DNA of 64,000 nucleotides from assembly GCA_016196035.1 (NCBI GenBank), contig JACPYM010000020.1, forward strand, positions 62,001 to 126,000. The letters run 5' to 3'. Origin of the DNA: Acidobacteriota bacterium (GTDB lineage Bacteria > Acidobacteriota > Blastocatellia > RBC074). Positions 1-64,000 of the stretch are shown in pieces. The position numbers were made by a program, and so were the translations under genes. The notes beneath the pieces are model-generated. The model saw nothing but the letters and a program-made list of their open reading frames with translations. It was not told the origin of the DNA and searched no databases. How positions within the stretch are numbered: position 1 is the stretch's first letter; each line of letters starts with the position of its first letter.

Positions 1-2
1 CC

Positions 3-59
3 GATTTATTTCCGGTGCCGCAAACCGTCGAGCATGTGCTGGTATCTGTGAAAGGATGA
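3..59 (+). CDS. C-terminal end of an unidentified protein (partial)
   Basis: The frame starting at base 3 is open from the window edge to a TGA at 57-59 and reads DLFPVPQTVEHVLVSVKG. It looks like a normal protein C-terminus. The 'DLFP...VE.V' pattern faintly recalls the end of TrmA/RumA-type RNA methyltransferases, but 18 residues cannot establish this. It converges on rsgA across the heptamer repeat. Confidence 0.4.
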   Translation, partial: DLFPVPQTVEHVLVSVKG

Positions 60-150
60 GGGATGAAGGCGGAAGGATGAAACAGAAGTTCCGGTTCATC
101 CTTCCGCCTTCATCCTTCATCCTTCATCCTTCATCCTTCCGCCTTCATCC
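54..150. repeat. Heptamer array in inverted orientation, hairpin between convergent genes
   Basis: Four heptamers of the GGATGAA/GGCGGAA type (54-81) are followed, after 13 bases, by eight heptamers of the complementary TTCATCC/TTCCGCC type (95-150). The first 28 bases of each side pair with one mismatch (54-81 with 95-122). The structure fills the gap between an incoming plus-strand gene and rsgA, so it could terminate both. It may also simply be slipped simple sequence. Confidence 0.7.
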
Positions 151-152
151 TT

Positions 153-1244
153 TCATTCATTTCCCCGTCGTTTCGCGCGTCCGCGTTCCTCGCCTGCCCG
201 CGCCAGCTTCTTCATCTTCTGCTTTTGCTCGTTCAACTGTGCGTAAGACTGTTGCCGTTTGGTCAGGTGCGCGAGTTCCTGTAGCATCTTCTGGTAATTT
301 TCCAGACGTGAACGCGTGAGCGTGCCGTCGGCGATGGCGGCGCGGATGGCGCAGCCCGGTTCGCGCCCGTGTCCGCAGTTGCTGAAGCGGCATTGCAAGG
401 CGAGTGCTTCGACATCGGTGAAGACTTGTTCGATGCCTTCATCGCCTTCCCACAACTGCAACTCGCGCATGCCGGGCGTGTCGAGTACGAGGCCGCCTTG
501 CGGCAGCAAGATCAATTCGCGGTGCCGTGTCGTGTGCTGGCCGCGTTCGTCGCTCTCGCGTACCTCGCTGATCTTTTGCCGATCAATGCCAAGCAGGCGG
601 TTAATCAGTGTGGACTTGCCGACGCCAGAGGTGCCGACGATGGCGATGGTCTGACCCGGCGCAAAATAAGCTTGCACCTCGGCGACGCCTTGACCGTGTT
701 TGGCGCTGATGGCGTGGACGGGCGCGCCGTTGCTGACGGCTTCCATTGCGGCGACTTTGCTGGCGACGTCTGCGCAAAGGTCGGCTTTGCTGAGCAGCAC
801 GACAGGTTTGACGCCGCTGTTGACCGCGACTGTCAGGTAACGCTCCATGCGGCGCGGATTGAAATCCTGATTGAGCGACGTCACAAGCAGGATGGTGTCA
901 ATGTTCGCGCCGACGACCTGCTCTTCGGTTTTGGCGCCGGCGGTCTTGCGCGTGAATTTGCTGCGGCGCGGCAGGATGGCGTGGATGCGCGCGCGCGGCT
1001 GATCGGGCCGTTTCTTCAACGCGACCCAATCGCCCACGGCGGGCAGGTCGGCACGACTCTGCGCCTCGTGCCGCAACTTGCCGGTCGTCTCGGCCAGAAT
1101 TTCGCCTTCGTTGGTGAAGACGCGATAGAACTGGTTGTATTCCAAAACCACGCGCCCCGGGTGGCAGCCTTCTTCGGCGAAGGGTTGAAAGTGCGCGGCG
1201 AATTCTGCGTTCCAGCCGTAGCTGGTCAAATGCTCGAAACTCAT
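153..1244 (-). CDS. rsgA: Ribosome small-subunit maturation GTPase RsgA
   Basis: A 363-residue circularly permuted GTPase that binds the 30S subunit late in assembly and is released on GTP hydrolysis. Motifs occur in the permuted order: G4 as LLSKADL, then G1 as GTSGVGKST, then G3 as DTPGM. An N-terminal OB-fold stretch (about residues 30-100) precedes them. The C-terminal zinc knuckle is visible as CRFSNCGHGREPGC. The tail after residue 325 is rich in Lys, Arg and Gln. The ATG at 1244 has AGGAG upstream. Length and motif order are typical; it appears monocistronic and no partner gene is adjacent. Confidence 0.96.
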   Translation of the reverse strand: MSFEHLTSYGWNAEFAAHFQPFAEEGCHPGRVVLEYNQFYRVFTNEGEILAETTGKLRHEAQSRADLPAVGDWVALKKRPDQPRARIHAILPRRSKFTRKTAGAKTEEQVVGANIDTILLVTSLNQDFNPRRMERYLTVAVNSGVKPVVLLSKADLCADVASKVAAMEAVSNGAPVHAISAKHGQGVAEVQAYFAPGQTIAIVGTSGVGKSTLINRLLGIDRQKISEVRESDERGQHTTRHRELILLPQGGLVLDTPGMRELQLWEGDEGIEQVFTDVEALALQCRFSNCGHGREPGCAIRAAIADGTLTRSRLENYQKMLQELAHLTKRQQSYAQLNEQKQKMKKLARAGEERGRAKRRGNE

Positions 1245-1518
1245 TGCTGGTTATCTCCTAAAGTTGGTTGGCCTGGTTGATTTGCTTGGGTGGCGTTGGC
1301 GAGCGCGAGTTGGTTGCCGCACGCAAAGACACTTCCGGTGTCACGCGAAAGGCAAACGTAGTAGGGCGTGCGCGGGAACAAACAACTCACTGATTAGGAG
1401 ACAGTCATAGGCGTTTTGTAAACGAATCAAAATGATGGCGCATTGTACGCAGCCGCGCGCGCCTTTTTCAAATGCAGCCGGAAGCAAGAGGGCCAAGGTC
1501 AAAGCGAGCGGTGGGCGA

Positions 1519-1807
1519 CCTATGGAATGCGGGGACTCGTCAGCGCTTTTCGTTCTTGCCTAGATCGGATTTCATTTGCGTATATGGCAGGGCGTGCAAT
1601 GTTGGTACGGTACCGCGCGCGTCAGCAAGCGGAGACGCCGCTGCTAAACCAGTTCGCCTTGCTTAACGCGCCGCTTGCTGACGCGCGCGGTACCGTATCG
1701 CTGCGCGGCTTTTACCTTACACCGAAGTGAAAAACCGATCTAAACGTTCGCGGTTCCGCTGAAATCTCAAGGGCGAACGCAAAGCGGTGACGAGTCCCAC
1801 TCCATAG
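1519..1807. repeat. Outer inverted repeat enclosing a family A palindrome
   Basis: Bases 1519-1560 and 1770-1807 are imperfect inverted repeats that share CTATGGA, GGACTCGTCA and CGCTTT blocks. They flank the 182-bp family A element and a short spacer (1743-1769). The simplest reading is a palindromic element inserted inside another palindromic sequence. The remainder of this gap (1245-1518) shows no gene or clear signal. Confidence 0.65.
1561..1742. repeat. Family A palindromic element, copy 1
   Basis: The 182-bp near-palindrome begins TAGATCGG and ends CCGATCTA. Inner arms contain GGTACCGCGCGCGTCAGCAA and its complement around a variable centre of about 40 bases. Outer arms (TTTCATTTGCGTAT against TTTTTCACTTCGGTGTA) also pair imperfectly. 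No open frame inside looks coding. Copies 3, 4 and 5 at 13687, 15905 and 62452 share the same plan. Confidence 0.85.
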
Positions 1808-1815
1808 TGCGCAGG

Positions 1816-2784
1816 TTACTTCATCAACAAAGGCTGCATCTTGGGCGAATCCATATTTTCTTTGGTCAGCAACTCGACGCCGGTGTCAATGCGCCGTTCG
1901 GGTGTTTTCCCGGCCAGTTTATCCACGATGGTCTTGACGCCTTCGTAACCCATCTTGAACGGGTTTTGCAGCACCAGCGAATCAATCGCGCCGTCCTTTA
2001 CGTCCTGGCCCAGCTTGCTGGTGTAATCGAAGCCGACCAGCCGCACCTTGCCGACCAGGTTGCGCTGCTTGATGGCCTGTACCGCGCCCACGGTCGAAGA
2101 TTCATTTGACGCAAACAAGCCCGTCAAATCGGCATTACTGGTCAACACATCTTCGCAGGCGGCCAGGGATTTGGCGGCGCTGGCTTCGCCATAAAAGATC
2201 GGTTCGATGACTTTGATGTTGGGGAAATCTTTCTTGATGGTGGCGATGAAACCCTCTTCGCGTTCGTCGGTCGAAACCGAGCCTTTCTTGACGCCGAGCA
2301 CGGCGACCTTGCCTTTGCCGCCGAGGATTTCGCCCATGCGTTTGGCCGCCTGCGCGCCGCCCGCGCGATTGTCGGTTGAAACGTAAGACAGATAGTTTTG
2401 CGTCGAGATGCCCGAATCAAAAATCGTCACGGGAATGCCGGCCTGTTGCGCCGCCGCGACCTTGGGCACCAGCGCGTCACCGTGCGAAGGCGCGAGCACG
2501 ATGCCATCCACACGTTGCGTGATCATGTCTTCGACGATGCTGACCTGTCCGGCGTAATCGGTTTCTGAGGCCGCGCCTTTCCAGATGATTTTGACATTGA
2601 GGTCTTTGCCCGCCGCTTCGGCGCCCGCTTTGACAGTTTGCCAGAAGGCGTGCGAGACGCCTTTGGGAATGACGGCGATGGTCGGTTGTTTCTTGCTACC
2701 TGACTCGCTGCCTTTGTTACAAGCGGCCAGCAGCGCGAGGGCGAGTGAAAGGGAAATGCAGCAGAAGAGTTTTGCTTTGGTCAT
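1816..2784 (-). CDS. Sugar-type ABC substrate-binding lipoprotein (periplasmic binding protein 4 family)
   Basis: The 322-residue protein has a lipoprotein signal ending LLAAC (lipobox near residue 22) and then a ribose/galactose-type binding fold. Typical pieces are [47 protein letters not shown] and [15 protein letters not shown]. It should capture a sugar or related ligand in the periplasm and deliver it to an ABC permease. No ATPase or permease gene lies in this window, so it is an orphan here. The two dehydrogenase genes upstream on the same strand suggest use of a sugar or sugar acid, but this is inference. The ATG at 2784 is preceded by GAGGAC. Confidence 0.88.
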
Positions 2785-2811
2785 CAGTTGTCCTCAGAGG
2801 TGGTTTTGAGA

Positions 2812-2894
2812 AAGCATTGCCACAGAGTCACAGAGAAAAGACTTGAAAGACCGGGAAACTATCTCTACCGCTCTGTGACTCTGTGGCAATGCTT
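2812..2894. repeat. Perfect 24-bp inverted repeat between dehydrogenase and binding-protein genes
   Basis: Arms at 2812-2835 and 2871-2894 are exact complements (AAGCATTGCCACAGAGTCAC and onward) around a 35-base loop. It lies just upstream of the binding-protein start. It could be a transcript hairpin or a short mobile palindrome; there is no T-tract of the kind expected for a classic terminator. Confidence 0.8.
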
Positions 2895-2923
2895 CCGGCA
2901 TTTGCGTCAGTCCAATCTTTTCT

Positions 2924-4087
2924 TTAATCAAAAACTGCCACGCCCTTGATGAAATCCGCGCTGAAACGCTCTGTGGCAAAACCGCGCGGCACTTCTTCCA
3001 GCGTGTGATAGCGATGCGTGATGAACTTGGAAACATCTATGCGTCCGGTGCTCAACAGGTTCAACGCCTGACGATAGGTGCTAGGCCGGCCATCCGCTTC
3101 AAACCCGCCCGAAGCGCCGACGGGCGAAACGAACGTGGGTTCGAGGAACTGCACATTGTTGAGCACGCCCAGGTCTACGCCGTGGTGGCCGTGGCCGTAC
3201 AGCAACACGGTCGCCTGTTTGCGCAACAGCCCCGGCATCTGTTTGAAGAGTTGCGCAATGCCTGCCGATTCGATCAGGTAATGAATGCGTTCGCCCTGCG
3301 TTAGGTCTTGCACGGCGGCAACCAGATCCGTATGCAGTGGATCAAGCGCCGCGCTTGCGCCGTAGCCCAACACCAACGCACGCCGCTGCGCGCTGGGTTC
3401 AGTGACGATCAGCGTGCCGTCAAAGCCGACGACGTTGCGCAGGTATTGCGTGAACAACAACCCGGCTGGCCCCGCGCCGCAGATCAGTACATTGCGAATC
3501 GGACGCTCGCCGCCGAAGGTGTAACGGGCTGTCACGGCGCGCATCATCGTCGTCGAGTGGATGATGCAACCCAGCGGCTCGACCAGTGCACATTGTTCCA
3601 GCGACAAGTCGCTTTCGACCTTAACGACATTGACGGCGGGCACGGCGATATATTCAGCCAGCGCGCCTTGCAAGCCGGTGATGCCGTGCTCGGCGTAATT
3701 GGCGCACTGATGCGAATTGCCCGTCGCGCAGTATTCGCAAAGCGTCTGCGCATAACTGTGGCAGTTCAAGCCCTGATCCACCGCCACGCGGTCGCCTACG
3801 TTCAAGTCACCCACTGCCGCGCCAAGTTCAACCACCGTACCGCCGAACTCGTGCCCCAGAATCAGCGGATGGTCAGCGAGCGGAATCGGGCGGCCTTGCG
3901 CGTCGGTGTTGTAGTTCGCCTGACCCAAAAAGATGTGGAAGTCGGTGCCGCAGAGGCCCACGCCGCCGACTTTGATCAGCACGTCGCGCGGACGTAACGC
4001 AGGCACGGGGATACTGCGCGTTTCCATCGTTTCGGGCGCGGTGAGCGCCAGAGCTTTCATTGAAGAGAGAGTGGAGCGTTCGTTCAT
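2924..4087 (-). CDS. Zinc-dependent medium-chain alcohol/polyol dehydrogenase
   Basis: An MDR-superfamily oxidoreductase of about 387 residues, resembling sorbitol or threonine dehydrogenases. It shows the catalytic zinc motif GLCGTDFH, the GHEFGG motif, and a structural-zinc lobe with spaced cysteines (C near [19 protein letters not shown]). A Rossmann nucleotide site reads CGAGPAGL, followed by an acidic strand end (TEPS), which suits NAD. The substrate is not predictable. Start choice is uncertain: TTG at 4105, ATG at 4093, 4087 or 4060 are all in frame. The family N-terminus aligns best from MKALALT (4060), and none has a strong ribosome site. It lies between the SDR gene and the sugar-binding lipoprotein on one strand. 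Confidence 0.85.
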
Positions 4088-4115
4088 CGCCATTTCAAAT
4101 TTCAAATTGGAGATT

Positions 4116-4189
4116 GGGACAGTACCGCGCGCGTTAGCAAGCGGTGATCTAACGGCTCAGCCGCTAACTGTAGCACGCGGTACCGTCCC
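4116..4189. repeat. Family A palindrome, core-only copy 2
   Basis: Only the inner hairpin is present: GGGACAGTACCGCGCGCGTT at the left pairs with the complementary right arm ending GGTACCGTCCC. The outer TAGATC arms are missing. It sits in the short gap between the dehydrogenase and the SDR gene. It is probably a decayed or minimal member of the family. Confidence 0.75.
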
Positions 4190-4206
4190 GAAGCTGGCGG
4201 CCCGCT

Positions 4207-5187
4207 TCAGGAATCCAAATCCTTCGTGTCCAAACGGTCTTCGCGTTGCAGCAATTGGAACCGTTCGATGGTTTCGCGCACGCCCGCGGCCAGCGAAGTC
4301 GCGGGCGGCAATTGCAGCGCCGCCCGAATCGCCGTGTCATCCAGTTTGGAAGGCATCGGAATCGGATTGGGTGCGCACGTCAATGTGCCTTTGGCCGCCG
4401 GAATAAGTTTTTCGATTTCGGTGATGACATCGGCGACGGCTTCGGTTTCGCCGGCGATGTTGAAGACGTGCGCGCCTGCGAGTTCGGTCGTCGCCGCGCG
4501 GATGAAGCCCTCGGCGCAATCGCCCGCGTATAGAAAATCCGTCTTGCCGCCAAAGCCGATATGATAAGGACGCCCGACGACGGCAGCTTTCATCGCTTTG
4601 GTCGGGCCGGAGGTGATGCCGAAATCGCGGCCTGCGCCGTAAACCGTCAGGGGCCGCAAGCCTACGCTATGCAAGCCGTGATCGAGGAAATAGACGCGCG
4701 CGTTGTCTTCGTTGCAGCGTTTGAACGCGCCGTAATGCGTCGCCATCTTGCCGGCTTCGTCTTCTTTGGCGGCGTGGCCTTCCTCGGCTTCGCCAAAGAC
4801 GGCGGCGGAACTGGCGTAGGCGATGCGTTTGACCTGGCCGCTGGATTGGCGCGCGGCCTCAAAAATGTTGAGCGTGCCGACCACATTAACCATTGCGCCT
4901 AAACGCGGGTTGGCGCGGCAGACGGGCACTTGCACGCCCGCCAGGTGGATGATGTTGGTGATACCGTGATTATGGACGAGGCCGATGACGGTGGCTTCGT
5001 CGGTAATGTCGCCCGCGACGAACTGGGCGCGCGCGATTTCGTCGTCGTCCATAATCAGGCGCAAGCGTTGCGGATCGGCGCTCTGATCGAAAATTACGAC
5101 CTTTACGTTTTGGGCTAACAGTTTTTTGACGACCCAGGCGCCGATGAAGCCGTGCGCACCCGTCACCAGAAACGTTGGAGTTGACAT
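4207..5187 (-). CDS. NAD-dependent epimerase/dehydratase (extended SDR)
   Basis: The 326-residue extended short-chain dehydrogenase has the nucleotide-binding motif GAHGFIG near residue 10, an acidic end of strand 2 (VIFDQSAD), a catalytic YGAFK (YxxxK) near residue 165 and a serine patch (YASSAAVFG). Close relatives act on nucleotide sugars, uronates or erythronate, so a sugar or sugar-acid substrate is likely. The adjacent MDR dehydrogenase and sugar-binding lipoprotein point the same way. The ATG at 5187 is supported by upstream AAGG. The last residues (EDRLDTKDLDS) reach almost to the repeat at 4116-4189. Confidence 0.85.
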   Translation of the reverse strand: MSTPTFLVTGAHGFIGAWVVKKLLAQNVKVVIFDQSADPQRLRLIMDDDEIARAQFVAGDITDEATVIGLVHNHGITNIIHLAGVQVPVCRANPRLGAMVNVVGTLNIFEAARQSSGQVKRIAYASSAAVFGEAEEGHAAKEDEAGKMATHYGAFKRCNEDNARVYFLDHGLHSVGLRPLTVYGAGRDFGITSGPTKAMKAAVVGRPYHIGFGGKTDFLYAGDCAEGFIRAATTELAGAHVFNIAGETEAVADVITEIEKLIPAAKGTLTCAPNPIPMPSKLDDTAIRAALQLPPATSLAAGVRETIERFQLLQREDRLDTKDLDS

Positions 5188-5297
5188 GCGTTGATTGCCT
5201 TTATGAATGATGTTTGTAGGAGCTTTTGTAAAGCCCGCGCATCATAGCACGCGAGGCGGGATTGCGGAACGCGCGGGATAAAAGTCTGGGGCAGTTT

Positions 5298-5486
5298 CAG
5301 TAGTTCCAAAGATTGGAGTGCAACGTAGACTTGTGGGACTCAAACAGATTCCTGATTCCTGGCTCCTGATTCCTGACCAGCTAAAAATGATGGCTGTTTT
5401 TCTGTTGATCAGGAATCAGGAATCAGGAGCCAGGAATCAGCCCCCAAGTCTGGCACTTCGCCACAAGCTGAAATTTGGAACTACTG
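5298..5486. repeat. Nested inverted repeats in the gap between divergent genes
   Basis: An exact 25-bp inverted repeat (5352-5376 and 5416-5440, built from GATTCCTG/CAGGAATC units) lies inside a second 13-bp inverted repeat (5298-5310 and 5474-5486, CAGTAGTTCCAAA). The whole makes a long cruciform-capable element in the 476-bp gap between the SDR gene and the LolA-like gene. I see no coding potential in it. The rest of the gap carries only the ribosome site of the next gene. Confidence 0.75.
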
Positions 5487-5663
5487 AGATTTCCCTCGCC
5501 TTCTCCAGACTTCCTCCCGCTTGACGCTGATGCGCGGCATCGGTGAGTATGCCGGGCGTTTCCCGCTGCAACGTTCAACCATTCATGCGTAGGATCATAA
5601 GACTGTGCCGCTGCTGGCGCGAGCCTGCTGGCTGCGAGCAGTGCGAAAGAAAAGGACATCATA

Positions 5664-6506
5664 ATGTTGCAACACCTGACCAAAGTGCTGCTGCTCGGCG
5701 CGGTTTTGTTGACCGCGTGTGAAAGCCAACCGAAACCCGCGCCGACGCCTGACCCGATTATGCAACCAGCGGCGCTGCCGGATGTGGCGCCCTGGCTCAA
5801 AAAACTGGCGACGCAAGACGGCGTCAAAGACGCGAGCGCCGAGATGCGCATGGAACTCGAAGAAGCTAACGGCAAACGCGCGCAATTGGAGTTTCAGTTG
5901 CAGCGCAAATATGGCGCCGACCACACCGCCACCTTTTTGAAAGTCAGCGCGCCGCGCGAAGATTCCGACAAAGCCCTGCTGGCTATCGAAAAACCTGAAG
6001 CAGCGACCGAAGCGACTTCCTATCTAGCCGGCTTGAAAAAGCTGGCGAAGCTGGGGTCGAGCAATACGCTCAGCTTCCACGATGCCAAAGTCACCGTGCA
6101 GGAGTTGCTGGGGATGGAACTGGGGCAATACAGCTTCAACGCGGGCGAACGCGTCACTGAGGCGGGCGTTGATTTGATCAAGGTGGAGGGGAAAGCGCCG
6201 GCCGAACGCAATCTGGCCTATCCGCGCGTGTTGGTCTATTTCAACGCGGCCAAGCAGCAACCCGCGCGTTTTGAAATTTTCGATGAGCGCAATGAGTTGG
6301 TAAAAACGATGCGCGTCGAAGAGGTCAAGCCCATTCAAGGCCACCAGACCCTGACCAAACTGGCGGTGGAAGAACATCAGACCAAACGCCAAGTGCGGCT
6401 GGAAACGCGCGCCATCAAATACGATCAAAACCTCAGCGACAAAATTTTTACCGAAGAAAATCTGAAAAGCGTGGTCACCAGCGCCAGCCAGCAATTGACG
6501 CAATAA
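5664..6506 (+). CDS. LolA-like outer-membrane lipoprotein-sorting protein (lipoprotein)
   Basis: A 280-residue exported lipoprotein with signal MLQHLTKVLLLGAVLLTAC and lipobox LTAC. The body has the alternating strand pattern of the LolA/LppX-like fold used to carry lipids or lipoproteins. Such proteins are often encoded next to MMPL/RND exporters, as here: the exporter begins within 25 bases of its stop. I infer a shared task of moving hydrophobic cargo across the envelope. AAAAGGA lies 7 bases before the ATG. The family call rests on fold-like pattern and context rather than a signature motif. Confidence 0.65.
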   Translation: MLQHLTKVLLLGAVLLTACESQPKPAPTPDPIMQPAALPDVAPWLKKLATQDGVKDASAEMRMELEEANGKRAQLEFQLQRKYGADHTATFLKVSAPREDSDKALLAIEKPEAATEATSYLAGLKKLAKLGSSNTLSFHDAKVTVQELLGMELGQYSFNAGERVTEAGVDLIKVEGKAPAERNLAYPRVLVYFNAAKQQPARFEIFDERNELVKTMRVEEVKPIQGHQTLTKLAVEEHQTKRQVRLETRAIKYDQNLSDKIFTEENLKSVVTSASQQLTQ

Positions 6507-6527
6507 GGGGGCGTGCCGGAGAGCGGA

Positions 6528-8819
6528 ATGCAGCCAAAGAGTGAAATGCATAAAGATTCAAGCTTCGTGCGGTTCGTGATCGCCCATCCGCGCTTGCTGG
6601 TGCTGTTAGTCGTGCTGGTGACCGTCGCCCTGGGCGTTGGTTTGCGGCGCGGTTTGGTGTTGGATGTCTCGCCGCAAAGTTTCATCGAACACGCCAGCCA
6701 GGCGCGCCTTGATTTTGAACGCACGCGCCGCCAATTTGGCGACGACCGCGTGATGATCATCGCGGTCGTGTGCGACGATGTCTTCACACCCGCCAATTTC
6801 GCCAAGCTGCGCTCTTTGCACGAAAAGATCAGCGCGCTCTCAGGCGTGGCCGAAGTCCTCAGCCTGAGCAACGCCCCTTTCGCGCACAGCCTGGCCGAAG
6901 GGGCGGCGCTGGAGAAACTGGTTCCCGCCGGCCCGCTCGATGCGGCGCGCTTGCGTGAGGCGCGCGAACTCGCCACGCGCGACCGGCTCTTTGCTGGCAA
7001 CCTGGTATCGCCCGATGCCAAAACGGCGGCGCTCAATGTGTTGTTCAAACCGACCCTGGCTTCCGAAGAGCAATATCAGTTCACCGAAATCATTTACGAC
7101 CTGACGCAGCAGGCGGGATTTGCCGCCAATTACTTCGCGGGCGATCCCTATTCGCAATGGCGCAGCATCTCGACGATCAAGCGTGATTTGAAGCTGTTTT
7201 TGCCGCTGACGCTGATTCTGATTGCGCTCTTGTTGTGGCTGAGCTTTCGCTCGCTCGCGGCGGTGTTGCTGCCGTTGCTGACGATTGGCATCGGGCTGAT
7301 CTGGCTGCTGGGATTGATGGCCTGGCTCAAGGCGCACTTCACGATTTTGGCCTTGATGTTGCCGACCTTGATGCTAGCGATTGGTTGTTCTTACCTGATT
7401 CACGTGCTCAATCAGATCGGCATCGAGGCAGCGCTGACACCTGATCATCCACCCGAACAATGGATCGCCCAGGCCTTACGCTTTATCACCTTGCCCGTCG
7501 TCGTTTCGGCGCTCACGATCCTGGCCGGATTTCTCTCGCTGGCGTTTACCAAAATTCCCGCCATTCGCACGACGGCGGTTTATGCCGCCATCGGCGCGTT
7601 GATCACGATGCTGCTGTCCTTGACCTTTGTCCCGGCGGTGCTGCTCTTGTTGAAGCAGCAAGCCAAACCCCTGCGCATCGGCTTGGCGGGCGGCCTGGTG
7701 CGCCGCTTGGAGGCGACGGGCAAGTGGGCCACCGATCACCAAAATTTTTTGTATGTATTGACCGCCCTGATTGCGGTAGTCAGCGCCATCGGTGTCGGGC
7801 GCATTCAGGTTGAAATTGATTACTTCCACTTCTTCAAAGCCAATTCCGAAACCACGCTCAGTTTGGAAGAAGTCAATCGCCGCTTGGCGGGCGTGGTCAC
7901 GATTGATCTGGTGATCGAGGGCCAGCAGCCCGGCGCTATTGAAGACGCGCGCGTGCTGCAACGCATTGCGGAGTTACAAGCCTTTGCCGAACGCCAGACC
8001 TGGCACGGGCAGGGCATTGATCATTCGCTTTCCATCGTGGATTTCATCAAACATTCGAACCGCGCCTTCAATCACAATGACGAACGGTTTTACAGCCTCC
8101 CGACTGACAATCGCGTGATTGAGGAATTGCTTTCCGAGCGTGATCAATTGAAAAGCTTTCTCACCCGCGATGGCCGCAGCGCGCGGATTTTGATCCGCAG
8201 CAATCTGTCCCGTTCCAGCCTGATGGCCCAGGTCTTACCCGAATTGGAAAAGAAAGGCCGCGAATTACTGCCGGAGTTTCGCGTCTATGCTACGGGCACT
8301 TTTGTGTTGCTCAACCGCACCTCCGATCAGATTGCTGGTGAACAGGTGCTGAGTATCTCGCTGGCCCTGGTGACGATTTACCTGATGCTGTCGGCGCTCT
8401 TTCGTTCCTTGCGCGTGGGTTTCACCGCCCTGGTGCCCAATCTGATTCCGGTGCTGTTCTTTTTTGGCTTTATGGGTTGGCGGGGCATTCCGTTAAATCT
8501 GACGACCAGTCTCGTCGCCAGCGTCGTGCTGGGGTTGGCGGTGGATAACGCCGTGCAATTCATCGTGCGCTTCCGCCGTGTGCAGCGCGAAGATTCGGAC
8601 TTGCAACAGGCGATCATCGAAAGCATGCGCTTGTCGGGCCGACCCATCATTTATGCCAACATCGCCTTGGCCGTGACCTTTGCCATCTTTGCGCTTTCGG
8701 ATTTCGAGCCGGTCGCTTCCTTCGGCCTGCTCTCGGCGATTACGATCCTCGGCTGCCTGATCGAAGACTTAGTGCTGTTGCCCTCGCGCCTGACCTCACC
8801 GATCTTTCGCGCCAAGTAA
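6528..8819 (+). CDS. RND-superfamily transporter, MMPL/hopanoid-exporter-like
   Basis: About 763 residues with two repeated halves. Each half has one N-terminal membrane helix (near residues 20 and 400), a large periplasmic loop, and a block of five helices (about 220-390 and 600-755). The blocks include PLTLILIALLLWLSF and ISLALVTIYLMLSALF. This is the plan of single-chain RND lipid exporters rather than drug pumps of the AcrB size. A GTG at 6513 is in frame, but ATG 6528 has GGAG six bases upstream and fits better. It is co-transcribed with the LolA-like gene. Cargo is unknown. Confidence 0.88.
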   Translation: MQPKSEMHKDSSFVRFVIAHPRLLVLLVVLVTVALGVGLRRGLVLDVSPQSFIEHASQARLDFERTRRQFGDDRVMIIAVVCDDVFTPANFAKLRSLHEKISALSGVAEVLSLSNAPFAHSLAEGAALEKLVPAGPLDAARLREARELATRDRLFAGNLVSPDAKTAALNVLFKPTLASEEQYQFTEIIYDLTQQAGFAANYFAGDPYSQWRSISTIKRDLKLFLPLTLILIALLLWLSFRSLAAVLLPLLTIGIGLIWLLGLMAWLKAHFTILALMLPTLMLAIGCSYLIHVLNQIGIEAALTPDHPPEQWIAQALRFITLPVVVSALTILAGFLSLAFTKIPAIRTTAVYAAIGALITMLLSLTFVPAVLLLLKQQAKPLRIGLAGGLVRRLEATGKWATDHQNFLYVLTALIAVVSAIGVGRIQVEIDYFHFFKANSETTLSLEEVNRRLAGVVTIDLVIEGQQPGAIEDARVLQRIAELQAFAERQTWHGQGIDHSLSIVDFIKHSNRAFNHNDERFYSLPTDNRVIEELLSERDQLKSFLTRDGRSARILIRSNLSRSSLMAQVLPELEKKGRELLPEFRVYATGTFVLLNRTSDQIAGEQVLSISLALVTIYLMLSALFRSLRVGFTALVPNLIPVLFFFGFMGWRGIPLNLTTSLVASVVLGLAVDNAVQFIVRFRRVQREDSDLQQAIIESMRLSGRPIIYANIALAVTFAIFALSDFEPVASFGLLSAITILGCLIEDLVLLPSRLTSPIFRAK

Positions 8820-8845
8820 GCCACGCTGTTTCCGCCGCAGATAAA

Positions 8846-8892
8846 CGCAGAAAAACGCGGATCACCATTGGCTTGATCCGCGTCTTTCTGCG
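8846..8892. terminator. Shared terminator hairpin between convergent genes
   Basis: Arms 8846-8864 and 8874-8892 pair at 18 of 19 positions around a 9-base loop (CGCAGAAAAACGCGGATCA left arm). A-rich sequence on one side and CTTTCTGCGG on the other give U-rich tails in neither strand beyond the stem. Its place exactly between the RND gene and the end of the EPS locus still suggests bidirectional termination. Confidence 0.65.
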
Positions 8893-8906
8893 GCTAAAAT
8901 CTCGCG

Positions 8907-10391
8907 CTACTGCGCAAACCGCGCCAGCACATTGCGCGTGATTTGTTGTGCGGCCTCATTCACGCGATAGGGATGTGACCACCACGCAAAATAATCGTCC
9001 AGCCCCCACGACCATTGCATGCTGCCGGTGGCGAAAACATTCGCGCCGCTGCTGTGCTGATAAAGCGCCATATCCGAAGCGCCGGGGCCGTTCTCGTCCA
9101 CCAACGGCGAATGCGCCAATTGAATCACATTGGCCGGGCTGACGCCGGGGATGTTGTAAATGCGATCCGCTTCGTAGCCGCATAAACCAGGCAGCGTGTC
9201 GCCGTTGCGCAGCCCCGTATTGGCAAAGACCCAATGGTTGGCATTGCTGATGACGATGTCGGCGTCCACTGGATAGTAAGCGTATTGCAAACCCAACAGC
9301 GCCTCTTCGGCGCGATTGACGATAGGGTCGCGCCAGGTGGTCGTGGTGTATTTGCGCTTCGTGGCGTCGTTGTAAAAGGGGTCTTGCGCATACGCGCCCT
9401 TGTAACAAACCTGCGTGCGATTGGCCGCGCCGTTGTAGCCGTTCTCCAAGCGGATTTGCCAATACGCCGCGTTTGACGTGAAAAAGCCCAGGTGCTTGCC
9501 GCCATTGCGTCCCGCTTCCAGGCGGTCGCGCATTTGCCACGACCAGTATTCATCGTGGCCGACCGAGAGAAAGGCTTTGCAATTGCTGAGTTGGTTCGCG
9601 CGCGCGTGCGTGTCAATGTTGGTGCAATAGGCCACGTCGAAACCTTCGCGTTCGAGAAAGCGCAGCATGTTCAATTCCCAGCCCGACCAGTCGTTGATCA
9701 GATCGCCCGTGCCCCAGCCGTCACTGTAGGGCCGGTTGAACGAAACCTTGTAAGCGCGCTGGTCAAAAGTGCTGTTGAAATCATAGAGCGATTTGCCGCC
9801 CCAGCCGTTGTAGGCCTGCATCGTCGTGACGCTGGATTGGAACAAATACGGCGCGACCCGCGCGTCATCGCGTACGACAAACGGGATGTAGCGTTGCGGG
9901 CCGGTGTTGGCCGTTAGTTTGGCGACATAAATCCCGCTGGCCCAGTTGGTGGCGTCGCTGGTGTTGGGGATGGTCAGCGTATACGGACTCGTCCAGCGGC
10001 ATTCGACCAAGCCCGTGCCGGCGGTGGGTGTGGGGATGTTCTGCCGCACGCCGTTGCGCGTCACGGCGTTGGTCATGCGCCGTCCGCCCGCGCCGTTGTA
10101 CCAACCCAGACGGAAGATTTCGATGGTGTACTTGCTGGCCGTGGTGTTGACGTAAAAGCTAATGCTGCCGCCGCGTGGGACGCTGTCCTTGCTGGCGTAG
10201 CCTTCGATGACATTGTGCCCGGACCAATCATCCAGCTCCCACTCGGTGGTGCCGGGTTTGTTGTTTTCCAGCGTGATGGGATTGTCGGCAACCGCGCTGG
10301 CCGCGTGGCCGCGTTGACTGGCGAGTGACAGCCCGACCAACGAAGCGGCGGAGCTTTTGAGGAATTCTTTGCGGGTAATTTTTTTGGTCAT
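8907..10391 (-). CDS. Tat-exported N,N-dimethylformamidase beta-subunit-like protein
   Basis: A 494-residue protein. It opens with a Tat-type signal (MTKKITRKEFLKSSAASLVG, then an Ala-rich AHA-like cleavage region). The rest matches the large-subunit domain of dimethylformamidase-like proteins: an N-terminal beta-sandwich (about 45-170), then a region with NGWGGKSLYDF, FDVAYCTNID and FLSVGHDEYWSW. The known family member hydrolyses formamide C-N bonds with an iron centre; the substrate here is unknown. ATG 10391 is chosen over an upstream in-frame start because it follows AGGAA and avoids overlap with the acetyltransferase gene. It is the last gene of the EPS locus, so a role in trimming an N-acyl or N-formyl decoration is conceivable but unproven. 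Confidence 0.8.
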   Translation of the reverse strand: MTKKITRKEFLKSSAASLVGLSLASQRGHAASAVADNPITLENNKPGTTEWELDDWSGHNVIEGYASKDSVPRGGSISFYVNTTASKYTIEIFRLGWYNGAGGRRMTNAVTRNGVRQNIPTPTAGTGLVECRWTSPYTLTIPNTSDATNWASGIYVAKLTANTGPQRYIPFVVRDDARVAPYLFQSSVTTMQAYNGWGGKSLYDFNSTFDQRAYKVSFNRPYSDGWGTGDLINDWSGWELNMLRFLEREGFDVAYCTNIDTHARANQLSNCKAFLSVGHDEYWSWQMRDRLEAGRNGGKHLGFFTSNAAYWQIRLENGYNGAANRTQVCYKGAYAQDPFYNDATKRKYTTTTWRDPIVNRAEEALLGLQYAYYPVDADIVISNANHWVFANTGLRNGDTLPGLCGYEADRIYNIPGVSPANVIQLAHSPLVDENGPGASDMALYQHSSGANVFATGSMQWSWGLDDYFAWWSHPYRVNEAAQQITRNVLARFAQ

Positions 10392-10405
10392 GACACTTCC
10401 TTGGT

Positions 10406-11593
10406 TTAGATGTGGTTGGGAGCAAAGCTCTGTTGGCGGCGGGCCACGCGCACGCGCTTGCGTAACGTGGCGGCCAGGGGCGCTGGGAGCGCCTGCTTGG
10501 CAAAGTCGCGGCAGCGTTGCCAAAGTTGTTCCTGGGCGAGCAAAAAGGTGGCGGCGGCGCTGCGGCGTGTGAGCGTTACGTGTACCGTCGCGCGGCTGGT
10601 GTTGGCCCAGTCGAATTTATAGCTCTCGTCGCCGCGTAAAAAGTCGTAGCGTTGCAGGCCGCGGGCACAGGCGGCTTCGATGGAAAGACCGAGCAGCACT
10701 AGCCCCGGGCTGGCGTGTTGCCAAGCCTGGTCGTAACCCGAGTTGTAGTAACAAAACTGCTTGCCATCATCCAGCCCGTAAATCGAAGCCACGCACTGGC
10801 CCGCGAGCCACAATTCTTCAAAGCGCAGCAGCCTAGTTTGAGCCAGCCGTTGCGCCAGGTCTTGATGGAAAGCGCGCAAGGCGTCGTGACCGCTGAAATC
10901 GGAACCGCCCTGCGCGGCCCAACGCGCTTCGTGCAAGACAAGGAAGCGTTCCAACGCGGCGTCAACCTCGTCTGGCCGCGTGAGCGCGCGATAAGCAAAG
11001 CCCTCGTATTTGCGCGCCTGTTTCAGCCGCCGTTTGAAATTGTCGCCACGCTTGCACTGTTTCAGCAGCGCCGGCCAATCGCCCTTCAATTCGATTTGCG
11101 GGCAGTCGTAACGCGGCTCAATGCGTTGGCGAATGTTGCCCGCTTGGGCGAAACAGTTTGTCAGGCTCACTAGCGTTGGCGAATCCGCCGCCAGCCCGTC
11201 CAGTTCCAGCAGATCGAATTGCCCGGCTTGTGAGAGATGCGCCAGGAAGGCGTCAGTTACTGCCGCCGCGTGTTCAGGCCGCACCAGCACGTCCAGGTAA
11301 TCGGCTCCGCCAAACCCCGCGCCCAGCAGCGACAATTTGCGGAGTTGGTTCGACACGCCCAGCAGCGGCAGTGTTTCAACGCCCAGTGCCAGCAAGCCCA
11401 CCAGTTTCCCCGCAGCACGTGCGCACAGCAGGTAAGGCGTGCGCGTATGGTTCAATGAATGCTGCCAAGCTGAGAGCCATTCCCACGAGAGAAAGGGCGT
11501 CATGTTTGCTGCCTGATAGAGTTCCTGCCATTCCGGGCGGAGCGTTGCAAAGGCGCTGGCATCTTCAAAGACTTCGATGGATAAGTTGTTCAT
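10406..11593 (-). CDS. CelD/BcsL-type GNAT acetyltransferase (EPS modification), second copy
   Basis: A 395-residue protein of the Acetyltransf_6 group found in cellulose and other exopolysaccharide clusters. It has a double GNAT-like fold. N-terminal features are FLSWEWLSAWQHSL (near residue 35) and LVGLLALGVE. The C-terminal half holds LAGQCVASIYGLDDG, CYYNSGYDQAW and RYDFLRGDESYKFDW. It likely transfers an acyl group to a sugar amine or hydroxyl during EPS assembly. ATG 11593 is preceded by AGGAAAT. It follows the PRODH-like gene and precedes the Tat protein by 14 bases, so the three are probably co-transcribed. It is only distantly similar to the other acetyltransferase at 12472-13641. 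Confidence 0.82.
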   Translation of the reverse strand: MNNLSIEVFEDASAFATLRPEWQELYQAANMTPFLSWEWLSAWQHSLNHTRTPYLLCARAAGKLVGLLALGVETLPLLGVSNQLRKLSLLGAGFGGADYLDVLVRPEHAAAVTDAFLAHLSQAGQFDLLELDGLAADSPTLVSLTNCFAQAGNIRQRIEPRYDCPQIELKGDWPALLKQCKRGDNFKRRLKQARKYEGFAYRALTRPDEVDAALERFLVLHEARWAAQGGSDFSGHDALRAFHQDLAQRLAQTRLLRFEELWLAGQCVASIYGLDDGKQFCYYNSGYDQAWQHASPGLVLLGLSIEAACARGLQRYDFLRGDESYKFDWANTSRATVHVTLTRRSAAATFLLAQEQLWQRCRDFAKQALPAPLAATLRKRVRVARRQQSFAPNHI

Positions 11594-11629
11594 GCGATTT
11601 CCTGTTTGAGCCGCTCTTTGAAAATCTCG

Positions 11630-12475
11630 CTAACTGGTTTGCAGCGCGTCACGCATCACCCACCACAAAACGCGCGGGTTCCGGCGCACTTGCGACAAGC
11701 GATAGGGCAGCCAGGCTTCGCCGTAAGGCACATACAAACGCACGGGCACGTTCAACGCGCGTGCCACTTTCAGCAGCGCCTTGCGGGGCAAGCCGTAAAG
11801 CAATTCGATTTCGCAGGGCGTGCCTGAGGCGCGCAACAATTGCACCGCTTCGCAGGCCAGAAACGGATCGTGCGTCGCAACGGCGACGTGTTGGGCACGC
11901 CCGGCCAGCCGTTCGATCACGGCCATGAAACCCGCGCGCGGATCGAGTTCAGGCTGTTGCGGGTCGGCCCATTGGCCTTTGACTACGCGCACGCGCAAGC
12001 CCAACTGGATGGCCTGCTCGGCATCCGTCAGGCTGCGTTGCCAGCGGCCCGGCAGGGTGCAACCGACTTTGGGCGTTTGTTGGCGCGCCGCCGCAATCAA
12101 CTCAAAAGTACGGTCGGCAACTTCCGGCCCCAACGCATCGAAGTGCAAACCTAGATTGAGGCGGCGGCCTTGTTCGGCCAATTCGATGACCAGTTCGTTT
12201 GAGAGACCCAGCGCGGGCGCTTTGATCGAGAGGTAACTGTTCAAGCGCTCGTCCGCCAAGACGGATAGCGCGCTCAGATAGGTGTCGGCGACAAAGCGGG
12301 GCGCGTCGTGGTCGCTGTTCCAATAGGCGATGGTGTTGCTGACGCCTTCGCGGGCGAATTGATGACAGACCCGCACGGCGCTGGCTAATTCGTCTCCGGC
12401 CACGTAAGCGCGGCTGGCGCGTTTGTTGAAGGCTTGCCAGCACGAATGCAGTTTGCTTGCGAGTGCAGTTGTCAT
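11630..12475 (-). CDS. Proline-dehydrogenase-fold protein lacking the substrate arginine pair
   Basis: 281 residues of the PRODH (PutA TIM-barrel) family. Conserved pieces are SIKAPAL (K85), HFDA (D113), RVRVVKG (161-167), VAVATHD (H202), CEIELLYG (222-229), VRLYVPYG (245-252) and WLPY (255-258). In working enzymes the helix after this Tyr carries two arginines that hold the proline carboxylate. Here the aligned positions read S261-Q262. The FAD site looks retained, so a changed substrate is more likely than loss of fold. The start ATG at 12475 overlaps the stop of the upstream acetyltransferase as ATGA, which settles it against a longer frame. It lies between two EPS acetyltransferase genes, so it probably serves EPS synthesis rather than proline catabolism. 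Confidence 0.8.
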   Translation of the reverse strand: MTTALASKLHSCWQAFNKRASRAYVAGDELASAVRVCHQFAREGVSNTIAYWNSDHDAPRFVADTYLSALSVLADERLNSYLSIKAPALGLSNELVIELAEQGRRLNLGLHFDALGPEVADRTFELIAAARQQTPKVGCTLPGRWQRSLTDAEQAIQLGLRVRVVKGQWADPQQPELDPRAGFMAVIERLAGRAQHVAVATHDPFLACEAVQLLRASGTPCEIELLYGLPRKALLKVARALNVPVRLYVPYGEAWLPYRLSQVRRNPRVLWWVMRDALQTS

Positions 12476-13641
12476 GCCGCACCTCCGGGTTTCTGTTGTG
12501 ACCGCTCCTGCCACTTTTCTTTCAGTCGTTTGAGCAGGACGCGCGCGCCATCGCTGGCCAGTTTGGCTGCGCCTGAGAGGTTGAAGGGATACGCGCGCAA
12601 GGCGACGCAGGGGCGTTCCAGCTTTGTCCATTGACTCGTCCAGGGTTCGGCGGAGCCGAGCAGTTCATAAGATTGCAGGCCGCGCGTGGCGGCATAGCGC
12701 ACGCTGTAAAGCATCAGCAAAGTGCCGGGCGAACAGCGCGCGTATTTTTCGTCGTAGCCAATCTTGAGCAGCCAGAAACGCTGGTTGTATTCCAAAGCGA
12801 ATTGCATCGCCACGGCGCGCCCATCAAGGCGCATAAAGCAGAGGCGCAGATGTCCTTGCTCGGCTGCCGCGATGGCGTAGCGGCGGTAAAACGCGCCGCG
12901 TGTGGTGTCGCGCGAAAGCGCCGTGCCCGTGGCGCCTTTCCATCCCGCGCATTCGACGGTGTATGCCTCTTCCAACAGCGGTTCCAATTCGTCCGGCGTG
13001 GGCGCGCGCATCTCGTAACTGACCGCGCCAAACTGCTCGGCGTGCCGTTGCGCGCGCCGGAAATCAGAACGGCGGCCTGCATTGAACTTCAGTTCGGGTT
13101 CGCACCAACTCGCGTCCAGCGGCAGCGACGGTGTTGGCGCTACCTCAGCGAGATGTAACCAGGCACGTCCGGCAAAGGCTTTTTGCAAGGCGGGAATGGT
13201 GGGCGAATCGGCGGGGAGACGGCCTAACCGCAGCGGCGTGCCCAGCGTCGCGAGTTGCGCGGCCAGTGTTTCCAGCGCTGGTGCATTCGCGTAAAGCAAA
13301 TCAGTCGGTTCATAAAGCTCAGCGACGCCGAGCATTTCCAAATGCTTCAACCAGCCGCCATGTTCGACCAGCGGCGCAATGGCTGACGGCGCCGCTTTGT
13401 CGCCCGTTGCGATTACGCGCAGTTTGTCGGCCGTATTAAAAGCCGCCGCGCACGCGCGCGCCCAGGCGTGGCTTTGCATCGGGCTGGCCGCGTGCCCGGC
13501 TTGTGCGGAAAGGGCCTCCCACGCCGGAGCCATTTGCGTGAGGGCTGCCACAGTTTCGCTTTCCCCGGTGGATGCTCGCACAGTTGCCTGGTCGTCGAGA
13601 TGATGTTGCAGCAGCAGGGTGTTTTGTTCAGCGAGTTGCAC
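12472..13641 (-). CDS. CelD/BcsL-type GNAT acetyltransferase (EPS modification), first copy
   Basis: A 389-residue Acetyltransf_6 family protein. Recognisable parts are SPMQSHAWARACAAAF, FNAGRRSDFRRAQRHAEQFG (the family's basic helix), VECAGWKG, LRLCFMRLDGRAVAMQFALEY and WLLKIGYDEKYARCSPGTLL. It likely acylates an EPS precursor on the cytoplasmic side. An in-frame GTG at 13701 lies inside a family A repeat and has no ribosome site. The GTG at 13641 follows AGGAC at a good distance and is preferred. Its stop overlaps the start of the PRODH-like gene, implying translational coupling. Confidence 0.82.
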   Translation of the reverse strand: MQLAEQNTLLLQHHLDDQATVRASTGESETVAALTQMAPAWEALSAQAGHAASPMQSHAWARACAAAFNTADKLRVIATGDKAAPSAIAPLVEHGGWLKHLEMLGVAELYEPTDLLYANAPALETLAAQLATLGTPLRLGRLPADSPTIPALQKAFAGRAWLHLAEVAPTPSLPLDASWCEPELKFNAGRRSDFRRAQRHAEQFGAVSYEMRAPTPDELEPLLEEAYTVECAGWKGATGTALSRDTTRGAFYRRYAIAAAEQGHLRLCFMRLDGRAVAMQFALEYNQRFWLLKIGYDEKYARCSPGTLLMLYSVRYAATRGLQSYELLGSAEPWTSQWTKLERPCVALRAYPFNLSGAAKLASDGARVLLKRLKEKWQERSQQKPGGAA

Positions 13642-13686
13642 GTGATTGTCCTCGTGTTTGAATGAGTGTCCGCAAGACGGAATCGC

Positions 13687-13859
13687 TAGATTGTTTTTCA
13701 CTTCAGTGTGCGGGAAACCCCGCAGTGCGGTACCGCGCGCATGAGCAAGCGGGTGTCAAGCTTGTGCCATTGGCCGAACCGCCAAACCTCCGCTTGCTCA
13801 CGCGCGCGGTACTGCACCGGCGCCAACTGCTTCCATAAACGCAATTGCAAACTGATCTA
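13687..13859. repeat. Family A palindromic element, copy 3
   Basis: The 173-bp element runs from TAGATTG to CTGATCTA with the inner arms GGTACCGCGCGCATGAGCAA and complement. Its right end (13857-13859, read on the minus strand) is the TAG stop codon of the GT2 gene. It fills the GT2-acetyltransferase gap, so the EPS transcript would carry this long hairpin. Confidence 0.85.
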
Positions 13860-14942
13860 ATTGGGCAGCACGACCGGGCGCGAATACGCGATTTGCAATT
13901 CGGGTTGCGCTGCATTTTGAACGGGCGGCGCTGCGAGCGTTTCAGTGTTGCTCGCGCGGTCAAGGCCCGGTTCGATGACATCGCGTGGATAAGCAGCAGG
14001 CGCGGCGAGTTGATGGACGAACAGTCCCGACAACAGTCCGAGGCCGATCAACACGTGTATGCCTACATATTCGACCGGCCCGGCGAGGCTGCGCTTTTTC
14101 AACGTCACGGCCAGCATCCAGAGGGCCAAGAGCGCGAGAAAAGGCCAGGCGTAAGTTGTCTGGCCCAACGCCAACAGCGCGAGGCCGGGACTGAGCAACA
14201 ATGTCAGCAAGCCAAAGAGCACTGTCGCGCGTTGTTGTTCGCGGCAGAATTGCCAGCCACAGCCGTATTGGCAGGCGTAACGCCACGTCAGGCCCACGCC
14301 GCTGACACGCCCCAAACGCAGGTTGCGCCACATGCCGCGCAATTGAGAGTGACCGCGCCGATGGCTGCCCATCGGGAAAGGCAGGTGCAGCAACTGCCAA
14401 TTCGCTCCGCGCAAGCGCAACGCCAGTTCGGCTTCCTCTTCAGAGCGCAAGTGCGGATTGAATGGGCCGACCTCTTCCAATGCCGTGCGCCGATAGGCGG
14501 CAATGCCGCGCAGGGTGGTGAGCGGTTTGACGACGGCGGCGCGTTCCCCGACGAAGGGGATTTCGCGGCCTTGTGCGTCGAGGTCGTTCAGGTATCCCGC
14601 CACGCCCGCGACAGACGGTTCCGCAAAAAAGGCCAGCGCGCGGCTCAGCCATTGCCGTTCGATGATGCAATCGCCATCCACAAACATCAGCAATTCACCG
14701 CTGGTGTGATGAAAGCCGATGTACCGGCCCGCTGCCGGCGTGTGCTGCCATTCCGGGCGCAAGGCCAGCACGCGCACGCCGAGCGCTTGCGCAATCTCGA
14801 CCGAGTGATCCGTGGAAGCGGAATCTACGTAAACGATTTCAGCATTGCCGATTTCCTCAGCGGCGACCAGGACGGAGCGCAAACAATCGCCCAGATGGGC
14901 CTCTTCGTTCTTTCCGATCACGACGATAGAAAACAATTTCAC
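13857..14942 (-). CDS. Family 2 glycosyltransferase with C-terminal membrane helices
   Basis: 361 residues. A GT-A domain (about 1-240) starts SIVVIGKNEEAHLGDCLRSV, with the nucleotide-sugar acidic motif LMFVDGDC near residue 90. A later RSEEEAELALRLRG matches the 'ED...LRLR' catalytic-base region of GT2. Two or three hydrophobic helices follow (LFGLLTLLLSPGLALLALG, FLALLALWMLAV, GIHVLIGLGLLSGLF), anchoring it to the inner membrane. It should extend the lipid-linked EPS repeat unit; the sugar is unknown. The stop codon TAG is provided by the adjoining family A repeat, so the last residues may differ from the ancestral C-terminus. Confidence 0.9.
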   Translation of the reverse strand: MKLFSIVVIGKNEEAHLGDCLRSVLVAAEEIGNAEIVYVDSASTDHSVEIAQALGVRVLALRPEWQHTPAAGRYIGFHHTSGELLMFVDGDCIIERQWLSRALAFFAEPSVAGVAGYLNDLDAQGREIPFVGERAAVVKPLTTLRGIAAYRRTALEEVGPFNPHLRSEEEAELALRLRGANWQLLHLPFPMGSHRRGHSQLRGMWRNLRLGRVSGVGLTWRYACQYGCGWQFCREQQRATVLFGLLTLLLSPGLALLALGQTTYAWPFLALLALWMLAVTLKKRSLAGPVEYVGIHVLIGLGLLSGLFVHQLAAPAAYPRDVIEPGLDRASNTETLAAPPVQNAAQPELQIAYSRPVVLPN

Positions 14943-14958
14943 CTCAGAACCTCAACTG

Positions 14959-15061
14959 GTACGGCAGGCTGGTGAGCCTGCCGCGGCCTCAAACACAGAC
15001 GTACAAGAGTCGTTGGCTGCTATTGGCCTTTATCCCTCAGCAGGCTCGCAGCCTGCTGTAC
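14959..15061. repeat. Family B palindromic element, copy 1
   Basis: Arms 14959-14983 and 15038-15061 (GTACGGCAGGCTGGTGAGCC against the complement of CAGCAGGCTCGCAGCCTGCT) flank a 54-base centre. Each arm is itself nearly palindromic. A second copy lies at 21407-21505. It fills the gap between the GT2 gene and the WecG/TagA gene. Confidence 0.8.
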
Positions 15062-15068
15062 AAATGGC

Positions 15069-15827
15069 TCAACGCAGCAGCCGTTGGCGCGCGACTTCGG
15101 CGAGCAGGTGCACGACGAAGGGGCTGTCTTCGACCAGATAGCGTTTGCCCAACCGGCGCGGCTCTTGCAGCATGCGATGGAACCATTCCAGGCCGTTGTT
15201 CTGCATCCATTGCGGTGCGCGCGGTTTGTCGCCCGCGATAATGTCGAGCGCCGAACCGCAGCCGATGCCGACGACCGCGCCGCATTCGCGCATGTTCTGT
15301 TTCAGCCAGCGCTCCTGTTTGGGCGCGCCCAAGGCCGCCAGCACGATCTTGGCGTTGACCGTTTTGATTTGCCGGTTCATTCCGGCCAGGGCCAGGTCAT
15401 CCAATTCAAACGGCGTCGGGATGGCGTAGACGGCGGCGGACGGAAAACGTTCGCGCATCTGGCGGGCGGCGCGTTCGGCCACGCCCGGTTCCGCGCCCAC
15501 CAGCGCGACGCTGCAACCCAAATCCGCTGAAAGCTCGGCGCATTTCCAAACCAGATCGGTGCCGTTGACGCGCCCGCGCAAGGGTGTGTCTAACAGCGAT
15601 GCCGCCCACAGAATCGGCACGCCATCGGCGGTGATCAGATCGGATTGCCACAGCTCACGCGCAAACTCGGGATTGCGTTTGGCCTTCATCACAAAATCAA
15701 TGTTGCCGGTGACGATGTGCAGCGGCTGATTTTCCAGCACCGCGCGCCGCATCAGCGCGACCGTCTCATCAAACGAGACGGCATCGAACGGGCAACCCAG
15801 TACGTCAATTCGTTTCAGTGTTTCCAT
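15069..15827 (-). CDS. WecG/TagA/CpsF family glycosyltransferase
   Basis: 252 residues of the GT26 family, which adds ManNAc, ManNAcA or glucose to a polyprenyl-linked acceptor. Signature parts are TADGVPILWA (near residue 75), RVNGTDLVWK, LGAPKQERWL and the C-terminal GLEWFHRMLQEPRRLGKRY. It acts at the cytoplasmic membrane face on the second or later sugar of the EPS unit. Start ATG 15827 is chosen because GAGGGATAACA precedes it; a longer frame to 15887 has no such site. The wza-like gene has nearly the same leader (GAGGGTAACA). Confidence 0.92.
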   Translation of the reverse strand: METLKRIDVLGCPFDAVSFDETVALMRRAVLENQPLHIVTGNIDFVMKAKRNPEFARELWQSDLITADGVPILWAASLLDTPLRGRVNGTDLVWKCAELSADLGCSVALVGAEPGVAERAARQMRERFPSAAVYAIPTPFELDDLALAGMNRQIKTVNAKIVLAALGAPKQERWLKQNMRECGAVVGIGCGSALDIIAGDKPRAPQWMQNNGLEWFHRMLQEPRRLGKRYLVEDSPFVVHLLAEVARQRLLR

Positions 15828-15904
15828 TGTTATCCCTCGAAAGTTGGGGGGGATTACAAGGAAAGAGCAGGATTGTTCATTGTTCATTTGTCAGCGCGGT
15901 TGCT

Positions 15905-16084
15905 TAGATCAGGTTTCAATTGCGTGTACGGGAGCGCGCGTAGCACCGGGACGGTACCGCGCGCGTGAGCAAGCGGCGCGTCACGGCTAGCGCGATGGGG
16001 CAGCGGCGTAGCGCTCCGCTTGCTCACGCGCGCGGTACCATCCCACTTCGCGGCTTTGCCCGATACCGAAGTGAAACCGCTCTA
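15905..16084. repeat. Family A palindromic element, copy 4
   Basis: The 180-bp element runs from TAGATCAGG to CGCTCTA with strong inner arms (GGTACCGCGCGCGTGAGCAA and complement). It lies 78 bases upstream of the WecG/TagA start and 58 bases beyond the deacetylase stop. It is the most regular copy together with copy 5. Confidence 0.88.
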
Positions 16085-16142
16085 AACAACGCGAAAACAA
16101 TGAACAATGCTTGCACCGCAGCATTTGTCTGCGGTGCTTATT

Positions 16143-17198
16143 TCAAACCGCCAGCCGCAAACGCGCGACGGCTTCGGAATAGTGGCCCGTCAGGCCACGG
16201 GTGGATTCTTCGCACAGACACGTTCGCCCTAGCGCCAACAGATCGCCGCCGCGCCGGTTAATACGCTTTTCGGTGGTCACGGCGAGGTCAAAGCCGAGCC
16301 GTTGCACCGCCGCTTTGACCGCCGGGCTGTAGCTGCCGTTGGGATAGGCGAAATGCGTGATCGGCATGCCCAGTTGCGTTTCCAGACTGTGCCGCGCTTC
16401 GGCGATTTCGTAATCAACGGTTTCGGGCGTTTCGAGTGTCAGCACAGGGTGATTGACCGTGTGCGCGCCGAAGCTGAGGCCGCCCGCCGCGAGTGCGCGG
16501 ATTTGTGTCCAGTCCAGCAAGCCGAAATCGCTTAGCTCCGCCGGTTCCGGTTCGCCCAAAAACAAGCGCAATTGATGCAGGATGGCTTGCCGCCGCGCCA
16601 GTGGCTGATAAATCAACCGTTCGCAAAGCTGTTGCGTGTCTACCTCGGCAGTGATCTCGACCACTTCGCGCAAATTGAAGCCGGCTTTGACCAGCGGCAC
16701 GCGCAAGCTCAATCCCAGCAACTTGGCTTGCCGCGCGAACCTGTACAGCAGATCGTGATCCAGCAGTTGATTGGCGCCGATGTAACCGGGGTTGAGAAAG
16801 ACCGTGGCGGTCAGCCCCAATTCGCGCAGCACCGGCCAAGCCTGGTCGTAAACGCTGCGGTAACCATCGTCGAAAGTGAGCACCACCGCCGGACGTGCGG
16901 TGTCGGCTTCGCCGCGCAAGACCGCGCCCGCTTCGGCTAGCGAAAGCACCTCGTAACGTTCGCGCACGAATTCCATCTGCCGCCGGAAGGTGTGCGTGGA
17001 AATCGCCATGCCGGGGATGGCCGCGCGTTCGGCGTGGGCGATGTCGGCGGCGATCTGGTGATAGCCCAGCAGCATTACTTGATTGGCGCGATGCCGGTCG
17101 CCTTCCAGCCAGCGCTGGCCCGACAGCAGCCCCGACAGCAGGGGCGCGGTCGAAGATTTGAGCGAACGGTTTTTGATTTGCCGCAATTTGGTCAGCAT
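16143..17198 (-). CDS. Polysaccharide deacetylase (carbohydrate esterase 4)
   Basis: 351 residues with a NodB-type domain. The metal-binding Asp pair is in LTFDDGYRSV (near residue 108), the metal His pair is in GAHTVNHP, and THFAYPNGSY gives the later conserved strand. It would remove N-acetyl groups from amino sugars of the polymer or precursor. There is no obvious signal peptide, though the N-terminus is basic with a short hydrophobic stretch. An exact AAGGAGG lies ten bases before ATG 17198. Its start is 16 bases from the stop of the Wzx-GT4 gene, so they are co-transcribed. A deacetylase together with acetyltransferases suggests controlled N-acylation of the EPS. Confidence 0.9.
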   Translation of the reverse strand: MLTKLRQIKNRSLKSSTAPLLSGLLSGQRWLEGDRHRANQVMLLGYHQIAADIAHAERAAIPGMAISTHTFRRQMEFVRERYEVLSLAEAGAVLRGEADTARPAVVLTFDDGYRSVYDQAWPVLRELGLTATVFLNPGYIGANQLLDHDLLYRFARQAKLLGLSLRVPLVKAGFNLREVVEITAEVDTQQLCERLIYQPLARRQAILHQLRLFLGEPEPAELSDFGLLDWTQIRALAAGGLSFGAHTVNHPVLTLETPETVDYEIAEARHSLETQLGMPITHFAYPNGSYSPAVKAAVQRLGFDLAVTTEKRINRRGGDLLALGRTCLCEESTRGLTGHYSEAVARLRLAV

Positions 17199-17214
17199 CG
17201 TTGATAAACCTCCT

Positions 17215-19857
17215 TCAATTTGAACTCTTTTCGATCATTGTGCCGAGCGACAACCCCGTCGCTTCGGCCTCTTGCCGCAATTCGTCGCCCAGCCGCGCCA
17301 AAACGTGTTTCAAGTCAAAGCGAGCTGCCGTCTGCAACGCGCGCGCGCCCATTGCCTGGCGCAACTCAGCCTCGCGCAGCAGTTGCGCCAGCCGCGCTGC
17401 CAATGTGCGAATGTCGCCCGGCTCGATCAGAAAACCTTCTTGGCCGTCGCGCATCAATTCCGGAATGCCGCCGACCGGCGTCGTCACGCAGGGCAGCCCC
17501 GCCGCCAGGGCTTCGATCACGGCGATGGGCATGCCTTCGGCGTAAGTGGGCAACACGAAGATGTCGGCGCGTTGGAAATAGCCGATGCGCTCAGTCAGCG
17601 CGACCGGCCCCAACTGATCTATTTGCGATGCCAGCCCGGTCGTCTGGCATAACGCGCCGATCTCGCCGCTGAGTTGTCCGAGCAAGTCCAGCCGGAAGCT
17701 CAAGCCGTATTCCGCCTTGACGATTTGCAAGGCGCGCAATAAATCCCCTTCGCCTTTCAGAAAGCCCATCTTGCCAATGAAAAGCAGACGCGGGGACGGT
17801 TGTCCGGCGAGCTGCCAGCTTGTCGAAGCGTCGTCATTGAGCCATTCGGTTTTGCCTGGAGACTTCGACAAGCTGGCAGCTTGCCGGACAACTAAATGCG
17901 TTTCCGGCGGTGCGAAGAGTTCCGTGCGCACGCCATTCGGAATGACGGTGATTTCCGCTACAGGCCAGAGTTCGCTGAGCCAACCGGCCATCTCTTGCGA
18001 CACCGCGATGAATTTCCGGCTTAACCCCAAGCCGCGCAGAATGCATTGCTTGCCAAACCATGATTGCTGGTTGAAATAAGGCGCGAAGTTGCCCGCATGA
18101 AAATGCGCCAGCACGCGCCATCCGGCCAAGCGCGCCAGTGTGATGAACACCCCTTTGCGATACAAACTGGCATTGCCGCCGACATGCACGTAAACAACAT
18201 CGGGACGCCAGCGCAGCAGGATGTAACCGAAACGCAGCAGCGCGCCGAGCATCAGCGTCAGCTTGGCGAATTTGCCGCCCTCGTCCATTTGCGAGACGAC
18301 GTGTTTGAATTCGAATTCCCGCGTGAGACTCGAACCGAGAATGTCGCTGATGAGCGTGCTGATGCCGCCCAGCGTTTTGGTGGGATGCGCGCCCAGCATC
18401 AACACACGCGGTTTGGGTTGCACTGGTTGAGCAGCGGTCAGCGCGCCGCGATTCGGCTTCAATTGCGGCCAAATCCAGGCCAAGCCGAGTAGATAACTGA
18501 TGCCGCCCAGTGCCAACGAAACACCGAAGCCCGCGTTGTAACTCAGCAAAATGACATCCAGCATCACAGCCAGCGGCCAGCGGCAAAGCCAAAACGCTTC
18601 CCAGACGCGCAACGAAAACAGCGGCACCGTGCCCCAGCGCACTTCGACCACGGCCATCGCCGTCAGCGACAGGAATTGTGCGCAAGCCGCGCCCGCCGCG
18701 CCAAAACGCGGAATCAACAGCAGGTTCGCCAGCAAATTGACGACGACTGCCACCAGATTGGCGAGCAAATCAAGGTGTTGCCGCTGGGTGGCGATCAGCC
18801 CGCGCGAGGCGATCATCACGATGCCAAACGGCACGATGCTCGCCGCCAGAAAGCCCAGCGCCAGCGATGCGCCGGCATAATTCGCGCCGAATAGCAGCAC
18901 TAGCAAATGCATGCCCAGCGTCAATCCGCCGACGGCCACCGGCAAGGCCAGCGCCAAAACTAGGCGCAAACAACTCGCCAGAAACTCGCCCAGCTTAGGC
19001 ATGGATTCTTGCGCCAGGCGCGCGGCGGTGGGCTGAATCACGCTGACGTAGCTCCACAGCAGAATCATCGCGGGCACCAGAAAGCGCGCGGCCACGGCAA
19101 AATCCGCCGCCGCCGTCTCGCCGCCCAGGCGCGCCGTCAAGACGGTGCCCAGTTGCCAATGCAACGAAGCCAGCAGCGTGACGCCCGCGAAAGTCGGCGC
19201 GGCTTTGGCGATTTCGCGGATCAAAGCTTGTTCGGGTAACGCGGGCAGGCCGAAGCGTTGCCAGGCCGCCAGGCCGTACACCATGCAAGCCGCCACGCGC
19301 ACCAAAACAAAAGAAGCGCAAATCACCGGCAAACTGTGGCCGCGATAGAGCAGCGCAAGCGGGATGATCGTGCGCAACAGATTTTCGGTCGTCGTCGCCA
19401 GCGCGATGACGCGGGCCAGGCCGAAGGCCGTGAAGACCGCTTCGCCGATGCTCACGATGCCGGTGGGGATGATGGCACTGCTCAGGATGAACGTTGCCGT
19501 TTGAGCGCTCGCGGCTTGGTTGGTGAACTGACCGGTCACCAGCATCGCCAGTGTGCAAACAATGGACGCTGCAAAAATGAGCAACGCCGCGCTGGATAAA
19601 AAGCGCCGCCGGTCTGGCCGCCGCGCCAATTCACTGGCCAGATAGGGCGTCAGGCCCAAACCGCACACGGTGATGAAAATGGTGTAGAGGCTCATCACCG
19701 TGGCGAATTGGCCGACTTCGGCGGTGGTGCGCCAGCGGGCCAGCGCCATCCACAACACGACGCTGTTGGCGATGTTGATCGCGCCCGACCACGCCATCCA
19801 CAGCGTGTTGCGCAAGATCGAAGTACCTGGCCCGGTTTTCAGCATTGCCGCGTTCAA
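17215..19857 (-). CDS. Fused Wzx-type flippase and family 4 glycosyltransferase
   Basis: One 880-residue frame. Residues about 10-465 are a MOP/MATE-like polysaccharide flippase with 12-14 hydrophobic helices (start ILRNTLWMAWSGAINIANSV). A short linker follows (LKPNRGALTAAQPVQPKPR). Residues about 483-870 are a GT4 transferase: LGGISTLISD near the N-terminus, VIPNGVRTELF, and the donor-site EGMPIAVIE (E-x7-E). Residues about 656-686, between VIPNGV...and LLFIGKMG, come from a family C repeat inserted in frame. The TTG start at 19857 overlaps the wzy-like stop (TTGA) and has AGGAG eight bases upstream. It would both add a sugar and export the lipid-linked unit. The join could be checked for assembly error, but the frame is clean. 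Confidence 0.88.
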   Translation of the reverse strand: MNAAMLKTGPGTSILRNTLWMAWSGAINIANSVVLWMALARWRTTAEVGQFATVMSLYTIFITVCGLGLTPYLASELARRPDRRRFLSSAALLIFAASIVCTLAMLVTGQFTNQAASAQTATFILSSAIIPTGIVSIGEAVFTAFGLARVIALATTTENLLRTIIPLALLYRGHSLPVICASFVLVRVAACMVYGLAAWQRFGLPALPEQALIREIAKAAPTFAGVTLLASLHWQLGTVLTARLGGETAAADFAVAARFLVPAMILLWSYVSVIQPTAARLAQESMPKLGEFLASCLRLVLALALPVAVGGLTLGMHLLVLLFGANYAGASLALGFLAASIVPFGIVMIASRGLIATQRQHLDLLANLVAVVVNLLANLLLIPRFGAAGAACAQFLSLTAMAVVEVRWGTVPLFSLRVWEAFWLCRWPLAVMLDVILLSYNAGFGVSLALGGISYLLGLAWIWPQLKPNRGALTAAQPVQPKPRVLMLGAHPTKTLGGISTLISDILGSSLTREFEFKHVVSQMDEGGKFAKLTLMLGALLRFGYILLRWRPDVVYVHVGGNASLYRKGVFITLARLAGWRVLAHFHAGNFAPYFNQQSWFGKQCILRGLGLSRKFIAVSQEMAGWLSELWPVAEITVIPNGVRTELFAPPETHLVVRQAASLSKSPGKTEWLNDDASTSWQLAGQPSPRLLFIGKMGFLKGEGDLLRALQIVKAEYGLSFRLDLLGQLSGEIGALCQTTGLASQIDQLGPVALTERIGYFQRADIFVLPTYAEGMPIAVIEALAAGLPCVTTPVGGIPELMRDGQEGFLIEPGDIRTLAARLAQLLREAELRQAMGARALQTAARFDLKHVLARLGDELRQEAEATGLSLGTMIEKSSN
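17800..17891. repeat. Family C palindrome inside the Wzx-GT4 coding sequence
   Basis: Arms 17800-17828 and 17863-17891 pair at 28 of 29 positions (TTGTCCGGCGAGCTGCCAGC left) around 34 bases. On the minus strand it encodes VVRQAASLSKSPG... and ...STSWQLAGQPSPR, a segment foreign to GT4 proteins. A full copy lies at 22953-23048 and a half copy ends the rel gene. Confidence 0.85.
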
Positions 19858-21398
19858 TAGTTCAACTCCTGTGCGTGCGCATAAATGTCGTGGCGGTGAA
19901 TACGGCCCAGCGCCAGCAACAATCCGCAGCAGAAAAAGCAGACGCGGAATTGTGGCGTCCCCAGCGAACCAAGCTCTTTCAATCCAGTGACCAGATAGGC
20001 CAGCACGCCACAGATCAAACCGATGGCGAGGGCTTGCACCAAACGGTCTTGGCTGCGCAGCACTTGCCAGCCTTGATACAGCGCCAGTGCGAGCAGCAAC
20101 AGAAAGAACGCCAAGCCGGGCAAGCCCGCTTCGGCGGCGGTGTGCAAAAAGATGTTGTGCACGGGCCAGGGGAAATCTTCGGTGATGCGGTCGGGCGTGT
20201 GATCGTAGCGGCGCATCTCGGCTTCGTAATTCGACAGCCCCACGCCCAGCAGCGGATTGGCTTCGATCATGGTCTGGGCGACTTGCGAGAGCGGCACGCG
20301 CGAATAGGCCGAGCCGTTATCGTCTTCGGTCAAGCGGATGACGATGGGGGCGAGGAAGGGCAGGCACAGCGTGCAACCCAACAGCACCATCATCGCAATC
20401 TGTTTGCCAAAGCGTTGGCGTTCAACCGTGGGCAACACGCGATAAGAGAGCGCCAGCAGCAGCGCGAACGCCAGCGCAAAAGCAATCCAACTGCCGCGCG
20501 CATACGTCAGCAGCAAGGCCAGCAAGCCAGCAGCGGTCGCCAGCGCCAGACCGCGCCGTTCCCACCGGCTGAAAGCGCGCACGCGCAAAATCAGCACGGC
20601 CAGCAGCGTGGGCAGCAGCGTGACCAGAAACCAGGCGAACGAATTCGCCATGCCTTGCAAACCGGTGGCGCGCGCGATTTCGCCGTCGCCGAACGACTGG
20701 CGGTTTTCTTCTTTGGCCGCGCCGAGCCAGGTCAAATCGGTCAACGCGCCGGTCGTGGCTTGCAGTGTGCCGATGACGCCATTCACGCCGACGATCAGGG
20801 CGATGACCAGCACGACCGTGCGCAAACGATCACGTTGGCCGAATTCGTTGGCGACCGCAAAGGTGAACAGCAAGCACGACGCCAGCGACCACCAGGCATA
20901 AAACGCCAGCAGCTTTTCGGTGCCGGCCAGGATGCCGAGCGCGCACCAGAGCAAAAGTGCAAAGGCGCTGAAACTGAACGAGACGGGGAAGACCGCTGCC
21001 GCCGGTTGGTCGCGCCAGCGCGCCAGCCCATGCGCCAACACCAACGCGATGCTGGTCAGCAGCATTAACGAGACGTTCAAGCCGGGCAGCCCTTCGTTGT
21101 ATTTGAAGAGCGGGAAAAGATTGATCTCCAGGCGAAAGGCCAAGCAGGCGAGCAGCAGGACGCGCAAGATCGGCACGATGGGCCAGCTTGCCGCCGCCCA
21201 CGCCAACACGCCCAACAAGCCGCCAACGGTGATGAACACACCCGCCAGTGTTTTGATCGGCAGTCCGCCAAAAGATGCCAGCACGGCTCCGAAAAACAGC
21301 GCTGTTGCAATCATCATCAGGGGCGCAAGCCAGCGCACCGTCGGCCCGCTAGAGTGATTAGCGCGGTTGCCGTTAAATCTTTGGGTAAATTCCTGCAT
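19854..21398 (-). CDS. O-antigen ligase/polymerase family protein (Wzy-like)
   Basis: A 514-residue membrane protein with about 12 helices. The Wzy_C/WaaL region is shown by LLLTYARGSWIAFALAFAL and by the periplasmic loop NPLLGVGLSNYEAEM... HNIFLHTAAEAGLPGL, where the H near VHNIFL is the family's conserved residue. It should polymerise undecaprenyl-linked repeat units in the periplasm. The ATG at 21398 has no clear ribosome site: a family B repeat ends nine bases upstream, so initiation may depend on it or on coupling. Its stop overlaps the Wzx-GT4 start. Confidence 0.88.
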   Translation of the reverse strand: MQEFTQRFNGNRANHSSGPTVRWLAPLMMIATALFFGAVLASFGGLPIKTLAGVFITVGGLLGVLAWAAASWPIVPILRVLLLACLAFRLEINLFPLFKYNEGLPGLNVSLMLLTSIALVLAHGLARWRDQPAAAVFPVSFSFSAFALLLWCALGILAGTEKLLAFYAWWSLASCLLFTFAVANEFGQRDRLRTVVLVIALIVGVNGVIGTLQATTGALTDLTWLGAAKEENRQSFGDGEIARATGLQGMANSFAWFLVTLLPTLLAVLILRVRAFSRWERRGLALATAAGLLALLLTYARGSWIAFALAFALLLALSYRVLPTVERQRFGKQIAMMVLLGCTLCLPFLAPIVIRLTEDDNGSAYSRVPLSQVAQTMIEANPLLGVGLSNYEAEMRRYDHTPDRITEDFPWPVHNIFLHTAAEAGLPGLAFFLLLLALALYQGWQVLRSQDRLVQALAIGLICGVLAYLVTGLKELGSLGTPQFRVCFFCCGLLLALGRIHRHDIYAHAQELNY

Positions 21399-21406
21399 TA
21401 GTTCAT

Positions 21407-21505
21407 GTACAGCAGGCTGGTGAGCCTGCTGGTGCCTTGCCGAAAAGCGCAGCCGCTTCGATTACGTTATTGAGCCAGCCACAGCAGGCTGGCAGCCTGC
21501 TGTAC
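21407..21505. repeat. Family B palindromic element, copy 2
   Basis: Arms 21407-21431 and 21482-21505 (GTACAGCAGGCTGGTGAGCC left, GGCAGCCTGCTGTAC right). It fills the gap between the glycosylphosphotransferase stop and the wzy-like start, leaving only eight bases before that start codon. Confidence 0.83.
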
Positions 21506-21514
21506 AGCGTGAGA

Positions 21515-22948
21515 TCACATCGCGCCCGTGCCGCGCAACACGGCGGGGATCGTTTGCAACAGCAATTTCACGTCGAGCCAGAGCGACCAGTTGTCTATAT
21601 ATTCGAGGTCTTGTTTGATCCAGTGGTCGAAGCTGGTGTTGCTGCGCCCGGAAACCTGCCAGATGCAGGTGATGCCCGGTTTGACGCTGAAGCGCCGGTT
21701 GAACCAATAGGCATCGAAGCGTTCGTAATCGCGCACCGGCAACGGACGCGGTCCGACCAGCGACAGTTCGCCGCGCAGCACGTTGAGCAGTTGCGGCAAT
21801 TCGTCGAGACTGGTCTTGCGCAGAAAGTGGCCCAGCGGCGTGATGCGCGGATCGCGGCGCATTTTGAAGACCGGCCCGCCCGCTTCGTTAAACTGTTCGA
21901 GTTCCTTTTGCAGCGCCTCGGCGTTGGTGACCATCGTGCGAAATTTGAACATCGGGAAGCGTTGTTTGTTCAAGCCCAGCCGTTCCTGCACAAACAGCGC
22001 CGGGCCTTTGGAAGTCAGCCGGATGAGCGCCGCAACCAAGAGCAAAATGGGCGACGTCAGAATGAGCAGCGTTGCCGCGCCGAGCACATCCAGCCCGCGT
22101 TTACAGACGGCGCGCCAATCGGGCGGCGGCGCGGTGAACAGCGTCAGCACTGGGATGTCGTCCAGTTGCTCAGCGCGCGCGCGCGCCAGCTTGGGGCTGA
22201 ACAATTCAGCGTGCACCCGCACGACGATGCCTTGCTCTTCGGCCAGCGCGATGATGTCGTGGATTTCGGTGTAATAGCTTTTGACCGGCAGCGCGAGCAT
22301 GACTTCATCCACAATCTGTTCGGCCAGGATGGCGGCGAATTGATCGAGCTTGCCGATCACGCCGGGCGCTTTTTGATCGTCAATGAAACCCAGCAGGTGA
22401 TAGCCGAGTTCGGGATGCCGGTTGATGACTTCGGCCATGCGTTGACCGCGCGGCCCCGCGCCGACGATCAGCACGTGATGCAGATTGCGTTCGCGCAGCC
22501 GCACCTCACGCAGCACGAAACGTTTGAGCAGCCGGAAGGAAAACAATCCCAGCGAAGCCGTCAGCCAGAACACGGCCAACAATGCGCCATCCAGCCATTC
22601 CCAATGCAACAGATGTGAGAACGCCGAGAGCGTTAACGCGCACAACCCGACCGCGCGCATGACATCCAGCAGGTCTTGATGCCAGCGCGTCAAACGGCGG
22701 CTGCCATACAGCGGCAGGGAAGAGAGGCATACATTCCAACCGGCCCACAGCAGGATGAGCACCGTCAGCGCGCCCAGATCAAATTGCGCCGGCAGGGCCG
22801 CAACCGGCTGCTGCCAGACCAGCAAGGTGGTCAGCGCTAATGCGCCAGTGAGAATGGCCAGATCGAAGAGCTTCTGGGTAACCGAGAGTGAAGACCATTT
22901 GAATTGCGTCACGGGTAGTGTCTCCTCAAAGAATCCAGGGCTATTCAT
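21515..22948 (-). CDS. EPS polyprenyl glycosylphosphotransferase (initiating sugar transferase)
   Basis: 477 residues. Four N-terminal helices (about 15-130) precede a CoA-binding-like Rossmann domain (LIVGAGPRGQRMAEVI, residue about 150). The catalytic Bac_transf domain spans the last 200 residues: KRGLDVLGAA, LFVQERLGLNKQRFPMFKFR, a Lys/Arg-Thr-Ser-LDELPQL helix, SLVGPRPLP and KPGITCIWQVSGR. It transfers hexose-1-phosphate to undecaprenyl phosphate, starting the repeat unit. ATG 22948 (MNSPGFFEE) is preferred. The longer frame to 23029 consists of family C repeat sequence. The ribosome site is weak because the repeat abuts the start. Confidence 0.92.
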   Translation of the reverse strand: MNSPGFFEETLPVTQFKWSSLSVTQKLFDLAILTGALALTTLLVWQQPVAALPAQFDLGALTVLILLWAGWNVCLSSLPLYGSRRLTRWHQDLLDVMRAVGLCALTLSAFSHLLHWEWLDGALLAVFWLTASLGLFSFRLLKRFVLREVRLRERNLHHVLIVGAGPRGQRMAEVINRHPELGYHLLGFIDDQKAPGVIGKLDQFAAILAEQIVDEVMLALPVKSYYTEIHDIIALAEEQGIVVRVHAELFSPKLARARAEQLDDIPVLTLFTAPPPDWRAVCKRGLDVLGAATLLILTSPILLLVAALIRLTSKGPALFVQERLGLNKQRFPMFKFRTMVTNAEALQKELEQFNEAGGPVFKMRRDPRITPLGHFLRKTSLDELPQLLNVLRGELSLVGPRPLPVRDYERFDAYWFNRRFSVKPGITCIWQVSGRSNTSFDHWIKQDLEYIDNWSLWLDVKLLLQTIPAVLRGTGAM

Positions 22949-22952
22949 GCTC

Positions 22953-23048
22953 GAAAGTGTCCGACAAGCTGCCAGCTTGTCGAAGTCTCGGCTCGCGCAC
23001 CAGTGGGTAGACTGCCACGCCCGCGACAAGCTGGCAGCTTGTCGGACA
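22953..23048. repeat. Family C palindromic element, intergenic copy
   Basis: Arms 22958-22982 and 23024-23048 are exact 25-bp complements (TGTCCGACAAGCTGCCAGCT left). It lies directly upstream of the glycosylphosphotransferase start. Its plus-strand frame ESVRQAASLSKS equals the peptide found in the Wzx-GT4 insert (VRQAASLSKS) and resembles the end of Rel (ESVRQAAG). Confidence 0.85.
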
Positions 23049-23115
23049 ACCGGGCAGTCTGCGCAGCGGCCCTGTCAAAGAACCGGGCGGTGCTGCGTGA
23101 TGAATGCTCCTTCGT

Positions 23116-24759
23116 TCAAGCGCTCGTTTTGCCGGAGCGTTGCCGTTGCAGCTTGTGTCGCATGAAGGTCAGCGATCTGACGTTCGCCACGGCTGCCGGC
23201 AGGTGGTTTGAACGATGCCGGGCCGGGGCGGGCGCTTCGGCCAGCAACTGCCATTCGCGTTTTTGCAAGCGTGCGAGCGCCAGCGCGAGTTGACCTTGCG
23301 GGACAGGCGCCAAGGCTTGGCTCACGGGTGCGTGGCGCGTGAAGCGGTGGCGTTCGAGCGTAAGCACCGTGGCGAGGCCCGCCAGCAAGCCGACGACGGC
23401 CAGCACGGCGACATTCAGCAATGGTTTCGGACTGATCGCTTTGTGATTGAGCGTGGCCGGTTGCGCCAGACTGATGTTGGCGATCTGGGCCTGATTCATC
23501 ACATTCGAGATTTCCGCCTCTTGCGCTTTTTTGTTGTAGAGCAAATAGGCCTCTTCCCGAATCGTGCGATTGCGCTCCAGTTCCGTGCGTTCCAGGCTTT
23601 TGACATCAAAGGTGGCGATTTGCGCCTGATACTGTTTGGTCAAGGCGGCCAGACGCTGCTCGCGTTCGTTGAGCGCGGCCAGATTGCTTTGCGCGCCCAG
23701 CAGGTCGGTGGTCAGGTGGCGATGGATTTCGTTGGGCATCGTCGCCTTTTCCTGGGGCGGCGTTTGCTCTTCGCGGGCCAACAAGGTGCGGGCCTGGGCG
23801 AGGCGCTCTTCGACATCTTTCACCAGCCGATGCGTGGGCTGGTATTTCTGCCGCAATTGGGTGGATTGCATTTCGAGCGCGAGGATTTCGTCTTTGATGC
23901 GGTCGCGCGCGCCGGTGTATTTGGTGCGCACTTCGGATTCGATCCGTTCCGGCGTGACCGTCAGTTGCTCTTTTAGCGTTGTCAGGCGTTGCTGGGTTTC
24001 AAGCTTTTCGGTGCGTGTTGCATTGAGTTGCTGCTGCAACTGAAAAAATTGTTGCAGCAGCAACTCCCGCTGAGCTGGGCTGCCAGCGAACCCATTGGCC
24101 AGATCGAAGCGTTTGAGCGCTTCGGTGGCCTCGTTTAATTTCTGATTGAACTCGGTGCTTTGGTTGCGAAAGACGGCGGCGGCTTTCTCATCCTGATTCA
24201 GGCGCAAATGATGCTCGGCATATTTTTGATAGAGCGTCTGCAACACCTGGGCGGCGCGTTCCGGCGTTTCGTCCTGATAACTGACTTGCAGGATGCGCGA
24301 TTTCTTGATGGGTACGGCCTCCAGGCTTTCGCTCATGCGCGTGACTACTTGTTCGAACTGGGAAGCGGGCGCTTGTTTATGCAAAGAGCGATACCACTCG
24401 CCCATTCTGCTGGCCGGGGCGGCTTCACCATCGGGTTGGCCCCAGCCCAGTTGTTGCGCGGTGGCTTCGAGCACGGCGCGGCTTTGCAGGATTTCGAGTT
24501 CGGAGTTGAAATCCTCTTCGGTCAATTCGCCGCGCATCATGTCATTGGTCTTGTCTGAAGAACTGACCTGCGGGTCGAGCCGGTTGCGCGTGATCAAAAT
24601 CTTCATCGTGGATTGATAGCTTGGTTTCATCCGTAAGGTCACGAGCGTGCCCGCGCCGACGACGGCAGCGAAAATGGCGAACAGCAACACTTGCCGCGCC
24701 AGCAAAATGCGCCCGATGTCGGTGATGGTGATGGGCATGTTCAGGGGCCGTTCATTCAT
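23116..24759 (-). CDS. Wzz/GumC-type polysaccharide chain-length determinant
   Basis: A 547-residue inner-membrane protein. It has an N-terminal helix (LLFAIFAAVVGAGTLVTL, residues 24-42), a long periplasmic coiled-coil region (about 180-400, rich in Gln, Leu and Glu), the pre-membrane motif ATLNHKAISPKPLLN and a second helix (VAVLAVVGLLAGLATVL, about 450-470). A basic cytoplasmic tail of about 75 residues follows, without Walker motifs, so no tyrosine kinase is fused. It sets EPS chain length and couples polymerisation to export. No separate kinase or phosphatase gene is in the locus. Confidence 0.9.
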   Translation of the reverse strand: MNERPLNMPITITDIGRILLARQVLLFAIFAAVVGAGTLVTLRMKPSYQSTMKILITRNRLDPQVSSSDKTNDMMRGELTEEDFNSELEILQSRAVLEATAQQLGWGQPDGEAAPASRMGEWYRSLHKQAPASQFEQVVTRMSESLEAVPIKKSRILQVSYQDETPERAAQVLQTLYQKYAEHHLRLNQDEKAAAVFRNQSTEFNQKLNEATEALKRFDLANGFAGSPAQRELLLQQFFQLQQQLNATRTEKLETQQRLTTLKEQLTVTPERIESEVRTKYTGARDRIKDEILALEMQSTQLRQKYQPTHRLVKDVEERLAQARTLLAREEQTPPQEKATMPNEIHRHLTTDLLGAQSNLAALNEREQRLAALTKQYQAQIATFDVKSLERTELERNRTIREEAYLLYNKKAQEAEISNVMNQAQIANISLAQPATLNHKAISPKPLLNVAVLAVVGLLAGLATVLTLERHRFTRHAPVSQALAPVPQGQLALALARLQKREWQLLAEAPAPARHRSNHLPAAVANVRSLTFMRHKLQRQRSGKTSA

Positions 24760-25209
24760 CTGGATTCTCGCTTCAAATACGCAAATTGCGACGAGCCTCG
24801 GCGCGCGCTTCGCGGGCAGCCAAGCCGGTTGCTAAACTGGATGAACGTTGGGTGCTGCGCTCGCAATGCGCCTGGTCTAACGCTGGCGCGCGAGTAAAAA
24901 GGCAGGGGTGGCGTGGACAGTGAGTGTTTAGCGTTCAAACCGTTCTGCGCCGTTGCGGCTACAGAGGGATGCAACTTTGAACGCCAAACACCTACTGCCG
25001 CGCGCCACACCCGCAAGTGTTTAGGAGCAGTACCAACGAACGAAAATGTCTTTGCTAAAAGGTAGCGTGGTGGTGAGGCGCAACGTCTCGCCTTGCTGCG
25101 CCTCACCTTTTTCGCGGGTCGTCATCGGGTGTGCACCAGCGGCCTTCGAGCGGCACGGCCGTTAGCGCGGGGAACGCCATGACAATTCAAACTTTCAATC
25201 GGATGCGCT
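24760..25209. other. 450-bp gap between wza-like and wzz-like genes, with inverted repeat
   Basis: No credible gene. The 116-residue minus-strand frame here is low-complexity. An imperfect inverted repeat pairs 24924-24939 (GTGTTTAGCGTTCAAA) with 24976-24991 at 15 of 16 positions, and weaker pairing continues outward to about 24905 and 25012. It could be a leader hairpin within the EPS transcript or another short mobile palindrome. Confidence 0.6.
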
Positions 25210-25977
25210 TTAATACAGCAGGTTCGCGGCGGGAAGCACCGAGCGGAACGCATCCATCACCCGGGCAATCTTCGTGAGCTTTGAATCCGGCACGAAGATG
25301 TAATCGCCATCCTGCAACTGTAAGTCATAAGCTTTCTTGGTATCTGAAATCATCGTCAGGGCATCGTGTTGCGTGACGCGCAACTTGCCGTCGCCCGTGG
25401 GCCGCGCGTGCAGCACCAAGCGGCGATTGGCGTCATTGGTGAAGCCGCCCGCCAGCATGACGGCTTGCAGCAGCGTTTGCCCCGAGCGCAATTCAAAGCT
25501 ACCAGCTTTTTGCACCTGACCACCGACAAAGACGTGCGCCATTTGGAATTCGATCAGATTGACTGAGATGAGCGGGTTGACCAGCACTTCGCTATACGCT
25601 TTTTCGAGTCTCTGTTTGACTTGCGGCACGGTCTGGCCGCCCACCCGCACCTCGCCAATTGTCGCCAGCGTGATGTAACCATCCGGGCGGACAACCAACG
25701 AAGGCTCATCCAATTCGGTGTGATAGGGAAACTTGATGCTCAGCTTGTCGCCGCTGCGGATCAAATACGATTCATCCGTTTGCGTAGCGGCTTTGCGTTC
25801 GAGCATTTTCTGCGCGATGACTGGGACTGCGGCGACCAAGGCGATCAATTCCACGCAAAACCAGGCACGCACGAGATGTTTTTTCAGCGGGGTACGATGG
25901 GAGTTCGCTGGCACGGAATGGTTGCGGCGTTGTGTCAGCTTGAAATTATTGAAGAAGAGCTTGTTTCCGTTCACCAT
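25210..25977 (-). CDS. Polysaccharide export protein (Wza-like, Poly_export/SLBB)
   Basis: 255 residues. A basic N-terminus and one hydrophobic helix (FCVELIALVAAVPVIA) act as signal or anchor. A Poly_export domain follows (YLIRSGDKLSIKFPYHTELDEPSLVVRPDGYITL). An SLBB domain reads VFVGGQVQKAGSFELRSGQT LLQAVMLAGG (two adjoining pieces). It forms or gates the outer-membrane EPS channel. No lipobox is visible, unlike E. coli Wza. ATG 25977 follows GAGGG; an in-frame extension to 26052 is not needed. It is the first gene of the minus-strand EPS locus, so the promoter should lie in 25978-26403. Confidence 0.9.
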   Translation of the reverse strand: MVNGNKLFFNNFKLTQRRNHSVPANSHRTPLKKHLVRAWFCVELIALVAAVPVIAQKMLERKAATQTDESYLIRSGDKLSIKFPYHTELDEPSLVVRPDGYITLATIGEVRVGGQTVPQVKQRLEKAYSEVLVNPLISVNLIEFQMAHVFVGGQVQKAGSFELRSGQTLLQAVMLAGGFTNDANRRLVLHARPTGDGKLRVTQHDALTMISDTKKAYDLQLQDGDYIFVPDSKLTKIARVMDAFRSVLPAANLLY

Positions 25978-26070
25978 TGTTACCCTCACCATAATGCTCG
26001 TGGAGTAAACGGGCCGTCCCTGTCCACCTCGCCGATCACCGTTCCAGTTCAATCTGTTTGGGTGGTTTCG

Positions 26071-26116
26071 TTAACGGCCCGTTCGTTAAGACGCTCGCCT
26101 GCGAACGAGCCGTTAA
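26071..26116. promoter_or_regulatory. Inverted repeat upstream of the EPS locus
   Basis: Arms 26071-26085 (TTAACGGCCCGTTCG) and 26102-26116 pair at 14 of 15 positions around 16 bases. On the plus strand it runs into a C-rich tract. It lies about 95 bases upstream of the wza-like start and could be an operator or a leader hairpin. The rest of the 426-bp gap between wza-like and rel shows only the rel promoter region. Confidence 0.5.
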
Positions 26117-26387
26117 TCCCCCCCAAAACTAACTGCGTCTGCCGTCCTAGCGACGCAGGACTATGAAACCATAATTGTTTGATTCAAGAATCGGATGCGC
26201 GAACCATTTTGAGAAGAATTAGTATGGCTAAGTAGGACTGTTTTGGACATTGTGGCACTCAGCGCCTACGCATGAAGACGGTGCGAGGGTGAAATCCGGG
26301 AATTTTGCCTGGCCTGGCAATTTGATGTGGCATCCCATGCCGAAAGGTTCGCCGGAGAGTGCTGTACACGAGCTAACGACCCGATGC

Positions 26388-26393
26388 TATAAT
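26388..26393 (+). promoter_or_regulatory. Consensus -10 box (TATAAT) for rel, almost leaderless
   Basis: An exact TATAAT ends ten bases before the rel ATG, and the intervening CCGCCCGCCC contains no ribosome site. Transcription would start about three bases before, or at, the ATG. No good -35 hexamer is present: TGTACA at 26363 leaves a 19-base spacer. Confidence 0.55.
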
Positions 26394-26403
26394 CCGCCCG
26401 CCC

Positions 26404-28635
26404 ATGATTCGAATCGAAGATGTCGTCAGAAAAGTCGAGCGGTTCCATCCCGACGCAGATCTTGATCTGTTGCGCCGGGCGTATATCTTTTCGGCCAAAG
26501 AACACAAAGACCAGGTGCGCGCCTCGGGCGAACCCTATCTGATTCACCCGCTGACAGTTGCCGAGATTCTGGCCGAAATGCGCATGGATGTCGTGACGGT
26601 CAGCACCGGCCTTTTACACGATGTCGTCGAAGACACACTGACGACGCTCCAGGACATTGAGAAGTACTTCGGCAAAGATGTCGCCCATTTGGTGGACGGC
26701 GTCACCAAGATCAGCAACCTCGGCAAGAAATCCAAAGAAGAAGCCCAAGCCGAAAACCTGCGCAAGATGGTGCTGGCGATGGTGGATGACATCCGCGTCG
26801 TGCTGGTCAAACTGGCCGACCGGCTCCACAACATGCGCACGCTGCAATACCTGAAGCCGGAAAAGCGCAAGCGTATCGCCCAGGAAACGCTGGATGTTTA
26901 CGCGCCCATCGCGCACCGGCTGGGCATGGGCAAACTGCGTGTCGAACTAGAAGACTTGGCGTTTCAGTATCTCGACCCGGAGGGGTATACCCGCTTGCGC
27001 GAAGCGGTCGAAAAGCAGCGCGCTTCGACCGAAGCCTTTCTGGAAGAGGTGCGCAACCGCATCGCCGAAAAGCTGGATCAAGAAGGCGTGCCCTTCGTGC
27101 GCATTGATGGGCGCGTCAAACGGCTTTACAGCATTTATCTGAAATTGCAGCGGCAGAAAATCCCGCTCGACAAGGTTTACGACCTGGCGGCGGTGCGCAT
27201 CATCACCAAAGAGCCGCGCGATTGTTATTACGCGCTGGGCGTGATGCATCAGTACTGGAAACCCTTTCAGGCCCGCATTAAAGACTTCATTGCCGTGCCG
27301 CGTGAGAACGGCTACCAATCGCTGCATACCTCGGTCATTGGCGAAGAAGGCCACCATTTTGAAGTCCAAATCCGCACTGAAGAGATGCACCGCATTGCCG
27401 AAGAAGGCATCGCCGCGCACTGGAAATACAAAGAGGGCAAAGGCACCGACAACAGCGAAGACGAAATGATGAACTGGCTGCGACGCTTGGTCGAATGGCA
27501 GCAGGACACAGCCACCAGCGCGGTGGATTTCATGCAGGCCTTCAAACTCGATCTCTTCCCCAAAGAGGTTTACGCCTTCACGCCCAAAGGCAAGGTCGTG
27601 CAGTTGCCGCGCAAAGCCACGCCCATTGATTTCGCCTTCGCCATTCACACCGAAGTCGGCAACACCTGCACCGGCGCCAAAGTCGGCGGGCGCATTGTGC
27701 CGCTGAAATACGAAATCAAGAATGGCGACGTGGTCGAAATTCTGACGACCCCCGGTCACAAACCCAGCCGCGACTGGTTGAATTTCGTTGCTACCTCGCG
27801 CGCCAAGAGCAAGATCAAACACTGGCTGACCGAGCAGCAGCGCGAGAAGTCCATCGAAGTGGGCCGCAAGCTGTTTGAAAAAGAAGCCCAGCGCTTGCGG
27901 CTCAAGACCCGCACGGTGATTGAAAGTGATCAACTCAATCAGGTCTTGAGCGATCAAGGCATCGCCAAGCTCGAAGACATGTTCGCCGCCATCGGTTATG
28001 GCAAGCTGTTGCCGCGTACCATCCTGTTGCGCTTCATCGCGCCCGAAGAGTTGGAAAAGATCGAACAGGGCAAACAGACGCGCTTGCAACAGGTCGGCGA
28101 CAAGGTGACGCAAGCCGTGCGAAAAGCCTTGCGGCTGGGCGATGACAGCATCGTCATCAAAGGCATTGACGAAGTGCTGGTGTACCGGGCGCGCTGCTGC
28201 AATCCGATTCGCGGCGAAGAGATCATCGGTTACATCACGCTCGGCAAAGGTGTGGCAGTGCATCGGCAGAGTTGCAAAAATGTGGCCAACCTGATGGTGA
28301 ATCGCGAGCGCGTCGTCGAGGTGGATTGGGCGGGGCCGGATGGCAAGGTCAACGGCAAACCCGAACAATACGCGGTGAAGCTGGTGGTCACGACCGAAGA
28401 CCGCCAGGGCATGCTGGCGGCGCTGACCAATGCCATCGCCAACATCAAAACCAACATTACTGAGGCGCGCACCGAGATTTTTAACGACGGCAGCGCGCAA
28501 ATTGACATCACCGTGGACATCAGCGATGTCAAACACCTGGATCGCGTCGCGGGCGCGTTGAAAGGCGTGGCAGGTGTGATGGCCGTCGAACGCGCCGAAA
28601 GTGTCCGGCAGGCTGCGGGCCTGCCACAGGCTTGA
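26404..28635 (+). CDS. rel: Bifunctional (p)ppGpp synthetase/hydrolase (RelA/SpoT)
   Basis: 743 residues with the full long-RSH layout. The HD hydrolase domain has H48, HD at 72-73 and ED at 77-78, so hydrolysis should be active. The synthetase domain holds RIKDFIAVPRENGYQSLHTS and FEVQIRTEEMH. A TGS domain (VYAFTPKGKVVQLPRKATPI) and a C-terminal ACT domain (KLVVTTEDRQGMLAALTNAI) follow. It makes and degrades the stringent-response alarmone. The last twelve residues (ESVRQAAGLPQA) are encoded by a half copy of the family C repeat and are not part of the ACT fold. The start is nearly leaderless. Confidence 0.96.
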   Translation: MIRIEDVVRKVERFHPDADLDLLRRAYIFSAKEHKDQVRASGEPYLIHPLTVAEILAEMRMDVVTVSTGLLHDVVEDTLTTLQDIEKYFGKDVAHLVDGVTKISNLGKKSKEEAQAENLRKMVLAMVDDIRVVLVKLADRLHNMRTLQYLKPEKRKRIAQETLDVYAPIAHRLGMGKLRVELEDLAFQYLDPEGYTRLREAVEKQRASTEAFLEEVRNRIAEKLDQEGVPFVRIDGRVKRLYSIYLKLQRQKIPLDKVYDLAAVRIITKEPRDCYYALGVMHQYWKPFQARIKDFIAVPRENGYQSLHTSVIGEEGHHFEVQIRTEEMHRIAEEGIAAHWKYKEGKGTDNSEDEMMNWLRRLVEWQQDTATSAVDFMQAFKLDLFPKEVYAFTPKGKVVQLPRKATPIDFAFAIHTEVGNTCTGAKVGGRIVPLKYEIKNGDVVEILTTPGHKPSRDWLNFVATSRAKSKIKHWLTEQQREKSIEVGRKLFEKEAQRLRLKTRTVIESDQLNQVLSDQGIAKLEDMFAAIGYGKLLPRTILLRFIAPEELEKIEQGKQTRLQQVGDKVTQAVRKALRLGDDSIVIKGIDEVLVYRARCCNPIRGEEIIGYITLGKGVAVHRQSCKNVANLMVNRERVVEVDWAGPDGKVNGKPEQYAVKLVVTTEDRQGMLAALTNAIANIKTNITEARTEIFNDGSAQIDITVDISDVKHLDRVAGALKGVAGVMAVERAESVRQAAGLPQA
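28597..28633. repeat. Half copy of family C at the 3' end of rel
   Basis: CGAAAGTGTCCGGCAGGCTG matches the left end of the family C copy at 22953 (CGAAAGTGTCCGACAAGCTG) with transitions only. A short internal hairpin pairs 28607-28613 with 28619-28625. It supplies the last coding residues of rel and ends just before the TGA. Confidence 0.7.
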
Positions 28636-28783
28636 GCTTCATCCCCGCCGGCATTCAATGAAATGCCCGGAAGTTTGTTACCACCGCAGGCTGCCCCTCC
28701 GGCTGCATTGCATCCTATTTCAAAATTCAGGTTCAAAACTGTGGCAAACGAATGCTTTGCCATTCTCAAGAGGAGATTCCTGC

Positions 28784-31700
28784 ATGATCGCTCGCCTAAC
28801 GCAACGCCAGTCAGGACTGGTTCTGACTTTGCTCGCCAGCTTCGTCATCAGCCTGGTCGCCAGCCCGGCCTGGTTTCCCACCAACGCCAGCGTAGCCGCT
28901 GCCGCCAGCGCCCACGCGCAAGAACGGCGGGAACGGCACCGCGAACGGCGGGAGGAACGGCAGGCAGAAAAAGAGCGCGGGCCGCGCCGGGAACGGAAAG
29001 AAGATGAAGAGCGCTCAAAGCTCTTTGAATTGGATTATCCGAGCAGCGGCAGCGCTTCGCTGCGTTACGACTCACCCGCCGAAGCCGCGCAATTCTTCAA
29101 GCTTAAACGCCTGCCGGAAGGCGCCAAAGAATTGCCACTCGAAAAGTATGAAGACGCCTACACGCAAATGCGCCGGATGCCCGTCTTCGCCACCGCGACC
29201 GAGCAGTTCCTGACTGAAGGTTCGGCTGTCACCGCGCCCTTGCATCGTAGCGCCGCAGAACCCGCGCAACTCAACCAACCGACTTGGAATCCCTTAGGGC
29301 CGGGCAACATCGGCGGCCGCACGCGCGGGCTGGTGATCAACCCGCAAGACCCGAATGTCATGTTTGCCGCAGGCGTTTCCGGCGGTTTGTGGAAAACGAC
29401 GAACGGCGGGCAGGCCTGGGCGCCGATTGGCGACCGGCTGGCCAACCTGACCGTCAGCGCGTTGTTGCTCGATCCCACCAACGCGAATGTCATTTATGTC
29501 GGCACGGGCGAAGGCGTCTCGGTGTTTACCGAAGACACCCAGGGCGATTTTCGCGGCGCGGGCATTTTCAAAAGCACGGACGGCGGTGCGACGTTCAGCC
29601 AACTGGAAGGCACGCGCAACGAAAATTTCTACTTCGTCAATGATCTGGTCATCAGCCCGGCCAGCAATCAACGGCTGTATGCCGCCACGCGCGCCGGTGT
29701 TTATCGTTCGCTGGATGGCGGCGGCACCTGGACGCGCGTGCTCAATCCGCTGAATGTGGACGGCGACCCGGTGACGGGCGGCTGTTTCGATTTGGCGATG
29801 CGCACCGACAAGCTGGATGCCGATGTCGTGTTCGCCGCCTGCGGTTCGTTTGAAGATGCCGCGATTTACCGCACCAAGAACGGCGCGGGCGCGGATGCCT
29901 GGTCGCAGGTGTTCACCGAAGCGGGCATGGGCCGCACAGCCCTGGCGCTGGCCCCGTCGAATCAAGACATCATTTATGCGATTTCCTCGGAAGTGGAAGA
30001 TCGAACCTTCGTCAATCAATTGCACGCAGTCTTTCGCTCGACCAGCGGCGGCGATGCCAGCACCTGGACGGCGCGCGTGCGCAATACCAGCGCCAACAAA
30101 CTGAACCGCTCGATCCTCTCGTTCGCGATTGACAGCTTTGCTACGGATTGCGGTTATGCGCTTCAAGACGGGTACTTCGGCCAAGCCTGGTACGATTTGG
30201 TTTTGGCCGTTGATCCGGTTGATTCCAATCGCGTCTGGGCGGGCGGCGTGGATTTCTTCCGTTCGGATGATGGGGGCGCAAATTGGGGTCTCGCCACGCA
30301 GGCCTATCAAGACCCAGCCAATGCGCAATACCTCCACCCCGATCAGCACCTGCTGGTGTTTCATCCGCAATATAACGGCACGACCAATCAGGTGCTTTTT
30401 GTCGGCAACGACGGCGGGTTGTGGCGCACCGAGAACGCGCGGGCGGGCGTGGCCACCGGCCCCACCGCGCCGTGCCAAGCCAGCAATACGGCGGTCACCT
30501 GGCGTTCGCTCAACAATGGCTATGGCGTGACGCAGTTTTATCACGGCACGGTCACGCCCGATGGCAAAAGCTATTTCGGCGGCACACAGGACAACGGCAC
30601 CGTGCTCGGCACTGACCAGCAGGGCGGCAACGCCTGGCGCGAAATTTTTGGCGGCGATGGCGGTTACGTCGCCATTGATGTGAATCGGCCCGCGACGCTC
30701 TATGCCGAAAGCACGGGCTATTCGCTGAATAAGAGCACCGATGGCGGCGCGACGTTTGGCAGTGCTTTGTTCGGCATCAGCGGCGACAGCGGCCAATTCA
30801 TTACGCCGTATGTGATAGACCCCAGCGACCCGAATCGTTTGTGGACGGGCGGCGCGTTCATTTGGCGCACGACCAGTGCGGCTTCGCTTTGGACGCGTGC
30901 CAGCAATATCGCGCCGGGCAATGGCGATGTCAGCGCGCTGGCCGTGTCGCCGACCGATGCCAACTATGTGCTGGTGGGCCTGAGCGATGGGTTTATCGCC
31001 CGCACGGCCAATGGGCTGACGACCAATGCGGCGACCAACTGGGCCAGCACGCAGCCTCAGCGCGGCTATGTGTCGTGGCTGACGTTTGATCCGAACAACA
31101 AAAATATCGCTTATGCGACCTTCTCGACTTTTGGCAGCGGGCACGTCTATCGCAGCCAGGACGCGGGCGCGACGTGGACGGCCATAGACGGCACGGGCAC
31201 GGGCGCGCTGCCCGATGTGCCGGTGCATTGCTTGGTGATTGATCCGAACAACACGGCGCGGTTGTATATCGGCACCGATGTGGGCGTCTTTGTGACCAAC
31301 GACGGCGGCGCGAATTGGGCCGTCGAAAACACAGGCTTCCCGAACGTCATCACCGAGTCGTTGACGCTGCAGGTCGTCAACGGCGAAACCTGGCTCTATG
31401 CCTTTACGCACGGGCGCGGCGCCTGGCGCGTGCGCTTGAACGGCAATGGCTGCAATTACGGCATCCTGCCCGCCACGGTCAGCGTTGGCGTCAGCGGCGC
31501 GACCGGGCAGGTGAATGTCAGCGCACAACCCGGTGGTTGCAATTGGACGGCGACCAGCAATGCCGTCTGGTTACAAGTCACGGGCAGCGGCAGCGCCAGC
31601 GGCACGGTCAGCTACACGGCCAGCGCCAATACCAGCATTACGGCGCGCACCGCGACGGCGACCATCGCCGGGCGCAGCTTTGTGATTACGCAACCCGGCG

Positions 31701-34700
31701 TGCCCGATTTGACGCCGCCGACCATCGCCGTGACTGATCCCAATCCCAATACCACCGCGAACGATATTCTCGGTTCGATCCCGGTGCGTGGCACCGCCAG
31801 CGATAACGGCGCGCTCAGCGCCATCACCTGGAGCAACAATCGCGGCGGTAGCGGCCTGGCGACGGGCACAACCGCCTGGACAATTAGCGCGCTGCCGTTG
31901 GCGAGCGGCTTGAACACGATCACGGTGACGGCTACCGACACGGCGGGCAATGTGGCGCGCGCTTCTTTCAATGTGAATTCGCGTCCGGCTTCCTTGATCC
32001 TGAGTATCATCGGCAATGGCCTCAGCGCGCCCGCCGGGGATGGCGGCTTGGCCACGCTGGCGCAAATCGGACAGCCCAGCGCCCTGGCATACGACGCGCT
32101 GGGCAATCTGTATATCGCGGAGACCTTCAACGACCGCATTCGCAAGGTGAACGCCAGCGACGGGAAAATTTCGACCGTCGCGGGCGGCGCGGGGAATGGT
32201 TATGCGGGCGACGGCGGCCCGGCGACGGCGGCGCGTTTGAACTGTCCGACCGGCGTGGCGGTGGATGCGCAGGGCAACATTTATATCGCCGACCGCGACA
32301 ACCATCGCATCCGGCGCGTCGCGGCGGCGGATGGATTGATTACCACCTTCGCGGGCACCGGCACGCCGGGTTCCAACGGCGATAACGGCGACGCCAAGCT
32401 CGCGCAACTGTTTTCGCCCTTCCGCGTCTTGGTGGACAAGCAGGGCAATCTGCTCATCGCCGACACCGACAATCATCGCATCCGCAAAGTGACGAGCGAT
32501 GGCAAGATCACGACGATTGCCGGGACGGGCGTGCTGGGCGTGGCGGGTGACGGCGGCCCTGCGACTTCGGCGCAGTTGAATGGGCCTGAAGGCATGGCGC
32601 TCGATGCGGACGGCAATCTGTTTATCGCGGACACCGAGAATCACCGCATTCGCCGCCTGAATGCCAGCAACGGCATTCTGACGACGATTGCCGGCACGGG
32701 CGTGCGCGGCGCGACGGGTGATGGTGGCGATGCCGTGGCCGCGCGCATCGGCTTGCCCGAAGGCGTTTGGGTGGACGCACAGAAAAACATCTTCATCGCC
32801 GACACCTTTAACGACCGCATCCGGCGCATCAACGCCAGCGACGGCAAGATTTCGACGGTGGCGGGCAACGGCTTGAACGGTTACAGCGGCGATGGCACGT
32901 CGGCCACGGGCACGCGCCTGAATTGCCCGACCGAAATCATCACCGACGCGGCGGGCCGTTTGTTGATCGCCGACCGCGACAACCATCGCGTGCGCAGCGT
33001 GCAAACGGTGCCGGCGGGCGATACCACCGCGCCCACGATTGCGCTGACCGCCCCGACGACCAATCCCACGTTTACCACCAACATCAGCCCGTTGACGTTG
33101 AATGGCACCGCCACTGATGCGAACGGCGTCGTGCAGGTGCAATGGGTCAATGATCGCGGCTTCAGCGGCACGGCGGCGGGCACCAATGCCTGGGCGGCGC
33201 TGAACATTCCGTTGCTGCTTGGCGCGAACAACCTGACGGTGACGGCCTTTGACATCAGCGGCAACGCCAGCAGCGTGCAATTGGCTGTCACCTTCAATCC
33301 GCAACAACTGGTCAGCACGCTGGCCGGGAACGGCACCTTTGGCGGCGCGGGTGATGGCGGTGCTGCTGTCGCGGCGCAACTCTGGTCGCCCCGCGCGGTG
33401 GCCGTGGACGGGCAGGGCAATGTGTATGTCGCCGACACGCAAAATCATCGCATCCGCAAAATTGCGCCCAGCGGCGTCATCACGGCGTTTGCGGGCACAG
33501 GCATACTAGGTTCCAGCGGCGATGGCGGCCCAGCGACAGAGGCGACGCTGAACGAACCGCGCAGCGTCATTGCCGATTCGGCGGGCAATGTTTACATCGG
33601 CGATTACCGCAACCACCGCGTGCGCAAGGTCACGCCTGACGGCAAGATCAGCACCATCGCGGGCACCGGCGTCGAAGGAGATGCAGGCGACGGCGGCCCC
33701 GCGACACAAGCCCAGATGAGCACGCCGCTCGGCCTGGCGCTCGACACCCAAGGCAACTTGTACATAGCCGAAACCGGCGGCAATCGTGTGCGCAAGGTGA
33801 ACGCCGGCGATGGCAAAATTTCGACGGTGGCGGGCACGGGCGATGTCGGCTTCAGCGGCGATGGCGGCCCGGCGACGGCGGCGCGCTTCGATTTTCTGTC
33901 GGGACTCGCCGTTGATCGCCAGGGCAATCTGTATATCGTTGACCAGGGCAATTACCGTCTGCGCAAGGTCAACGCGAGCGATGGCCGCATCAGCACCATC
34001 GCGGGCACGGGCATTGCGGGTTATAACGGCGATGACATCCCGGCCAGCACCGCACGCCTTAACGAAACCCGCCTGCTCACGCTTGATAATGCAGGCGACC
34101 TCTTGCTGGCCGACCAGGGCAACAATCGCATCCGCAAAATCACCCTTGCCACCGGCGTCATCACGACTGTCGCAGGCAGCGGTGTCGGTGGGTTCAGCGG
34201 CGACAATGGCGCGCCCACCGCTGCCATGCTCAGTTTTCCGACGGGCATTGCCGTGGACGCGCAAGGCAACATGTTCATCGCGGATGGCGGCAACCATCGC
34301 ATCCGCAAAGTGCAAGCGGCCTCGAACGTGCGCACGGTGGCTTCGATTTCCGCCGCCAGCTTCACGACCGCGCTGGCGAGCGAAGCCCTGGCCGCCGCCT
34401 TCGGCGTCAATCTGGCGACCACCACGCAAGCGGCCACGAGCGTGCCGTTGCCCACTGTTTTGGCAGGCACCAGCTTGCGCGTGCGCGACAGCCAGGGTGT
34501 CGAACGCTTTGCGCCGCTCTTTTTCGTCTCGCCCGGTCAAGTCAATTACCAAGTCCCGGCGGGCACGGCGAACGGCCTGGCGACAGTGACCGTCAACACC
34601 GGCGATGGCGGATTGCTGACAGGCACGGTCAGCGTCAACACGCTGGCGCCAGGGCTGTTTTCGGCGAACTCTGACGGACAGGGCGTACCGGCGGGCATTG

Positions 34701-35044
34701 CCGTGCGCGTCAAAACCAGCGGCGAGCAGACCTTTGAACTGATTTCGCGGTTGGAAGGGAATCGCTTTGTCCCCACGCCGATTGATTTGGGGCCGGATGG
34801 CGAACAGGTCATCCTGGTGCTGTTCGGCACCGGCTATCGCAATCGCAACGCTGGCGGCACGGTCAGCGTGCGTATTGGCGGTGTTGATGCCGAAGTGCTT
34901 TTCGCCGGGCAACAGGGCGATCTGGTCGGAGTGGATCAGTTGAACGTGCGCCTGCCACGCACGCTGGCCGGACGCGGCGAGGTTGACTTGGTGTTGACGG
35001 TGGATGGCCGGCCGGCGAATACGGTGCGAGTGAATGTGAAGTAA
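28784..35044 (+). CDS. Giant secreted multi-propeller protein: BNR/VPS10-like, BACON, two Big-NHL blocks, TIGR03437
   Basis: 2086 residues. A signal peptide (to about residue 45) is followed by a charged Arg/Glu stretch (about 47-80). Residues about 130-885 carry sortilin/BNR-type repeats with recurrent FRSDDGGANW, STDGGATF and SQDAGATW. A BACON domain spans about 890-973. Then comes a Big-like domain (about 980-1070) and six NHL repeats (about 1073-1410). A second Big-like domain (about 1415-1505) and six more NHL repeats (about 1510-1848) follow. NHL units have the form ISTIAGTG..GD.G.A..A.L..P.G(V/L)A.D..GN(L/I)YIAD..NHRIRKV. The end (about 1850-2086) matches TIGR03437. It is probably a surface or secreted scaffold for binding; the ligand is unknown. 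AGGAG precedes ATG 28784; an upstream frame lacks a signal peptide. Confidence 0.92.
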   Translation: MIARLTQRQSGLVLTLLASFVISLVASPAWFPTNASVAAAASAHAQERRERHRERREERQAEKERGPRRERKEDEERSKLFELDYPSSGSASLRYDSPAEAAQFFKLKRLPEGAKELPLEKYEDAYTQMRRMPVFATATEQFLTEGSAVTAPLHRSAAEPAQLNQPTWNPLGPGNIGGRTRGLVINPQDPNVMFAAGVSGGLWKTTNGGQAWAPIGDRLANLTVSALLLDPTNANVIYVGTGEGVSVFTEDTQGDFRGAGIFKSTDGGATFSQLEGTRNENFYFVNDLVISPASNQRLYAATRAGVYRSLDGGGTWTRVLNPLNVDGDPVTGGCFDLAMRTDKLDADVVFAACGSFEDAAIYRTKNGAGADAWSQVFTEAGMGRTALALAPSNQDIIYAISSEVEDRTFVNQLHAVFRSTSGGDASTWTARVRNTSANKLNRSILSFAIDSFATDCGYALQDGYFGQAWYDLVLAVDPVDSNRVWAGGVDFFRSDDGGANWGLATQAYQDPANAQYLHPDQHLLVFHPQYNGTTNQVLFVGNDGGLWRTENARAGVATGPTAPCQASNTAVTWRSLNNGYGVTQFYHGTVTPDGKSYFGGTQDNGTVLGTDQQGGNAWREIFGGDGGYVAIDVNRPATLYAESTGYSLNKSTDGGATFGSALFGISGDSGQFITPYVIDPSDPNRLWTGGAFIWRTTSAASLWTRASNIAPGNGDVSALAVSPTDANYVLVGLSDGFIARTANGLTTNAATNWASTQPQRGYVSWLTFDPNNKNIAYATFSTFGSGHVYRSQDAGATWTAIDGTGTGALPDVPVHCLVIDPNNTARLYIGTDVGVFVTNDGGANWAVENTGFPNVITESLTLQVVNGETWLYAFTHGRGAWRVRLNGNGCNYGILPATVSVGVSGATGQVNVSAQPGGCNWTATSNAVWLQVTGSGSASGTVSYTASANTSITARTATATIAGRSFVITQPGVPDLTPPTIAVTDPNPNTTANDILGSIPVRGTASDNGALSAITWSNNRGGSGLATGTTAWTISALPLASGLNTITVTATDTAGNVARASFNVNSRPASLILSIIGNGLSAPAGDGGLATLAQIGQPSALAYDALGNLYIAETFNDRIRKVNASDGKISTVAGGAGNGYAGDGGPATAARLNCPTGVAVDAQGNIYIADRDNHRIRRVAAADGLITTFAGTGTPGSNGDNGDAKLAQLFSPFRVLVDKQGNLLIADTDNHRIRKVTSDGKITTIAGTGVLGVAGDGGPATSAQLNGPEGMALDADGNLFIADTENHRIRRLNASNGILTTIAGTGVRGATGDGGDAVAARIGLPEGVWVDAQKNIFIADTFNDRIRRINASDGKISTVAGNGLNGYSGDGTSATGTRLNCPTEIITDAAGRLLIADRDNHRVRSVQTVPAGDTTAPTIALTAPTTNPTFTTNISPLTLNGTATDANGVVQVQWVNDRGFSGTAAGTNAWAALNIPLLLGANNLTVTAFDISGNASSVQLAVTFNPQQLVSTLAGNGTFGGAGDGGAAVAAQLWSPRAVAVDGQGNVYVADTQNHRIRKIAPSGVITAFAGTGILGSSGDGGPATEATLNEPRSVIADSAGNVYIGDYRNHRVRKVTPDGKISTIAGTGVEGDAGDGGPATQAQMSTPLGLALDTQGNLYIAETGGNRVRKVNAGDGKISTVAGTGDVGFSGDGGPATAARFDFLSGLAVDRQGNLYIVDQGNYRLRKVNASDGRISTIAGTGIAGYNGDDIPASTARLNETRLLTLDNAGDLLLADQGNNRIRKITLATGVITTVAGSGVGGFSGDNGAPTAAMLSFPTGIAVDAQGNMFIADGGNHRIRKVQAASNVRTVASISAASFTTALASEALAAAFGVNLATTTQAATSVPLPTVLAGTSLRVRDSQGVERFAPLFFVSPGQVNYQVPAGTANGLATVTVNTGDGGLLTGTVSVNTLAPGLFSANSDGQGVPAGIAVRVKTSGEQTFELISRLEGNRFVPTPIDLGPDGEQVILVLFGTGYRNRNAGGTVSVRIGGVDAEVLFAGQQGDLVGVDQLNVRLPRTLAGRGEVDLVLTVDGRPANTVRVNVK
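31999..34327. repeat. Two arrays of six NHL coding repeats (period about 165-170 bp)
   Basis: Array 1 is at about 31999-33010 and array 2 at about 33311-34327, separated by a Big-like coding segment. Each unit encodes 54-57 residues. The most constant DNA is the AACCATCGCATCCGCAAA segment encoding NHRIRK. Six units each suit two closed six-bladed propellers. Confidence 0.85.
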
Positions 35045-35233
35045 TTGAAGGGAGTGCGTAATTCAGAAAGCGCGTGCTCCCTGGGTACGCATCGCTTCCT
35101 CCGGCAGGAAGACGTCCGTCGCCGAGACCGCACGCTGGAAGCGATGCGTACCCAGGGAGCGCCTCCTGGCCCTGATTTCAAAGGACTTTTATTCGCACAG
35201 GCTTCAAGTAATTGAAGGGAGTGCGTAATTCAG
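35039..35233. repeat. 28-bp direct duplication flanking a perfect 24-bp inverted repeat
   Basis: AAGTAATTGAAGGGAGTGCG and the next eight bases occur at 35039-35066 and again at 35206-35233. The first copy contains the stop codon of the giant gene. Between them lies an exact inverted repeat, 35076-35099 with 35137-35160 (GCTCCCTGGGTACGCATCGC left). This looks like an inserted palindrome with a duplicated flank, or a recombination scar. Confidence 0.8.
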
Positions 35234-35245
35234 CAAATTCCGCAT

Positions 35246-35372
35246 CCGGCTCCGGAGGAGCCAAATGTTTATAGAACCCGCGTGGTGATCGCGCCCAAGC
35301 TCAGGAGGAACGGTATGTGTCAGATGTCGCTTCTCCGGAGCTTGGGAAGCACTGCCTACCGAAACTATAAAC
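35246..35372. repeat. Palindrome-rich intergenic sequence
   Basis: GCTCCGGAGGAGC (a short palindrome), TGTTTATAG and, further on, TTCTCCGGAGC and CTATAAACA form an imperfect inverted arrangement across 127 bases. No gene is visible. With the preceding duplication and the following terminator, it accounts for the 424-bp gap after the giant gene. Confidence 0.5.
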
Positions 35373-35400
35373 AGGCCGCGCCGCTGGCGCTAAAAGCCCT

Positions 35401-35449
35401 AAAAAGAAAACGCGCTGGCTTGCACTCACGCAAACCAGCGCGTTGTTTT
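35401..35449 (-). terminator. Rho-independent terminator of the TerB-like gene
   Basis: A stem pairs 35410-35418 (ACGCGCTGG) with 35435-35443. On the minus strand it is followed by TTTTCTTTTT, a good U-tract. On the plus strand TGTTTTA follows, so weak termination in that direction is possible too. Confidence 0.85.
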
Positions 35450-35468
35450 ACGGTTACCAAGTGCGCGC

Positions 35469-36074
35469 CTATTCGGCCAACACCTGCTCGACGGCCTCAG
35501 CACGATCTTTGGAAAGCTCGTTGGTGATGCGTTCCAACGTTTTGCGTTCGGCGTTGGACACCGAACCGAAGCCCAGAAAACCGCCGGAAGCCTCGGCAAT
35601 GCGCGAACAGTAGCTGAGCAAATCCTGCCGTGCATCAACCTGCTGATTCGGGGGCAACGCCGCCACGAAGATGCGGATGGCGCGCAATGTATTCTCAAAA
35701 AGTTCTGCGGGTGGTTGCGTGGTCAGCCATTCATTAAGTTGCAAATGAGCCTTGCTCTCGGGTTGCACGCCGCGCGTGTAGGCGAGTTGCGTAATCAACT
35801 CACGCTCTTCATCGCTGATGTCCCCCGAAGCCCAGGCCACCTGGAGGAGCGGCACCAAATGCAGCAATTGCACCGTCTCGGGTGTGTAGCCTAATTCCTG
35901 TAAGGCTTCGATAACCTCTTCATCGTGGATGCCGGTGGCCTCTTCCATCTGCGCGCGCAGCGATTCGTCGGCCAGCTTGGCGTGCATTTTTTCAATCAAC
36001 TCGCGCTCTTTGCGCAAGAAATACTCTTCTTCCATACCGCGCTCGCGTTCAGCGAAAATATCTTTGGTGGACAT
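35469..36074 (-). CDS. TerB-like (tellurite-resistance fold) helical protein, function unknown
   Basis: 201 residues, soluble. The first 50 residues are a charged helix (EREREMEEE-type, with many Glu, Arg and Lys), likely coiled coil. Residues about 68-180 resemble TerB-like domains: LLQVAWASGDISDEERELIT is the characteristic 'A.aDG.is..Er..i' helix pair, echoed by FGSVSNAERKTLERIT near the end. TerB-like proteins are helical scaffold or stress proteins without assigned catalysis. AGAGGAG precedes ATG 36074; a longer frame to 36164 is not supported. It appears to be a single-gene unit with its own terminator. Confidence 0.7.
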   Translation of the reverse strand: MSTKDIFAERERGMEEEYFLRKERELIEKMHAKLADESLRAQMEEATGIHDEEVIEALQELGYTPETVQLLHLVPLLQVAWASGDISDEERELITQLAYTRGVQPESKAHLQLNEWLTTQPPAELFENTLRAIRIFVAALPPNQQVDARQDLLSYCSRIAEASGGFLGFGSVSNAERKTLERITNELSKDRAEAVEQVLAE

Positions 36075-36211
36075 GGTGACTCCTCTTACGTTCGGTTTCT
36101 TTCTGCCAATCTCAAGATGAAAAATGACTGGGTGAATTGAAGCAAAGTTCCCCGCATTGCACAAGCCAACGCCAATTTGATTTCCTAGCTTGACGGGTGC
36201 GATTGAAAGCA

Positions 36212-36228
36212 GGACTGAAAATCAGTCC
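36212..36228. repeat. Short hairpin GGACTGA-loop-TCAGTCC
   Basis: A 7-bp stem with a three-base loop lies between the TerB-like start and the small frame ending at 36304. It lacks a U-tract, so it is at best a weak terminator. Nothing else is evident in 36075-36303. Confidence 0.35.
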
Positions 36229-36303
36229 GTTCCTTGACGCCGCTTTTGCCAGTATGCTTCCCATTCGCCGTTCGCTCACTTGACCCGCAGCGCGGGCATC
36301 TTT

Positions 36304-36573
36304 TCAGCATTCTCTTCTTTCCACCACGCACCGGCACGTTTGAGCCGCGCTTGGATCACAGAACGGTGCGCGCTTTCGATCCGATTGGCAAGTTGCGGTC
36401 ATCCAAATGCTCGCGCTGGCTGCTCGGTTCGCGCATTTGCTCTTTGTAGGCGGGCACGCGCGGTTTGCCGGCAAGGCCAAGGCTGCCGGTTCGAGGTGGA
36501 CGACCAGGTTAAGCAAGAGTTGTTTCAAGGCCTGTGGCGTAGCGTCAGAGCTTGGCGTGGCTGGTTGATTCAT
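36304..36573 (-). pseudogene. Small frame coupled to the DUF1611 gene, possibly frameshifted
   Basis: ATG 36573 overlaps the DUF1611 stop as TGATG, a typical coupled start. It reads MNQPATPSSDATPQALKQLL then NLVVHLEPAAL, which looks genuine. After about residue 32 the annotated frame becomes Cys- and Ser-rich and unconvincing. The frame one base away reads GKPRVPAYKEQMREPSSQRE and on to PIGSKARTVL before a stop, which looks much more like protein. A one-base deletion around 36471-36476 would explain this. It could equally be a real 89-residue protein. I do not recognise a family. Confidence 0.4.
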
Positions 36574-37625
36574 CAGAGCAGCGCGCGCACGGCGGCAACC
36601 AGTTTGTCGCAACCGCCTTTCAGCAACACATCAGTGACGGGCCGTTGATAGGTAGTTTCGTAGTCGGTAATGGTCGCTTGAACTTCCGCTTCGGTCATTC
36701 CTTCGTGGTTGATGGTCAGCGCGAGCACGGGCTTTTGCGCGAGTAATTCCAGGATTTGGATTTCGCGGTCGAGGCTGCTGAGCGGATAGTTTTCAAACCC
36801 GTCATAAAACTTGCGCGCCGGGGCATGTTGCAGAATCACGCCGTCCACGCGGCCTGCCGCAATTAGCTCGAAGCCGCCGGGATAGGCGGGGTGGGCGATG
36901 CTGCCTTGGCCTTCGAGCAGGATCACTTGCGGGCGCTCATTCATCCACGCTTGATAGATTGCATTTTCGATCTCGCCGGTGACGAAATCATTGATGAGCG
37001 CATCGAGCATAAGGCCATATTTCACGCCCTGCATCCACGAGGTTTGCCCGGTGCCGATCAGTTCGCTCTTGATGCCCGTGTCGTTGAGCGCCTGATTGAG
37101 CCGCACGGCGGTGGTGCGTTTGCCGATGGCCGAATCGGTGCCGAGCACGGCGAGTTTGAGAGCTTTGACTTCGGCGATCTTGCCGCTGAAAAAATGCAGT
37201 TGCGCACGCGGCGGCGGGCGGCGAATGTCGCGAATTTGCACGTTGTACTGGCGCGCGAGGGCCTGGAATTCGGAGTCTTCGGAAAGGAATTCGTGCAAGC
37301 CGCTGTCAATGTGCAGGCCTTGCTCAAGGGCGCGTTTGAGGGTGCGGCGCGCTTCTTTGGGCAAGCGTCCGCCGTCGGGGGCAAGGCCGATTACCAGATA
37401 GCGGGGTTTCATCATCGTGCGGGCCAATGCCTCGTCCAGACTGGCGTATATGGGGATTTGCTTGAGCTTGTTTTCGAGCACGCCGCCGGCATCGTAGCCC
37501 GCGTGGCGGCTGTCAATGACGCCCATGACCAGATAGCGGGAAGTATGGCGCACCAGCCCGTTCGCCGTTTTGCCGTTGGGTGTGCCGAAGGCGCCTTCGC
37601 AGTAAATGAGTGCTGTGCCGTCCAT
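36573..37625 (-). CDS. DUF1611 family protein (DgcN-like N-acetyltransferase family)
   Basis: 350 residues. The N-terminal domain opens ALIYCEGAFGTPNGKTANGL. The C-terminal domain has a P-loop-like LAVLGTDSAIGKRTTAVRLN (near residue 153), then GTGQTSWMQGVKYGLMLD, EGQGSIAHPAYPGG and QHAPARKFYDGFE. This is the DUF1611 layout. One member (DgcN) is reported to acetylate D-glutamate in D-amino-acid catabolism; others accompany dipeptide epimerases. Neither partner is adjacent here. ATG 37625 (MDGTALIYCEG) matches family starts, so a frame extending to 37694 is not used. The small frame downstream is translationally coupled to it. Confidence 0.82.
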   Translation of the reverse strand: MDGTALIYCEGAFGTPNGKTANGLVRHTSRYLVMGVIDSRHAGYDAGGVLENKLKQIPIYASLDEALARTMMKPRYLVIGLAPDGGRLPKEARRTLKRALEQGLHIDSGLHEFLSEDSEFQALARQYNVQIRDIRRPPPRAQLHFFSGKIAEVKALKLAVLGTDSAIGKRTTAVRLNQALNDTGIKSELIGTGQTSWMQGVKYGLMLDALINDFVTGEIENAIYQAWMNERPQVILLEGQGSIAHPAYPGGFELIAAGRVDGVILQHAPARKFYDGFENYPLSSLDREIQILELLAQKPVLALTINHEGMTEAEVQATITDYETTYQRPVTDVLLKGGCDKLVAAVRALL

Positions 37626-37778
37626 AATTTTCTGAAAAATTGAATGCGTTTGATTGTGCGCGGCAGCATAACAGCGCCGCCAAATTTCAGCCATAGCGAT
37701 TCGCCAGAGTTAAGAAGCCTGCTATGCTTGCGGCTCTTTCAAAACCTGGCAGACGTATTCGCAGAGGATTTAGAACCG

Positions 37779-38927
37779 GTGGAACATCTTTCTTTTGAAG
37801 TCATCCAAACAGACAACCAATCGCAAGCCCGGCTGGGCCGCCTTGTCACGGCGCATAGCGTAATCGAAACACCGGTTTTCATGCCGGTGGGCACGCAGGG
37901 GACGGTCAAGGCGTTGACGCAGGAGATGCTGGAACAATTGGATGCGCGGATCATCCTGGGCAACACCTATCATCTGTTTTTGCGGCCTGGGCTGGAGGCG
38001 CTGCTGGCTTTGGGCGGCTTGCATAAATTCAATGCGTGGCCGCGCTCGTTGCTGACCGACAGTGGCGGCTTTCAGGTCTTCAGCCTGAGCGACATTCGCA
38101 AGCTCAAAGAAGAGGGCGTGGAATTTCGCTCGCATCTGGACGGCTCGAAACAGTTCCTCTCGCCCGAAATCTCAATGCGGATGCAACACGCTTTGGGGTC
38201 AGACATTGTGATGTGTTTTGACGAGTGCACGCCGTATCCATCAACGCATGAACAAGTGCGCCAGTCGCTGGAATTGACTTCGCGCTGGGCGGCGCGTTCG
38301 CGGGCAGAGTTTGATCGGCTGAAAAATACGCCGGCTTCGAGCGGTCAGGCGATGTCGCTGTTTGGCATTGTGCAGGGCGGCGTCTTTCAGGATTTGCGGC
38401 GGCAGAGTTTGGATGAATTGGTCGGGATTGGCTTTGAAGGCTACGCCATCGGCGGCTTGAGTGTGGGGGAAGAGAAGTCGCTGATGTATGACACGACCGA
38501 GTTCATTGCGCCGCAGATGCCAGTGGACAAGCCGCGCTATCTGATGGGCGTCGGCACGCCCGAAGATTTGGTCGAATCGGTGGCGCGCGGCGTAGATATG
38601 TTTGATTGCGTAATGCCCACGCGGAATGCCCGCAACGGCCAGGTCTTTACGGCAATGGGCAAAGTGAACATCAAGAACGCCAGGTATGCGCGCGACGAGC
38701 GGCCCCTGGATGAAGAGTGCGTGTGCGCTGTTTGCGGTCGTTATTCACGCGCCTATGTGCGGCACCTTTATCAAGCCGGTGAGATTTTGGCGAGCATTTT
38801 ATGCTCCTATCACAACTTGGCCTTCTTCCTTGACACGATGCGGTGCGTGCGGCAAGCTATCGCGCTTGATGGGTTCGCTCAATTCCGCACAAGCTTCCTA
38901 GCAAAATTACAAAGCGGTGCCGATTGA
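37779..38927 (+). CDS. tgt: tRNA-guanine transglycosylase (queuine tRNA-ribosyltransferase)
   Basis: 382 residues. It exchanges guanine-34 of tRNA(Asp/Asn/His/Tyr) for preQ1. Diagnostic parts are LTDSGGFQVFSLSDIRK (substrate Asp), GIVQGGVFQDLR, AIGGLSVGE, the nucleophile region FDCVMPTRNARNG and the zinc site CVCAVCGRYSRAYVRHL with a later His. GTG 37779 (reading as MEHLSFEVIQ) follows AGAGGA at ten bases and gives the usual family length; a longer frame from 37644 does not. It is first in the tgt-yajC-secD-secF run, an order conserved in many bacteria. Confidence 0.95.
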   Translation: MEHLSFEVIQTDNQSQARLGRLVTAHSVIETPVFMPVGTQGTVKALTQEMLEQLDARIILGNTYHLFLRPGLEALLALGGLHKFNAWPRSLLTDSGGFQVFSLSDIRKLKEEGVEFRSHLDGSKQFLSPEISMRMQHALGSDIVMCFDECTPYPSTHEQVRQSLELTSRWAARSRAEFDRLKNTPASSGQAMSLFGIVQGGVFQDLRRQSLDELVGIGFEGYAIGGLSVGEEKSLMYDTTEFIAPQMPVDKPRYLMGVGTPEDLVESVARGVDMFDCVMPTRNARNGQVFTAMGKVNIKNARYARDERPLDEECVCAVCGRYSRAYVRHLYQAGEILASILCSYHNLAFFLDTMRCVRQAIALDGFAQFRTSFLAKLQSGAD

Positions 38928-39036
38928 AAAATCGCGGCCCCATTGCGTCTTTTGCGTCTGGCCGGAGCGACAGGTGAGCGGCTCTTGACGACGACGCAAG
39001 ACAATCAAATCTTTTAGCAAAGGTAAACCCGCCCCA

Positions 39037-39375
39037 GTGATGTCATCAACTTTCACTTTGTTCTTGTTGCAGACACAAGGCGGCGCAGGCAGTTTTCTTT
39101 TTAGCCTGTTGCCGATGGCCTTGATCTTTGTGCTGTTCTACTTCCTGATTCTAGGGCCGCAGCGCAAGCGACAGAAGCAGATGCAGGAATTGCTGGATGG
39201 CTTGAAGGTCGGCGATCAGGTGGTGCTGAATGGCGGCTTGACCGGAGTCGTTACACAGTTTTTGGAGGACAAACGCTATGTGCAGTTGCGCATTTGCGAG
39301 AGTCCGGCGGTGCGGGTTAAGGTTTTGCGCAGTGCGATTGCCGAACGCTTGCCCGAATCGGCAGAGAAAAAATAG
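39037..39375 (+). CDS. yajC: Preprotein translocase subunit YajC
   Basis: 112 residues with one membrane helix (FLFSLLPMALIFVLFYFLIL, about 20-40), then RPQRKRQKQ-type basic sequence (here LGPQRKRQKQMQELL) and the small SH3-like domain (LKVGDQVVLNGGLTGVVTQF). It joins SecDF and YidC at the SecYEG channel. GTG 39037 is directly followed by an in-frame ATG at 39040; either may start. AAAGG lies somewhat far upstream. It sits between tgt and secD as usual. Confidence 0.95.
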   Translation: MMSSTFTLFLLQTQGGAGSFLFSLLPMALIFVLFYFLILGPQRKRQKQMQELLDGLKVGDQVVLNGGLTGVVTQFLEDKRYVQLRICESPAVRVKVLRSAIAERLPESAEKK

Positions 39376-39443
39376 TTTTTTTGCAGTTGGAAATTTTGGC
39401 TGCTTGCGAAAGCGCGTAGCGGCAACAGTACGGTGGTAAAGCT

Positions 39444-41084
39444 ATGAATAAGAATCTTCGTACACGCGGTATCGTGATCGGTTTGGTCGCGTTCTTCTCT
39501 TTACTGATGATGTTTGGGCCGTGGAATCGTCCCAAAGAGGCTGGCAAACTCAAAGCTAGCGATTTCATCAAGCTGAAACAGAACCTGGGCGAAAACATCA
39601 AACTCGGCCTCGACCTCAAAGGCGGCACGCATTTGGTGTTGCAGGTGCAAACCGATGACGCCCTCAAAGCGTTGACTGAGGGTAATCAGGCCAAGGCGGT
39701 TGAAATCCTGAAGAAGGAGAACATCGTCTATAAGGATGTCAAAGCGCCAACCATCGGCCAAGTCGTCGTTGAGACAGAAAACACGAACGATCATGACAAG
39801 ATCAAAGACAAATTGCAGACTGATTTCACCTCAGACTGGGAAGTCCGCACGAATGCCAGTCCCGCCAGTGTAACTTTCAACTTGAAGACTTCGGCGGCAG
39901 ACATCATTCGCAAACAAGTGACCGACCAAGAGAAAACGATTATTGAGCAACGCATCAATGCGTTTGGTGTCGCCGAGCCGACCATCCAACTGCATGGGAG
40001 TGAGGAAGACCATCAAATCCTCGTCCAAATGCCGGGTTTGGATAATCCTGATCGCGTGAAGGAACTCATCAAGGGCCAATCCAAGCTTGAATTGAAAGCC
40101 GTCGTCGGCACTCTTTATAAAACGAAGGAAGAAGCCGAAGCTGCGATAGCTGGCGCGACCGACAAGGAAGCGGTGGAGATCAACGAGAAGCGTAACGACG
40201 GGTCGAGTGCAATGAATGGCTGGTATGTGGTGGAAAAAATCCCGATCGTTTCCGGCATAGACTTGCGCAACGCGCAGGGGGTGCCGAATGGGCAGGGGCT
40301 GGGCTACAAGGTTAACTTTCAACTCAAGCCCGCCGGGGCCGAAAAATTTGGCACGTGGACAGGTGCGCACATCGGCACTCAACTCGCCATCGTGCTTGAT
40401 AGCAAGATCAAGAGCGCACCAACCATACAAGGGCAAATCAGTGATAGCGGCGAGATCACCGGCAATTTTACGCAACAGGAAGCCGAAGACTTGGGGTTGA
40501 CGCTCCGTTCAGGTGCGTTGCCAGCTGGGATCAAGTACCTGGAAGAGCGCACCGTCGGCCCCTCGCTTGGCGCGGATTCGATTCGGCAGGGCATCAATGC
40601 CTCGATTTTCGGCTTAGGGTTGGTCATCGTATTTATGTTCTTCTACTACCGCTTCTCAGGCCTGAACGCGGTGGTGGCGCTGGTGCTGAACCTGATTATT
40701 TTGCTAGCCGGGCTGGCACTATTTGGAGCGGTGCTGACGTTACCCGGAATTGCTGGTGTGATTCTCTCGATCGGTATGGCAGTTGACTCTAACGTGCTGA
40801 TCTTTGAGCGCATCCGCGAAGAGTTGAAGGCAGGCAAGATTGTTCATTCGGCGATGTCCACGGGCTTTGACAAGGCGTTGGTGACAATCATTGATACGCA
40901 CGTGACAACCATCGTGTCTTCGGCGTTTCTCTACTTTTTCGGGACCGGCCCGATTCGCGGCTTTGCCGTCACACTGACTATTAGTTTGCTGGCAAATCTG
41001 TTCACGGCGATTTATGTGTCGCGCTCGATGTTCCTCTGGACGCTCAATCGTGGCGGACGCAAGGCCGAGAGTATCAGTATTTAA
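39444..41084 (+). CDS. secD: Protein translocase subunit SecD
   Basis: 546 residues. One N-terminal helix is followed by a large periplasmic P1 region starting LGLDLKGGTHLVLQV. Helices 2-6 lie in the last 200 residues, with GINASIFGLGLVIVFMFFYY, GVILSIGMAVDSNVLIFERI (the conserved helix 4 with the Asp of proton coupling) and a C-terminal SLLANLFTAIYVSR. It uses the proton gradient to pull proteins through SecYEG. The ATG at 39444 has GGTGG upstream. The next gene is secF after 85 bases. Confidence 0.95.
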   Translation: MNKNLRTRGIVIGLVAFFSLLMMFGPWNRPKEAGKLKASDFIKLKQNLGENIKLGLDLKGGTHLVLQVQTDDALKALTEGNQAKAVEILKKENIVYKDVKAPTIGQVVVETENTNDHDKIKDKLQTDFTSDWEVRTNASPASVTFNLKTSAADIIRKQVTDQEKTIIEQRINAFGVAEPTIQLHGSEEDHQILVQMPGLDNPDRVKELIKGQSKLELKAVVGTLYKTKEEAEAAIAGATDKEAVEINEKRNDGSSAMNGWYVVEKIPIVSGIDLRNAQGVPNGQGLGYKVNFQLKPAGAEKFGTWTGAHIGTQLAIVLDSKIKSAPTIQGQISDSGEITGNFTQQEAEDLGLTLRSGALPAGIKYLEERTVGPSLGADSIRQGINASIFGLGLVIVFMFFYYRFSGLNAVVALVLNLIILLAGLALFGAVLTLPGIAGVILSIGMAVDSNVLIFERIREELKAGKIVHSAMSTGFDKALVTIIDTHVTTIVSSAFLYFFGTGPIRGFAVTLTISLLANLFTAIYVSRSMFLWTLNRGGRKAESISI

Positions 41085-41169
41085 TTTTGCCCGGACTTGG
41101 TGTGGAAGCGGAAGCTCGCCAGTGGTGGCTTCCGCTCGCTGAACCAGCGGGATTTATACAGGTGAAATT

Positions 41170-42546
41170 ATGATTGAGATTTTTAAGCACGCGAACTATG
41201 ACTTTCTGGGGAAGAAGTACCTTTTCATCGGCCTTTCTTGGGTCCTGATTTTGGCTGGGCTGACTTCAGTGCTGTATCGCACCTTCGATAGCAACAAGAG
41301 TAACTTCGCCTTCAATATGGGCGTGGACTTTGCGGGTGGCACACTGACCAAGGTCAAATTCAAAGACAAGCCCGACCTCAACAAGTTGCGCGCGGCAGTC
41401 GCGGCACAGGGGATCGAAGCTTCGCAGATCACGCTGCAAGCGGTGGGCGAGGGGATCGGCCAAGCACCAAAAAACGAAGTGTTCGTGCGCTTGCCCAACT
41501 TGGTGACGGTTGTGCGTCAGCCGGGCCAATCCGAAACGTCTGCCAAGGCGACCTCAGACACAGATGTCGGCAAACAGAAAGTCATTGCGGCACTGGCGAC
41601 CTTCAACGACTCTTCGACCAAGGGCAAGATTGACCTAAATAATATCGGCAGAGACGTGTTGCGTAGCGAATTGAACGCGAAGGCCGGGCTGGATTCCACT
41701 CGTGCTGACGATGTCGCTAATCGCATTATCGAATACCGCGACAAACAACGTGGCGGTTTGATCGCCAGTCTTGACGAGGTCAAAAGCCTGAACGGCATTG
41801 AGCCGCAAGTTAGCAGCAAACTGGCGGACAACTTCTTCACGGGCGCTTCGGCGTCGAGAGGCACCGAAGCCGTCTCGCCGCAAGTTGGCGCCGATCTGCG
41901 CAACCGCGCTGTTTACGTGACGATTGTCGCCTGCATGGGGATGTTGATATTTGTCGCCTTCCGCTTCAAATCCTGGGGCTTTGGCGTCGGTGCCATCATT
42001 GCGGTTTTCCATGACGTGTTGGTGACGTTGGGAATCTTCTCGATCATGCAGTGGGAAATCAATCTTACGGTGGTGGCAGCCCTGCTCACACTGGTGGGGT
42101 ATTCGATGAATGACACGATCGTGATTTTTGATCGTATCCGCGAAATGACGCGTACTAGGCGGCGTGAAAGCCTGGAAAAGGTCTCCAATGACGCGATCAA
42201 TCAAACGCTGTCCAGGACGATTATCACCTCTGGGCTGACGTTCCTGACCGTGTTGGCGATGTTGCTGTTTGGCGGGGAGGTGTTGAAGAGTTTCTCTTGG
42301 GCTTTGTTTATTGGCATTATCATCGGCACCTACTCGTCAATATATATCGCCAGCCCTTTTATGATCTGGTGGGAAAAATGGCGTGGCGGCAAGAGCGCAG
42401 CGCCAACGGCTGCGGCAGTCAATACCTCCGCCGATACGATCAAAACAGGTGCGACCATTGGCAATGCTGGTGTGAGACCGGAGATGTTGGCGGCGGCAGG
42501 CGTTTCCATCGCGCCTCGCAAAGGCAGTAAGCGCGGGCAGAAATGA
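41170..42546 (+). CDS. secF: Protein translocase subunit SecF with helix-hairpin-helix-like insertion
   Basis: 458 residues, well above the roughly 310-330 of E. coli-type SecF. The core is present: an N-terminal helix, FNMGVDFAGGTLTKVKF, and the C-terminal helices with VGYSMNDTIVIFDRIREMTR and QTLSRTIITSGLTFLTVLAM. Residues about 155-222, in the periplasmic part, are extra: DLNNIGRDVL, then ADDVANRIIEYRDKQRGG and LDEVKSLNGIEPQVSSKLAD. They resemble the helix-hairpin-helix of ComEA/GspK proteins. The tail (about 415-458) is Ala/Ser-rich with a basic end. AGGTG precedes the ATG. It ends the operon before a strong terminator. Confidence 0.93.
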   Translation: MIEIFKHANYDFLGKKYLFIGLSWVLILAGLTSVLYRTFDSNKSNFAFNMGVDFAGGTLTKVKFKDKPDLNKLRAAVAAQGIEASQITLQAVGEGIGQAPKNEVFVRLPNLVTVVRQPGQSETSAKATSDTDVGKQKVIAALATFNDSSTKGKIDLNNIGRDVLRSELNAKAGLDSTRADDVANRIIEYRDKQRGGLIASLDEVKSLNGIEPQVSSKLADNFFTGASASRGTEAVSPQVGADLRNRAVYVTIVACMGMLIFVAFRFKSWGFGVGAIIAVFHDVLVTLGIFSIMQWEINLTVVAALLTLVGYSMNDTIVIFDRIREMTRTRRRESLEKVSNDAINQTLSRTIITSGLTFLTVLAMLLFGGEVLKSFSWALFIGIIIGTYSSIYIASPFMIWWEKWRGGKSAAPTAAAVNTSADTIKTGATIGNAGVRPEMLAAAGVSIAPRKGSKRGQK

Positions 42547-42557
42547 GTATCGGGTTC

Positions 42558-42595
42558 AAAATGCCAGTTGAAGAAAAGTCTTCAACTGGCATTTT
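42558..42595 (+). terminator. Terminator after secF
   Basis: A perfect 16-bp stem (42558-42573 AAAATGCCAGTTGAAG with 42580-42595) with a six-base loop ends in TTTT. It starts 11 bases after the secF stop and closes the tgt-secF operon. Confidence 0.92.
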
Positions 42596-43037
42596 AGTTA
42601 TCAAAATCACCAGTGGATGTCTTGACTTGAATACAACCCGATAGTAGACTCCCTTGCGTTGCTGACCCATCACAATCGTAGTATTCACTTTTAGAACATG
42701 CAGGAAGAGTTCCTTGGTTGATTGCCTATAGCATTTCGGGCGAGCGACTTTCTGGATAAGTCGAGTTTGCTATCCCACGAAGCCTGCTTATCCGATTCGC
42801 CAAAGTTTCACTTTGTCAGTAACGATGCTATAGGATGGTGCTAGGGTCTGGTTGTTGAATCACTTCTTTCATTAACAGTCTCAAAATCTGGTTTTGCTGA
42901 TTTCTATTTAACTGGGTAACTTGTACCTTGTTTGCGCTTCGTCTAGCTTTGTCTGGATGGTAGTTTGAGGCGTAGCATCTGGCAAATTTATCCTATTTGA
43001 TCTATCGGCTTTGCAGTAAACGGAGGGTTACTAAGCT
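42596..43037. other. Gap before tonB with an inverted repeat
   Basis: A more A/T-rich stretch than its surroundings, with no credible gene. CCTATAGCAT (42725-42734) is repeated in inverted form at 42825-42834 (ATGCTATAGG), enclosing two small hairpins. The tonB promoter must lie here, but I cannot single out convincing -35/-10 boxes. GGAGGG just before 43038 is the tonB ribosome site. Confidence 0.5.
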
Positions 43038-43808
43038 ATGTTTGATAGCTTACCTGAATCGTCAAAGCATACGCAGGATAACACCCGTACTAGCAAGTTT
43101 TTTCTAGTGACGGGTCTGATTTATGCTGTGGTTTTGCTGGTAGGTGGAATTGCCTCGATTCTATATTTGAATCCGAGTTTGGCGGATGCGCTGGATGTTT
43201 CCACGATGCTTGCGCCGCCGCCACCGCCTGCTGCTCCACCACCACCTGCGGCACAACAAGTTATCGTTAAAAACACGCCGGCGCCGACAACTTTTACGCC
43301 GCCCACCAAACCACCGGAGAAAATTCCTGATCCTACAACTGTGGTGTCACGCCCCGTGGTAGCGGTATCGCAGGGTGTGCCAGGTGGTGTACCAGGGGGC
43401 CAGCCGGGTGGTGTACCAGGTGGTGTAGCCGGGGGAAAAGGTGATGCAGACCCGCCGCCGCCGCCGCCTCCTCCTCCTCCCAAGCCGACCCCAGAGGCGA
43501 CTCCAAAACCTGAGCCGCCCAAGCAAATCAAGGTTTCAGGCGGTGTGTTACAAGGCAGCGCATTGAATAAAGTGCAGCCGACTTATCCGCCTATCGCAAA
43601 GGCTGCGCGCGCATCAGGTGCGGTACAGGTGCAAGTGACGATTTCTGAGGAGGGGCGTGTAATTGAAGCCAGTGTCGTCAATGGACACCCATTGCTGCGA
43701 GAAGCTGCGCTCCAGGCAGCTAGGCAATGGCGGTTCAAGCCGACCGAGCTTTCAGGTGTGCCAGTGAAGGTGCAAGGTGTACTGACTTTTAACTTCACGC
43801 TGCAATAA
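43038..43808 (+). CDS. tonB: Energy transducer TonB
   Basis: 256 residues. An N-terminal anchor (FFLVTGLIYAVVLLVGGIASILYL, about 21-44) precedes a proline-rich periplasmic arm (about 55-165) that includes runs of Pro and four VPGG/QPGG turns. The C-terminal TonB domain (about 175-256) reads VQPTYPPIAKAARASGAVQV, ISEEGRVIEASVVNGHPLL and ARQWRFKP. It passes inner-membrane energy to outer-membrane receptors. GGAGGG lies upstream of the ATG. The exbB and two exbD genes downstream complete the motor. Confidence 0.93.
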   Translation: MFDSLPESSKHTQDNTRTSKFFLVTGLIYAVVLLVGGIASILYLNPSLADALDVSTMLAPPPPPAAPPPPAAQQVIVKNTPAPTTFTPPTKPPEKIPDPTTVVSRPVVAVSQGVPGGVPGGQPGGVPGGVAGGKGDADPPPPPPPPPPKPTPEATPKPEPPKQIKVSGGVLQGSALNKVQPTYPPIAKAARASGAVQVQVTISEEGRVIEASVVNGHPLLREAALQAARQWRFKPTELSGVPVKVQGVLTFNFTLQ

Positions 43809-43961
43809 ATTGTTTGCAAATTGTAGTCGGAAGTCATTGCCGGGCGGGAACAAATTTGTTCGTTTTGAGTCTACAGCGGGTAACTTAATTATCCGTTGGT
43901 TTACCGGTCAACCCTGGTTGACTATTGAAAATAGTTATCAGATCTGGAGGATTTCGACATC

Positions 43962-44714
43962 ATGATTTTGCTTAGCCAAATTTGGTTAGCAGTTGCTCCT
44001 TTCGCGTTGGCGCTTTTGGCTGAAAGTGCCGACGCCCAGGCCCTTGATTTTTCACTGATGGGCATGATCCGTCACTTGGGCGGTGTGGCCTTGGGCGTTG
44101 TGGTCATCTTATTGATTATGTCTATCTGGTCAATTGCGATCATGGTCGAGCGATTTTTGACCTACAACTCCGCGAAGAATCAATCCCGCGAATTTGCCCC
44201 GAAGGTCGCCGCGTCGCTTAAGAACGCGAAGATTGACGAGGCGATTAGCTTGTCCGAGAAGTATAAAAAGAGTCACTTGGCGATGGTGCTCAATGCGGGC
44301 TTACAGGAATTTCGCGCCCACCAGCTTTCATCCGAGATTTCGGGTGAGGTTGTTGACGCCTCGAAACGTGCCTTGCAACGCGCCACTGCGATCAAGGTTG
44401 CTGAATTCAAGCGTGGCCTGTCAGGCTTGGCAACCATTGGTTCAACCGCGCCGTTCGTGGGACTCTTTGGTACAGTGTTTGGGATTATCAACGCCTTCCA
44501 AGGTATGCGTAGCGCCGAATCTGCCGGTATCTCGGCGGTGGCGGGTGGTATTGCCGAAGCGCTTTTCACCACTGCTTTTGGCTTGCTGGTGGCTGTGCCA
44601 GCCGTGTGGTTGTTCAATTATTTTGTCAGCAAAGTGGACAACTTTGTGGTGGAGATGGATAACTCTTCGGCTGAGCTTGTTGACTACTTTTTGAAGCAGA
44701 GAGCAAAACGGTAA
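43962..44714 (+). CDS. exbB: MotA/TolQ/ExbB proton-channel protein
   Basis: 250 residues with three membrane segments: LGVVVILLIMSIWSIAIMVE (about 45-65), then FVGLFGTVFGIINAF (about 165-180) and AEALFTTAFGLLVAVPAVW (about 205-225). The GSTAPFVGLFGTVFGI segment is the family signature lining the proton path. It forms a pentamer around ExbD helices and drives TonB. GGAGG precedes the ATG. It lies between tonB and two exbD genes; a TolQ role cannot be excluded by sequence alone. Confidence 0.92.
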   Translation: MILLSQIWLAVAPFALALLAESADAQALDFSLMGMIRHLGGVALGVVVILLIMSIWSIAIMVERFLTYNSAKNQSREFAPKVAASLKNAKIDEAISLSEKYKKSHLAMVLNAGLQEFRAHQLSSEISGEVVDASKRALQRATAIKVAEFKRGLSGLATIGSTAPFVGLFGTVFGIINAFQGMRSAESAGISAVAGGIAEALFTTAFGLLVAVPAVWLFNYFVSKVDNFVVEMDNSSAELVDYFLKQRAKR

Positions 44715-44747
44715 CATCCTGGATCAAGTCGAAACCTCCTGATACAT

Positions 44748-44783
44748 GGAGGGGTAAGTGGCTTTTTTCGTGGTTACCCCTCC
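44748..44783 (+). promoter_or_regulatory. Stem-loop between exbB and exbD
   Basis: GGAGGGGTAA (44748-44757) pairs exactly with 44774-44783 around a loop containing six T. No U-tract follows, so it is more likely a transcript-processing or stability hairpin than a terminator. Its GGAGGGG is not near a start codon. Confidence 0.55.
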
Positions 44784-44848
44784 GTTAAGTTGGTTGCGCT
44801 GTCTGGAAATTTTCTATCCCAATCGCGAGCAACATAAGCTTTTGATTT

Positions 44849-44880
44849 GTAAGTGTGTTGTAAGTGTGTTGTAAGTGTGG
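44849..44880 (+). repeat. Three tandem 11-bp repeats upstream of exbD
   Basis: GTAAGTGTGTT occurs at 44849 and 44860, followed by a partial third unit at 44871 that runs into the GGAGG ribosome site of exbD. It is probably slippage, but its position directly in front of a ribosome site could affect translation. Confidence 0.8.
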
Positions 44881-44890
44881 AGGTTAATGT

Positions 44891-45337
44891 ATGGGGATGT
44901 CAGCTAGTGGTGCTACCAAGGTAGAGTCGGATATCAACGTTACGCCAATGGTGGATATTATGTTGGTATTGCTGATTATCTTTATGGTTGTTACGCCGCT
45001 GTTACAATCCGGTGTCACAGTTATTTTACCGCGCGGGAAAAATCCTGTCGAAGACGCAAATATCACGAAAGATACGGCGGTGGTTATTTCTGTGCCGGAG
45101 CCTGGTTTCTTTTACGTCGGGCGCGATCCCATTCCTGGTTCAGACATGCCGAAATTGATTAGTACGATCAAGACGAGAATGGATCAACTCAAACCGAGCG
45201 ATCCGCATGTGGTTTATATCAAGGGCGGGAACAATGTGCCCTATGGTGAAATCGTCAAGGTTGTTAATGCCATTCGTGACGCTGGGTTCGATCAGCTTGG
45301 CTTGGTTTCGGATAAAAAGAAAGTCGGCGAAGAGTAA
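44891..45337 (+). CDS. exbD: ExbD/TolR biopolymer transport protein, first copy
   Basis: 148 residues with one membrane helix (VDIMLVLLIIFMVVTPLL). The proton-carrying Asp is D22 in the INVTPMVD motif. A periplasmic domain follows (VVYIKGGNNVPYGEIVKVVNAIRDAG), which dimerises and contacts TonB or peptidoglycan. GGAGG lies just upstream of the ATG. The periplasmic part is longer than that of the second copy in its middle (IPGSDMPKLISTIKTRMDQL). Confidence 0.93.
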   Translation: MGMSASGATKVESDINVTPMVDIMLVLLIIFMVVTPLLQSGVTVILPRGKNPVEDANITKDTAVVISVPEPGFFYVGRDPIPGSDMPKLISTIKTRMDQLKPSDPHVVYIKGGNNVPYGEIVKVVNAIRDAGFDQLGLVSDKKKVGEE

Positions 45338-45376
45338 TTCATTTTTCAGTTTTCTTGTTAAAAAGGAGAAACAGTT

Positions 45377-45805
45377 ATGGCAATGGGTGGCGGTGGAACT
45401 GGCGCAACACCATACATCAACGTAACACCTTTGATTGATGTGCTGTTAGTATTGCTGATTATCTTTATGGTCATCAGCCCGCAAAAGCCGCACCGCTTTG
45501 AGACCAAGGTGCCAGAAAAACCGCCTGAAGATCAAAAAGATTCGCCACCAGACCCGTTGAGTTTGTTGGTCACGATTCCCAAAACAGGTGGCGGTTACAA
45601 ATTGAATCAGCAGGAAGCCAAAACCTTGCAAGAGTTGCAAGATCAGCTTTTCAAGGCGTTGAACGGCCGCCCCAATGATCGTAAAGCGGTATTTATCAAG
45701 GGACCTATCGGGTTGCCTTATGGTGAGGTCGTCAAAGTCATTGACGTGGTCACTGCGGCTGGGGCAGCGCCAATCGGCCTACAGATCGAAGATTTGGAAC
45801 AGTAA
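45377..45805 (+). CDS. exbD: ExbD/TolR biopolymer transport protein, second copy
   Basis: 142 residues. The Gly-rich N-terminus is followed by INVTPLIDVLLVLLIIFMV with D21 as the proton carrier. The periplasmic region carries a Pro/Lys-rich linker (KVPEKPPEDQKDSPPDP) and a domain with KAVFIKGPIGLPYGEVVKVI. Two different ExbD chains behind one ExbB suggest a heterodimer. It lies 39 bases after the first exbD, with AAGGAGAAA before the ATG. Confidence 0.93.
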   Translation: MAMGGGGTGATPYINVTPLIDVLLVLLIIFMVISPQKPHRFETKVPEKPPEDQKDSPPDPLSLLVTIPKTGGGYKLNQQEAKTLQELQDQLFKALNGRPNDRKAVFIKGPIGLPYGEVVKVIDVVTAAGAAPIGLQIEDLEQ

Positions 45806-45932
45806 TTATCCTAGTAGTAGCAGTACACATTGCTGTAATAACTTTTTCGGCAAGCTTGCTGCCATTATTGATTGCCGGCGTCACGCTGGTTAATGCCTAA
45901 AATATTCTTGCACAGGGAGAATTCCGAAGACT

Positions 45933-46790
45933 ATGAGAGTTTTCCGCACTTCCATATCGGCACTTGGTTTGACGCTGGTCGTGGCTGGGACGATGTTGAC
46001 CTCGGGTTGTGAGTTTGCCAAGAAGGTAATCGCTAAGGACAAACTGAACCAGGGAACCATTGTTTACAATCAAGGCAAAACAAAAGACGCTAAACAGTAT
46101 TTCAAAGAAGCAACCGAGTTGATCCCGGCCAATTCAGTGGCTTGGTTGTATTACGGTTCGGCGTTGTACAAGGATTTTCAGAACGCCGCTGGCGAAGATA
46201 AAAAGAAACTGGGTGAGGAAGTGCTGGGGATTTTTAAGAAAGCACTTGAACTTGCGCCGCCCAACGATTGCAAAATTCGTGATAGTGCAATCGGTTATAT
46301 CGCCAATACTTACTCTGATCTCGAAGACGCTAATAATAATCGCGAGTGGTTATTAAAGCGTGCTGAAGGTGAGTGTGCCACGAAGGAAATTAAGGCATCC
46401 ACGTTCTATTCCGTGGGGGTTAAGTACTGGCAATGTTCCTACGATCAAACGACTCGCTACCAGGACAAAGCTCAAGCAGCGACAGCCCCTTTTCATTACC
46501 GTAACATGGATTACCCCGCTGCCTTGCCTGATAAAGACAAAGCCTTGAAATGTGTAGATGAATCTATGGGGTATCTGGAAAAGGCAATTGCACAGGATGC
46601 AGAGTACTTTGACGCATATTTTTACAAAGCCTTGGTGTATCGTGAAAAGCAGAAGCTGACGAAGGAAGAGCCAAAGCGTAAAGAATATGCGGATATGGCT
46701 GAAAAGATCACCAAGCAAGCCGTCGAATTGCAAAAGAAAAAAGAAGCTCAGAAAAAGGCTGAAGAAGAGGCTAAAGCTAAACAAGGATAA
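45933..46790 (+). CDS. TPR-repeat lipoprotein of the TonB operon
   Basis: 285 residues. The lipoprotein signal ends LTSGC (lipobox near residue 25). Tetratricopeptide-type helices follow: KLNQGTIVYNQGKTKDAKQY, VAWLYYGSALYKDF, YLEKAIAQDAEYFDAYFYKA. The last 45 residues are a Lys/Glu/Ala-rich coil (KKKEAQKKAEEEAKAKQG). It is probably an envelope adaptor; context suggests work with the TonB-ExbBD motor, though no partner is shown. GGGAG is upstream. A terminator follows directly. Confidence 0.75.
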   Translation: MRVFRTSISALGLTLVVAGTMLTSGCEFAKKVIAKDKLNQGTIVYNQGKTKDAKQYFKEATELIPANSVAWLYYGSALYKDFQNAAGEDKKKLGEEVLGIFKKALELAPPNDCKIRDSAIGYIANTYSDLEDANNNREWLLKRAEGECATKEIKASTFYSVGVKYWQCSYDQTTRYQDKAQAATAPFHYRNMDYPAALPDKDKALKCVDESMGYLEKAIAQDAEYFDAYFYKALVYREKQKLTKEEPKRKEYADMAEKITKQAVELQKKKEAQKKAEEEAKAKQG

Positions 46791-46812
46791 AGCCGCCCCA
46801 TCTCGCATGCAT

Positions 46813-46861
46813 AAAACAGTTAGCGTTTAACTTAAAAGTTGCGCTAGCTGTTTTATTTTTT
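46813..46861 (+). terminator. Terminator after the TonB operon
   Basis: AAAACAGTTAGCG (46813-46825) pairs with 46842-46854 at 12 of 13 positions (the exception is a G-U pair), followed by ATTTTTTGG. It is a standard Rho-independent signal 22 bases after the lipoprotein stop. Confidence 0.9.
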
Positions 46862-46883
46862 GGCAGTTTAATGAGCGGTTGCC

Positions 46884-46912
46884 TTGTTTAAGCGAGCTTT
46901 GCCAAGTACAAT
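46884..46912 (+). promoter_or_regulatory. Candidate sigma-70 promoter of gyrA
   Basis: TTGTTT (46884-46889) and TACAAT (46907-46912) are separated by exactly 17 bases. The -10 box matches five of six consensus positions, the -35 box only three. It would give a leader of about 160 bases before gyrA. Confidence 0.4.
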
Positions 46913-47082
46913 AATCCCCGCGCTGACAGCATTTAACAAAATAATGACAATGAAATAATCGCTCCTTGCTGTGAGGCTGGAATCCCTGTCGTCCGGCCTG
47001 TGCTAATAAGCAACGTCGCGCTTCGTTGAAGCCAGATATCCTCCAAAACCTAAGCAAGAGCAAGCGGAGTAACTAATCAAGC

Positions 47083-49560
47083 ATGGACAACCCACAACGA
47101 ACTGCTATCAACATTGAAGATGAAATGCGGCGTAGTTATCTTGACTATGCCATGTCCGTCATTATTGGCCGGGCGTTGCCTGACGTGCGGGATGGTCTGA
47201 AACCAGTGCATAGACGCATTCTTTACTCAATGAATGAGAAAGGATTGCTGCATAACAAGCCGTTCAAGAAATCGGCCAATGTCGTCGGTGATGTGCTCGG
47301 CGCTTATCACCCACACGGTGACACGGCGGTTTACGACACGATGGTGCGCATGGCGCAGGACTTTTCCATGCGCTACCCCCTCATTGACGGGCAAGGGAAC
47401 TGGGGCAGTTTGGATGGCGATGCAGCAGCGGCTTACCGCTATACCGAGGCACGCCTGACCCGCATCGCGTCTGAATTGCTGGCGGACATCGAAAAGGAAA
47501 CCGTCAAGTTCGTTCCCAATTACGACGAATCGCGCCAAGAGCCGACTGTGCTGCCGACGCGCTTCCCGAACCTGCTGGTGAATGGTTCTGATGGTATAGC
47601 AGTCGGCATGGCGACTAAAATTCCGCCGCACAATCTGGGCGAGATCATTGAGGCTACGGTTCACCTGATTCAAAACCCCAAAGCGACAGCGGCTGATTTG
47701 ATGAAGATTATCCCCGGCCCTGACTTTCCCACGGGCGGGTTCATTTATGGGCGTGAGGGAATCAAGCAGGCTTACGAGACTGGACGCGGCGTGATGCAGG
47801 TGCGCGCACGGGCGGCGATTGACAAGATCGGGCGCGGCGCACAGGAACGTGATGCCATTGTCATCACCGAAATTCCGTTTCAGGTCAATAAGGCCAAACT
47901 GATCGAACAAATCGCCGATTTGGTTAATGAAAAGCGTGTTGACGGTATCTCTGAAATTCGTGATGAAACCGACCGCGAAAGCACGGCGGCCAAAAAAGTC
48001 CGTATCGTCATCGAACTTAAACGTGATGCCGTGCCGCAAATCATTCTGAACAAGTTGTATAAGCTGACGCAGATGCAAACCTCGTTCGGCATGATCAATC
48101 TGGCCATCGTCAATGGCCAGCCGCGCGTGCTCAGTCTGCTCGAAACACTCAATGAATTCGTCGCCTTTCGCCGTGAGGTTGTGCGCAATCGCACGCTCTA
48201 TGAACTGAAAAAAGCCAAGGCGCGCGCGCATATTTTGGAAGGGCTGATCAAGGCGATTGACATCATTGACCAGATCATCAAACTGATCCGCGCTTCGCAA
48301 ACCACCGAAGAGGCGAAATCCGGGCTGATCAAGCAGTTTGGCTTTTCCGAAATTCAGGCGCAGGCGATTCTTGACATGCAGTTGCGGCGTTTGGCTGCGC
48401 TTGAAAAGAAGAAGTTGGTGGATGAATACGAAGAAGTCATCAAAGTAATTGCCGAACTCGAAGAAATCCTCAACAACGAACGGTCGCTGCGCAGCGTCAT
48501 CATCAAAGAATTGCGCGCTGTCCAAAAGGATTATTCCGATGAGCGCCGTACTAACATCGTTGATAGCGGTGTTGAATTAACTCTGGAAGACCTCATCGCG
48601 AACGAAGATGTGGTCATCACGTTGACGCATTCCGGTTACGTCAAACGTACTCCGGTGACGACCTATCGCGCACAACGCCGCGGCGGCACTGGCCGCAAGG
48701 GAATGAGCACGCGCTCTGAAGACGTCGTCTCGCACATCTTTGTTGCCTCGACGCACAGTTACTTGATGGTCTTCACTTCCCAGGGGCAGGTCTACAAATT
48801 GAAGGTGCACGAGATCCCCGATGCCCAGGCCGCCGGACGCGGTAAGGCGATGGTCAATCTGATCAATTTGCCATCCAGCGAGAAAATCGCCGGCGTCGTT
48901 CCTGTGCGCGATTTTGCCGAAGGCCAGTTCGTCGTGATGGTCACCCGCAAGGGCGTCATCAAAAAGACCGAGCTTTCCGAATTCGCCAATATTCGCTCCA
49001 ACGGCATCATTGCGATTGGCGTGGATCCGGGTGACGAATTGATGAAGGTGGAGATGACCGACGGCAAGATGAAAATCTTCCTGGCCACTTACGAAGGCAT
49101 GGCGATCTGTTTTGACGAAGACGACGTGCGCGATATGGGTCGCCAGGCGCGTGGCGTGCGCGGTATCAATCTGCGTGATGAAGATTATGTTGTTGGTGTC
49201 TGTGCCGTTACTGGCGATGAGCAAATGCTCTCGGTCACCAGCAACGGTTTCGGCAAACAGACGGCGTTGCGCGAATATCGCGTCACTGGGCGCGGGGGCA
49301 AAGGCGTCATCAATATCAAGACGACCGATAAAAACGGCAAGGTGATCGCCGTGATGCCGGTGAACAAAGAGAGTGGCGTGCTGATCATCACTTCGCAAGG
49401 CAAGCTTATTCGCATCGAGGCCGAACAAATCCGCGCCACCGGACGCAGCGCCCAGGGCGTCAAATTGATTGATACTTCCAGTGGTGATTTGGTCGCCAGC
49501 GCTTCATTGGTCGAACGCCAAAGCGGTCAATTGGCGGAAGATGTGATGGAGACAGCCTGA
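47083..49560 (+). CDS. gyrA: DNA gyrase subunit A
   Basis: 825 residues. The breakage-reunion domain has the catalytic Tyr at 120 (AYRYTEARL). The quinolone region reads [10 protein letters not shown], with Thr81 and Asp85 at the positions of E. coli Ser83 and Asp87. The C-terminal pinwheel contains QRRGGTG near residue 530, the GyrA box that separates gyrase from topoisomerase IV. Together with GyrB (not in this window) it introduces negative supercoils. Start ATG 47083 fits the conserved [20 protein letters not shown]. It is a stand-alone gene here, not next to gyrB. Confidence 0.96.
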
Positions 49561-49598
49561 AAGCGGCAGCCGACAACAAATCATTCAACGCACGTGCA

Positions 49599-50468
49599 AT
49601 GATTTCTCGAGACGGTCAGGCAAGTGGCAGCAGAGGGCGCGGCAGATTGTTGAGAGACAGCCTGCTCGCTCTGGCTTGCCTGTGTTTGCTCTTTTCGTTA
49701 GCTTGTCGCAAGCGTGGCACCGCCCTGCTGGAACAGGCACAACAGGCTTGGGATGGGAATGATTACGCGACAGCGGCGGCGCGCTACGAAGACTTCCTGC
49801 GGGATAATCCGCGCGATCCGCAAGCCGCGCAGGCACGGTTCAAAGCCGCCAACATCTACCTATATAACCTGAAGCGACAGGAACTGGCGATTCAGCACTA
49901 CATTCACCTGATTGAGGATTTTCCGAAGGCGCCCGAAATTCCGCAGGCGCGGCAACGGTTAGCCGAAAGTTATGCCGCCGCCAAAAAACCGCGGGAAGCG
50001 ATCATGGAGTATGAAAACCTGCTTCAGACCGCCCCAGGTTTTGCCGATAAGCGGCGTACTCGCTTGAATGTGGCAGACCTTTATTATGATCTAAACGAAT
50101 TAGGCCAAGCGCTGGCCGAATATCAAAAAGTCATTGTCCAGGCACCTTATGACGAGTTGACGGAACGCGCCCAAATGCGCGTGGGTGGCATACACCTCAT
50201 CCGCGATGAATTTGAGGAAGCCATTGCCGCTTACCAAATCGTCACCCAGCATACGCAGGATGCGGGGTTGCGCCGGATGGCCCGTTACGGATTGACTGAC
50301 AGTTACGAACGTACCTACAAATACAACGAAGCCGTGAAAATCCTGGAAGGCACAGAGCCTGATCCCAAAACACCCGATTACATCAAACAGCGCGTCGCTT
50401 CTATCCGCGAATTAGAGCGCCAGCGTAACTTAACCGGGCCTGCCGGTTCACTTTCAAAACGCAGGTGA
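49599..50468 (+). CDS. TPR/BamD-like outer-membrane lipoprotein
   Basis: 289 residues. The basic N-terminus and hydrophobic stretch end in a lipobox (LFSLAC, Cys near residue 36). Tetratricopeptide repeats run through the rest: QQAWDGNDYATAAARYEDFL, RFKAANIYLYNLKRQELAI, RLAESYAAAKKPREAIMEYE, NVADLYYDLNELGQALAEYQ. The arrangement resembles BamD/YbgF-type proteins in the envelope, but no assembly partner is nearby. It begins 38 bases after gyrA, so it may be read from the gyrA transcript; the ribosome site is weak. Confidence 0.75.
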   Translation: MISRDGQASGSRGRGRLLRDSLLALACLCLLFSLACRKRGTALLEQAQQAWDGNDYATAAARYEDFLRDNPRDPQAAQARFKAANIYLYNLKRQELAIQHYIHLIEDFPKAPEIPQARQRLAESYAAAKKPREAIMEYENLLQTAPGFADKRRTRLNVADLYYDLNELGQALAEYQKVIVQAPYDELTERAQMRVGGIHLIRDEFEEAIAAYQIVTQHTQDAGLRRMARYGLTDSYERTYKYNEAVKILEGTEPDPKTPDYIKQRVASIRELERQRNLTGPAGSLSKRR

Positions 50469-50661
50469 TTGCCTGTTTTTTTGCCACGCAATCCCCCAAA
50501 TTATTGAGGCTGCCCTTGCAATACGTCCACTGAGACCCTAGATTATGACCATTCCTTTGTGACCAAATTACGGAGCAACGTGGTCACTTCTCACGGACTA
50601 TACGGGAGCAGTAATATGCTAAACCGCTCAGGTTTGGCGCACCTCATTTTTAGGAGCAAAT

Positions 50662-51159
50662 ATGGTTGCATTCAAAGGCCGTCGTCCGATGGGCGGCGGT
50701 GGCGGCGGCGGAAGGCCGTTTGGTGGTGGTGGTAGCGGCGGCGGCGGTAGCCGGCCGTTTGGTGGTGGCAGCGGCAAGCCATTTGGTGGCGGCGGTAAGT
50801 TTGGCAAGAAGCCGAAATTCCGCAAACCCTTCAAAAAGAAACTCAAGCGAAAACCGGAAGTGGCTGCTCCAGCAATGGATCAGACTGGTTTAGAGGCCCT
50901 ATACCTCAAGACGTTGATGGAAGAGGAAACGCCGATTGTCGTGGTGCTGACCTCGGGCGAGAAGATCAAGGGCCTGGTGAAGTACTACGACAAAGACACC
51001 TTCAGTTTTGGACCTTCGGATGGAAGTCCCAAACTTTTCGTGCGCAAGGATGGCGTCAAGTACCTTTACGAGGAACCCTTGGAAGAGGTTGCGGAGGCTG
51101 AAGCCGAAGAGGTTGAGGACGACGAAGAAATCGAAGAAGACGAAGCTTTGGTCGCCTAA
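50662..51159 (+). CDS. Hfq-like Sm-fold protein with Gly-rich basic head and acidic tail
   Basis: 165 residues in three parts. Residues 1-65 are Gly-rich with repeated RPFGGG/KPFGGG and then a strongly basic run (FGKKPKFRKPFKKKLKRK). Residues 77-138 resemble Hfq: a short helix (LEALYLKTLMEEETP), the Sm1-like IVVVLTSGEKIKGLVKYYDK and a Sm2-like KLFVRKDGVKYLYEE. Residues 137-161 are almost all Glu/Asp/Ala. Hfq chaperones small RNA-mRNA pairing; the basic head should add nonspecific RNA binding. No canonical YKHAI motif is present, so this is a divergent relative. AGGAG lies upstream of the ATG. Confidence 0.65.
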   Translation: MVAFKGRRPMGGGGGGGRPFGGGGSGGGGSRPFGGGSGKPFGGGGKFGKKPKFRKPFKKKLKRKPEVAAPAMDQTGLEALYLKTLMEEETPIVVVLTSGEKIKGLVKYYDKDTFSFGPSDGSPKLFVRKDGVKYLYEEPLEEVAEAEAEEVEDDEEIEEDEALVA

Positions 51160-51166
51160 CAACGTT

Positions 51167-51207
51167 ACGGCCTGTGCGGATCGCTCGCGCACAGGCCGTT
51201 TAGTTTC
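51167..51207 (+). terminator. Terminator after the Hfq-like gene
   Basis: ACGGCCTGTGCG (51167-51178) pairs exactly with 51188-51199 around nine bases and is followed by TTAGTTTCT. It is placed between the convergent Hfq-like and purH genes. Confidence 0.8.
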
Positions 51208-51235
51208 TCCAGCCCGCTTCGAGTTACAAACACCC

Positions 51236-52918
51236 TCAGTGCTTGAAGTGGCGCATTCCAGTAAACACCATCGCTAAGCCGTGTTCATTGGCTGCCTCAA
51301 TGGATTCTTTGTCCCGCATTGATCCACCTGGCTGAATCACGGCGGTGATTCCATGTTTCGCGGCTTCGTCAATGCCGTCGCGGAAAGGGAAAAATGCATC
51401 GGAAGCCAGCACGCTGCCGGGCAGGTCGAGTTGTGCTTTGGCCGCCCCAAAGCGCACCGAATCCACCCGTGACATCTGCCCCGCACCCGCGCCAATCAAT
51501 TGCCCCTCTTTAGCATAGACAATCGCGTTTGATTTGACGTACTTGCAGATGGCCCAGGCGAAATGCAGCGCGCGCAATTCAGCGGGCGTCGGCTTGCGCT
51601 CGCTGACAATCTCAAACTTCTCCTCATCTAGCAGTTCAGCATCCTTTTCCTGCACCAATACACCGCCGCTGATTTTACGGAATTCGAGCGCCTGTGGATT
51701 GCTCGTCACTTCGCCCATGCGCAAGACGCGCAAGTTTTTCTTTGCAGCCAGCACCGCGCGTGCTCCCTCGGTGAATTCGGGCGCGATGATGACCTCGGCG
51801 AACATCTCCGCGATTTCCTTTGCCGCCGCTTCGTCCACGAAGTTCGTGAAGGCAATGATGCCGCCGAAGGCCGACACTGGGTCAGTGGCTTTGGCTTTAT
51901 TGAACGCTTCCAATGGCGTTCCCGCCACGCCGACGCCGCAGGGGTTGGTGTGCTTGATGATCGCGCAAGCGTGCGGCAATTTGCCCAAATCAGTCGCGCC
52001 TTTGGAACGCGCTTCACGCAGAAACATACGCTTCAGTTCCATCACCAATTCCCACGCGCCATCGCTGTCAATCAGGTTGTTGTAGGAAAGCTCTTTGCCC
52101 TGCAACCGTTCGGCATTTGCCACACCCTTTTCGCCGCTGCCCGCAATGCGATAGAGCTTGGCGCGCTGATGCGGGTTCTCGCCGTAGCGCAAACCCGCCA
52201 GCGTTTGCAAATCCAATTCGATTTCATCCGGCAATTCCGTTTGCGCTTTGCCCTCCACGCCCAACGCCAAATCCAGATTGCCCGCCTGCCGCGTCCACAA
52301 GAAGCGCGCAATCTCTTTGTCATAACTGGCCGTATGCCGGAACGCCGTCAGTGCCAATTGATAACGAATGTTCAACGGCAACGCGCCGTGATGTGCATCG
52401 AGCAAAGCCGCAATCATCGCGTAATCGCCCGGATCAACGACCACGGCCACATCGTGATGATTCTTGGCCGCCGAACGAATCATTGCCGGGCCGCCGATGT
52501 CTATGTTCTCGATGGCTTCTTCCAACGCGACGTTGGGTTTTTGAATCGTCTGGCGAAACGGATAGAGATTGATCACGACTAGGTCAATCGGCTGGATGCC
52601 GTGTTCAGCCATCTTCGCCTGATGCTCGGCGTTGTCGCGAATGCCCAGAATGCCGCCGTGGACTTTGGGATGCAGCGTCTTGACGCGTCCATCCAGCATT
52701 TCGGGGAAACCGGTCAAGTCGCTGACATCGCGGACGGTCAGCCCCGCTTCGCGCAACAGCTTGGCGGTGCCGCCGGTCGAGACGAGTTCGATGTTGTGTT
52801 TGACCAGCGTTTGCGCGAATTCGGCGAGGCCGGTTTTGTCAGAAACGCTGATGAGTGCACGTTTGATTGGTTTTAGGGATTGCTCTTGCACGCTGAATGC
52901 TCCTGATTGTTGTGGCAT
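51236..52918 (-). CDS. purH: Bifunctional AICAR transformylase/IMP cyclohydrolase PurH
   Basis: 560 residues. It performs the last two steps of IMP synthesis. The N-terminal IMP cyclohydrolase domain (to about residue 215) has RALISVSDKTGL, STGGTAKLLREAG and GRVKTLHPKVHGG. The C-terminal transformylase domain has RYGENPHQRA, AIIKHTNPCGVGVA (the catalytic Lys-His region) and SDAFFPFRDGID. About 15 residues at the start (MPQQSGAFSVQEQ) are extra, so the true start could be slightly internal. It follows the two-component operon on the same strand with about 50 bases between. Confidence 0.95.
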   Translation of the reverse strand: MPQQSGAFSVQEQSLKPIKRALISVSDKTGLAEFAQTLVKHNIELVSTGGTAKLLREAGLTVRDVSDLTGFPEMLDGRVKTLHPKVHGGILGIRDNAEHQAKMAEHGIQPIDLVVINLYPFRQTIQKPNVALEEAIENIDIGGPAMIRSAAKNHHDVAVVVDPGDYAMIAALLDAHHGALPLNIRYQLALTAFRHTASYDKEIARFLWTRQAGNLDLALGVEGKAQTELPDEIELDLQTLAGLRYGENPHQRAKLYRIAGSGEKGVANAERLQGKELSYNNLIDSDGAWELVMELKRMFLREARSKGATDLGKLPHACAIIKHTNPCGVGVAGTPLEAFNKAKATDPVSAFGGIIAFTNFVDEAAAKEIAEMFAEVIIAPEFTEGARAVLAAKKNLRVLRMGEVTSNPQALEFRKISGGVLVQEKDAELLDEEKFEIVSERKPTPAELRALHFAWAICKYVKSNAIVYAKEGQLIGAGAGQMSRVDSVRFGAAKAQLDLPGSVLASDAFFPFRDGIDEAAKHGITAVIQPGGSMRDKESIEAANEHGLAMVFTGMRHFKH

Positions 52919-52971
52919 GGCGCGAAGGCCGCGTTACGACGCGCCTTGGCTATGCTCGCGAATGAAATGGA

Positions 52972-54318
52972 TTATTGCCCGTAGCGTTTGAGTTTACGGT
53001 AAAGCGTCGAAAGGTCAATGCCGAGTAATTCCGCCGCGCGCGTCTTGTCATCGTGTTCGCGTTCAAGCGTGTCGAGGATGTAGCGGCGCTCCAATTCCTC
53101 CAGCGTCAGCGTCTGCCCATTCAAATCACGAATCGCCAACGAAGTGGCTTGTATCTTGTGCGGCAGGTGCGCCAGTTCAATGCGTTCGTCACTGAGTGCC
53201 ACGGCGCGTTCGATAGCGTTTTGCAATTCGCGCACGTTGCCGCGCCAGTCGTAGTTAATGAGCGCCTGCAAGGCTGTGTCGCTCAGCGTACGCGTTTGCA
53301 CGCCGAGTTCGCGGGAATACTTGGCGATAAAGTGGCGCGCCAGCAGTGGGATGTCTTCGCGGCGTTCGCGCAAGGATGGCAGCGTGAGGCTGAACACGCT
53401 GATGCGGTAATAGAGATCGTCGCGAAAACGGTGCGCGGCGCTCTCTTCTTCCAGGTTGCGATTGGTGGCCGCGACCAGGCGCGCGTCGAAGGGCACGGGT
53501 TTCGTCGCGCCGAGCGGTAGCACTTCGCGTTCTTGTAGCGCGCGCAGCAGCTTGACCTGCAACGCAGGCGGCATCTCGCCGATTTCATCCAAAAACAGCG
53601 TCCCGCCATCCGCCGCTTTTAGCAGGCCGATCTTGTTCGTATGCGCACCTGTGAATGCGCCTTTGACGTAGCCGAAGAGTTCGGATTCGAGCAAGTTTTC
53701 GGGCAGCGCGCCGCAGTTGATGGCGACGAACGGCCCGTCAGCGCGGGCTGAATTGTAATGCAGCGCGCGGGCGATCAACTCTTTGCCGGTGCCCGATTCG
53801 CCCTGAATCAACACGCTGCCAGGGACGTTGGCGATCTTTTCGATCAGTTTGAAAATCTCGGCCAGCGCGTCCGAACGTCCGATGATTTGCTCAAAGTTGT
53901 ATTTCTGTTTGAGTTCGCGGCGCAGCGAGCGGTTCTCGCGGAACAGTTCGCTTTGCCGCAGCGCATTACGCGCCGCTTGCAGGATGTCTTCGTTGATGAA
54001 GGGTTTGGTGATGTAATCGTAAGCGCCCTTGCGCAAGGCGGCGATGGCAGTTTCGACCGACGAATAAGCCGTGATCATGATGACCAGCGCATCGGGGTCG
54101 AGTTGTTTGATGCGGTCGAGCAGTTCTATGCCATCCATCTGGCCAAGGGTGATGTCGCTGATGGTGAGCGCGGGCGCTTCGGCGGCAAACAATTCCAGCG
54201 CCTGTTCGCCGCTGCTGGCCGTGAGTACGCGATAGCCGGCGTTGCTGAACAGGTCAGCCAGGATGGTGCGCATCAGGTCTTCGTCTTCGGCAATGAGAAT
54301 GGAAGGTTGCTGGTTCAT
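52972..54318 (-). CDS. Sigma-54-dependent response regulator (NtrC family)
   Basis: 448 residues. The receiver domain (1-120) has the phospho-acceptor Asp in TISDITLGQMDG. The AAA+ domain (about 140-380) has Walker A GESGTGKELIAR, the sigma-54 contact loop GAFTGA and Walker B GGTLFLDEIGEMP. The Fis-type helix-turn-helix ends the protein (KTRAAELLGIDLSTLYRKLK). It activates sigma-54 promoters when phosphorylated, very probably by the kinase at 55275-57056. An epimerase gene lies between the two. ATG 54318 is ten bases after the epimerase stop. Confidence 0.93.
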   Translation of the reverse strand: MNQQPSILIAEDEDLMRTILADLFSNAGYRVLTASSGEQALELFAAEAPALTISDITLGQMDGIELLDRIKQLDPDALVIMITAYSSVETAIAALRKGAYDYITKPFINEDILQAARNALRQSELFRENRSLRRELKQKYNFEQIIGRSDALAEIFKLIEKIANVPGSVLIQGESGTGKELIARALHYNSARADGPFVAINCGALPENLLESELFGYVKGAFTGAHTNKIGLLKAADGGTLFLDEIGEMPPALQVKLLRALQEREVLPLGATKPVPFDARLVAATNRNLEEESAAHRFRDDLYYRISVFSLTLPSLRERREDIPLLARHFIAKYSRELGVQTRTLSDTALQALINYDWRGNVRELQNAIERAVALSDERIELAHLPHKIQATSLAIRDLNGQTLTLEELERRYILDTLEREHDDKTRAAELLGIDLSTLYRKLKRYGQ

Positions 54319-54328
54319 CGGGTTGCCA

Positions 54329-55285
54329 TCATCGTGTTACAAGCAGTGGTTCAGACGCGGCGTGATTGACGAGGTCGTGCACCGCTGCAGGCCAATCGGT
54401 AAAGTTGAATTGGAAACCGGATTCTAACAGGCGGCGCGGCACGACGCGGCGACTTTTCAGCAACAGTTCCGTTTCGGTGCGCAGGAAAAATGCGCCCAGT
54501 TCCAGCATCCATTCTGTTGCGGGCAAGCCGATGGGCTGGTGGCAGGTTTGGCGAAACGCGCGCATGAATTCGTGATTGGGCAGCGGATTGGGCGCGGCCA
54601 GATTGAATGCGCCAGACAACTCTTCGTGTTCGAGCAGCCAGACGATGGCGCGGGCGAAATCTGCGCTATGAATCCAACTGACGTATTGCGCGCCGCTGCC
54701 TAAGGTGCCGCCGAGTCCGAAGCGCACCAAGCGCTGAAACGCCTCGAACGGGCCGCCCTGTCCGTCGCCGAAGACGATGGCCGTGCGCAACGCGACTTTG
54801 CGCGTGTGCGGTGTTTGAGCTTCAGCAAAAGCCCGCTCCCACTGCTGACAAACATCCACGGAAAAGCCCGTGCCGATGTCGCCCGTGCTTTCATCCATTG
54901 CGCGGTCGCGGGCGTCGCGGTAAATGGTCGCCGAACTGGCATTGAGCCAGACGCGGGGTGGCTGGGCGCATTGCGCGATGGCTGTGTCAATGGCGGCGGT
55001 CGAACGCAAGCGCGAAGCATAGATCGCGCGCCGATTCGTCGCGTTATAGCGGCAATTGACGCTGCGCCCGGCGAGGTTGATGACGGCGGCGGCGCCTTCC
55101 AGTTCTTTTGCCCAAGCGCCCAATGTTGTGCCGTCCCATACGACTTGCTGCGCGGGGAAAGGGCTTGGTTGCGGCGTGCGCGTCAGCACGACGATTTCAT
55201 AGCCGCGCGCGGTTAGGGATTCCGCCAGAAGGCGCCCCAGGAAGCCGGTGCCGCCGGGGATGACGATGCGTTTGTCAGCTTGCAT
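54329..55285 (-). CDS. TIGR01777 family NAD(P)-binding epimerase-like protein
   Basis: 318 residues of an atypical SDR. The nucleotide motif is IPGGTGFLGRLLAESL near residue 10. INLAGRSVNCRY and LNASSATIYRD follow. The C-terminal DUF1731 segment reads LKSRRVVPRRLLESGFQFNF. No reaction is established for this family (the relative SULA/YfcH is equally uncharacterised). AAGGAG sits eight bases before ATG 55285, and the start overlaps the kinase stop by 11 bases. It is thus embedded between a histidine kinase and its regulator. Confidence 0.88.
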   Translation of the reverse strand: MQADKRIVIPGGTGFLGRLLAESLTARGYEIVVLTRTPQPSPFPAQQVVWDGTTLGAWAKELEGAAAVINLAGRSVNCRYNATNRRAIYASRLRSTAAIDTAIAQCAQPPRVWLNASSATIYRDARDRAMDESTGDIGTGFSVDVCQQWERAFAEAQTPHTRKVALRTAIVFGDGQGGPFEAFQRLVRFGLGGTLGSGAQYVSWIHSADFARAIVWLLEHEELSGAFNLAAPNPLPNHEFMRAFRQTCHQPIGLPATEWMLELGAFFLRTETELLLKSRRVVPRRLLESGFQFNFTDWPAAVHDLVNHAASEPLLVTR

Positions 55286-57056
55286 GACTTGGCTCCTTTT
55301 CAAGCTTGGGGACAAGGGTGGGGAAGGCGAGGGAAAAGACGCTGCCATCCGGTTGCGACACCACGCTGATACGCCCGCCGTGCGCCGTCACGATGCTGTG
55401 ACTCACTGCCAAGCCCAGACCCGTGCCTTGGCCTTTCGGTTTGGTGGAAAAGAACGGATCGAAGATGCGTTCCAGGTTTTCCGTCGGAATGCCGCTACCA
55501 TTGTCAGCAATTTCGGCGCACACCTCGTTGTCATCGCGGCGGCACGTCGTAATGCTGATGCATCCGGCGGATGTACTTTCATCAATCGCATCGCGCGCAT
55601 TGAGCAGCAGATTCAAAAACACTTGCTGCATCCGGTCGGCGTCGAGTTGCAACGGTGGCAGATCACCTGCCAGCGAAGTCGTGACCGTCAGTTGTTTGAA
55701 GCGCTTGTCGAAGCGCGCCAGTTCGAGGCTTTTCAAAATCACCTGATTCAAATCGGTCGGTTTCAGTTCCGGCGCTTTGGGGCGCGCGAAATCCATCAGA
55801 TCGCGCAAGACGCTTGAAATGCGGGTGATTTGCGAGAGGATCAGGCGCAGCGTCTCGCGCTGCTTTTCCTCTGCGGCGCGCGTCAGCAGCGATTGCACCA
55901 GCGAGGAGATCGCAGCGAGCGGGTTGTTGACTTCGTGGGCGACGCCGGTGGCGAGCGCGCCTGCCGTCGCCAGCTTTTCGTTGCGCACCATCATTTGGTT
56001 GATCGCTTTCAGTCGGGCGATGTCGTCGGCCATCTTGCGGCTCATCGCGTTGAAACTGGCCGCCAGCACACCAAGTTCGTCGTTGGAACTTACGGGCGTT
56101 TCAGCGCCGTAATCGCCGCGCGTGACGGCCAGCGCCGTTTCGGTCAATTCGCGCAAGGGGCGCGAGATGATTTTGACGATCAGCAGGATCAGCACCAGTG
56201 TCGGCACCAATCCGGCGATGGTGCTGAAAATCAGGAAGCGCTTCCAGCCTGTGACATCCGCGCCAAAACTCCACAACGCGATGGGCACCTGACATAGAAA
56301 GAAACCGAGCAAGCCCGTCAGTGTTACCGCTAGTGCAACTTTATAAGCCAGCGGAAAGAGACGCAGTTGATCGAGCGTAGTTTGCAGCGAAAACAATTTG
56401 AAATTTGAGATCGCATAAGCATAGATCAAAGAACCTACGACGATAAATAACGATGAAGGTGGCAACAACCGATAAAAGCCCAAGAGCGGCAGCAGGTTCA
56501 CCGCCAGGATCGTGAGCGTGGAAGTTGCGCCTTTCGCTAGCATCACTGCTCCCAGTTGCTGGCCCCACAAGGTGCCGCGATATTGGCGGCGCTTGCGCGC
56601 GAGTTCGGCGAAGCCCACTAGCAACAGGAAAAAGTTGTAGCCGCCAAATACCAACGCCGCTGGTTTCAACGTGATCATGAATTGCCCGGCGCGAAAGCCC
56701 GCGAAATCCCAGAGCAGGTTGGTGAACAGCAGCGGCAAGAGAATCAGCAAGGGCAACGCGAACATCCCTACGCGCCGCCAACGCACCTGTCCGTTCTCTG
56801 GGAAGACATCGGCAAAGATCAACAGCGCATATTGCAGCGCCAAGCCGATGACGAAGCTGCTCGCCGCCCACCAGTGCCCGTTCGTGTCGGCTTCGTGAAA
56901 GCCCCAGAAGGCCAGGTCTTTGACGATCCACAGCACCATCAATCCATTGAAAAACGCGAACGCCCGATTGACGGGGTGATGCGGCGCGGCGACCAGCACA
57001 TAAAAGCCGAGCGCGATGGTGATGAAGAGGGATAGCAGCAGCGTGACGGTTAGCAT
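55275..57056 (-). CDS. Membrane histidine kinase with N-terminal 7TM-type sensor and HAMP domain
   Basis: 593 residues. About eight N-terminal hydrophobic helices (to residue 245) form a 7TM-type sensor. A further helix pair (245-310) leads into a HAMP region ([20 protein letters not shown]). HisKA carries the phospho-His in [16 protein letters not shown]. HATPase_c has [37 protein letters not shown]. The nitrogen-type kinase core fits the NtrC-type regulator two genes downstream. ATG 57056 ([11 protein letters not shown]) is preferred over a longer frame that runs into the DCC-family gene; its ribosome site is weak. The signal is unknown. Confidence 0.9.
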
Positions 57057-57139
57057 CGGCTGGAATGATACCAAAGGCAGCGCGCCAACGAATAACAAGG
57101 CTGACCGTCGTCGCAGCTTTTGTTCACATGCTGTTTGCT

Positions 57140-57508
57140 TCAATGCGGTAAAAAGCTGACGTACCGCGCCAGCTTTCCCCGTTTGCTCGACACACGTGCA
57201 ATGGCGCGGCGCGCGAGCGGCATCAGTTCCGGCGTCGCCAGGCGCAATGACCAGAGGCGATATTCGCGCAAGGCCCACAAACACATCAGCCAGACTTTGG
57301 CATCACGGTACACTTCGCCCGCGCTGGTGATGACGTGCAATTCGCGCAAGCTGCGCTCGTGATCCAATTGCGGAAAGCGGGCGCGCGCTTCCGCGGAATT
57401 GGCGGCGACGAAATCAAGTTGCACATATTTCGGTTGCCGCAGCAGCCATTCGCGGATGCGGCAGCATAGATTGCAACGTTCGTCATAAAGCACGGTGAGT
57501 TGGCGCAT
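57140..57508 (-). CDS. DCC-family (DUF393) thiol-disulfide oxidoreductase-like protein
   Basis: 122 residues. It opens LTVLYDERCNLCCRIREWLL, the DxxCxxC motif that names the family, followed by a thioredoxin-like pattern (VQLDFVAANS, LHVITSAGEVYRDAKVWLMC). A redox role is inferred from the motif; no substrate is known. ATG 57508 follows AAGGAGAATCC. It is preceded by a small membrane-protein gene after 22 bases and followed by the histidine kinase, all on one strand. Confidence 0.85.
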   Translation of the reverse strand: MRQLTVLYDERCNLCCRIREWLLRQPKYVQLDFVAANSAEARARFPQLDHERSLRELHVITSAGEVYRDAKVWLMCLWALREYRLWSLRLATPELMPLARRAIARVSSKRGKLARYVSFLPH

Positions 57509-57530
57509 GGATTCTCCTTTGCTGTAACGG

Positions 57531-57968
57531 TTAGCGCCCATTGCCGGCTTGATAAGCGAACGCTGGCTGCGGTTCGCGCACAATCGTGCAGCCATCCGGC
57601 AGGACGGGCGGCGGCGCATCTGGCAAGAGCGCGCGTTGGCGCAGGCGGTTGAAGATCAGCAGATTGCCGAAATGCATCGCGCCCAGCACCAACAGGACGA
57701 TGCCGATCTTAGAAGAAAGTTCTTCGATGGCCGCGCGGGTGTTGGCGACGTCAATACCGATTTTCAGCGCCAGTGAGATATAGCCGAAGTTGATCAGATA
57801 GAAACCGACGATCAACAGGTGATTGACCGAATCGGCCAGCGCTTCGTTGCCGTGGAAGACATCTACCAAAAAGACACGGCCATTTTTGTGCAGCGTCTGC
57901 GCGACCCAGACGGTGAGCGCGATGCTGATGACCAGATAAGCCAAGTAAGTGATGACAACCATATCCAT
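57531..57968 (-). CDS. Small membrane protein, function unknown
   Basis: 145 residues with three hydrophobic segments (about 4-22 VVITYLAYLVISIALTVWV, 48-68 LLIVGFYLINFGYISLAL, 85-105 IGIVLLVLGAMHFGNLLIF). A polar, Pro-rich tail follows (LLPDAPPPVLPDGCTIVREP). I do not recognise a characterised family. AAGGAG precedes ATG 57968 at five bases. It begins the run that continues with the DCC-family protein, kinase, epimerase and regulator, and might act in the same membrane-sensing task. Confidence 0.75.
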   Translation of the reverse strand: MDMVVITYLAYLVISIALTVWVAQTLHKNGRVFLVDVFHGNEALADSVNHLLIVGFYLINFGYISLALKIGIDVANTRAAIEELSSKIGIVLLVLGAMHFGNLLIFNRLRQRALLPDAPPPVLPDGCTIVREPQPAFAYQAGNGR

Positions 57969-58303
57969 AACGACTCCTTTTCGTTTGCCGCTGTTGACGC
58001 GCACAGCGTCACGCGGTGAACCCTGTCTTGCGATTTGTTGCGGCTTTGCGCTTTGCAAAGCCGCGTTTCTGCTTCATAGAGCAGGGCATTGGGCGTGCCA
58101 GCACAGGCGAAAGGCGTCCCGCAATGCCGAATGCAGCGCGGCTAAATCGTTGCAAGGAGGCGTGCTCTTTGAATTTGAAAAAAGTTGGTTGGCGGTTGCG
58201 TGGCTGAGACCGAGTGATCAATTGCAAGTCAAAGGCTGGCGAAATGCGACTTGCCAGAAAGCGAGTGGCAAAATGCGAGAGGTCGTGCGAGGCGCGACAA
58301 AAA
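57969..58303. other. 335-bp gap with one hairpin
   Basis: No credible gene. GCGGCTTTG (58040-58048) pairs with 58056-58064 around seven bases; T-rich sequence follows on the plus strand, although no plus-strand gene ends here. The gap must contain the promoter for the minus-strand run starting at 57968 and the end of the ybbP transcript; I cannot point to exact boxes. Confidence 0.5.
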
Positions 58304-60859
58304 TCATTCCGACCGCAAAATCCCCAGCGGCTTTTTCACCAGCACGTCCCAACTCGACACCACGCCGACCGCCATCACCAAGACCAGCGCCAGCGCCACG
58401 CCCAGCAAATTGACCGACGGCACAAAGCGCCACGTGATTTCCAACCCGTACTTGCTGACCGCCCAAGTCAACGCAATCGCGGCGGAAGAGCCAAGCGCGC
58501 CCGCCAGCAAACCGAGCACGCCGTATTCGACCAGCAGCGTCGCCACGATCAGCTTGCGCTTGGCTCCCAGCGTTTTGAGAATCGCCGATTCATACAAGCG
58601 ATGGAATTTGGTCATGGCAATCGAGCCGACCAGGATGAGCAGGCCGCTCAAGAAGACGAAGCCACCGACGAACGTGACAGCCAGCGAGACGTTGCCGACG
58701 ATGCCGCGCGCGACTTCGATGATGTCGTATACATCAATGACTGAAACATTGGGGAAACGGTCTACGAGATCGCGTTGGAATTGGGCGCGTTCTACACCGG
58801 GTTTGGGGCCTTTGAGCGCGCTGACATACATCGTCGGCGCGTTGTCGAGCGGGCCGGGGCGGAAGACGACCAGGAAGCCGGTGCGGGCGTTGCGCCAGTC
58901 TACGCGGCGTATGTTGGTGACGCGAGCGGTGATCTGTTTGCCCAGAATGTCAAAGGTCACATGGTCATTCAGGTTCAAGCCGAGTTCCTTGTGCAGCAAC
59001 TCTTCGATGGAAATTTCGGCTTCACTGCCGGGCGTTGAATCCCAGAACCGGCCGGCGATGATGGTTTCGCTGGCATCGAGTTGCGGGCGATAGGTCAGCA
59101 CGTATTCGCGCCCCAACAGGCCGCGATTGTCGCTGACGGCAGCACGGTCGGGATTCACCTCGCGCCCGTTGATCTGGGCGATGCGCGAGCGAATGGTGGG
59201 AATCAGCGGCGGCGCTTCGCCGGTGGCTTGCTTGATAAATGCGCCCAGGCCGCCGAGTTGGTCGCGCTGGATGTCCACCAGATATAAATCGGCGCGCGCG
59301 TTGTTGTTGAGGTCAACGTTGAATTCGTCGAGCAGATTGACTTGCAACAGGCGCACGGCGACGACGAAAAAGACGCCGAGGCCGACTGCCAGCAGGATGA
59401 TGCGCGTCTGGTTGCCGGGGCGATACAGGCTGTTGACGCCTTGCCGCAACGCAAACGAAGGCAGATGGCGCAAGCCGCGCAGCCCGCGCATCAGCAGCCA
59501 CGCCGCCAGATTCAACACCAGTGTCATGGCCGCCAGTCCGGCCAGAAAGAGCGCGCCGATTTTCAGCGAACCGGCTTGCCAACCAGCCAGGGCCAGCAAC
59601 CCGGCGGCGACCAACGCACTGACAATGATGCGCATGGGGTCACGCCACCAACTGAGGTGGCCTTCTTCCAGCCCCGCGCCGCTGCGCAAAACGAGGATGG
59701 GTTTGATCCGGCGAATTTCCAGCAGCGGCACCAGCGAAAACAGCAGCGAGATCAACAACCCAATGCCCAACCCTTGCCAGACCGCCGACCACGTCAGGTT
59801 GAATTCAATATCGAGCGGCAGCTTCGTCGCTGGGCCGCCAAAGTAGTACGGCAACGCCAGCAGCGTCAGTTTCGCCAGCGCCAAACCAAGCAGGCTGCCG
59901 AACAAACCGAGCAGCAGTACTTGCAGCAAGTAGGCCGCCAGCACGCGCCGGTTGTTGCTGCCCAGCGTTTTGAGGATGGCGATAGTTTTCATCTTTTGGT
60001 TGATGAAGACGCGCGTGACGCTGGAAATGCCGATGCCGCCCAGCACCAGGATGACCAGGCCGATCAAGCTCAAGAAGTCTTCGACCTGCGTCAACGAATT
60101 GCTCAGGCGGTCTTGCGAGTAACGGTACGAACGCACGCTGACGAGCGGCTGGTTTTGAAAGGCAAGTTTGAGTTGCGCGCTCAGGTCGCCGGCGAAACCG
60201 TCGCGGGTTTTGAAGAGCACGCGATAACGCGCGCGGCTGCCGAAACCCAGCAACCCGACATTCGCCGCGTCGGCGTAATCAATCAACACGCGCGGGCCGA
60301 AGCTGAAGGCGTTGAGCGTATTGCCCGGCTCCTTTTCGATGACGCCGCGAATCGTGAACGGTTGATCGTTGATCAGAATTTGATCGCCGACGTTCAAGTT
60401 GAAGGAGGTCAGCACGGCCTGCCGCACCAGCGCGCCGCGTCCTTTGAGCAAGTCGTGCGAATACGGTGTGCCGCTGTTGAGCGCCAGTTGGCCGTAAAAA
60501 GGGAACTGTGCTTGCACGGCTTTTAGCTCGACCATCTTGGGCACGGCGGTTTGATCCTTGACCGGGCGAATCATCGTCGCGGTTTCAAGCATCTGGGTGT
60601 GGTCGGTGACAAACGGCAGGCCGTAAAAGCGCTTGAGAATCTGTTGCGACTTTTCATCAAAAGGCGCATTGGCGGCAACCTGCACGTCGGCGGTGAGCAA
60701 CGCGCGCGACTCTTTGTTCACCGAAGCTTTCAGGTTTTGCAGCAACGAACGCAACGCCACAATGGAGCCGGTGCCGATGGCGATGCAGAGGAAAAAGAAA
60801 ATCAGGCGCTGCCAGGACGAGCGCATTTCACGGCGGGCGAGATTAAGGATGAAGCTCAT
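58304..60859 (-). CDS. ybbP: FtsX/YbbP-type ABC transporter permease
   Basis: 851 residues in the large two-FtsX-domain layout. It has an N-terminal helix (LIFFFLCIAIGTGSIVAL) and a periplasmic MacB-like domain (about 45-250). Helices surround a first FtsX domain (about 260-400), a second set of central helices is followed by another periplasmic domain (about 500-720), and the protein ends with a second FtsX domain. SVTRVFINQKMKTIAILKTL and TKFHRLYESAILKTLGAKRK are the cytoplasmic coupling helices of the two domains. The family exports or extracts envelope lipids or lipoproteins. The ATG overlaps the ATPase stop as ATGA. Confidence 0.9.
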   Translation of the reverse strand: MSFILNLARREMRSSWQRLIFFFLCIAIGTGSIVALRSLLQNLKASVNKESRALLTADVQVAANAPFDEKSQQILKRFYGLPFVTDHTQMLETATMIRPVKDQTAVPKMVELKAVQAQFPFYGQLALNSGTPYSHDLLKGRGALVRQAVLTSFNLNVGDQILINDQPFTIRGVIEKEPGNTLNAFSFGPRVLIDYADAANVGLLGFGSRARYRVLFKTRDGFAGDLSAQLKLAFQNQPLVSVRSYRYSQDRLSNSLTQVEDFLSLIGLVILVLGGIGISSVTRVFINQKMKTIAILKTLGSNNRRVLAAYLLQVLLLGLFGSLLGLALAKLTLLALPYYFGGPATKLPLDIEFNLTWSAVWQGLGIGLLISLLFSLVPLLEIRRIKPILVLRSGAGLEEGHLSWWRDPMRIIVSALVAAGLLALAGWQAGSLKIGALFLAGLAAMTLVLNLAAWLLMRGLRGLRHLPSFALRQGVNSLYRPGNQTRIILLAVGLGVFFVVAVRLLQVNLLDEFNVDLNNNARADLYLVDIQRDQLGGLGAFIKQATGEAPPLIPTIRSRIAQINGREVNPDRAAVSDNRGLLGREYVLTYRPQLDASETIIAGRFWDSTPGSEAEISIEELLHKELGLNLNDHVTFDILGKQITARVTNIRRVDWRNARTGFLVVFRPGPLDNAPTMYVSALKGPKPGVERAQFQRDLVDRFPNVSVIDVYDIIEVARGIVGNVSLAVTFVGGFVFLSGLLILVGSIAMTKFHRLYESAILKTLGAKRKLIVATLLVEYGVLGLLAGALGSSAAIALTWAVSKYGLEITWRFVPSVNLLGVALALVLVMAVGVVSSWDVLVKKPLGILRSE

Positions 60860-61566
60860 CGCATGGCCTCCGCAGCCAACTGCCTGGATTGGGCCTGATT
60901 CAACACGTCTTCGACAACCCGGCCATCACGCAACGAAATCTTGCGATCCGCCAAATCCGCCAACTGATGATCGTGCGTGACCAGCAACAGCGTCGTGCCG
61001 CGTTCGCGGTTCAGATTCAGCAGCAAATCAAAAATGTGCGTGCCGTTGCGCGTGTCGAGATTGCCGGTCGGTTCGTCGGCCAGCAGGATTTGCGGTTCGT
61101 TGGCGAAGGCGCGCGCGATGGCGATGCGCTGCTGTTCGCCGCCCGAAAGTTGCGATGGGTAATGATGCCCGCGCTCGTGCAAGCCGACTTCGTCCAGCAA
61201 GGCTTGCGCGCGTTTGGCCGCGCCGGGCAGGCCCATGATTTCGAGCGGCACCAGCACGTTTTCATACGCCGTCAGCGAGGGGATCAGATGGAACGATTGA
61301 AAGACGAAGCCAACGTATTGGCCGCGAAATTCGGCCAACTGGTCTTCGGTCATCTGCGTGATGTTCTGGCCGTTCAGTTCGATTTCGCCAGAGGTCGGGG
61401 CATCAAGCCCGGCGATCAACCCCAGCAGCGTAGATTTGCCGCTGCCCGATGGCCCGACGACCGAGACGAATTGGCCGCGCGGGATGTGCAGGTCGAGGGC
61501 GTGCAGGATGGTGAGTTGCTCGCTGCCGCTTTGGACAGTTTTGGAAACGTTGGTTAATCGAATCAT
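60856..61566 (-). CDS. ybbA: ABC transporter ATP-binding protein (YbbA/LolD-type)
   Basis: 236 residues. Walker A is [12 protein letters not shown] near residue 40. The Q-loop is [20 protein letters not shown], the signature [15 protein letters not shown], Walker [13 protein letters not shown] and the switch His [10 protein letters not shown]. It powers the adjacent FtsX-type permease. The start at ATG 61566 ([11 protein letters not shown]) gives the standard length; a longer frame to 62373 runs antisense through the tesA-like gene and is rejected. It is divergent from the tesA-like gene, the same arrangement as ybbA-ybbP and tesA in E. coli. Confidence 0.93.
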
Positions 61567-61603
61567 AGTGGTTGCTGGTCGCTGGTCAGTGGTGGAGGGT
61601 CGG

Positions 61604-61634
61604 TTGTCAATGTCCGATGATTGTTGACTATAAT
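61604..61634 (+). promoter_or_regulatory. Candidate promoter for the tesA-like gene
   Basis: An exact TATAAT at 61629-61634 follows TTGTCA at 61604-61609 with a 19-base spacer, longer than ideal. An 11-bp inverted repeat (TGGTCAGTGGT at 61583-61593 with 61684-61694) brackets it and could be an operator shared with divergent ybbA. Confidence 0.45.
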
Positions 61635-61710
61635 TCGCCAGCGCCTGGCGGTTGAGCGAATAAACGCTGAACACTGAGCACTGACCACTGACCACGAACG
61701 AATTTGCAAT

Positions 61711-62454
61711 ATGCCCTGTCGTAAATCTGAATTCAAATCGCACCTTTCTCTGGCGGGAGTTTTCCTGCTGCTGGCGTTGGCGGTTGGCTTGAGCGGCTGT
61801 CAGACAACGCCGTCGGCTACCAAAGTCGCTGAACCCGGCGCACCGGCTGTAGCGGTTGCACCGCTGCCCGCTGAGAAAGGCAAAGACAAAGACGCGCGCC
61901 CCGTCATCGTGGCGTTCGGCGATAGCCTGACCGCTGGGTATGGTCTGGCCGAAGCGGAGAGTTACACCGCTTTGTTGCAACAGCGGCTGGACGCAGCAGG
62001 CTATCAATTTCGCGTCGTGAACGCGGGCGTGTCGGGCGATACCTCGGCGGGCGGCGCGCGGCGGTTGGAATGGTCGTTGGAAGGCGACGTGCGCTACCTG
62101 ATTCTGGAACTCGGCGGCAACGATGGCTTGCGCGGCTTGCCCGTCGCTGAACTGAAAAAGAACCTCGCCCAAATTATCGAAGCGGCCCAACGGCGCAAGA
62201 TCATGGTGATCCTGGCCGGGATGGAAGCGCCGCCGAATCTGGGCGCGGCTTATGCGAATTCGTTCCGGCAGGTCTATCGCGAGTTGGCGCGGCAATACAG
62301 CGTGCTGCTGATTCCATTTGTGCTGGCAGGCGTGGGCGGCGACTCGGCGCTGAATCAGCCGGATGGCATTCATCCGAATGCGGCGGGCGAAAAGGTGTTT
62401 ACCGAAAATGTGTGGCGAGCGTTAGCGCCGGTGCTGGCAAAGGGAAAACCTTAG
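61711..62454 (+). CDS. tesA: SGNH/GDSL esterase, TesA-like lipoprotein
   Basis: 247 residues. The lipoprotein signal ends VGLSGC (Cys near residue 30). An Ala/Pro-rich linker leads to the SGNH domain. Block I is VAFGDSLTAGYGL (catalytic Ser), block II AGVSGDTSAGG, block III GGND and block V DGIHPN (Asp and His). Relatives are arylesterase/thioesterase I/lysophospholipase enzymes of the periplasm. It is divergent from ybbA-ybbP as in E. coli. The stop codon TAG is the first three bases of a family A repeat. Confidence 0.92.
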   Translation: MPCRKSEFKSHLSLAGVFLLLALAVGLSGCQTTPSATKVAEPGAPAVAVAPLPAEKGKDKDARPVIVAFGDSLTAGYGLAEAESYTALLQQRLDAAGYQFRVVNAGVSGDTSAGGARRLEWSLEGDVRYLILELGGNDGLRGLPVAELKKNLAQIIEAAQRRKIMVILAGMEAPPNLGAAYANSFRQVYRELARQYSVLLIPFVLAGVGGDSALNQPDGIHPNAAGEKVFTENVWRALAPVLAKGKP

Positions 62455-62631
62455 ATCGGTTTTCCCTTCGGTGTATGGCAAAAAGCCGCGCAGCGGGACA
62501 GTACCGCGCGCGTGAGCAAGCGGCGCTTCGGCGTTGCGTCAGTCCGCCGTGCTTGACGCACCGCTTGCTCACGCGCGCGGTACTGTCCCGGCGCGGCGCG
62601 CCTACCGTACACGCAAATGAAAACCGATCTA
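62452..62631. repeat. Family A palindromic element, copy 5
   Basis: The 180-bp element runs from TAGATCGG to CCGATCTA with inner arms containing GTACCGCGCGCGTGAGCAAG and its complement, and outer arms TTTTCCCTTCGGTGTA against TACACGCAAATGAAAA. Its first codon is the stop of the tesA-like gene. This copy and copy 4 (15905-16084) have equal length. Confidence 0.88.
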
Positions 62632-62691
62632 GTTCGCCGCAAACAGGCGCAAGACGCGCGACGACCTTTCCAAATCTCCCCGTCTGGAATT

Positions 62692-62738
62692 TTCGGTGAT
62701 CATTTCTGGGAGCGCAGGAATGATCACCGAATTTTTAT
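62692..62738 (+). terminator. Terminator downstream of the tesA-like gene and repeat
   Basis: TTCGGTGATCATT (62692-62704) pairs exactly with 62719-62731 around 14 bases, followed by TTTTTATTGG. Because it lies past the family A repeat, the tesA transcript probably includes the whole palindrome. Confidence 0.85.
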
Positions 62739-62886
62739 TGGAAGATTTTCTTTGATCTGATCGGCTTTGCAGAAGATTTTTAGGCACTTCAGCAAAATTG
62801 ACTTGTCAGAAAGCCAAACCTACAATCCCGGCCATCACAAACACGTAATCCGCGACAATTCAACTCTAAAAAAAGGAGTGCTGAAA

Positions 62887-64000
<1,114 letters not shown>

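Follow-up and report, generated by a model that had tools for sequence, protein, structure and literature searches.

The residues with which proline dehydrogenase (PRODH; EC 1.5.5.2) holds its substrate and its flavin have been described for the PRODH domain of PutA and for the monofunctional enzyme of Thermus thermophilus (TtProDH). In PutA, the carboxylate of proline is held by Arg555 and Arg556, and Lys329 has been put forward as the base that acts on the amine of the substrate (PMC10651016). Asp370, Tyr540, and Leu513 take part in substrate binding and Arg431 and Glu559 in FAD binding (PMC3718742); the contacts to FAD comprise Gln404, Arg431, Lys434, Ala436, His487, Arg555, and Arg556 (PMC10647483). 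In TtProDH, which accepts FMN besides FAD, the flavin phosphates are touched by Thr226, His227, and Lys187 (PMC5335563). We have analyzed a gene whose product resembles these enzymes and lacks the Arg pair. It lies in the window (the whole stretch of Acidobacteriota DNA that we analyzed, 64,000 nucleotides):

11630..12475, minus strand: protein of the PRODH fold, 281 amino acids, that lacks the carboxylate-binding Arg pair (ORF, family profiles, alignments, model, and tree)

The ORF runs from an ATG at 12475 to a stop codon that ends at 11630 (281 codons). Its product scores barely above the cut-off of the Pfam Pro_dh family (PF01619; 28.1 bits against 27), and the NCBIfam model of Thermus proline dehydrogenase (NF045947) covers residues 17-278 with 77.6 bits, missing the equivalog cut-off of 500. 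A phmmer search of the PDB aligned residues 20-276 with T. thermophilus PRODH (2ekg; E 2.2e-16). The AlphaFold2 model had a pTM of 0.79 and a pLDDT of 79.8, its quality being limited by a small input of three sequences (window, L003, L004), and pLDDT was below 50 for residues 256-281, the helix that carries the S-Q site discussed below. Foldseek placed the PRODHs of Deinococcus radiodurans and T. thermophilus first (E about 1e-13), and the top matches in a VIA superposition were all PRODHs (Z 25). Together with the Pro_dh score, these matches bear out the PRODH fold proposed in the first-pass annotation, and the predicted TIM barrel of the PRODH type is a safe assignment. The landmarks that had been listed are also all present: K85 in LSIK, D113, R163-VVKG, AVATHD (T201-H202-D203), Y248-VPYG, and Y258-R-L-S261-Q262. 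The same genome encodes a separate, normal monofunctional PRODH (at C34, with the motif FMRRLAERP), and so proline catabolism does not depend on the window protein.

The site at which the Arg pair would be expected lies in helix 8:

11687..11704, minus strand: codons 258-263, Y-R-L-S-Q-V, where ordinary PRODHs have Y-x-x-R-R-x (coordinates computed from the ATG at 12475)

In the phmmer alignment, helix 8 of the window protein (YPYLTRRIAERP) and of 2ekg (LPYRLSQVRRNP) pair without a gap, and a profile of the nine relatives has the identical register. The TtProDH stretch is numbered 288-RRIAERP (PMC5335563), so that Arg288-Arg289 correspond to Ser261-Gln262 in this gap-free alignment. The spacing of Tyr258 and Pro267 on either side of the site is unchanged; a register slip would therefore require compensating indels, and it is this register, set by the two residues in the sequence, on which the proposed geometry of the S-Q site rests. 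The same anchors led us to reject a slip that would move Arg264/265 to this position, a point on which superposition was indecisive in a helix with a pLDDT below 50. The loss of the Arg pair, first suggested from the sequence, is thus upheld, and the case for it is stronger than first stated, Ser261-Gln262 being aligned without gaps between two fixed residues. We also checked whether an Arg pair returns to the active site, and the sequence alignment puts none there.

We scanned genomes as well as the assembly that contains the window and obtained eight relatives with 40–57% identity to the window protein. Those from Acidobacteriota are an additional copy from the window's genome (G000-C28), one from the same family (G001), and G187, G295, G343, and L004; those from Planctomycetota are L003 and G510 (L029). 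A phylum scan built around the genome of L004 recovered the same loci, which assigns the window to the phylum of L004. The nine proteins are 37–69% identical to each other. In a tree a single fully supported branch (SH-aLRT 100%) sets them apart, and its stem, 3.04 changes per site long, attaches to monofunctional PRODHs. Because the nine form one clade, the loss of the Arg pair was one ancient event and not nine. The clade is rare, occurring in 4 of 396 sampled Acidobacteriota genomes and 2 of 392 sampled Planctomycetota genomes (both phylum scans are samples), and a peptide-pattern scan of genome contigs yielded just two relatives. The viral contigs searched contained no relatives, and the plasmid matches listed had at most 28% identity and were mostly annotated as proline dehydrogenases. 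A limited literature search, which is weak evidence, turned up no account of a PRODH clade lacking the Arg pair or of a GNAT-PRODH pair; this small branch is apparently undescribed.

To compare the active sites, we aligned the nine clade members with 65 ordinary PRODHs from the two phyla, most of them found via the Pfam family, and used E. coli PutA numbering. The Arg555-Arg556 pair is present in 65 of 65 ordinary PRODHs and in none of the nine, a difference that is not due to chance. Arg555 is replaced by Ser or Ala in every clade member and Arg556 by Gln or His in eight; the remaining member, a fusion protein, keeps an Arg at the second position (A-R). The S-Q signature, for which a survey of homologues had been suggested, holds in seven of the nine, and the other two read A-H and A-R. 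Glu559, also in helix 8, is kept by all 65 ordinary PRODHs and by no clade member (R265 in the window protein). Gln404, present in 64 of 64 ordinary PRODHs, is Pro throughout the clade (Pro142 in the window protein); Ala436 is Gln in eight members and Gly in one; Tyr437 is Trp or Phe in all nine; and about ten residues are missing from the loop after VVKG. The Glu of the LGE motif in strand 1 is likewise lost from all nine. In PRODHs, this Glu and the first Arg of the pair form an ion-pair gate. A review describes a gate of this kind with helix 8 and does not give the residues (PMC13155685). If these two residues do form the gate, both of its partners have been lost together.

The rest of the site is intact. 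Lys329 (K85), Asp370 (D113), Arg431 (R163), Lys434 (K166), His487 (H202), Leu513 (L226), Tyr540 (Y248), and Tyr552 (Y258) are retained by all nine proteins, and the flavin-phosphate contacts of TtProDH (Thr226, His227, and Lys187) correspond to T201-H202 and K166, of which the His and the Lys are invariant. The losses are thus coordinated: they affect the carboxylate side, the probable gate, and some of the flavin contacts, whereas the base, the ring contacts, and the flavin-phosphate contacts do not vary among sequences that are 37–69% identical. Judged by these residues, the carboxylate end is remodelled and not decayed; nothing catalytic decays. Given the changes at Gln404, Arg555, and Arg556 and the shortened VVKG loop, the clade may bind flavin differently or no longer bind it. 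The residue change across the whole clade argues for the new substrate that the first-pass annotation had put forward.

The PRODH-like gene has a constant partner, GNAT1, which in one planctomycete is part of the same polypeptide:

12472..13701, minus strand: GNAT1, Acetyltransf_6 protein, 409 amino acids, the constant partner, overlapping the PRODH-like gene by 4 nt
L029:328-2337, plus strand: natural GNAT1-PRODH-like fusion of a planctomycete, with A-R at the Arg-pair site

In the window, GNAT1 overlaps the start of the PRODH-like gene by 4 nt (ATGA), in agreement with the proposed translational coupling to an acetyltransferase. GNAT1 lies directly upstream of the PRODH-like gene at eight of the nine loci and is fused to it at the ninth (G510), where one ORF of 669 residues encodes both the Acetyltransf_6 domain (197-340) and the Pro_dh domain (582-652). 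The ATGA overlap is found at six loci (the window, G000-C28, G001, G187, G295, and L004); the junction is a 10-nt overlap in L003 and a 5-nt gap in G343. In a phylum scan of 392 genomes with GNAT1, every match with at least 45% identity belonged to a GNAT1-PRODH-like pair, and more distant matches (31–34%) had no PRODH-like neighbor in the loci read. The divergences of GNAT1 and the PRODH-like protein are correlated (r 0.85), a result that we dropped as evidence of interaction because joint inheritance and plain species relatedness both fit it.

The structural model of GNAT1 is poor (mean pLDDT 54.7). Its best matches were A-PGS, FemX, and MprF, at a TM of about 0.45, and Sbb17; these tandem GNATs, which depend on aminoacyl-tRNA, came before acetyltransferases, and the GNAT1 sequence had no match among solved structures. 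The model weakly suggests a Fem-like tandem-GNAT transferase. The distant GNAT1 matches (34% identity or less) that we checked have a family 4 glycosyltransferase on one side and an aminotransferase of the DegT type on the other: the relatives in L038, L042, L043, and L044 adjoin a DegT/DnrJ/EryC1-type aminotransferase in a recurrent gene set, and a family 4 glycosyltransferase also stands beside those in L038 and L042. These neighborhoods again point to amine chemistry on sugars.

In two genomes the next gene after the pair, with the same orientation, encodes a 960–970 amino acid protein with phosphoribosyltransferase and C-terminal HAD-IIB phosphatase domains, which has no relative within the window:

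L023:4388-7300 and L024:4579-7467, minus strand: phosphoribosyltransferase/HAD-IIB protein, 65% identical to each other

In L024 its start and the stop of the PRODH-like gene overlap.

The pair in the window lies in a polysaccharide locus, all of it on the minus strand:

10406..11593, minus strand: GNAT2, second Acetyltransf_6 protein, 395 amino acids; its orthologue adjoins GNAT1 in G001
13857..14942, minus strand: family 2 glycosyltransferase, syntenic in G001 (55%)
15069..15887, minus strand: WecG/TagA/CpsF glycosyltransferase, syntenic in G001 (60%)
16143..17198, minus strand: protein with a polysaccharide deacetylase domain, syntenic in G001 (43%)
17215..19857, minus strand: glycosyltransferase with a fused flippase-like domain, syntenic in G001 (45%)
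19854..21398, minus strand: Wzy/O-antigen ligase-like polymerase, syntenic in G001 (49%)
21515..23029, minus strand: initiating bacterial sugar transferase (Bac_transf)
23116..24759, minus strand: Wzz/GNVR chain length protein
25210..26052, minus strand: polysaccharide export (Poly_export/SLBB) protein

The order of transcription is export protein, Wzz, initiating sugar transferase, Wzy, flippase-glycosyltransferase, deacetylase, WecG, family 2 glycosyltransferase, GNAT1, PRODH-like protein, and GNAT2. GNAT2 starts 36 nt downstream of the PRODH-like gene and is the second acetyltransferase that had been noticed there. In G001, which belongs to a second genus, eight genes of the window locus are found in a single locus with 43–60% identity, and the order is GNAT2, GNAT1, PRODH-like. 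The context is looser in G187, G295, and G343, where the neighbors include a family 2 glycosyltransferase, an acyltransferase of the Acyl_transf_3 family, and a sugar transferase of the initiating type, and in G000-C28, L003, L004, and G510 the pair lies outside polysaccharide clusters in the DNA read. The description of the PRODH-like protein as an EPS protein is therefore right in part. The window and G001 loci are clear polysaccharide clusters, and three further loci have the looser context, but with four of nine pairs elsewhere we rejected it as a defining trait. The invariant trait of the clade is the GNAT1 partner and not the EPS context; EPS modification is nevertheless the likely role of the window pair.

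Three further observations concern the surroundings of the pairs. The second pair of the window's own genome (L021, G000:C28) has STAND-type ATPases on one side and a BNR-repeat protein on the other. The last gene in the direction of the EPS operon (window 8907-10523, minus strand) encodes a DMFA2_C protein, similar to the beta subunit of N,N-dimethylformamidase, with a signal-like leader and an internal start near 10391; it is apparently exported. At 28601-35044 (plus strand), directly after a RelA/SpoT gene, the window encodes a 2147 amino acid protein with NHL/teneurin-like propeller repeats.

We give an even chance to the proposal that the PRODH-like protein is a PRODH-type flavoenzyme that acts, together with its tandem-GNAT (Fem-like) partner, on an amine without a free carboxylate. 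The substrate would be an amine because the Lys base is retained, and it would not be a free amino acid because the carboxylate clamp is lost. The protein would be a flavin-dependent oxidoreductase in which the amine-activating and flavin-phosphate end is kept and the carboxylate-gripping end rebuilt, and it would oxidize (or, in reverse, reduce) a C-N bond in a substrate that either has no carboxylate or has it masked as an amide or ester. The translationally coupled GNAT partner would handle the same molecule, either attaching an acyl or aminoacyl group or taking the molecule over, and the window pair would probably decorate the repeating sugar unit of an exopolysaccharide of the Wzx/Wzy type. 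What we infer here is that flavin is bound, what kind of substrate is used, that the two proteins share a reaction, and that the polysaccharide is the target. The main rival, which we consider unlikely, is a pseudoenzyme: a non-catalytic PRODH-fold protein that serves the GNAT partner as a folding, allosteric, or scaffolding subunit. The loss of the carboxylate clamp, Glu559, Gln404, and the loop residues, the very long stem branch, and a partner that is constant and even fused all agree with such a role, but in a pure scaffold one would not expect invariance of the catalytic Lys and Asp, the ring-contact Tyr and Leu, and the flavin-phosphate residues at 37–69% identity.

The flavoenzyme proposal also has a specific form, in our view distinctly unlikely, in which the Fem-like GNAT tethers an aminoacyl group through its carboxylate to a sugar, lipid, or protein and the PRODH-like enzyme dehydrogenates the tethered amine; such a substrate would therefore have no free carboxylate to bind. 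That the group might be prolyl is a guess. Precisely the carboxylate-binding residues are lost and the amine- and ring-contact residues kept, and the GNAT1 model resembles aminoacyl-tRNA-dependent transferases; however, that model is weak, the use of aminoacyl-tRNA or proline by GNAT1 is conjectural, and the change of Ala436 to Gln alters the ring pocket. It is just as doubtful that a two-component system (single-chain in one planctomycete), with a carboxylate-blind PRODH acting on an aminoacyl group that a Fem-like GNAT has attached to a carrier linked to sugar or lipid, yields a cyclic imine or related modification, and we know of no such modification in bacterial polysaccharides. Characterized PRODHs are dehydrogenases and no electron-donor feature was identified, which makes it quite improbable that the protein is instead a reductase whose reduced flavin converts an imine or enamine to an amine for acylation by the GNAT, even though the distant GNAT1 relatives adjoin DegT-type aminotransferases, which supply amines. 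We think it least probable that the protein is an ordinary proline or hydroxyproline dehydrogenase that holds the carboxylate otherwise, for example with Arg264/Arg265 one helical turn later. The window protein does have RR at 264-265, and the low confidence of the model over residues 256-281 leaves room for a slip, but Y258 and P267 fix the register, the 264/265 pair is not conserved (LR, RQ, QS, and RK in other members), and the genome has a normal PRODH.

If the clade consists of active flavoenzymes of the kind that we propose, PRODH chemistry would extend past free amino acids, and flavin redox would be coupled to an acyl- or aminoacyl-transfer step. The Arg pair is invariant among the ordinary PRODHs examined, and the clade can thus be regarded as a natural experiment in the re-purposing of a much-studied flavoenzyme fold; the label "proline dehydrogenase", when given from a family match alone, is probably wrong for such proteins.

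The closest known systems are the monofunctional PRODHs of Thermus and Deinococcus (2ekg, 2g37, 4h6q; NF045947), with which the window protein shares the full-length TIM-barrel fold at 22–26% identity. It keeps their catalytic Lys and Asp, Arg184, Lys187, His227, the Leu, and two Tyr residues. In contrast, Arg288-Arg289 have become Ser-Gln, Glu292 has become Arg, the Gln of LQSY has become Pro, the Glu of LGE is lost, KGAY reads KGQW, and the loop after VKG is about ten residues shorter. With the PRODH domain of PutA it shares the fold and the catalytic Lys329 and Asp370; unlike PutA, it has neither a P5C dehydrogenase domain nor Arg555, Arg556, and Glu559. GNAT1, for its part, has an Acetyltransf_6 C-terminal domain like the tandem-GNAT aminoacyl transferases of the Fem/MprF type, which its low-confidence model also resembles.
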